Of a stretch of 22,234 bases of DNA, positions 1-22,234 are shown piece after piece. The notes below the pieces were generated by a model, which worked only from the letters and a program-made list of their open reading frames with translations, had not been told where the DNA came from and ran no database searches. The position numbers and the translations under genes were made by a program. The stretch comes from a virus. Within the stretch, counting starts at the first letter, position 1. Every line of letters starts with the position of its first letter. Where the stretch lies: positions 1 through 22,234 of the IMG/VR virus record IMGVR_UViG_3300044675_006041; one strand, 5' to 3'.

Positions 1-71
1 AGGGGCTTCCAACTGGAGTCCGTAACCGCAAGCGCACAATCCTAACCAAGATCATCCGCTGGTTCATTTAA
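1..71 (+). CDS. C-terminal end of an unidentified gene, cut by the window edge
   Basis: An open frame runs from the left edge to a TAA at 69-71 and reads ..GLPTGVRNRKRTILTKIIR.. before ending WFI. The tail is strongly basic. Its stop codon lies inside the first copy of the TTTAAAAACTAG repeat, as also happens at the stops at 297-299 and 881-883, which supports it as a true gene end. Too little is visible to identify it. Confidence 0.5.
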   Translation, partial: GLPTGVRNRKRTILTKIIRWFI

Positions 72-95
72 AAACTAGCTTAAACTCTTACTACC
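67..95 (+). promoter_or_regulatory. Intergenic repeat cassette, CTTAAACT type (variant)
   Basis: TTTAAAAACTAG at 67-78 is followed by CTTAAACT and then CTTACTACC directly before the ATG at 96. The GATTACG block of the other CTTAAACT-type copies is missing. The ACTACC just before the start resembles the repeated ACTACCAAT that is translated in the hairpin-type cassettes further right. Confidence 0.7.
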
Positions 96-299
96 ATGAA
101 ACTTCAAACCATCATCAATCAATTCGGGTTTCTCACGCGCACCTCCACCAGCGGCTGCACCATCGTGGAAGCACCCATTGGCACTGAGTATCGCCGCCAT
201 CTGTTCGATCTCATTGACTACGTAGTGACAGGCTGCGCGGGTGATATGGTGTGGCTTAGTCCGCGCCATCGCAACTGCGGTGTCCCCTACGGTAATTAA
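96..299 (+). CDS. Small protein of unknown function (67 aa)
   Basis: Begins MKLQTIINQF and ends RNCGVPYGN. No family is recognised. No membrane segment or signal peptide is visible, and there are three cysteines spread through the chain. The ATG was chosen because it lies immediately after a copy of the repeat cassette at about the same distance as in the neighbours. No Shine-Dalgarno sequence precedes it. The stop codon TAA overlaps the next cassette copy. It is the first complete gene of a same-strand array of small genes, probably co-transcribed early or accessory phage genes; that role is inferred from context only. Confidence 0.7.
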   Translation: MKLQTIINQFGFLTRTSTSGCTIVEAPIGTEYRRHLFDLIDYVVTGCAGDMVWLSPRHRNCGVPYGN

Positions 300-323
300 A
301 AACTAGCTTAAACTGATTACGTT
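295..323 (+). promoter_or_regulatory. Intergenic repeat cassette, CTTAAACTGATTACG type
   Basis: ATTAAAAACTAG (295-306) runs into CTTAAACTGATTACGTT and then the ATG at 324. The stop of the upstream gene (TAA, 297-299) is embedded in the motif. The copy at 915-943 is the same from TTAAAAACTAG to the ATG. Confidence 0.75.
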
Positions 324-551
324 ATGAATATACCAAATAAAAAAGGATTCCTAGTTAAAAGCACGTTTTGCCCAAGCACTCCAGAGAGAAGAGACTGCTG
401 GGAATACATAACAACCAAGGGTGATTTGAATCGCTTCGTCCCAGGGACTGCTCGCTATAACACCGCGAAGCTTTCTCCAACTCGCGAAGCGGCAGAGAAG
501 TTCGCTCGCAAACACGGCTTCGAAGTGTTTGAAGTGGTTGAGACAGTCTAA
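324..551 (+). CDS. Small protein of unknown function (75 aa)
   Basis: Begins MNIPNKKGFLVKSTF. The C-terminal third (about residues 51-75, SPTREAAEKFARKHG then FEVFEVVETV) reads as an amphipathic helix followed by a beta strand, so it is probably a small soluble alpha/beta protein. No family or catalytic motif is recognised. The start follows the repeat cassette directly. The gene is followed by a CTAACAT tandem repeat and a strong hairpin, so a transcript may end here. Confidence 0.7.
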   Translation: MNIPNKKGFLVKSTFCPSTPERRDCWEYITTKGDLNRFVPGTARYNTAKLSPTREAAEKFARKHGFEVFEVVETV

Positions 552-573
552 CATCTAACATCTAACATCTAAC
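548..573 (+). repeat. Tandem repeat of CTAACAT (3.7 copies)
   Basis: CTAACAT is repeated perfectly three times from 548, followed by CTAAC. The first unit contains the TAA stop of the preceding gene. A shorter version (CTAACATCTAACA) precedes the related terminator near 2873-2886, and CTAACA is also in both terminator loops. Confidence 0.85.
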
Positions 574-602
574 GCCCACGGTCTAACAGATCGTGGGCTT
601 TT
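574..602 (+). terminator. Rho-independent terminator, followed directly by a repeat cassette
   Basis: GCCCACGGTCT (574-584) pairs with AGATCGTGGGC (588-598): 11 bp with one G-U pair and an AAC loop. TTTT follows and then merges into TTTTAAAAACTAG. The hairpin is nearly identical to the one at 2891-2917. The U-run is only four long, so termination may be partial. Confidence 0.8.
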
Positions 603-646
603 AAAAACTAGCTTAAACTGATTACGCAACCAATACCAAATACACT
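600..646 (+). promoter_or_regulatory. Intergenic repeat cassette, CTTAAACTGATTACG type with extended leader
   Basis: TTTAAAAACTAG (600-611) and CTTAAACTGATTACG are followed by a longer spacer, CAACCAATACCAAATACACT, before the ATG at 647. The ACCAATACC in the spacer resembles the ACCAATACTACC of the hairpin-type leaders. Because it follows a terminator, this copy could hold a new promoter or reflect read-through. Confidence 0.7.
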
Positions 647-883
647 ATGAGAAAAGGATACGGACCAACACACGTCAGCTACCACCTCCCCCTTGAGAGA
701 TTCACCGAGATGGTGAAGAACGGCATCAACATCGCTCAGGGAGTTGATGACAATAACAAAGTGCTTTACACCGCACTGCCAAAGAATCTATCGGCAGACT
801 CGATCAAACGCATCTTTGATGATGCTGATTGCGTGGCTTACCACGGAGGTGTTCAGATGATCATCCCCCGTCATCTTGCTTAA
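647..883 (+). CDS. Small protein of unknown function (78 aa)
   Basis: Begins MRKGYGPTHVSYHLPLERF and ends MIIPRHLA. The middle (PKNLSADSIKRIFDDADC) suggests a helix, and the remainder is mixed alpha/beta. No family is recognised. The stop TAA (881-883) lies inside a TTAAAAACTAG copy. Reading frame, compact size and cassette spacing match the neighbouring genes. Confidence 0.7.
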   Translation: MRKGYGPTHVSYHLPLERFTEMVKNGINIAQGVDDNNKVLYTALPKNLSADSIKRIFDDADCVAYHGGVQMIIPRHLA

Positions 884-943
884 AAACTAGGGGGGAGCGC
901 ATCCTACACGCTCATTTAAAAACTAGCTTAAACTGATTACGTT
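880..943 (+). promoter_or_regulatory. Double repeat cassette with G6 hairpin between the copies
   Basis: TTAAAAACTAG (880-890) runs directly into GGGGGGAGCG, a hairpin arm pairing with CGCTC (909-913). A second TTTAAAAACTAG (915-926) and CTTAAACTGATTACGTT then lead to the ATG at 944. It is the only place in the array where two direct copies of the motif flank the G6 hairpin. Confidence 0.75.
895..913 (+). repeat. Repeated G6/GAGCG..CGCTC hairpin, copy 1
   Basis: GAGCG (895-899) pairs with CGCTC (909-913). The loop contains CCTA where the other two copies have CCGA. In minus-strand RNA the stem extends to eight pairs (using G-U) with a three-base loop, so the structure may act on that strand or as DNA. 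Confidence 0.7.
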
Positions 944-1195
944 ATGAAACAACCACACATCATCCGCTTCTTCAACTGGGTTACTTACAGCACCACCAAG
1001 TCTGGTCGCTCTAAGAAAACTAACGTCAATGCCACGCCAGCAGAATTGCTAGTCTTTGCCAAGAAAGGCATTGACTTCAACGGTGCGAAAGCAATCATTG
1101 CCAGTGCCTTGGGCGTTGCTGGTGATGATATTTCCATTTGCGATGTCACCAATCTGGTGACGTGCGATGACAATATCATTCAATTTCCCGCATAA
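944..1195 (+). CDS. Small protein of unknown function (83 aa)
   Basis: Begins MKQPHIIRFFNWVTY. Residues 32-60 (TPAELLVFAKKGIDFNGAKA..) look like two helices, followed by DDISICDVTNLV. The basic stretch TKSGRSKKTN near residue 20 could bind nucleic acid, but this is speculative. No known family is recognised. It is followed by the first copy of an 86-bp perfect repeat, whose first bases are its last codons. Confidence 0.7.
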   Translation: MKQPHIIRFFNWVTYSTTKSGRSKKTNVNATPAELLVFAKKGIDFNGAKAIIASALGVAGDDISICDVTNLVTCDDNIIQFPA

Positions 1196-1208
1196 GAATC
1201 AAAGGGGG

Positions 1209-1227
1209 GAGCGCATCCGACACGCTC
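1209..1227 (+). repeat. Repeated G6/GAGCG..CGCTC hairpin, copy 2
   Basis: The G-run 1204-1209 leads into GAGCG (1209-1213), which pairs with CGCTC (1223-1227). It sits between the stop at 1193-1195 and the cassette motif at 1229. Confidence 0.7.
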
Positions 1228-1228
1228 A

Positions 1229-1254
1229 TTTAAAAACTAGCGTAAGCTAGTGAC
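1229..1254 (+). promoter_or_regulatory. Intergenic repeat cassette, GNRA-hairpin type
   Basis: TTTAAAAACTAG (1229-1240) is followed by a hairpin: CTAGC (1237-1241), loop GTAA, GCTAG (1246-1250). TGAC then separates it from the ATG at 1255. GUAA is a GNRA tetraloop. The hairpin ends four bases before the start codon, where a ribosome-binding site would normally be. Confidence 0.8.
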
Positions 1255-1623
1255 ATGCCTACTACCAATACTACCAATACTACCATGCCTACTATTGTAA
1301 CTAAAGAGTCGTTGCTTGCCATGCTGCAAGCGTCCCGCGAGCGTCAAGCCAAAGTCGTCGGTCGCGCTCTTGTCGCTCTCTTCCACCGTCAAACGGGGGA
1401 TGAAAAGGACACGAACGCCACCCATCACGAAAACGATCTGGGTTTCCAGCACTCGGACGCAAAGCGCGGGACAATCACCGCCAAGTATTTCCTGAAGCAT
1501 GGAACGCTCCAAGACTGGCAAGTTGAGCCATGGCTCGCTCCGCAAGGTCGCAAAGGGTATCCGCGCATTGTGAAATACTCCCGTCAACTCAATGAGATTG
1601 CCCTTGCCAAAAGCAAGGGTTAA
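1255..1623 (+). CDS. Conserved-looking phage protein of unknown function (122 aa) with MPTTN leader
   Basis: The chain starts MPTTNTTNTTMPTIVTKESL. The first ten residues are the leader shared with three other genes, and the gene-specific part begins at the second Met (1285). The body has VVGRALVALFHRQTGDE and then an HENDLGF..SDAKRGTI..AKYFLKHGTL pattern, followed by RKGYPRIVKYSRQLNEIA. From memory, this layout (RALV-L-RQT-DE, then GF..DA..G, then R..KY..QL) recurs in hypothetical proteins of many large phages; no function is known to me. It is rich in His and Arg and has no membrane segment. Either ATG could be the start; the shared leader supports the first. Confidence 0.75.
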   Translation: MPTTNTTNTTMPTIVTKESLLAMLQASRERQAKVVGRALVALFHRQTGDEKDTNATHHENDLGFQHSDAKRGTITAKYFLKHGTLQDWQVEPWLAPQGRKGYPRIVKYSRQLNEIALAKSKG

Positions 1624-1628
1624 TCCCT

Positions 1629-1656
1629 TTTAAAAACTAGCTTAAACTGATTGCGT
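1629..1656 (+). promoter_or_regulatory. Intergenic repeat cassette, CTTAAACTGATT type
   Basis: TTTAAAAACTAG (1629-1640), then CTTAAACTGATTGCGT and the ATG at 1657. It differs from the 324 and 944 leaders by one substitution and one missing T near the ATG. This makes the ATG at 1657, not the in-frame TTG at 1651, the likely start. Confidence 0.75.
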
Positions 1657-1884
1657 ATGAGATATAAATACACCGTCACCGAGTATCAGCAGAACCCACC
1701 TTCGCTCGGTGGGAACTGGGATAGCGGCACATACACCCGCGTGTGCTTCTCCAATAGCCCCAAAAAGGCTACCACCTTTCGAGGTGCTACCTTCTCGCGC
1801 TTCACAGGCGTTGAGGGTTGCCCTATCATGTCACTCTCCAAACTTGAGTGCGATGGCAAGGTCATTTTCGAAGAATGGGATTGA
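1657..1884 (+). CDS. Small protein of unknown function (75 aa)
   Basis: Begins MRYKYTVTEYQQNPP and ends GKVIFEEWD. The sequence alternates polar and hydrophobic residues (YKYTVTEYQ, TYTRVCFSN, MSLSKLECDGKVIFEE), suggesting a small mostly beta protein, perhaps a single-sheet or OB-like fold. No family is recognised. A TTG six bases upstream lies inside the repeat leader and is unlikely to be used. Confidence 0.7.
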   Translation: MRYKYTVTEYQQNPPSLGGNWDSGTYTRVCFSNSPKKATTFRGATFSRFTGVEGCPIMSLSKLECDGKVIFEEWD

Positions 1885-1885
1885 T

Positions 1886-1911
1886 TTTAAAAACTAGCGC
1901 AAGCTGGTGAC
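1886..1911 (+). promoter_or_regulatory. Intergenic repeat cassette, GNRA-hairpin type with compensated variant
   Basis: TTTAAAAACTAG (1886-1897), then CTAGC (1894-1898), loop GCAA, GCTGG (1903-1907), TGAC and the ATG at 1912. Relative to the other copies the loop changes from GTAA to GCAA, still GNRA. One stem base changes A to G, giving U-G instead of U-A pairing, so the stem is kept. Confidence 0.8.
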
Positions 1912-2241
1912 ATGCCTACTACCAACAACAACACCATGACCATTAAATCCGCCACCACCAAAAACTTGTTCACCACCCTAACAAAAGTCACCGTCGAATT
2001 TGAAGACGGTTTCATTGAAAAGGGTGAAATCGTTTTCATCCCTAACTTTTTCTTCCCTGCTTACTATGAAGAAGAGACTAACTTTGACGGGTGGGCAATC
2101 CATTATCCTGAATGGTTTATGGGTGGAAACGCTCCCGATTGCCATGAATATACTCACCTTGGTGAGATGGTTCAAATTGCTGATGGAGTCTATCAGGCTG
2201 ATGACACCAACTTCGGAAAAATCACCATCCGCGTAGCATAA
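1912..2241 (+). CDS. Protein of unknown function (109 aa) with MPTTN leader
   Basis: Starts MPTTNNNTMTIKSATTK; the inner Met at residue 9 is the alternative start. Residues 20-40 (FTTLTKVTVEFEDGFIEKGE) look like a beta hairpin. The middle is aromatic and acidic (NFFFPAYYEEETNFDGWAI then HYPEWFMGG), and the end (NFGKITIRVA) is a strand. No family is recognised and no membrane segment is seen. The stop is followed at once by the second copy of the 86-bp repeat, which begins inside the last codons. Confidence 0.72.
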   Translation: MPTTNNNTMTIKSATTKNLFTTLTKVTVEFEDGFIEKGEIVFIPNFFFPAYYEEETNFDGWAIHYPEWFMGGNAPDCHEYTHLGEMVQIADGVYQADDTNFGKITIRVA

Positions 2242-2254
2242 GAATCAAAGGGGG

Positions 2255-2273
2255 GAGCGCATCCGACACGCTC
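2255..2273 (+). repeat. Repeated G6/GAGCG..CGCTC hairpin, copy 3
   Basis: GAGCG (2255-2259) pairs with CGCTC (2269-2273). The preceding AAAGGGGGGAGC (2247-2258) has an exact inverted copy, GCTCCCCCCTTT, at 2552-2563, so the two could also pair across the intervening gene. Confidence 0.7.
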
Positions 2274-2274
2274 A

Positions 2275-2300
2275 TTTAAAAACTAGCGTAAGCTAGTGAC
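2275..2300 (+). promoter_or_regulatory. Intergenic repeat cassette, GNRA-hairpin type
   Basis: TTTAAAAACTAG (2275-2286), hairpin CTAGC (2283-2287), GTAA loop, GCTAG (2292-2296), then TGAC and the ATG at 2301. It is part of the perfect 86-bp repeat and so identical to 1229-1254. Confidence 0.8.
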
Positions 2301-2540
2301 ATGCCTACTACCAATACTACCATGCCTACCACCATCGTCTCCATCATCTCCCAGCCTCAAGAGGCTGTCGATCTTGTCCTTCTCTCCAGTGGAGAGAAAA
2401 TCGCCATCTGGAATGGCGCAGCTTGTTACCACACGCCCGATAGCGCGGAGGGTAACATCAAAGTCGGAGCAACGCTGGTTGCTAAGACTTCCGAAGTTTC
2501 TTGGAACGGCGAACCGTTTGACATGTTCACGTTTGCATGA
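2301..2540 (+). CDS. Small protein of unknown function (79 aa) with MPTTN leader
   Basis: Starts MPTTNTTMPTTIVSIISQ; residues 1-7 are the shared leader and the second Met at 2322 is the alternative start. The body (AVDLVLLSSGEKIAIWNGAA, then GATLVAKTSEVSWNGEPFDM) suggests a small beta-rich protein. No family is recognised. It differs from the 1255 gene leader by lacking one TTN unit, a clean 9-base in-frame difference. The gene is followed by an inverted copy (GCTCCCCCCTTT) of the G6 element and then the next cassette. Confidence 0.7.
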   Translation: MPTTNTTMPTTIVSIISQPQEAVDLVLLSSGEKIAIWNGAACYHTPDSAEGNIKVGATLVAKTSEVSWNGEPFDMFTFA

Positions 2541-2561
2541 TCAAACGGAAGGCTCCCCCCT

Positions 2562-2587
2562 TTTAAAAACTAGCGTAAGCTAGTGAC
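2562..2587 (+). promoter_or_regulatory. Intergenic repeat cassette, GNRA-hairpin type
   Basis: TTTAAAAACTAG (2562-2573), hairpin CTAGC (2570-2574), GTAA loop, GCTAG (2579-2583), TGAC and the ATG at 2588. Unlike the 1229 and 2275 copies it is preceded by the inverted GCTCCCCCC element, not the G6 hairpin. Confidence 0.8.
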
Positions 2588-2866
2588 ATGCCTACTACTA
2601 CTACCATGACCAACACACAAAAGATCAACAAGCTGAACAAACTATTCCCTAAGATCAACGCAGTTTCCACCGAAGAGTGGGATGGTCGTGAGGGAGGCAT
2701 CTGGTTTCGCCAAGAGGGAGAGACACACTCCGATGGTAATTACTACTTCGACTACTACAACATGAACGGGGACATGGTTCACCCTGAGCTTGAGAAAGCT
2801 TTGAAGAGCATGGACTTGTTCGCAGAGCCAAATGACCCAGGGACATGGTTCGCATGGGACGCATAA
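2588..2866 (+). CDS. Small acidic protein of unknown function (92 aa) with MPTTT leader
   Basis: Starts MPTTTTMTNTQKINKLNKLF. The gene-specific part has EEWDGREGGIWFRQEGE followed by GNYYFDYYNMNG, then a helix (HPELEKALKSMDLF) and an acidic C-terminus. Many aromatic and acidic residues and no basic cluster suggest a DNA-mimic or protein-binding role, but this is only a guess. It is the last gene of the array and is followed by the strongest terminator in the window. Confidence 0.72.
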   Translation: MPTTTTMTNTQKINKLNKLFPKINAVSTEEWDGREGGIWFRQEGETHSDGNYYFDYYNMNGDMVHPELEKALKSMDLFAEPNDPGTWFAWDA

Positions 2867-2887
2867 TCCTTTTCTAACATCTAACAG

Positions 2888-2924
2888 AAACGCCCACGGT
2901 CTAACAGATCGTGGGCGTTTTTTT
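2888..2924 (+). terminator. Strong Rho-independent terminator ending the left gene array
   Basis: CGCCCACGGTCT (2891-2902) pairs with AGATCGTGGGCG (2906-2917) around an AAC loop. Flanking A/T bases can lengthen the stem to about 15 bp, and seven T follow (2918-2924). The core is the same as the 574-598 hairpin. Confidence 0.92.
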
Positions 2925-2925
2925 G

Positions 2926-3163
2926 TGTACCTGTAGGCTAGTTTTTAAAAGGGTGTGTTTAAAAACTAGGGGGGGGTCTGTTTGGATTTGCTTAGTTTTT
3001 AAGTGGAGGGGGGGAGGGGGGTAGGATGCCATGGCTAAATTATTTTATATAAAATTCTTGGAAATCCACCTATTGAAAAAAAATTTTTTTTATGGAAAAA
3101 TTGGAATTTTCCTATATTCGCGTCTCTTTCAAAAAATATTTTTTTTGTAAGGAGAACAATGAT
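2926..3163. other. Gene-free convergent region between left and central modules
   Basis: No credible gene is seen. The region holds the 12-bp inverted repeat (2938-2969), a degenerate reverse motif (TAGTTTTTAA, 2993-3002), G-runs at 2969-2976, 3008-3014 and 3016-3022, and A/T-rich palindromes near 3079-3096 and 3130-3148. Rightward and leftward transcription meet here, and base composition shifts from mixed to strongly AT-rich across it. It could be a bidirectional termination zone, module junction or replication/packaging site; the sequence does not decide. Confidence 0.6.
2938..2969. repeat. Perfect inverted repeat of the TTTAAAAACTAG motif
   Basis: CTAGTTTTTAAA (2938-2949) and TTTAAAAACTAG (2958-2969) are exact reverse complements separated by eight bases (AGGGTGTG). 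It is the only place in the window where the motif is present in both orientations, and no start codon follows it. Confidence 0.9.
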
Positions 3164-4558
3164 TTAAAGTGTAAGACCATCGGTATCAATCGTTTTGATA
3201 TATTTTTTATATCTCCGATTGGGTAGAGGTCGTTCTCCTTGGGTTCCCATTAATTTTAATATAGCTTTTTTATGGTTTGAAGGGAGCTTGAGAAATTCCT
3301 CCACTCCCGTTGCCCATAACTCATCATTATTTGACATTCCATAAGAATCTACCCACTTTACCAGATCTTTCATCTGTTCCCTAAATGGAGATTGTTCCTT
3401 TCCTGCAAGGTTATCTCCTGATTGGGGGAAGTTTTTTTGATTTATAGTAATTTCAAAGATATTGAATACGAAATTGATTATAAGGACAACAATACCCAAT
3501 CTATGAGTATCTAATTCATCAAATTTATTACTAACTTCCGTATAAGAATCATCATTAGCGAATATAAAATTCTCGTTATGTTTTGTTTCACTTAATAGAT
3601 AATCAGAAATGGATTCAAATTCTGATACCCAATCTTCTCCATCTTCCTTCGCCCAATTCCAATCACTCTCATCCGCTTCCACTGAACGTTTTATATTCTT
3701 TATTAGATTGTCATAAAATAACTTTGTCAGGGCATTGCTTAGATAATTAAGTTGTTTATTATAAATTCCCATATCAACATGCCAAAATTGTGATTTGTTT
3801 TGCATGTCATTAATTATTTTTAATATTAATTTTCTGGTTTTACTTTTGAAGTTGTCTCTCCAGACTTTAAAAAATTCTTGGTCATTTATTTTCCATGGGG
3901 AACCGTCTTCATCATACTTGTTGGAAACATAACTTTGATAGATATTTCTGACTGTATACATCATATCTTTAACAACTTCGTTCCAAATTAAACTGTTATA
4001 ACCACTGCCCAATAATTCTTCTGTTTTTTCAAAATTAGTATACTTATAAATATTTTTGAATGGTTCCTTTTCCTTCTGTTTTTGAGCGGTGGAGAAATTT
4101 GTTTTGTATTGGTTTAATAGAGTATTGTAGTATTCGCTGACAGCTCTTTTAAATCCTTCGGAATTGTTGAACATCCATAGGTGCGCCCATTCATGGACTA
4201 TCACTTTGATTAGATAATTTGGATCATTGATTTGATTTAAGGATACTGTCATGTATTTTCCTTTGCGATGAGCATAACCCCCAACTCCTCCCCCCGATAC
4301 CCAATTCACTTCCTCTGACAAATCCTTGATCAATATGTTGGAATGCATGGAAGGGAAACCCATCTTGGTGATTATCTTTCTTGCTTCCGTGCAAGCGTTC
4401 GTTATTTTTTCTTTCAATTCATTTATGCTCTCTACTTTATCTACATCATCTTTGAAAAGATAAACAGAGAACATAGGTAATTTTGTTATGGGGATTACCT
4501 TTTTTGATTGGGAGAATTTTGCTTCTCTTATTAAAAAGTATTCGTGGAAAGATATCAT
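3164..4558 (-). CDS. Zinc metallopeptidase-like protein (464 aa) with candidate capsid-targeting N-terminus
   Basis: A HEWAH motif (H122, E123, H126) in the context LIKVIVHEWAHLWMF is the classic HExxH zinc-binding and catalytic signature. It is preceded by a Gly-rich strand (GGGVGGYAH, about 89-97) and followed by a long helical region. The third ligand is not certain; EEF in GVEEFLKL near the C-terminus is one candidate. The N-terminus MISFHEYFLIREAKF resembles T4 capsid-targeting sequences and contains IRE|A, a good match to the T4 gp21 prohead-protease site. No signal peptide or membrane segment is seen. The start is fixed by a TAAATA box five bases upstream. Protease activity is likely; packaging in the head and the target are inferred. 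Confidence 0.72.
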   Translation of the reverse strand: MISFHEYFLIREAKFSQSKKVIPITKLPMFSVYLFKDDVDKVESINELKEKITNACTEARKIITKMGFPSMHSNILIKDLSEEVNWVSGGGVGGYAHRKGKYMTVSLNQINDPNYLIKVIVHEWAHLWMFNNSEGFKRAVSEYYNTLLNQYKTNFSTAQKQKEKEPFKNIYKYTNFEKTEELLGSGYNSLIWNEVVKDMMYTVRNIYQSYVSNKYDEDGSPWKINDQEFFKVWRDNFKSKTRKLILKIINDMQNKSQFWHVDMGIYNKQLNYLSNALTKLFYDNLIKNIKRSVEADESDWNWAKEDGEDWVSEFESISDYLLSETKHNENFIFANDDSYTEVSNKFDELDTHRLGIVVLIINFVFNIFEITINQKNFPQSGDNLAGKEQSPFREQMKDLVKWVDSYGMSNNDELWATGVEEFLKLPSNHKKAILKLMGTQGERPLPNRRYKKYIKTIDTDGLTL

Positions 4559-4563
4559 CCTAT

Positions 4564-4569
4564 TATTTA
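4564..4569 (-). promoter_or_regulatory. TAAATA late-promoter-like box, 5 nt before the 4558 ATG
   Basis: TAAATA-ATAGG-ATG on the minus strand. The box fills most of the 12-base gap to the upstream gene's stop at 4571. Confidence 0.65.
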
Positions 4570-4570
4570 A

Positions 4571-5425
4571 TCACATAATGGACATTGTTCCCATGTGCTT
4601 ACCGATCATGACATTGAACATTTCATCTAAAGCCCATTTGAATTGATTAATATATTCCCAAGCTTCATCTTCATCTTGTAATCTGTAATTACGTGCTGTT
4701 GATTTACCCCATGCTTGTTTGTTACTGTCTTGTAGAATTTTTGGCGGGTCATTGAAAGTCAATTCTCCATCATGTAGTAACCAATAGGCAAATGCTTCGT
4801 GATAGAATTCTGCGGGTCTTACGAGCTTACCCATTCTTGCGCTACGGAACTTACCGATCTTTTGGAAGAAGTCTCTTACATAATAATCAGATGAATAGCG
4901 TAAGTCTCTGGAATTACTTGTGTTTATATTGTAAGCTTGTTCAAAAAGATTTTTTAGGATGTTTGATATGTTTCTATTAATATAATTTAAATCATTATTT
5001 CTCCTAAATGTTGCTGCGAAGCTATGTCCAATTCTATGGGCAATTGTCCATGGAGTCAGAGGGACTTTTTCTGCTGCTGCATTATTGGTGAAGAATACTG
5101 TGATTTGGTCGTTCTCTGGTTGGGGGAAATCTTTACCTACTTCCAGACCCAGATGTTCTTTTACAAATTCGGGAGTCACTAGACCTTTTTCTGCTTCTTT
5201 CCATGCTCCCGCTTTTTTTACGAAATATAAATTAAAATCCCAATTACCAATGCGATTGAAAGTATTTTCCAATTTCTTCAGTCCTGCGGGAGAAGATAGG
5301 ATACCAATTGATGCTTTATCATAACCATGACGATTCTTTTTGTCTTCCCACTTTCCAATCTTTTGTAGATTGGTCAAAGCCATTTCTTGGTAGATTTGTT
5401 GTAGGGAAAGTTCGTCTTGGTTCAT
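4571..5425 (-). CDS. HRIGH metallopeptidase-like protein (284 aa), possibly inactive, with capsid-targeting-like N-terminus
   Basis: Residues 125-134 read PWTIAHRIGH: the two zinc-binding histidines (H130, H134) are spaced as in HExxH, but the catalytic Glu is Arg. A later PAEFYHEAFAYWL (about 204-216) offers E206, H209 and E210 as further metal ligands. I recall similar TPW-IAHR-GH motifs in hypothetical proteins of T4-like phages, so the Arg may be a family trait and not a lesion. The N-terminus, MNQDELSLQQIYQEMA, shares IY.E with the proteins starting at 5525, 9862 and 14534. The start is set by a TAAATA box. Function is unknown: a non-peptidase metal-binding protein or an inactive peptidase are both possible. 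Confidence 0.68.
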   Translation of the reverse strand: MNQDELSLQQIYQEMALTNLQKIGKWEDKKNRHGYDKASIGILSSPAGLKKLENTFNRIGNWDFNLYFVKKAGAWKEAEKGLVTPEFVKEHLGLEVGKDFPQPENDQITVFFTNNAAAEKVPLTPWTIAHRIGHSFAATFRRNNDLNYINRNISNILKNLFEQAYNINTSNSRDLRYSSDYYVRDFFQKIGKFRSARMGKLVRPAEFYHEAFAYWLLHDGELTFNDPPKILQDSNKQAWGKSTARNYRLQDEDEAWEYINQFKWALDEMFNVMIGKHMGTMSIM

Positions 5426-5430
5426 TCTAT

Positions 5431-5436
5431 TATTTA
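5431..5436 (-). promoter_or_regulatory. TAAATA late-promoter-like box, 5 nt before the 5425 ATG
   Basis: TAAATA-ATAGA-ATG on the minus strand. It is divergent from the box at 5514-5519; the roughly 100 bases between them hold no gene. Confidence 0.65.
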
Positions 5437-5513
5437 ATCATAATTGGAATATATCGTTTCGGTGGTTGCCCCTCAAAAATTTTTTTCAAAAGAAATATTT
5501 AACTTTATTATAT

Positions 5514-5519
5514 TAAATA
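5514..5519 (+). promoter_or_regulatory. TAAATA late-promoter-like box, 5 nt before the 5525 ATG
   Basis: TAAATA-TTATC-ATG. The position excludes the longer in-frame start at 5444, which would place the box inside the coding sequence. Confidence 0.65.
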
Positions 5520-5524
5520 TTATC

Positions 5525-6169
5525 ATGAACAAAGATCGTATCATATTGGAGAATATTTACATGGAAATGGCATATGGTTTTGCAGAAGGATCAATACCTA
5601 TGGATATTAAAGGTATGATGGACTTTGTAATTAAGGCAGATAAAGAGAAACCAAACACCACAATCCCTTTTAGCTTTACCGCAGTTACCACACCAAGAAA
5701 ATATGAAAAACAATTCCCTCACCAACAATTATATAAAATCACTCAAACGATTGGAGAATTGGGGGAATACCAAAAAGAAGTTAATAGACAATTAACTAAA
5801 AGGGGTGATGAAGGGGATTTTGAAGCACAGTCAAGTAATACTGTAGGAGAAAGACTCTCCCGTAGTGTGGGGATTTCTAAGAGAGGATTATCTTTAATCA
5901 TGTTTAATTCTAATCTAATTAAGAATAACGTAACGTTTTATGTCATTCGAGATAATCAGGGAAACTTAAAAGAAATTGATAAGGAAGAAGCCAAACAATA
6001 TATGTATCCATCTTCAGGTGGTAAATTTGAAACTGATGTGAAATGGAGAACTTATGGATTTGATAAGATGGTTGGTTTAAGAGTTAATAAACAGGAAATG
6101 ATTAATACTGAAATAGACGATGATAAAATGGAAGTGTTCGATTTCATTGGTCACAAGCTAAGAGCTTAA
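5525..6169 (+). CDS. Unknown protein (214 aa) with capsid-targeting-like N-terminus
   Basis: Starts MNKDRIILENIYMEMAYGFA; the IY.E core matches the 284-aa protein divergently encoded next to it. A candidate processing site is FAE|G at residues 20-23. The body is soluble and mixed, with VGERLSRSVGISKRGLSL in the middle and a C-terminal region rich in charged residues. No known domain is recognised. An in-frame upstream Met at 5444 is rejected because the conserved TAAATA box lies between it and 5525. It is followed, after a short gap, by the gene with the ADP-ribosyltransferase-like pattern. Confidence 0.7.
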   Translation: MNKDRIILENIYMEMAYGFAEGSIPMDIKGMMDFVIKADKEKPNTTIPFSFTAVTTPRKYEKQFPHQQLYKITQTIGELGEYQKEVNRQLTKRGDEGDFEAQSSNTVGERLSRSVGISKRGLSLIMFNSNLIKNNVTFYVIRDNQGNLKEIDKEEAKQYMYPSSGGKFETDVKWRTYGFDKMVGLRVNKQEMINTEIDDDKMEVFDFIGHKLRA

Positions 6170-6245
6170 AATATTAATCACATTATGGATATTTCTCCAT
6201 ATGTTCCACCATGGTATGAAATATTTCCTTCCCCTGTCAATAGAT

Positions 6246-6251
6246 TAAATA
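6246..6251 (+). promoter_or_regulatory. TAAATA late-promoter-like box, 5 nt before the 6257 ATG
   Basis: TAAATA-TTTTT-ATG. It lies inside the longer reading frame that opens at 6185 and argues for initiation at 6257. Confidence 0.6.
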
Positions 6252-6256
6252 TTTTT

Positions 6257-6730
6257 ATGAGAACTTTTCTAGAATCTTTCTATGATATCCAAGAGCTATC
6301 TCCGAATAGTAAGCTACGAGATATCTCGAATACTCACTATCTTAAAGTGTATCGTTCTTCGGCTCGTCCCAATAAGAACGACTATACTTCAGGTTCTCAT
6401 GCGGGAACTAAGCAACAAGCTCTGATTCGTGCTGATTATATGATCAATGACGAAGGGAGATTCGACAAGTATTATCTTTATGAATTAACTATTAGAATTG
6501 ATAAAGTGTATCCCAAGTTACTACCTGATGATGGAACAGATCATGGATATGATTATGTAAAAGATTTGGGTGATTATGATATTGCTTTCTACAAAAATAC
6601 AGGAGAAGGTGATATCAGAAATGAGAATCTTTCCATTATCATCATCAATCCTGACAGTGTGGTTGAATCTAAGATGGTTGAAGAGATCGATGGGGAGTAT
6701 TTAACTACTATTCAGGACGAATTATATTAA
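6257..6730 (+). CDS. ADP-ribosyltransferase-like protein (157 aa) with capsid-targeting N-terminus
   Basis: From the 6257 start the chain opens MRTFLESFYDIQELSPNS, an F..(S)F-type leader. The frame extends up to 6185, but that start lacks the TAAATA box and would bury the leader. The body fits the layout of the ART-like domains found in phage proteins: HYLKVYRSS, then SGSHAGTKQQALIRADYM, a strand YLYELTIRIDKV, then DYDIAFYKNTGEGDI and SIIIINPDSV. This matches the recurrent pattern H.GT..AA..R / Y.Y.l.i / .D.I.Y.N..EG...S.I...P..I. The match is by eye; the catalytic Glu cannot be assigned with confidence. In T4, the head-packaged enzyme Alt has this activity on host RNA polymerase, which makes the combination notable. 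Confidence 0.5.
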   Translation: MRTFLESFYDIQELSPNSKLRDISNTHYLKVYRSSARPNKNDYTSGSHAGTKQQALIRADYMINDEGRFDKYYLYELTIRIDKVYPKLLPDDGTDHGYDYVKDLGDYDIAFYKNTGEGDIRNENLSIIIINPDSVVESKMVEEIDGEYLTTIQDELY

Positions 6731-6733
6731 GTA
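6728..6733 (+). promoter_or_regulatory. TAAGTA late-promoter-like box, 5 nt before the 6739 ATG
   Basis: TAAGTA-TTATA-ATG. It is the only box of the set with a mismatch to TAAATA. Its TAA is also the stop codon of the preceding gene. Confidence 0.5.
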
Positions 6734-6738
6734 TTATA

Positions 6739-8157
6739 ATGCGTAGCTTTAATAAATTGTATAAGGAATTGATGGAGAGTGTCATTTGGCAACCAAAAGT
6801 CACTATTCCTTTAGGTATAAAGAGAGATGACAAAGACAGTGGTTTCAAAGATGACAATCCTCTTATAAAAGCATTCGCATTATCAAATCCAGATAATTTA
6901 GCGATGGTATTCGCCTTTGTATTTTATACTATGCAAACACCTTGGGCAGAAGTGTTACATGGTTTCCCAAAATTTATTGAGTGGTTTTATACGAAAGCAG
7001 TTGTGAGAAAGGGGAATCGATTAGTGGTTAATAGAAATGTGGAACCACCATCGTTTCTGGGTCATCAAATGACTGGTAAGCATAAAGAAACTGGATTATC
7101 GACTCAAAGATTATCACAATTTTATGATGTTTATGATAACAGACAAACCATTTATGAAAATGTTGTCAAAAGAATAGACGATGTTTTTGAACTTTTCGAC
7201 TACGTTACAACCATAAAAGGTTTAGCAAAAGCTAAAGCTGCTTTTGTAGTGCAACTGATAAGTGGTGATTTAGGATGTTTCGATAGTATTAATGTCAAAT
7301 CATATGATGTCACTGGATTAAATATGGCTAGTCCCGCCAGAGATAAGCATGGTAAATTGACCAAAGGTGGTAGGAAAAATTTAGAATCATATATTGAATA
7401 TAGTAGTCCAATGTCACAAATTTTGTGGGACGATTGGTGTAAAATTGTTGAGCATAAATTTTTATATGCTGGCAAGTTTTCTAAAGAAGAAAAAGCGAGA
7501 GACGAGCATAAAGTAATAGCAACTAAAAAAGGAGATAATATCAAATATCAAACAGCATACGCACCAAATAAAAGAACCAAAGATAGATTGGAAGATTATA
7601 CCAATAAGAGATTGAAAGGTTCTAAAATGGATGGAAGAAATGTTAGTAAAGATCACTACACCATTTTTAAAGATATAGAACCCTTCATCAAAAAAGAATC
7701 ATTCGATCAACAATATGAAATGTTAATGAAGGAATACGTAGAAGACTTTGATCAGAAATGGGATAAAGCTGTTGAGCAGATCATCGAAAGCGTTGGAGGA
7801 TACATACCAAGTATGATGACCAAACAACAACGACAAGTGATTGTAGATTCAATCAAAAATAAAACATTATCCAGAAAAGATACAATTCAAGCATTGACAA
7901 AGATCAATCCATCTGATATGATGGCGATCACGGAAAAATTAGATACCAACACTTTGAAATATTTGGCGGGGATGACTGATAAAAGTAGAACAGAAACTCT
8001 TTCTTTTCTCAGAAGAGGTATTAATAAAATAAAAGACAATATGCATTCATCTACAAATAAATCACCTATGACTGATGATGTCATGATCAGAAAACCAGTA
8101 GATATAACCGCAAGAAAAGTTGTGGTAGATCCTTACACCGAATCATTTAATCATTAA
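6739..8157 (+). CDS. Helix-hairpin-helix-like protein (472 aa) with capsid-targeting N-terminus
   Basis: The N-terminus MRSFNKLYKELMESVIW carries an F..LY.E leader with a candidate LME|S cleavage site. Residues about 156-190 (VTTIKGLAKAKAAFV, then VQLISGDLGCFDSINVKSY) match the helix-hairpin-helix pattern I-GL--KAAFV-QL-G--GC-D--N---Y seen in DNA glycosylases and, from memory, in hypothetical proteins of marine T4-like phages. The rest is highly charged; residues 245-310 are rich in Lys, Arg and Asp, and the C-terminus is Thr/Lys-rich. DNA binding is plausible; catalytic residues of a glycosylase were not identified. A DNA-condensing or DNA-associated internal head protein would fit the context. 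Confidence 0.65.
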   Translation: MRSFNKLYKELMESVIWQPKVTIPLGIKRDDKDSGFKDDNPLIKAFALSNPDNLAMVFAFVFYTMQTPWAEVLHGFPKFIEWFYTKAVVRKGNRLVVNRNVEPPSFLGHQMTGKHKETGLSTQRLSQFYDVYDNRQTIYENVVKRIDDVFELFDYVTTIKGLAKAKAAFVVQLISGDLGCFDSINVKSYDVTGLNMASPARDKHGKLTKGGRKNLESYIEYSSPMSQILWDDWCKIVEHKFLYAGKFSKEEKARDEHKVIATKKGDNIKYQTAYAPNKRTKDRLEDYTNKRLKGSKMDGRNVSKDHYTIFKDIEPFIKKESFDQQYEMLMKEYVEDFDQKWDKAVEQIIESVGGYIPSMMTKQQRQVIVDSIKNKTLSRKDTIQALTKINPSDMMAITEKLDTNTLKYLAGMTDKSRTETLSFLRRGINKIKDNMHSSTNKSPMTDDVMIRKPVDITARKVVVDPYTESFNH

Positions 8158-8166
8158 AATAATAAT

Positions 8167-8391
8167 TTAATCTTTGTGCTGTTTCTCCATCTTGGAGTAA
8201 TATTTTGGATCTTCTTCCACATGCTGTTTAGCAATCGTTTTCGCCAACTTCTTTCCTAACTTTGTTTTTCTCTTGGAAGGAGCAATATGTTCTTGTTCTA
8301 CTTCTTCTCCTTTGGAAACCTCTGGTTTAGGAAGATCTTTTTTTTCAACTTTCTTGAAGTAGTCATTAAAGAAATCTTGGAATTTTTTCAT
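8167..8391 (-). CDS. Small lysine-rich protein (74 aa), candidate internal head protein
   Basis: Starts MKKFQDFFNDYFKKVEKKD, an F..FF leader like those at 9167 and 11709, with KVE|K as a weak processing site. The remainder is dominated by Lys and Glu (SKRKTKLGKKLAKTIAKQ) with no hydrophobic core, so it is probably disordered or helical. Small size, basic character and an N-terminal leader are the profile of T4 internal proteins. It is convergent with the 472-aa gene, separated by only nine bases. The start follows a TAAATA box. Confidence 0.7.
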   Translation of the reverse strand: MKKFQDFFNDYFKKVEKKDLPKPEVSKGEEVEQEHIAPSKRKTKLGKKLAKTIAKQHVEEDPKYYSKMEKQHKD

Positions 8392-8396
8392 AGTAT

Positions 8397-8402
8397 TATT
8401 TA
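8397..8402 (-). promoter_or_regulatory. TAAATA late-promoter-like box, 5 nt before the 8391 ATG
   Basis: TAAATA-ATACT-ATG on the minus strand, filling the 11-base gap below the 254-aa gene. Confidence 0.65.
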
Positions 8403-9167
8403 TTATCTAATTAAATTAATCAATTTTGCAACTTGATCACTGACATATGGTTGGAAATCTTTTGGTGATCCAAATCCTGCTCTCAAATCTAAAGTATCTT
8501 TTGACACTTTCATTTTATTAAGTTTAGAATAAAGATTTCCCGTGTTGTGTTCCAAGTCCATCAACTTGTCAAATGAACCCATTAGAGCGGATACTTTTTC
8601 TCTGCGGATGGCATTGTCTAATTCTTTCACTGCTTGAGTGATTTCAGCCCATTTTTTACCACCATATAAATTAGCATTTTTTTCCCAAAAAGGAGCAGAC
8701 ATAATACTAGTAGTATCGTTATAATCAAAAACATCAAACCATATACCACCTTTTCCTTCGTTGTGTGCTTTTGCTAATTTTGGGAGGAGGTTATTCTCTT
8801 TAAACCATGTAACTACTTCTTTTGAAGGTATTAAATATTCATCGAAAATATTTTCTGCTTCATCAGCAATCGCTTCTTTAGATTCCTGTAGAAGAGTATT
8901 TGCTATAACTACCAATGCTTCTTCAAAATATCGATCAACTTTTTCTCTTACTTTATAATTACGAACATTGGTATCTTCGTAATTGTATGCTGATTTGCCA
9001 CCCCCCAATTCCCACCATAGAGCATATAGCGCATACAAATCCATGATAGCTTTATCACCAGAGGATGGGTAAACATATTGAGCTTCTAAAAGAATTTTTC
9101 TTCTTTTATTTACAGGAGGTAATTCCCCATTTGCGAATCTTTCAAAAAAAGTTTTAAAGTTATTCAT
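8403..9167 (-). CDS. Unknown protein (254 aa) with capsid-targeting N-terminus
   Basis: Starts MNNFKTFFERFANGELPP; the F..FFE leader is followed by ILLE|A at about residues 26-29, a strong phi-x-E|A candidate. The body is mainly helical, with LYALYALWWELGGG near 45-58, AHNEGKGGIWFDVFDY in the middle and LMDLEHNTGNLYSKLNKM near residue 208. I recall LEHNTG-type motifs in hypothetical proteins of other T4-like phages, without a known function. The ATG overlaps the stop of the upstream gene (ATGA, 9164-9167), so translation is likely coupled; there is no TAAATA box. Confidence 0.7.
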   Translation of the reverse strand: MNNFKTFFERFANGELPPVNKRRKILLEAQYVYPSSGDKAIMDLYALYALWWELGGGKSAYNYEDTNVRNYKVREKVDRYFEEALVVIANTLLQESKEAIADEAENIFDEYLIPSKEVVTWFKENNLLPKLAKAHNEGKGGIWFDVFDYNDTTSIMSAPFWEKNANLYGGKKWAEITQAVKELDNAIRREKVSALMGSFDKLMDLEHNTGNLYSKLNKMKVSKDTLDLRAGFGSPKDFQPYVSDQVAKLINLIR

Positions 9168-9862
9168 TTTAAGTTATCTACAATTTTTTGAATCTCTTTC
9201 AGTAATAGATATCGACTTCTTTTGCCATTAATGGTTTTAGGTTGTCCAACTTCTTCAAATACAAAATCACGTTCTTTTTCAAATGCAAAATCACGTCCTT
9301 TAACTTTGGATAGGAACGGACCTGAATGTTTACCGAATTTTCCTTCACCAACGGTTTGTTTAACATCTAAACCAGGATATGCGTCTTCTCCATCGGAAGT
9401 TCCCCATAAATAAACACCTATTCCACCCGCTGGAATGATTAAGACTGAATCTTGATTAAAAGCTTTACCCATTTTATATAAATCTTTCGCCAGTTCCCCA
9501 TCATCATCGCCTTCTACTTTGTCATTGACTACGAAAAACGAACGCTCATTAACATGTTTTTCAACTGGATTATAAGCATCACCACCACCTTTTCTAGCTA
9601 GAATTTCCTCACGCTTATCATCATCGATAAAATCTTCGATAAATGTTCCCAATACTGTGGTAATGGAATATCTTTTCGATTGGAGATATGCTAATATTTT
9701 TTTATTGTTGAGCATATTTTCTTTGTATGATTTATCATTCCTAAATGCTGTAACAATTCCAGCAGCATGTTTCTGAATTTTATTACGAACTCTATTTAAT
9801 CCACTTTCTTGTAGTAAGTCAGTGTAAATATCTCCAATTTCATTATTGTCTTTATTTTTCAT
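9164..9862 (-). CDS. Unknown protein (232 aa) with IY.(D/E) leader
   Basis: The ATG at 9862 gives MKNKDNNEIGDIYTDLLQES; a TTG nine bases upstream would add three residues but is less likely. The leader core IYTDLLQE|SG resembles the 105-aa protein at 14534 (IYTDLILE) and contains LQE|S. The middle has VLIIPAGGIGVYLWGTSDGE, a beta-rich Gly segment, then GKFGKHSGPFLSKVKGRDF. No family is recognised. Upstream lies a 44-bp degenerate copy of the 3' end of the 94-aa gene. The start context is GAATAATATG rather than the full box. Confidence 0.67.
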   Translation of the reverse strand: MKNKDNNEIGDIYTDLLQESGLNRVRNKIQKHAAGIVTAFRNDKSYKENMLNNKKILAYLQSKRYSITTVLGTFIEDFIDDDKREEILARKGGGDAYNPVEKHVNERSFFVVNDKVEGDDDGELAKDLYKMGKAFNQDSVLIIPAGGIGVYLWGTSDGEDAYPGLDVKQTVGEGKFGKHSGPFLSKVKGRDFAFEKERDFVFEEVGQPKTINGKRSRYLLLKEIQKIVDNLK

Positions 9863-9869
9863 ATTATTC

Positions 9870-9913
9870 AAATTTCTTCTATTGCTTTAAATTTCTAGAT
9901 TGAAAATTACAAT
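9870..9913 (-). repeat. Remnant duplicate of the 3' end of the 94-aa gene
   Basis: These 44 bases match 10827-10892 except for two substitutions and a 22-base deletion bounded by AAATTT on both sides. They lie in the gap upstream of the 232-aa gene and do not code in the same frame here. Confidence 0.85.
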
Positions 9914-9917
9914 TTAA

Positions 9918-10820
9918 CTAATCATCGACACTCTCACTTAATTTTTTACGATATCCATATTCAGCAGCAGAAGGATACCCTCCCGTAACCTGTTTCAAGT
10001 CCGATGGATCAAATCCTCTAAATTCCCATACAATTTTCTTTTCATATGGTGTCATATTAAATCCAGTATGCGCTCTCATTAGAATATCAACAATCTCATC
10101 GTGTGACAATTCGGGATAGATTTTACTTTTGAGTTCTTTAGTCTCACCAGATTCGCTCTCTCTATAATTGTCACCAAAATAATTGAACTGACTTGAATCA
10201 GTTGCAGACCAGAAAAAATCACCCAATTTAAAATATTTATTCAAACTTTTTAAATCATCTGGTTTCAATTGACGTTCTCTACACCAAAAAACAATTACAT
10301 TGACATTTTTTTTCAATGTTTTAGATGCGACCGAAAACCATATTCTACCCGCTCTGGTATTCCGTCTAGTGTCTGTTGTCATTCCTGATTTCTGTTTCTT
10401 TGCAAAAAATTCCAAGTTTGACATGTCAAATTTACCCAAGAAAGACACATCATCGTCTTTAAGAATCTTTTTAACATCTTTAATTGTAGTATCTGAATAC
10501 ATTGATTGCAGATAACTCATCATTGCTGGAAAAGGTATAATTTTTAAAGCTGCTGCTAACTTAGTAAAAGCAGAAAATATATACGGATGTGTACCTTCAT
10601 TGTGGTTTATTGTTCCAATCAATTCTGAATTTTCCCCAATAAAACAAAATGGTCTGGTGTTGTCGTCAAAATTTTTAACAATACCATCAAATTCGAGTTT
10701 ATCAGGACTACTTCTAGTGACTGGTATTTTTACGTTTTCCGATAAAACAATTCCTCTTGCTGCTGCACGTTTTTCCAGAATTTTATTATATAATTCTCTT
10801 ATGTTTAATTCATCACTCAT
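9918..10820 (-). CDS. Unknown protein (300 aa) with LY leader
   Basis: Starts MSDELNIRELYNKILEKRAA; the leader core is I..LY..IL, with VLSE|N at about residues 25-28 as a possible cleavage site. Notable segments are LIGTINHNEGTHPYIFSAF (about 66-84), RNTRAGRIWFSVASKTLKK and VNVIVFWCRERQLKPDD (a beta-alpha unit). HNEG is shared with the 254-aa protein. No enzyme family is recognised. The ATG overlaps the end of the 94-aa gene by eight bases, so translation is probably coupled. The downstream gap carries the duplicated fragment. Confidence 0.67.
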   Translation of the reverse strand: MSDELNIRELYNKILEKRAAARGIVLSENVKIPVTRSSPDKLEFDGIVKNFDDNTRPFCFIGENSELIGTINHNEGTHPYIFSAFTKLAAALKIIPFPAMMSYLQSMYSDTTIKDVKKILKDDDVSFLGKFDMSNLEFFAKKQKSGMTTDTRRNTRAGRIWFSVASKTLKKNVNVIVFWCRERQLKPDDLKSLNKYFKLGDFFWSATDSSQFNYFGDNYRESESGETKELKSKIYPELSHDEIVDILMRAHTGFNMTPYEKKIVWEFRGFDPSDLKQVTGGYPSAAEYGYRKKLSESVDD

Positions 10821-11097
10821 AATTCCAAATATCTTCTATTGTTTTAAATTTTTTTATTAATAATTCCAAATTTCTAGATTGAAAATTACAATCAATCATA
10901 GTCTTTACAGTATGCATACAGGACTTATATGACGATTCGTAATTCAAATCAGCCATTTTAGGCTCGTGTTCAACAATCATCAATACTGTATCATACATTC
11001 CTGATGGATGGGGAATCGGATCGCATGTAAAAATAACTTCCACTCCATCACTATTTGGAGCATTGATCATATATTCTTTGGGATAAATTACTATCAT
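10813..11097 (-). CDS. Small protein of unknown function (94 aa)
   Basis: Starts MIVIYPKEYMINAPNSDG, ending TIEDIWNYE. It has no capsid-targeting-like leader, unlike its neighbours. Residues 1-50 look beta-rich (VEVIFTCDP, YDTVLMIVEHEP) and the C-terminal half helical. The start abuts the stop of the GNAT-like gene and its own end overlaps the 300-aa gene, so it is probably translated as part of a coupled series. Its 3' end exists a second time, damaged, at 9870-9913. Confidence 0.65.
   Translation of the reverse strand: MIVIYPKEYMINAPNSDGVEVIFTCDPIPHPSGMYDTVLMIVEHEPKMADLNYESSYKSCMHTVKTMIDCNFQSRNLELLIKKFKTIEDIWNYE
10827..10892 (-). repeat. Intact parent segment of the duplicated gene end
   Basis: Codes for the C-terminal residues CNFQSRNLELLIKKFKTIED of the 94-aa protein. 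The 22 bases from 10849 to 10870 are absent from the 9870-9913 copy. Confidence 0.85.
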
Positions 11098-11709
11098 TTA
11101 TTTTAATTTCATATAGACTACCACTGTTTTAGCATTTCTGTCGATGTTGTCATCGTCGTCAAGAGAATAGGAAATACCATTGAACACTGGATAAGGCATT
11201 GTATCATCGTTTTTATCTTTGTCAATAACAAAACCATTTCGACTGTAGAGTTTGTAGAGTCCCTTAGACTCAATACCGCCATTACCATCTTGTTCCGCAA
11301 AACAATCTAAACGTCTAGCACCATTTTTAATAGCACTTTTAACAAGAGCATCTCCTGATGGTTCTTCAGATGAGAATACGGAAACTAATTCGTCACCACC
11401 TTTGATACAATATCCACTTGTATTATTTGGACCAACAAAACATTCCATCTCAGCATATTTTTTAGGCTCGTAAATAGTGATATTATCTTTAATACCTTTA
11501 AACATTCTATGTTTTGGATGATCTGGATCAGCACGTTTATCGTCTGATTTCATATAACCATTAATGATTTTATAAAAATTTCTCCAATCGACAGGTTTAA
11601 ATTTTTCAGAATCTTCAGGATTCAACCTACGACCAATTTTTAATTGCTCAGGTGATAATTTACCAATGTCTGAGAATGCTTCCCAAAAAAATTTATAGAA
11701 TGACTGCAT
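11098..11709 (-). CDS. GNAT acetyltransferase-like protein (203 aa) with capsid-targeting N-terminus
   Basis: Starts MQSFYKFFWEAFSDIG, with FFWE|A at residues 7-11 as leader and candidate cleavage site. The domain matches a GNAT-like pattern known from many phage and bacterial proteins: YEPKKYAEMECFVGPNNTSG, then YCIKGGDELVSVFSS, GDALVKSAIKNGARRLDCF, GLYKLYSRNGF and a C-terminal TVVVYMKLK. The helix with G-A-RLDCF and the LY--GF strand are the recognisable core. The acetyl-CoA pyrophosphate loop is not a textbook Q/RxxGxG/A, so activity is uncertain. The start is set by a TAAATA box; it is the first gene of a coupled minus-strand run. Confidence 0.6.
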   Translation of the reverse strand: MQSFYKFFWEAFSDIGKLSPEQLKIGRRLNPEDSEKFKPVDWRNFYKIINGYMKSDDKRADPDHPKHRMFKGIKDNITIYEPKKYAEMECFVGPNNTSGYCIKGGDELVSVFSSEEPSGDALVKSAIKNGARRLDCFAEQDGNGGIESKGLYKLYSRNGFVIDKDKNDDTMPYPVFNGISYSLDDDDNIDRNAKTVVVYMKLK

Positions 11710-11714
11710 TCTAT

Positions 11715-11720
11715 TATTTA
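11715..11720 (-). promoter_or_regulatory. TAAATA late-promoter-like box, 5 nt before the 11709 ATG
   Basis: TAAATA-ATAGA-ATG on the minus strand, the same 14 bases as at the 5425 start. It overlaps the 3' end of the 93-aa gene. Confidence 0.65.
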
Positions 11721-11999
11721 ATCATTCCCCAAATATTTGTCAATCACCATGGTGAAATAATCAGCAAACCAACAAATGGAAGATGCGTAGAATCCCCATA
11801 GGGGAATCAAGAATGGTGTGCCTGTCCAAAACATTCCAAAGAAACATCCCACCCAAAATCCGAGACACATACAACACTTAAACAATTTCTCAAAGAATTT
11901 CATTTTAATCAAACGATCTCGAATAGGATTTAGAATTGATCCGTATTTCAGGATCAGACAAGCACCAATCAATACAAAAGATTGAAACCAAAGACTCAT
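11718..11999 (-). CDS. Small integral membrane protein (93 aa), DUF1360-like
   Basis: Hydrophobic segments at about 3-20 (LWFQSFVLIGACLILKYG), 44-60 (CLGFWVGCFFGMFWTG) and 65-82 (LIPLWGFYASSICWFADY) predict two or three membrane passes. LFKCCMCLGFWVG resembles the C--C-GFW-G motif of DUF1360 proteins. Its place beside lysis genes makes a holin-like role possible, but this is inference. The ATG overlaps the upstream stop (ATGA). Confidence 0.6.
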   Translation of the reverse strand: MSLWFQSFVLIGACLILKYGSILNPIRDRLIKMKFFEKLFKCCMCLGFWVGCFFGMFWTGTPFLIPLWGFYASSICWFADYFTMVIDKYLGND

Positions 12000-12193
12000 C
12001 CTAGAATAAGTTTTTGATTATCAATCGTTTTTACACCATCGGAAATCAGGAGTGCTTCTTCTTTTCTCACAATAATTTTGTTACCAAAATCATCAGTGAT
12101 TTCTACCATGCCGTCTGTGAGTTCTGTAACTACTGGGCAACTTTTTCCTTTGCAGCACAATTTAACACTATTATTTGTCAATACTTTGATCAT
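11996..12193 (-). CDS. Small conserved-looking phage protein (65 aa)
   Basis: MIKVLTNNSVKLCCKGKSCP, then VVTELTDGMVEITDDFGNKI and a C-terminal DNQKLILG. The CC-KGK-CPV motif gives three cysteines that could bind metal or form a disulfide. From memory, similar LC-KGKGCPV short proteins occur in other T4-like phages, with no known function. It has a TAAATA box seven bases before the ATG, two more than the usual spacing. It overlaps the membrane-protein gene. Confidence 0.62.
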   Translation of the reverse strand: MIKVLTNNSVKLCCKGKSCPVVTELTDGMVEITDDFGNKIIVRKEEALLISDGVKTIDNQKLILG

Positions 12194-12200
12194 ACTAAAT

Positions 12201-12206
12201 TATTTA
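12201..12206 (-). promoter_or_regulatory. TAAATA box, 7 nt before the 12193 ATG
   Basis: TAAATA-ATTTAGT-ATG on the minus strand. The spacing exception would give a two-base leader if transcription starts at the T4 late-promoter distance. Confidence 0.45.
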
Positions 12207-12608
12207 TCCGAATATTCGAGAAATCAATGATTTTTTATCTTTCAAATTATAAACAAATACTTTCAATCCTTTATTTTTAGAATAATCAATCATGTGTTTA
12301 GTGCCTCTCGATTCCCCATCCCATATTGCAACAAGAGCATCTGCATAGTCACCCATTTCCTCATTCCTGCGTAGTCCTGCCGATTTTCCAAATTTCTTCC
12401 AATTAGCTGGGAATTCTTTAATAAAAATATTATTTTGATTTGCCCATTGTTCCCCAAGAGTATCTACGCCACGAGCTTTACCTGATACCACCTCAGTTAT
12501 TTCAGATAACCAAGGACACTCTTCCATCGCTGAAAGAACATCCCGATATTCTATATTACTTCGACTTCCTGCGATTATCGTTTTCATCTTCGATTGTAAA
12601 GATATCAT
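12204..12608 (-). CDS. DUF2493/SLOG-family nucleotide-binding protein (134 aa)
   Basis: The pattern MKTIIAGSRSN (inner Met, residue 8), EVVSGKARGVDTLGEQWA, FPANWKKFGKSAGLRRNEEM and ADALVAIWDGESRGTKHMID fits DUF2493, a Rossmann-like member of the SLOG superfamily related to DprA and LOG proteins. GSR and SG-ARGVD are the ligand-binding loops. Such proteins bind nucleotides or nucleotide signals; the substrate is unknown. The first ATG (MISLQSK) overlaps the upstream stop (ATGA), favouring coupled initiation there, but the inner Met fits the family start better. Confidence 0.8.
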   Translation of the reverse strand: MISLQSKMKTIIAGSRSNIEYRDVLSAMEECPWLSEITEVVSGKARGVDTLGEQWANQNNIFIKEFPANWKKFGKSAGLRRNEEMGDYADALVAIWDGESRGTKHMIDYSKNKGLKVFVYNLKDKKSLISRIFG

Positions 12609-12994
12609 CGACTTTTATTTTTCTCCACAATAACTTTCATAAACATTGGAAAATTCTTGATTCGTTGTTGCGCGATTTTTTTAGAAGCACAAAAAACATC
12701 GATCACAATATTATTTTTACCAATTTTTTTAGAAGCAGTTCTAGCTTTCACTGCACTACCAGTATCAATTGCTGTAGCAGTTATACCCATTTGAGGAATA
12801 ATTACTTTACTACCATAAGGAATAATTTTTGGATCAACTGCTACGGTTTTTCCACAGATCGCTTTTTTACCAGTAGAAGTTTGTGATCCAACTTGACCAC
12901 CATTTCCTGACCAATAATAAGTGACTCTAGCAGTGTATTCTTCAGAATTACCACATAACATCATAAACAATAATATACAAGATATTTTCAACAT
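12605..12994 (-). CDS. Secreted 3D-domain protein (129 aa), likely cell-wall hydrolase
   Basis: An N-terminal hydrophobic segment (LKISCILLFMMLCG, residues 2-15) is a signal peptide; Cys14 might be lipidated, but the preceding residues fit a lipobox poorly. The remainder is a 3D domain, named for three conserved aspartates: VAVDP (D54), AIDTGSAV (D77) and VIDVF (D99), with IIPYGSKVII between the first two. This domain is the catalytic double-psi barrel of MltA-type lytic transglycosylases and Rpf/YabE-like proteins. It is divergent from the DUF1353 and endolysin genes, forming a lysis cluster. Precise bond specificity is not readable from sequence. Confidence 0.8.
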   Translation of the reverse strand: MLKISCILLFMMLCGNSEEYTARVTYYWSGNGGQVGSQTSTGKKAICGKTVAVDPKIIPYGSKVIIPQMGITATAIDTGSAVKARTASKKIGKNNIVIDVFCASKKIAQQRIKNFPMFMKVIVEKNKSR

Positions 12995-13000
12995 GTTTCC

Positions 13001-13028
13001 AATTTAGCATATTTTTTTCATTTGTCAA
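13001..13028 (-). promoter_or_regulatory. Sigma70-like promoter for the 3D-domain gene
   Basis: TTGACA (13028-13023) and TAAATT (13006-13001) on the minus strand with a 16-base spacer. The predicted transcription start is at or next to the ATG at 12994, so this mRNA too may have little or no leader. Confidence 0.45.
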
Positions 13029-13032
13029 GTAC

Positions 13033-13038
13033 TAAATA
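13033..13038 (+). promoter_or_regulatory. TAAATA late-promoter-like box, 5 nt before the 13044 ATG
   Basis: TAAATA-ATAAT-ATG. The 14 bases are identical to those at 13446 and at 20877 (minus strand). Confidence 0.65.
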
Positions 13039-13043
13039 ATAAT

Positions 13044-13448
13044 ATGAGTGAATTAAATAAAAATGTTTTTCCCGATACCATTAAATTGGAAGATTTGGGT
13101 ATTGTCAAAGGAACGAGAAAATTTCGTCTTTTGGCAGATTTTCGTTGTTATTACAAAGGTAAATTAATTACCGTTCCCAAAGGATTTATTACTGATGGTA
13201 TATCAGCACCCAAATTTTCATGGGCTATTATCGGACCTTATGGACCTGCTTTCCCTGCCGCTCTAGTCCATGATTGGTTATTTTCACCATTTAATACTGA
13301 ATATGATTGGAAAACGTCAAATTGGATGTTTCTCGAATTGATGAAAGAAGCTGGAGTTGGATTCACCATGAGATGGACTATCTATTCTGCTGTGGTTGCT
13401 GGTTCTTATCCTATATGGAAAAAAAGAATTAAAAATTACGGACACTAA
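13044..13448 (+). CDS. DUF1353 phage protein (134 aa)
   Basis: Residues about 47-80 (VPKGFITDGISAP, IIGPYGPAFPAALVHDWLF) match DUF1353: the conserved FVTD-AS-P, PG/Y--A-v-HD-L pattern, with H77 and D78. The C-terminal part (MKEAGVGFTMRWTIYSAV) agrees with the family's GV---R--mY-AV. DUF1353 proteins are common in phages, often near endolysins; their activity is not established to my knowledge. It lies eight bases upstream of the amidase gene on the same strand. Confidence 0.82.
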   Translation: MSELNKNVFPDTIKLEDLGIVKGTRKFRLLADFRCYYKGKLITVPKGFITDGISAPKFSWAIIGPYGPAFPAALVHDWLFSPFNTEYDWKTSNWMFLELMKEAGVGFTMRWTIYSAVVAGSYPIWKKRIKNYGH

Positions 13449-13451
13449 ATA
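13446..13451 (+). promoter_or_regulatory. TAAATA late-promoter-like box, 5 nt before the 13457 ATG
   Basis: TAAATA-ATAAT-ATG; its TAA is also the stop of the DUF1353 gene. Confidence 0.65.
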
Positions 13452-13456
13452 ATAAT

Positions 13457-14032
13457 ATGAAAGTTTTGGAAGATCATTGGGTAGACACTGCAAAAAGAGT
13501 TCCATTGGAAGGTGGGAGTAAAATGAGCGTTCGTAGATTTCTTATCCAACATTTTACAAGTGGTGCAACTGGAATGTCCTCAATTAATTTTTGGAAAACA
13601 CCAGATGCTAAAGGGGCATCAGCACATTTCGTAATTGATAGAGACGGCACATTATATCAATGTCGTCCTTGCAATCTTACATGTGGACATGCTGGTAAAT
13701 CAAAATGGACTCATGCTGGAAAAACCTATGAAAACTTAAATTCCTGTTCGATTGGTATAGAATATGCTAATGCCGGGGATTCTACGAATTTAATTCGACG
13801 CTATTCTAAATTACCACCTCTTAGAGCCAAACATAAGAATGGTGGTCCAATTTGTGAATGGGAACAATATACTTCAGAACAAATTGCAACTGGTAAAGAA
13901 TTGAGCAATGTTCTAACCAAACGTTATACTCTAGATGCTATTTTAGGACACGAGGACATTGCACCTGATCGCAAAGTTGATCCAGGACCAGCATTCCCCA
14001 TGGAGGAATTTCGTAAATATTGCGGATTTTAA
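13457..14032 (+). CDS. N-acetylmuramoyl-L-alanine amidase, Amidase_2 family (191 aa), endolysin
   Basis: Hydrolyses the bond between MurNAc and L-Ala of peptidoglycan in a zinc-dependent manner. Visible zinc ligands are H32 (LIQHFTSG), H165 and D175 in LGHEDIAPDRKVDPGPAF, with K173 as the usual catalytic Lys. SAHFVIDRDGTLYQ (55-68), TCGHAG (76-80) and SIGIEYAN (98-105) are further family hallmarks. The length is one catalytic domain, with no separate cell-wall binding domain and no signal peptide, so it needs a holin or similar for release. It ends close to the stop of a convergent 53-aa lipoprotein gene. Confidence 0.9.
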   Translation: MKVLEDHWVDTAKRVPLEGGSKMSVRRFLIQHFTSGATGMSSINFWKTPDAKGASAHFVIDRDGTLYQCRPCNLTCGHAGKSKWTHAGKTYENLNSCSIGIEYANAGDSTNLIRRYSKLPPLRAKHKNGGPICEWEQYTSEQIATGKELSNVLTKRYTLDAILGHEDIAPDRKVDPGPAFPMEEFRKYCGF

Positions 14033-14047
14033 ATATGTTTGTGATGG

Positions 14048-14209
14048 TTATTTTCCATCAGAAACCGTTGGTTTTTCAAACTTATACCCGAAAAATACGG
14101 AACCGTCTTCACTTTTACGGAATATGCCATTGGGGGATTCCAATTTAAAAGGAACTCCACAAGAATTAAACAAGAATACACTTACAAATGCTAAAATTAA
14201 TTTTTTCAT
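14048..14209 (-). CDS. Small lipoprotein (53 aa) in the lysis cluster
   Basis: An unannotated-size frame reads MKKLILAFVSVFLFNSCGVP: a charged start, hydrophobic segment and a Cys at residue 17 behind LFNS, a typical lipoprotein signal. The mature part is about 36 residues, ending KPTVSDGK. It begins ten bases downstream of the stop of the 105-aa gene. Phage outer-membrane spanins (o-spanins) are small lipoproteins of this kind beside endolysin genes; no matching inner-membrane partner was identified, so spanin is only a hypothesis. A host-surface-modifying lipoprotein is an alternative. Confidence 0.7.
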   Translation of the reverse strand: MKKLILAFVSVFLFNSCGVPFKLESPNGIFRKSEDGSVFFGYKFEKPTVSDGK

Positions 14210-14216
14210 GACAATA

Positions 14217-14534
14217 TTACTTATTCGATTTATCCAATTTTTCTCTCAATGTTCCAAGTGCTAATCTGACAGCATTATTAATTGGGGAATCTCCGATATA
14301 TTCATCTTCAACATCTTGGATAATTTTTAAAATTCCTCCCAATTCTTCTTCTTGCTCACCATAAACGTGGGAAGTCACCATCGGTGGTGCTATTCCAATT
14401 ATTTGTTTATTGTAAGACAATTTAGTTCCCGCTTCTTGAGGAACTTCTTGCTTTGGCACTCTTTGGGGTGGGTTGAAACCACTTTGATATTCCAAAATCA
14501 AATCAGTATAGATTTGTTGTAAAAATTTATCCAT
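14217..14534 (-). CDS. Unknown protein (105 aa) with IY.(D/E) capsid-targeting-like N-terminus
   Basis: Starts MDKFLQQIYTDLILEYQSGF; the core QQIY is shared exactly with the 284-aa protein (LQQIYQE). ILE|Y is a weak processing site. The region 24-40 is Pro/Gln-rich (NPPQRVPKQEVPQEAG) and probably flexible; the C-terminal 30 residues form a helix (AVRLALGTLREKLDKSNK). No family is recognised. It is divergent from the ClpP-like gene, and its start follows a TAAATA box. Confidence 0.68.
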   Translation of the reverse strand: MDKFLQQIYTDLILEYQSGFNPPQRVPKQEVPQEAGTKLSYNKQIIGIAPPMVTSHVYGEQEEELGGILKIIQDVEDEYIGDSPINNAVRLALGTLREKLDKSNK

Positions 14535-14539
14535 AATAT

Positions 14540-14545
14540 TATTTA
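14540..14545 (-). promoter_or_regulatory. TAAATA late-promoter-like box, 5 nt before the 14534 ATG
   Basis: TAAATA-ATATT-ATG on the minus strand, paired with a divergent box at 14570-14575. Confidence 0.65.
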
Positions 14546-14569
14546 ATTTGATAACATAGATTTCAATGT

Positions 14570-14575
14570 TAAATA
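14570..14575 (+). promoter_or_regulatory. TAAATA box, 7 nt before the 14583 ATG
   Basis: TAAATA-ATGTTAT-ATG. An out-of-frame ATG lies directly after the box (14576). This is the second of the two 7-base spacings. Confidence 0.45.
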
Positions 14576-14582
14576 ATGTTAT

Positions 14583-15221
14583 ATGAAAAGGTGGGGATAT
14601 CGAAACGAGGAGGAAAAAGAGGAAAATAACTCAAATATACCAAATATCATCATAACATCTGCAAATGAAGAACAAGCAACCGTTAATAGTGGTATTCGAG
14701 TTATTAATAATAAAATTTTATTCTATGCTGATATTGATGAAGGATCTGTTTTGGAATTAAACCGTGTTTTACTCGAATTGGATTGTAAATTACAAAGTAT
14801 TAAAATCTTTGATGATAATTATGAACCTATCATCCATCTCCATCTTAATACCTTTGGAGGTGTTATTTTTGCAGCATTTTCTACTGTCGATACAATCCGT
14901 AGATTAAAATCTAAAGTCTACACATATGTCGATGGTAATACCGCATCCGCTGGAACTCTGATTAGTTTAAGTGGTCATAAAAGATATATGGGACAACATG
15001 CTCATTTCCTCATTCACCAATTAAGTTCTGGTGTCTATGGTAAGTTCTCAGAAATGGAGGATGAAATCGCCACATGCACTAAATTGATGAAAGTTCTCAA
15101 AGATTTTTATAAAAAACACACCAAAGTTCCAATGAAAAAATTGGATGATCTTATGAAGAGAGATATTTGGTTGGATGCTCAAGAATGTCTTGATTATGGG
15201 ATCATCGATGAAATTCTCTAA
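14583..15221 (+). CDS. ClpP-like serine protease (212 aa)
   Basis: The ClpP (S14) triad is complete: S122 in GNTASAGTLISL, H145 in HFLIHQLSSG and D194 in MKRDIWLDAQE, which aligns with Asp171 of E. coli ClpP. The ending AQECLDYGIIDEIL matches the ClpP C-terminal consensus. The first 40 residues are extra and polar (RNEEEKEENNSN), possibly a propeptide. It could act as a regulated protease with a host Clp ATPase, or as the prohead protease that trims capsid-targeted proteins; ClpP-fold enzymes are used for head maturation in other phages. The sequence alone does not decide. Residue 150 onward keeps the ClpP handle helix. Confidence 0.85.
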   Translation: MKRWGYRNEEEKEENNSNIPNIIITSANEEQATVNSGIRVINNKILFYADIDEGSVLELNRVLLELDCKLQSIKIFDDNYEPIIHLHLNTFGGVIFAAFSTVDTIRRLKSKVYTYVDGNTASAGTLISLSGHKRYMGQHAHFLIHQLSSGVYGKFSEMEDEIATCTKLMKVLKDFYKKHTKVPMKKLDDLMKRDIWLDAQECLDYGIIDEIL

Positions 15222-15234
15222 AAAAGGGGGTTGA

Positions 15235-15279
15235 TTTTTTTTAGTTCGTGGTATATTTAGCAAAACGAACCAAAAAAAA
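15235..15279. repeat. Inverted repeat upstream of nrdB
   Basis: T8 and GTTCGT (15235-15249) face ACGAAC and A8 (15265-15279), with one A/C mismatch and a 15-base loop containing TATATTTAG. As an RNA hairpin it lacks a trailing U-run on the plus strand, so it is not a standard terminator for the ClpP-like gene. An operator or RNA-processing site for the reductase operon is possible. Confidence 0.55.
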
Positions 15280-15324
15280 TTAAAAGAAAAACGAGAGAAA
15301 GCAGAGGATAAGTAATAGACAATT

Positions 15325-16299
15325 ATGAGCATTTTTGACGAACAAATTAGTAGAAAACCAAACAAATACCCATGGACAGAACAGTTTATTGAAGCTATGC
15401 ATAATGGTTTCTGGACAGACAAAGAGTTTTCATTTAAGAGCGATCTACATCAATTTAAAACTGTTTTAAACGACCAAGAGCGAGAGATCATCATCCGAAC
15501 ACTATCAGCTATTGGACAGATAGAAGTAGCTGTAAAAACTTTCTGGAGCAAGCTTGGAGACAATTTACCACATCCATCTTTACAGGATTTGGGGTTCGTT
15601 ATGGCAAATGTTGAGGTGATCCATAACAATGCATATGAACGTCTATTGGATGTATTGGAACTGAATGATGTGTTTGAGGAAAATCTAAAGTTGGATTGGA
15701 TTCAAGGTAGGGTCAAGTATTTGAAAAAATATACACACCGATTCTACAAAGATTCAAAAAAACAATATCTATATGCCTTGGTGTTGTTCACTTTGTTTGT
15801 TGAAAACGTTTCTCTGTTCTCACAATTTTACGTTATCAATTGGTTCAACACCAAGAAAAATGTTCTGAAAGATACCAATCAACAAGTTTGCTACACACGA
15901 AACGAAGAACTTATACATGCCTTAGTAGGTATCAAGATCATCAATACGATCAGAGAAGAATGTCCAGAACTTTTTGACGAAGAATTCGAAGAGAAAATCA
16001 TCCAAGAATCACAAGAAGCTTTCAACGCAGAGTCCAAAATTATTGACTGGATGGTTAATGGTATCGATGAAGAAGGATTATCAGCACCATTACTAAAAGA
16101 GTTGATCAAGAGTCGAATCAACGAGTCGTTGATCCAGATTGGATTTTCCAAAGCTTTTGATATTGACGAAACGCTAATTGGTGATACAATGTGGTTTGAT
16201 GAGCAATTGCTTGGTAACAGTATGGTTGATTTTTTCCACGGTAAGCCCACAGAATATTCCAAGAAAAATCAAGCATTTGACGAAGACGAGTTATTTTAA
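15325..16299 (+). CDS. nrdB: Ribonucleoside-diphosphate reductase, beta (radical) subunit (324 aa)
   Basis: Generates the radical used by NrdA to reduce ribonucleotides to deoxyribonucleotides for phage DNA synthesis. The di-metal ligands are visible: E67 (ASP in E. coli), E97 and H100 in NVEVIHNNAY, E160, and E195/H198 in TRNEELIHA. The radical Tyr is Y104, four residues after H100. The usual Arg-Asp-Glu of the last motif is N-E-E here, so the Asp of the radical-transfer path is Glu. The C-terminal FDEDELF is the expected NrdA-binding tail. The start follows a weak AGAGGAT purine run, not a TAAATA box, consistent with expression earlier than the virion genes. It is 11 bases upstream of nrdA. 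Confidence 0.92.
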   Translation: MSIFDEQISRKPNKYPWTEQFIEAMHNGFWTDKEFSFKSDLHQFKTVLNDQEREIIIRTLSAIGQIEVAVKTFWSKLGDNLPHPSLQDLGFVMANVEVIHNNAYERLLDVLELNDVFEENLKLDWIQGRVKYLKKYTHRFYKDSKKQYLYALVLFTLFVENVSLFSQFYVINWFNTKKNVLKDTNQQVCYTRNEELIHALVGIKIINTIREECPELFDEEFEEKIIQESQEAFNAESKIIDWMVNGIDEEGLSAPLLKELIKSRINESLIQIGFSKAFDIDETLIGDTMWFDEQLLGNSMVDFFHGKPTEYSKKNQAFDEDELF

Positions 16300-16310
16300 A
16301 ATATATAAAC

Positions 16311-18020
16311 ATGAGTAATATAAAATGGTTAAACGAAGACTCTAGAAAATTTCTAGAAAGAGGATATCTGTTGGAAGGGGAAACTCCAGAACAACGGATG
16401 AGAGACATTGCAGAAGCAGCAGAAAAACTTTTAGGGCTTGATGGGTTTGCTGACAAATTCGAGGCTTACTTACATATGGGAGCATATTCTCTAGCATCAC
16501 CGATCTGGAGCAACTTTGGTCGTGAAAGAGGATTGCCAATTTCATGCTTTGGGAGCTATATTCCCGATACGATGGCGGGAATCGCTAGAAAGTCTTCAGA
16601 GATTGCAATCATGACAAAAATGGGAGGTGGAACATCTGCATATTTTGGAGAATTGAGAGGAAGAGGAGAACCAATTTCTTCTGGTGGATCATCTACTGGA
16701 GCAGTTCATTTCATGGAAATATCGGAAAGACTCAATTATCTCGCAGGAACACCAATTCATAAATTGGATTATAGTCTTGAATTATTTGATAAGCTTATGG
16801 GAGTAGTTTCTCAAGGAAACGTTCGTCGTGGTAGTATGGCAGCTTATCTTCCAATCGATCACCCAGATATCGAGGAATTCTTAAAAATTAAATCTGAGGG
16901 TAACGCTATTCAGGATATGTCTATCGGCGTATGTGTTTCTGATGAATGGATGCAAAAGATGATCGATGGCGATAAACAAGCTAGAAAAATCTGGTCACTG
17001 GTAATCAAGAAGAGAGCAGAGAGTGGATACCCATACATTTCATTCACAGATACGCTCAACAACAATGCACCCCAAGTTTATAAAGATAAAGGATTAAAAA
17101 TCCATCACCAAAATCTTTGTAACGAAATCGCTCTGAGTAATTCTGAAGACGAATCGTTCGTATGTGATTTGTCATCTCTAAATCTTGAAGAGTGGGAAAA
17201 TTGGAAAGATACAGATGCTGTTGAAACGTTGGTATATTTCTTGGATGCTGTGATGACAGAATTCATCAATAAAACAAAGGGGTTAGAGTTTATGGAAGCA
17301 CCTCGTAAGTTTGCAATCAACCAACGCGCTCTTGGTGTTGGGGTTCTTGGGTGGCACTCTCTTCTTCAGTCGAAGATGATTCCATGGGAGTCTATGGACG
17401 CTAAGTTTTTGAATATTGATATCTGGAGTCACATCAGAACAAAGGCAGATCATGCAACAGAAGAATTGGCGAAGATTTTTGGGGAAGCACCACTTCTCGA
17501 AGGATATGGTCGCAGAAATGTTACCACTCTCGCAGTAGCACCAACAACATCTAGTAGCTTTATCCTTGGTCAAACATCACCATCGATTGAACCTTTGAAC
17601 AGTTGTTATTTTGTAAAAGCTCTTGCCAAAGGAAACTTCACATATAAGAATCCATACCTTATGAATTTGCTTCAATGTAAAGGTAAGAATGATTCCGTCA
17701 CATGGAAATCAATTCTTACTCACGGTGGCAGTGTTCAGCATTTAGATTTTCTCTCACAAGATGAAAAAGATGTGTTCAAGACGTTTGGTGAAATCTCCCA
17801 AAAGGAAATCATTATTCAGGCAGCACAAAGACAAAAATATATCGATCAGGGTCAGTCTCTAAACATCACAATTCCCCCAAACACCAAATTAAAAGAAGTC
17901 AATGAACTGATGATTTTTGCTTGGGAGCAGGGTATTAAAGGGTTGTATTATCAAAGAAGCTCTAATCCAGCACAAAATCTGGCTAGATCGATTATGAACT
18001 GTAAATCCTGCGAGGGTTAA
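16311..18020 (+). CDS. nrdA: Ribonucleoside-diphosphate reductase, alpha (catalytic) subunit (569 aa)
   Basis: Key residues are present: C79 in LPISCFGSY and C285 in FVCDLSSLNL (the redox pair), N268, C270 and E272 in HQNLCNEIAL (active site and thiyl radical), Y546-Y547 in GLYYQRS (radical transfer) and a C-terminal CxxC (C564, C567) for reduction by thioredoxin or glutaredoxin. PTTSSSFILGQTSPSIEP is the conserved PTASS motif. At 569 residues it lacks the N-terminal ATP-cone of E. coli NrdA (761 aa), so dATP feedback inhibition is probably lost, which suits a phage. Its stop overlaps the convergent spike gene by four bases. Confidence 0.94.
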   Translation: MSNIKWLNEDSRKFLERGYLLEGETPEQRMRDIAEAAEKLLGLDGFADKFEAYLHMGAYSLASPIWSNFGRERGLPISCFGSYIPDTMAGIARKSSEIAIMTKMGGGTSAYFGELRGRGEPISSGGSSTGAVHFMEISERLNYLAGTPIHKLDYSLELFDKLMGVVSQGNVRRGSMAAYLPIDHPDIEEFLKIKSEGNAIQDMSIGVCVSDEWMQKMIDGDKQARKIWSLVIKKRAESGYPYISFTDTLNNNAPQVYKDKGLKIHHQNLCNEIALSNSEDESFVCDLSSLNLEEWENWKDTDAVETLVYFLDAVMTEFINKTKGLEFMEAPRKFAINQRALGVGVLGWHSLLQSKMIPWESMDAKFLNIDIWSHIRTKADHATEELAKIFGEAPLLEGYGRRNVTTLAVAPTTSSSFILGQTSPSIEPLNSCYFVKALAKGNFTYKNPYLMNLLQCKGKNDSVTWKSILTHGGSVQHLDFLSQDEKDVFKTFGEISQKEIIIQAAQRQKYIDQGQSLNITIPPNTKLKEVNELMIFAWEQGIKGLYYQRSSNPAQNLARSIMNCKSCEG

Positions 18021-19609
18021 TTAATTTTAACAGGTATTTTCTTCTCGTGTAATTGCGCATAGGACTGAGCAACAGTGTTATGCGCATTTATTTTATTATT
18101 GTGAGCATCTTTACGAACATCCTCATTAGATTCCATAAGTTTGAGAGGAATATTATTGAAATGGTGACTATGTGGATAAGTCACAATTAAATCATCAGTT
18201 GCTTTAGCATAGACTGGGTAAAATTCCCCTGCAATATTACATTCACCAATAATCAATCTACGATCTTGATCGATAGCAAATTTACCAAGCACTACCGTAT
18301 TCTCTGTTTGCTGCACCTCCAAGGGGGCGGTAACATGTTGGAGGTATGTTTCCCCCTCTACTGCCAATCCACCCCCTACAATTAAATTATTTTTAATTCC
18401 CATGGAAGATTCGACATACACTTGTCTATTTGTCCGAAGAACGATTGTCTTTAAAGATTGTAATTCTAGATTACTCTCTGAAGCAATGTGAACACCATGG
18501 GAAGCATTTAAATTAATTTGTTTGAAACCACCTCGTAAAACAGTTCCTCCCATTTCAAAAGAACCAGTGGTTTTCAGAGATATACCCCCTGATCCCACAA
18601 TTCTACTGAAAGAATTTCCAACAATTACGTGATCCTTCCCACAAGGAAAATTGGAAGAGTTATCAACTTCTTCGACTAAAGGAACATAATCATGATTTTT
18701 ATAAATTCCTTTATCGGATACTAACATTTCAAATGGTTGACTTCTACCTTTTTCATCAATGCGAACTGATGGTAAATCGTTGAATACTGCTCCAATTGTT
18801 TCAAATTTATTTCTTTTAGTGATAAGATGTTCATCCCCACCATCACCCATTTTTTCTTCAATCTTGGTTAATTGTTCTTGAGCATCTAAAAATTGTTTGT
18901 CGATGTCCAATGCATCTTGATCTTTCTCCCATTCACCATTTTCGGTTGCAGCAGATTTGGAAGCACCAAATTCTAAAACACCTGGAGCTTGAGATCCAGC
19001 ACCACCAGCACTCTTTTCGATATTTTGTAATGTGATAGAATCTTCTTTTGCTGGATTTCCCGTCCTCTCTGGAACTGGTGTATAAGCAGTGACTTCATCA
19101 CTCTTAGATGTTCTATATGGTAATTTGGTGTAACCTCCAAATTTATTTTCAACTACGAATACTTTAGAACCTATCACGGGATTGTCATCGCGACTTCCCG
19201 ATGGAGAACTGGATACACCATTGGGTAATGATGAGCCACCTCTTTTTATTTTAAATTTTGAATTATTATCAGCAATTGGTTTTGCTAAATCTTTCCACTC
19301 TTGGAATGCTTGAATTTCTGATTCATCTATAAATCCTTTATAATTATAAAATGTGCCACCAACTCTTTCGTTTTTCCCACCTACTACAAATTCACTAGAA
19401 TCTCCTTTTATGGTATCAAATTTATCATTCAATACTAGAGTTTGTTTATTATTTGTCGCTAATTCAGAATTGACAGTATTATTCAATAGAATATTACTAC
19501 CTGATCTTTGAGAAATATGTAGAGATTCATTATCAGTTGTATTATTGATAACAATTGCTCCCCCTCTTTGGTTTAATACTGTGCGGTTTCTATATTTCTT
19601 TTTAGACAT
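18017..19609 (-). CDS. Baseplate spike protein, gp5 C-terminal-like beta-helix (530 aa)
   Basis: The chain has an N-terminal low-complexity region rich in Asn, Gly and Ser, then a linker, and a C-terminal repeat region (IKNNLIVGGGLAVEGETYL, SLKTIVLRTNRQVYVESSMG, FEMGGTVLRGGFKQINLNAS) of the short alternating strands typical of triple-stranded beta-helix needles in gp5/VgrG spikes. YPHSHHFNNIPLKL near residue 488 has a His cluster that could hold the metal ion at the spike tip, as in other phage spikes. No lysozyme domain is seen. It follows the OB-fold gene by two bases, so together they replace single-chain gp5. The virion location at the tail tip is inferred from these features. Confidence 0.72.
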   Translation of the reverse strand: MSKKKYRNRTVLNQRGGAIVINNTTDNESLHISQRSGSNILLNNTVNSELATNNKQTLVLNDKFDTIKGDSSEFVVGGKNERVGGTFYNYKGFIDESEIQAFQEWKDLAKPIADNNSKFKIKRGGSSLPNGVSSSPSGSRDDNPVIGSKVFVVENKFGGYTKLPYRTSKSDEVTAYTPVPERTGNPAKEDSITLQNIEKSAGGAGSQAPGVLEFGASKSAATENGEWEKDQDALDIDKQFLDAQEQLTKIEEKMGDGGDEHLITKRNKFETIGAVFNDLPSVRIDEKGRSQPFEMLVSDKGIYKNHDYVPLVEEVDNSSNFPCGKDHVIVGNSFSRIVGSGGISLKTTGSFEMGGTVLRGGFKQINLNASHGVHIASESNLELQSLKTIVLRTNRQVYVESSMGIKNNLIVGGGLAVEGETYLQHVTAPLEVQQTENTVVLGKFAIDQDRRLIIGECNIAGEFYPVYAKATDDLIVTYPHSHHFNNIPLKLMESNEDVRKDAHNNKINAHNTVAQSYAQLHEKKIPVKIN

Positions 19610-19611
19610 AA

Positions 19612-20337
19612 TTAATTTTCAAAGTCGGATGGGTAATAAGGAGAAATGTTGGATTCATTATCAGTTCTATTGATAAGTGTAAGACTTCTATAATCTTGAA
19701 TAACTCCGAAATAAACAGGGAAATTTAAGTCTCCCATGAAATGGAAAACCCATACTTTAGAACCAACTTCAGGAACACCGATTATACCCTTTGTTTTATT
19801 ACTAAATTTTTGTGATTTGTAACCAAATGAATATGTATTACACTTCACAGAGAATACATCAATTGGTTTATTGAAAGCGTCTCCCATAATGGTATCTTTG
19901 TTTTCATAGATAAATGCTGGTGAGAATGATCCCGTTTGTAATGTTGGGGGTTCTTCATCATTCACTTGAAACCCTTCTTCATAATTACAATCAGAAATAG
20001 TTGAAATACTATCTTCATCGTTTTGGTAATATCGAGCATTTCCCGATTCACCGATTATTGGGTAGCACGGTTCTGCCCATGGGAGGTTATTGGCTATTTC
20101 TTTAAATATTGCAATGTCGTTCCAATTATCAGTTGGATTATTGACACCTGCCATTTTAACATTGATTTCATCGTATTCTTCCAACCAATTGTCAAAAGGT
20201 TGGTTAGATAATTCGGGAATATAAATTTTTACTCTATTCAATTTCAAAGGATCATCGTTCTTCACGACAATACCACTATAAAATGATTCATCAGTTCTTT
20301 TGGATTCTGCGCCTGAACCACTTCCCCTATTATACAT
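19612..20337 (-). CDS. Baseplate hub OB-fold protein, gp5 N-terminal-like (241 aa)
   Basis: Residues 18-41 (FYSGIVVKNDDPLKLNRVKI, YIPEL) and 188-220 (GIIGVPEVGSKVWVF, GDLNFPVYFGVIQDY) are the two halves of the OB-fold found at the start of T4 gp5 and VgrG (G-V----DP---GRV-V--P.. G..P.VG..VWV.F..GD...P...G). The long insert between them is acidic. It connects the spike to the hub. The gene lies between a terminator/TAAATA box upstream and the spike gene downstream. Confidence 0.8.
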   Translation of the reverse strand: MYNRGSGSGAESKRTDESFYSGIVVKNDDPLKLNRVKIYIPELSNQPFDNWLEEYDEINVKMAGVNNPTDNWNDIAIFKEIANNLPWAEPCYPIIGESGNARYYQNDEDSISTISDCNYEEGFQVNDEEPPTLQTGSFSPAFIYENKDTIMGDAFNKPIDVFSVKCNTYSFGYKSQKFSNKTKGIIGVPEVGSKVWVFHFMGDLNFPVYFGVIQDYRSLTLINRTDNESNISPYYPSDFEN

Positions 20338-20342
20338 ATTAC

Positions 20343-20348
20343 TATTTA
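20343..20348 (-). promoter_or_regulatory. TAAATA late-promoter-like box, 5 nt before the 20337 ATG
   Basis: TAAATA-GTAAT-ATG on the minus strand. It follows the terminator at 20354-20380 directly, marking the start of a separate hub/spike transcript. Confidence 0.7.
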
Positions 20349-20380
20349 AGATAAAAGCACACGAATCAACCGTGTGCTTT
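20349..20380 (-). terminator. Rho-independent terminator after the 150-aa gene
   Basis: In minus-strand RNA, AAAGCACACG (20380-20371) pairs with CGTGTGCTTT (20363-20354) around a seven-base loop. The hairpin runs into UUUUAUCUU. Confidence 0.85.
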
Positions 20381-20413
20381 CATATACCAATAAAGATTAA
20401 AAGTATCTTATTA

Positions 20414-20866
20414 TTAATATCCTAGAAATCTCTTTCTACGAGTATCAGGAGTTGATACAGTGTCTAGTTCAGAGAATGCCGATAGGGGAACAGTGGCAAC
20501 AGAACTCAGGAATGGGAATACAGAATATGAATTGTCAGTATTCACGATAGCCATTTGAGTATTGTGAAGCGATGCTGGAATATTAAATACCGAACCAAGA
20601 ACATTTACCGTGACACTTGGATAAGTTGCAAGGGAGAATGCAGATGCAGTATTAACAGTAGAGCCTACTGAAAATTCAACAGGATTGAATGCTAGACCCA
20701 CATCAGTAGTAGATAAGGAAACTACACCTACTTGTCTGGTTGTAACAACTACGTTAGCACCAGATAGGAATGTGACACCTGTTGCAGAGAGTGTCGTGTT
20801 GGTAAGATTGGGACTACCAGTTTTTGCAGCGGAAAGAAGGTTTTGTTGGAACGTATAAATGCTCAT
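20414..20866 (-). CDS. Unknown Ser/Thr/Val-rich protein (150 aa), possible virion component
   Basis: The ATG at 20866 gives MSIYTFQQNLLSAAKTGSPN; the frame extends five codons further, but those codons are the TAAATA box itself. The body is alternating Thr/Ser/Val strands (TTLSATGVTFLSGANVVVTT, SVTVNVLGSVFNIPAS), with a basic C-terminus RRKRFLGY, suggesting a beta-rich surface or structural protein. It lies between the capsid and hub genes, with a terminator on each side, so it is a single-gene transcript from its own late promoter, as expected for a virion protein needed in many copies. No family is recognised. Confidence 0.7.
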   Translation of the reverse strand: MSIYTFQQNLLSAAKTGSPNLTNTTLSATGVTFLSGANVVVTTRQVGVVSLSTTDVGLAFNPVEFSVGSTVNTASAFSLATYPSVTVNVLGSVFNIPASLHNTQMAIVNTDNSYSVFPFLSSVATVPLSAFSELDTVSTPDTRRKRFLGY

Positions 20867-20871
20867 ATTAT

Positions 20872-20877
20872 TATTTA
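20872..20877 (-). promoter_or_regulatory. TAAATA late-promoter-like box, 5 nt before the 20866 ATG
   Basis: TAAATA-ATAAT-ATG on the minus strand, identical over 14 bases to the boxes at 13033 and 13446. It decides the start of the 150-aa gene. Confidence 0.7.
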
Positions 20878-20938
20878 GCAAAATTGATCAAATTTTAGAA
20901 ATTATGATAAAGAATTATATGATACATATATAAACGAG

Positions 20939-20970
20939 GAAACCCGATGCTCTTCGGTGCATCGGGTTTC
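20939..20970 (-). terminator. Terminator-like hairpin after the major capsid gene
   Basis: GAAACCCGATGC (20970-20959 on the minus strand) pairs with GCATCGGGTTTC (20950-20939), 12 bp with an eight-base loop. The following CTCGTTTAT is a poor U-run. In the plus-strand sense the loop contains CTTCGG, a very stable tetraloop. It may also protect the capsid mRNA 3' end. Confidence 0.72.
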
Positions 20971-21003
20971 AAATTTGTTTAGCGTGTCTGCTAAGAGTTA
21001 GAC

Positions 21004-22234
21004 TTACAGGTAAGTGCTAACAGAACCAGGAGTAAACGCAGTACCAAGACCTTTGACAATGATCAGGTGATAATAAAGATTAGCACCAAAGATGTTATTT
21101 ACAATACCATAACGGGTCATGAGTCCAACGCGAGGAGCGAAATCATTCGGTCCAATTGTGCGTTGCACCATAATCGGGATGTATGGGCAGTAAATAATAC
21201 CTGTGTCATAGTATTCAGAACCTTTGTAACCCAATAGCGCATATTCTACACCACTGGTATAATTACCAGAGTAGTAGTTAGGGCTATAGAGTGAAGTGTT
21301 CTGAACTTCAGTCCGAGTATCACGATAAACCGTCCAGCGGCTACCAACAGTACCAACTTTTGCGATACCAACACCAGCCGTCGAAACGGTTCCGTTGATT
21401 TCGTAAACCTTAAAGTCAGGAAGCATTTCGAGGATGCTGCAAACGCGAGGAGTGGCGATAACAAAGTTAGCGGCACCTCTACGGTTACGAGCAGCCATAC
21501 GACCACTTTCGATAATAAGGCGTTGATAGAAGGTAATATTTCTTTCAGCAGTCCAACGACCATCCGCACTAACAGGACTCCAGATGGAGAAACCTGCGCC
21601 AGCACCAGCATTAAAGGCTGTTTGGATCATACGCATCACAACTTCACGGTCGATTTCAGCTTGGATCTCATACGACATTGCATTCGTAAGTTCTCCATCG
21701 ATATCGATGCCGTTCATGTTTTTGATGTCTTGTTCCAACTCAACACTCCAACGAGTTGCAAGTCTACGTGTCCCAGCTTCAACAGCAGTTTTGTCAAACT
21801 TGAGTTCGATTTGAGGGATTTTACCCGTCAATTCGTAGTTGCTCAAAAGTTCAGCAATACCACGGTCTTGATCTGCGAATGTCCACTCGGCATGACCAGA
21901 GAGGAAACCAGCAGATGTGCCAGTGAAACGTGTGTCCAGAAGTTGATAACCAAGTTCGTCGTTCGGAAGACCAGTGCTACCAGTGTAAGCAGCTTTAAGC
22001 TGATTACCGAAACTGGAGCCAGTTCCACCTTGACTAGCGTATCCGTCGATACCACCATCGCTCAAAGTATCACCTTGGTAGGCATAACGAAGAGCGAAAG
22101 CAAGACCGACAGGTCCGCCCATAGGCTGAACGCCTACGATCTCATTGGAAATCAATTCAGGGAAAGTACGTCTAATCATAGGAATCAGAATCTTTGGAAG
22201 ACGAGCATCACCAGTAGCATAAGCATCGGTATTA
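21004..22234 (-). CDS. Major capsid protein, T4 gp23-like (5' end outside the window)
   Basis: The frame is open to the right edge; residues visible upstream of the first internal Met read NTDAYATGDARLPKILIP, followed by MIRRTFPELISNEIVGVQPM and GGPVGLAFALRYAY. The segment PM-RR-FP-LI--EIVGVQPM-GPVGLAFALR is the hallmark of gp23 (HK97 fold). Further conserved stretches are RWSVELEQDIKNMNGID, YEIQAEIDREVVMRM and near the C-terminus VGLMTRYGI. About 410 residues are visible; the missing N-terminus would hold the leader cleaved by the prohead protease. Codon use is visibly less AT-rich than in the neighbours, as for a highly expressed gene. It is followed by a hairpin. Confidence 0.95.
   Translation of the reverse strand, partial: NTDAYATGDARLPKILIPMIRRTFPELISNEIVGVQPMGGPVGLAFALRYAYQGDTLSDGGIDGYASQGGTGSSFGNQLKAAYTGSTGLPNDELGYQLLDTRFTGTSAGFLSGHAEWTFADQDRGIAELLSNYELTGKIPQIELKFDKTAVEAGTRRLATRWSVELEQDIKNMNGIDIDGELTNAMSYEIQAEIDREVVMRMIQTAFNAGAGAGFSIWSPVSADGRWTAERNITFYQRLIIESGRMAARNRRGAANFVIATPRVCSILEMLPDFKVYEINGTVSTAGVGIAKVGTVGSRWTVYRDTRTEVQNTSLYSPNYYSGNYTSGVEYALLGYKGSEYYDTGIIYCPYIPIMVQRTIGPNDFAPRVGLMTRYGIVNNIFGANLYYHLIIVKGLGTAFTPGSVSTYL

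Follow-up and report, generated by a model that had tools for sequence, protein, structure and literature searches.

The locus raises the question of why eleven proteins of an uncultured T4-like phage group open with one of two short patterns, a class A leader (M..F4..F7F8.E) or a class B leader (L..(I/L)Y.E). All coordinates are positions in the window, the whole stretch of DNA that was analysed (22,234 nt, IMG/VR record IMGVR_UViG_3300044675_006041). The best explanation, which we regard as likely from the sequence, is that the eleven proteins, together with about a dozen others encoded elsewhere in G001, a near-complete relative, are T4-like internal head (core) proteins that are packaged, cleaved and delivered to the host.

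Reading frames and leader peptides

The eleven open reading frames claimed in the initial annotation all exist and have the N-termini described there. They are listed below with the capsid gene; an arrow marks the predicted cut, and genes are named hereafter by the position of their start.

3164..4558, minus strand: zincin-like protein, 464 aa, HEWAHLW; leader MISFHEYFLIRE↓A at 4523-4558; late element TAAATA at 4564-4569
4571..5425, minus strand: 284-aa protein without a family; leader MNQDELSLQQIYQE at 5384-5425, without a clear processing site; late element at 5431-5436
5525..6169, plus strand: 214-aa protein without a family; leader MNKDRIILENIYMEMAYGFAE↓G at 5525-5587; late element at 5514-5519
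6257..6730, plus strand: 157-aa protein without a family, ART-like by eye only; leader MRTFLESF; late element at 6246-6251
6739..8157, plus strand: 472-aa protein; leader MRSFNKLYKELME↓S at 6739-6777; late element TAAGTA at 6728-6733
8167..8391, minus strand: 74-aa protein, weak DUF5661 match; leader MKKFQDFFND; late element at 8397-8402
8403..9167, minus strand: 254-aa protein; leader MNNFKTFF...; LLE↓A site after residue 28; in the gene run behind 11709
9164..9862, minus strand: S-adenosylmethionine-lyase-family protein (PF23780); leader MKNKDNNEIGDIYTDLLQE↓S at 9806-9862
9918..10820, minus strand: 300-aa protein without a family; leader MSDELNIRELYNKILE; possible VLSE↓N site after residue 28
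11098..11709, minus strand: 203-aa protein, phrog_2563, GNAT-like by eye only; leader MQSFYKFFWE↓A at 11680-11709; late element at 11715-11720
14217..14534, minus strand: 105-aa protein; leader MDKFLQQIYTDLILE; late element at 14540-14545
21004..22197, minus strand: gp23-like major capsid protein, 5' end outside the window; in the G001 counterpart the propeptide region ends FQE↓S

The sequence TAA[A/G]TA-N5-ATG was found immediately 5' of eight of the eleven frames (4558-, 5425-, 5525+, 6257+, 6739+, 8391-, 11709- and 14534-). Because the late-promoter-like TAAATA sits exactly 5 nt before the ATG, these eight start codons are fixed independently, and the internal starts 5525 and 6257, missed in the open reading frame table, were set by the late element. 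The other three frames (10820-, 9862- and 9167-) are members of the gene run downstream of 11709. TAAATA-N5-ATG is common to most leader genes, gp21, the presumed scaffold, and sheath and tail genes, suggesting that the leader genes form a late expression class together with the head genes.

Enrichment of the leaders among late genes

Ten related contigs comprising 608 families were sampled, with one representative per family and starts fixed by the late element. Among 104 late families, 13 begin with the class A core F4..F7F8 (0.66 expected; maximum of 4 in 1000 shuffles) and 23 with L..IY (3.54 expected; maximum of 10 in 1000 shuffles). Outside the late class there was no clear excess of F4..F7F8 (5/539 vs. 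2.6 expected) or of L..IY (13/504 vs. 15.1). Occurrence of the motif in many replication enzymes, which the initial annotation had named as evidence against packaging, was searched for as an excess among never-late families and was not found. Furthermore, when homologs of the eleven were excluded and loose starts were allowed, class A leaders numbered 7 in G001 vs. 1.7 expected (maximum of 6 in 300 shuffles); in its loose form with starts left free, the class B pattern was little above chance. Class A has one clear false positive, a gp15-like tail sheath stabiliser.

The possibility was considered that the recurrence reflects chance and selective reading. The individual motifs are short, and a PSSM trained on the eleven leaders was too diffuse and gave a weak out-of-sample signal. 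Anchored patterns were used in place of this naive PSSM, whose poor generalisation indicates that the signal is confined to a few anchored positions. The anchored tests exceeded all 1000 shuffles widely, also for families outside the window, and we reject chance, giving it a negligible probability. The claim that the recurrence is beyond chance is upheld. Signal peptides were also rejected, as the leaders are charged and have no long hydrophobic stretch. The cyanophage S-RSM4 and the pelagiphage HTVC008M showed no leader enrichment, so not all T4-like phages have the battery.

Predicted processing sites, prohead protease and leader exchange

A phi-x-E↓[AGS] site is present in 16 of the 34 leader-bearing late families, where 5.7 were expected and none of 1000 shuffles reached this number. 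The site was not in excess in the other 70 late families, which do not have the leader pattern, and a weak excess was seen in never-late families (99/504 vs. 78). In the window, the sites that had been described behind the leaders are clear in seven of eleven, with phi-x-E↓N in an eighth (10820). About one-third of the window leaders do not have a clear phi-x-E↓[AGS] site (5425, 8391 and 14534, with E↓N in 10820), and some of these proteins may therefore be unprocessed or not cargo. The site of 9167 is kept in a relative (MESFKTFYEKF...MLLE↓AQY).

The window is a fragment that ends short of the S77 (gp21-type) prohead protease gene, and the evidence for this protease comes from relatives. PF03420 matched above cut-off in all nine of the first related contigs searched and also in all eight compared phages or genomes. 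The presumed scaffold adjoining gp23, at 132154-133038 in G001, repeats phi-x-E↓[SAGN] (VME↓S, LME↓A, LTE↓S, LSE↓S and FLE↓G), and the motif also occurs in gp23 (FQE↓S) and gp21 (IAE↓N).

Near-identical leaders were found on unrelated bodies, MISFHEYFLIRE↓A on the zincin-like protein and MISFSQYFLIKE↓A on a protein with a kinase-like loop. The DNA of these two leaders differs at synonymous sites and the leader Phe codons show the same TTT/TTC mix as the genome as a whole, indicating that the constraint acts on the peptide. The G001_107 paralog of the 4558 protein has the leader MNEFDKLFEKVLTE↓G, and the relatives of 11709 have MKTFYQFFWE↓A; MKNKDNNEIGDIYTDLLQES is a further leader peptide. Phages about 98.6% alike differ in whether they have a particular leader gene, and replacement of the cargo within the same locus was seen.

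The N-terminal pattern could instead be a by-product of late initiation, arising from a promoter that abuts the ATG or from a codon preference of leaderless mRNA, since the element lies exactly 5 nt from the ATG in most leader genes. However, the 70 other late families have neither the pattern nor an excess of sites, genes inside runs bear the leader without the element (9167, 9862, 10820 and G001_131), the Phe codons are mixed as elsewhere, and Slickus01 and CP220, which do not have the N5 element, have comparable leaders. This artefact is largely refuted by the pattern-free late families and the element-less leader genes, and is rejected as highly improbable.

Candidate cargo proteins

The 9862 protein matched PF23780 with 37.6 bits against a cut-off of 28 and has the motifs AFR, N, G-x-[YF]-x-E and QD-x-[VI]-L in common with S-AdoMet lyase. 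In five phage groups the family keeps an E-[S/K]-x-L-x-R junction behind differing leaders, for example MQFKQYILGE↓SSLSR; the predicted mature start of 9862 is S20. Glu106 of 9862 (E106) is invariant in the five groups; its context NERSFFVV was matched with that of T3 E68, TEEKTVRV, by eye because the MAFFT alignment was gapped there. The proposed catalytic Glu is E69 in Svi3-3 and E68 in T3.

The three functional labels given initially fared less well. The metallopeptidase label (4558) keeps its HEWAH motif, and the SprT/YgjP-like matches, at E 0.02-0.06, are below cut-off. The ART-like label (6257) is not supported, as Pfam and NCBIfam searches gave no match and the structure model (pLDDT 47) was unusable. 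Likewise, profile searches with the supposedly GNAT-like 11709 gave only phrog_2563, of unknown function, and its model (pLDDT 36) was unusable. A PF18760 search of the relatives was empty except for Slickus01. No cultured-phage homologs were found for 4558, 5425, 6257, 10820, 11709 or Kinase-PolyVal, and PDB sequence searches for three cargoes gave no match.

Leader proteins of the relatives include Kinase-PolyVal, PolyA_pol/HD/NUDIX (poly(A)/CCA-polymerase-HD-NUDIX) and Zn_protease. In Alishewanella phage Slickus01, an Acb1-like protein was found, and ART-PolyVal occurs in a leader protein; the candidate cargo genes of this phage lie at 86.6-93.3 kb, 51.1 kb (SAM lyase) and 57.3 kb (Acb1-like). 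No window protein has more than one recognised domain; the exception is a fused relative, G003_079, and in G003 the 6739 counterpart is fused to PolyA_pol-HD-NUDIX.

These cargoes bear on whether the leaders target the head but belong to structural or core-building proteins (scaffold or decoration), whether these remain in the head or exit it, and not to ejected effectors. In T4, the core components gp22, gp67, gp68 and gp21 have gp21 sites without being effectors, and some G001 leader genes have as neighbours late genes that are small and acidic or repetitive (128-132). However, SAM lyase, kinase and NTase-HD-NUDIX cargo is ill-suited to essential structural parts, as are the patchy gain and loss in near-identical phages and the replacement of cargo at the same locus. 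We consider a purely structural role unlikely.

Comparison with T4 and other delivery systems

T4 IPI, IPII and IPIII resemble the proteins described here in having a leader of 10-20 residues with aromatics at 4 and 7 and phi-x-E↓, in the presence of an S77 protease (gp21 in T4), and in placing one leader over unrelated bodies. T4 ipII/ipIII begin MKTYQEFIAE↓A, compared with MKTFYQFFWE↓A in these phages. Mutagenesis of the T4 CTS assigned targeting to residues 4 and 7 and processing to residues 8 and 10 (PMC9026906). The likeness to the T4 targeting peptide noted initially is borne out for class A, whose register is that of the T4 CTS; the class B register differs and may correspond to the targeting residues by analogy only.

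Docking is commonly mediated by short amphipathic peptides at the N-terminus, and with the gp15-like tail sheath stabiliser among the class A matches, the leaders might have a different phage or host partner (tail, replication factory or chaperone), with phi-x-E↓S incidental. This is very unlikely, since both register and cleavage motif agree with those of the T4 CTS, a clear excess of sites is limited to leader proteins, and several S77-bearing phages have SAM-lyase relatives in which the junction is conserved.

The set is probably a greatly enlarged T4-type set of internal proteins, head-packaged and ejected. A class A or class B leader would dock each protein in the core of the prohead while the shell is still open, and the S77 protease would cut the leader off at phi-x-E↓[AGS]. 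The mature proteins would stay beside the DNA in the head and accompany it into the host. We infer docking, cleavage, packaging and ejection, as well as the function of each cargo. A likely role would be instant counter-defence and host modification ahead of any phage gene expression; the SAM lyase would, for example, deplete SAM, and the activities in relatives would include those of a kinase, a zincin and a nucleotidyltransferase/NUDIX protein.

These phages, whose gp23 is only about 33-35% identical to that of cultured phages, differ from T4 in scale and content. T4 has three internal proteins plus Alt, whereas about 20-24 candidates per genome, with enzymatic cargo, were found here, and the second leader class, L..IY.E, sets them apart from the T4 set. 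Alt, a head-packaged ADP-ribosyltransferase with an immediate action on the host, has a leader (MELITELFDE) resembling class B; no Alt homolog was identified in these phages, whose cargo is of other kinds. The T3 SAMase (S-AdoMet lyase, PF23780) is made early and is leaderless, whereas 9862 has a leader and an E↓S junction in a run that starts with a late element.

The polyvalent proteins of phages and conjugative elements include phage-delivered classes (Iyer et al. 2017, PMC5512222). Kinase-PolyVal (relatives), ART-PolyVal (Slickus01), and peptidase and NTase classes are held in common, but polyvalent proteins form one giant multidomain chain, whereas the proteins here are mostly single-domain, each with its own leader. 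In P1 Dar/DarB an N-terminal capsid signal loads the head, as proposed here, with one such protein shown. Giant phages (phiKZ, SPN3US) eject many proteins with N-terminal signals, but their propeptides are mostly >100 residues and the protease is S80.

Diverse internal proteins having only a CTS in common are already known in T-even phages (PMC3012670). The initial statement that no description of the set exists therefore holds for these proteins, as far as searched, and not for the principle. Among the 11 bands named in a gel proteomics study of Campylobacter phage CP220, none is a leader-like protein, which is weak counter-evidence because only major bands were read. The main text of the published CP220/IBB_35 proteomics names no leader protein; the IBB_35 list has 38 virion proteins (PMC3322345).

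Significance

If this reading is true, the phage virion is a loaded multi-effector syringe whose cargo can be read from sequence by a rule: leader, phi-x-E↓S junction and late promoter. Counter-defences that act before transcription are the hardest to find by expression timing, so such a rule would lead directly to new enzymes of anti-restriction, anti-CBASS and host takeover among the many phage proteins whose function is unknown. The leaders would also extend the set of short tags available for directing proteins into phage heads. More tentatively, and at somewhat less than even probability, S77-protease phages may have a general plug-in delivery system, with a swappable head-import leader, class B as a second signal, and an 'unbundled' polyvalent arsenal of about 20 proteins per virion, including the SAM lyase and the Acb1-like and ART-PolyVal proteins of Slickus01. 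In that case, scanning for leader and junction would predict injected counter-defence proteins across many phages.

The phage and its relatives

The window, a 22,234-bp viral fragment, encodes a T4-like gp23 that is only approximately 33-35% identical to its best cultured matches, mostly cyanophages, and no DNA-level match was found among 50,697 phage records. When the 472-aa protein at 6739 was used as query, a 154-kb contig from an almost identical phage (G001), a 63-kb contig (G002) and more distant relatives were recovered. G001 and G002 are 98-99% identical to the window across most of the shared part. The ClpP-like neighbour, used as a second query, gave further relatives of up to 207 kb. 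An S77 (gp21-type) prohead protease was present once per contig in 9/9 contigs of the first search.

Shine-Dalgarno signals are weak and the nearest gp23 relatives were found in gut MAGs, so a Bacteroidota host would fit, as a guess. The nearest gp23 (48%) lies on a 375-kb phage contig, C113 of G017 (Paludibacteraceae MAG, yak cecum; locus L114). The S77 frame of this contig contains TAG, which suggests TAG recoding. Window positions 1-3000 carry small + strand ORFs starting MPTTN(T)TMP within a repeat-rich, partly shared region.

A late-promoter-like element defines the start codons

In G001, TAAATA precedes ATG by exactly 5 nt in 48 cases, compared with 1-10 at each other spacing from 0 to 20, and the same spike recurs in four relatives. 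The element precedes the presumed scaffold, gp21, sheath and tail genes and most leader genes; the NrdA/NrdB-like genes of the window are without it. It resembles the T4 late promoter core, and on this likeness it was taken to define a late class and to fix the start codons. The eleven leader ORFs claimed in the initial annotation are all present in the window. The element lies upstream of 8/11, and the remaining three (9167, 9862 and 10820) follow 11709 within one gene run.

Late elements (TAAATA) in the window
4564-4569, - strand, gene 4558
5431-5436, - strand, gene 5425
5514-5519, + strand, gene 5525
6246-6251, + strand, gene 6257
6728-6733, + strand, gene 6739 (TAAGTA)
8397-8402, - strand, gene 8391
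11715-11720, - strand, gene 11709
14540-14545, - strand, gene 14534
Upstream of 20866, 20337, 13044 and 13457, TAAATA 5 nt before ATG

Leaders are enriched in late families, and predicted cleavage sites in leader families

Ten related contigs yielded 608 protein families, 104 with a late-element member. Starts were fixed by the late element, and residues 2-25 (2-48 for sites) were shuffled as the null model; kinship was handled only by counting one representative per family. The class A pattern, M..[FY]..[FYLIMV][FYI], opens 13/104 late families (expected 0.66, maximum 4 in 1000 shuffles), and the class B pattern, [LIVF]..[ILV]Y in the first residues, opens 23/104 (expected 3.54, maximum 10). 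The refuting outcome named in the initial annotation, the motif in many non-packaged proteins, was looked for outside the late class and no clear excess was seen: class A opens 5/539 non-late families versus 2.6 expected and class B 13/504 never-late families versus 15.1. Because the patterns were first drawn from the window, families homologous to the eleven are not independent; outside these homologs, class A tested separately in G001 gave 7 versus 1.7 expected.

The predicted S77 site, phi-x-E|[AGS] at residues 7-45, was found in 16/34 leader late families (expected 5.7, 0/1000 shuffles as high), compared with 11/70 other late families (8.9 expected) and a slight excess in never-late families (99/504 versus 78). 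In the final G001 catalogue, 27 genes of the late class or of late runs have a leader pattern; three of them (079, 181, 189) look false on sight.

Class A leaders share the T4 register

Mutagenesis of the T4 IPIII leader assigned targeting to residues 4 and 7 and processing to residues 8 and 10 (reviewed in PMC9026906). The T4 ipII and ipIII leader (NC_000866) reads M K T Y4 Q E F7 I8 A E10|A, and the relatives of 11709 have the sequence M K T F4 Y Q F7 F8 W E10|A, in which F4, F7, F8, W9, E10 and A11 are invariant across 6 sequences. Moreover, the G001 gene before gp23, the presumed scaffold, contains numerous phi-x-E|[SAGN] sites (VME|S, LME|A, LTE|S, LSE|S, MKE|S, FLE|G), the gp23 propeptide region has LLE|N and FQE|S, and gp21 begins MALKLKLIAE|N. 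These motifs agree with the L/I-x-E rule known for T4 gp21.

Similar leaders are carried by unrelated bodies. The leaders MISFHEYFLIRE|A of the zincin-like 4558 and MISFSQYFLIKE|A of gene 241 of the relative G011 have 10/13 residues in common; the latter body has a kinase-like glycine loop and is unrelated to that of 4558. The two leaders use different synonymous codons. The Phe codons of class A leaders are a TTT/TTC mixture, as elsewhere, and the peptide is therefore what selection acts on. G001 has a leader gene beside gp23 (MQLFNQFFQIHE|S) that the window lacks at this position; the two phages are approximately 98.6% alike in this comparison. In each relative, the region between NrdA/B and the left-end repeats has been rebuilt and carries other leader-bearing genes.

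Candidate cargo

The 9862 product belongs to the S-AdoMet-lyase family (PF23780, 37.6 bits, cut-off 28). In Alishewanella phage Slickus01, Campylobacter phage CP220, Microcystis phage Mel-JY01 and Prevotella phage Lak-A1, the relatives of this protein begin with different leaders, but the junction is kept (LSE|SSLSR, FNE|SSLAR, LGE|SSLSR, LNE|KSLNR), whereas the T3 SAMase is without such a leader. The S77 search covered Slickus01, CP220 and Mel-JY01 and found the protease in all three. SAM lyases are known to act against restriction and BREX, and SAM-AMP is cleaved by a related phage enzyme.

Leader proteins in relatives include Kinase-PolyVal (5e-36), PolyA_pol-HD, PolyA_pol-HD-NUDIX and Zn_protease. 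Among polyvalent proteins, the protein-acting classes comprise peptidases, kinases, GNATs, ARTs and nucleotidyltransferases; Kinase-PolyVal has been reported chiefly in phages that infect Bacteroidetes and Verrucomicrobia-Chlamydia (PMC5512222). The initial ART label of 6257 and GNAT label of 11709 both stay unconfirmed. A 968-aa fusion (L021:6369-9275) joins a 6739-type domain to PolyA_pol, HD and NUDIX; in other relatives the NTase-HD part is a separate protein with a leader of its own. A shared EE|G(F/L)(L/W)D(R/K) junction lies close to the N-terminus of additional late or late-run proteins (L012:12864-13625, L016:513-1067, L012:11509-11757) and may mark a third leader type.

Other phages with S77 proteases

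In Slickus01, nine adjacent genes (86664-93266; L133:6664-13266) begin with variants of MKIxxLYE|S(L/M/I)LEE|(G/S). The bodies of five are paralogs, with FHAT/YHST-like starts, and one of the four non-paralogous bodies is ART-PolyVal (4e-11). Furthermore, a Slickus01 Acb1-like (anti-CBASS) gene (57251-57745; L131:17251-17745; Pfam Acb1, 1e-30) opens MNITELYE|ALTSE|S. It is longer than T4 Acb1 by only about a dozen residues, which leaves room for no more than a short leader. Eight CP220 genes open M.[FY]..[FYL][LIFVY] (expected 1.4, maximum 6 of 1000). No leader-pattern excess was found in cyanophage S-RSM4 or pelagiphage HTVC008M.

Proposed mechanism

By analogy with T4, from which the steps after transcription are inferred, the leader proteins would be made late, together with the head. 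The leader would bind the core and the shell would close around it; the S77 protease would then cut at phi-x-E|, the leader peptides would exit, DNA would be packaged around the cargo, which would enter the next host along with that DNA.

The initial annotation knew no description of such a set. The principle, diverse T-even internal proteins under one CTS, was already known (PMC3012670), and DarB of P1 is directed to the head by an N-terminal signal. Giant phages also eject proteins in large numbers, but their propeptides are much longer than the leaders here. What is new is the scale, the enzymatic single-domain cargo, including a SAM lyase as probable head cargo, the second leader type and the sequence rule itself. 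No description of such an N5 late element or of leaderless late mRNAs was found in the literature searched. If TAAATA serves as the -10 element of a late promoter like those of T4, the late mRNAs of this lineage would start at or beside the start codon, and would thus be leaderless.
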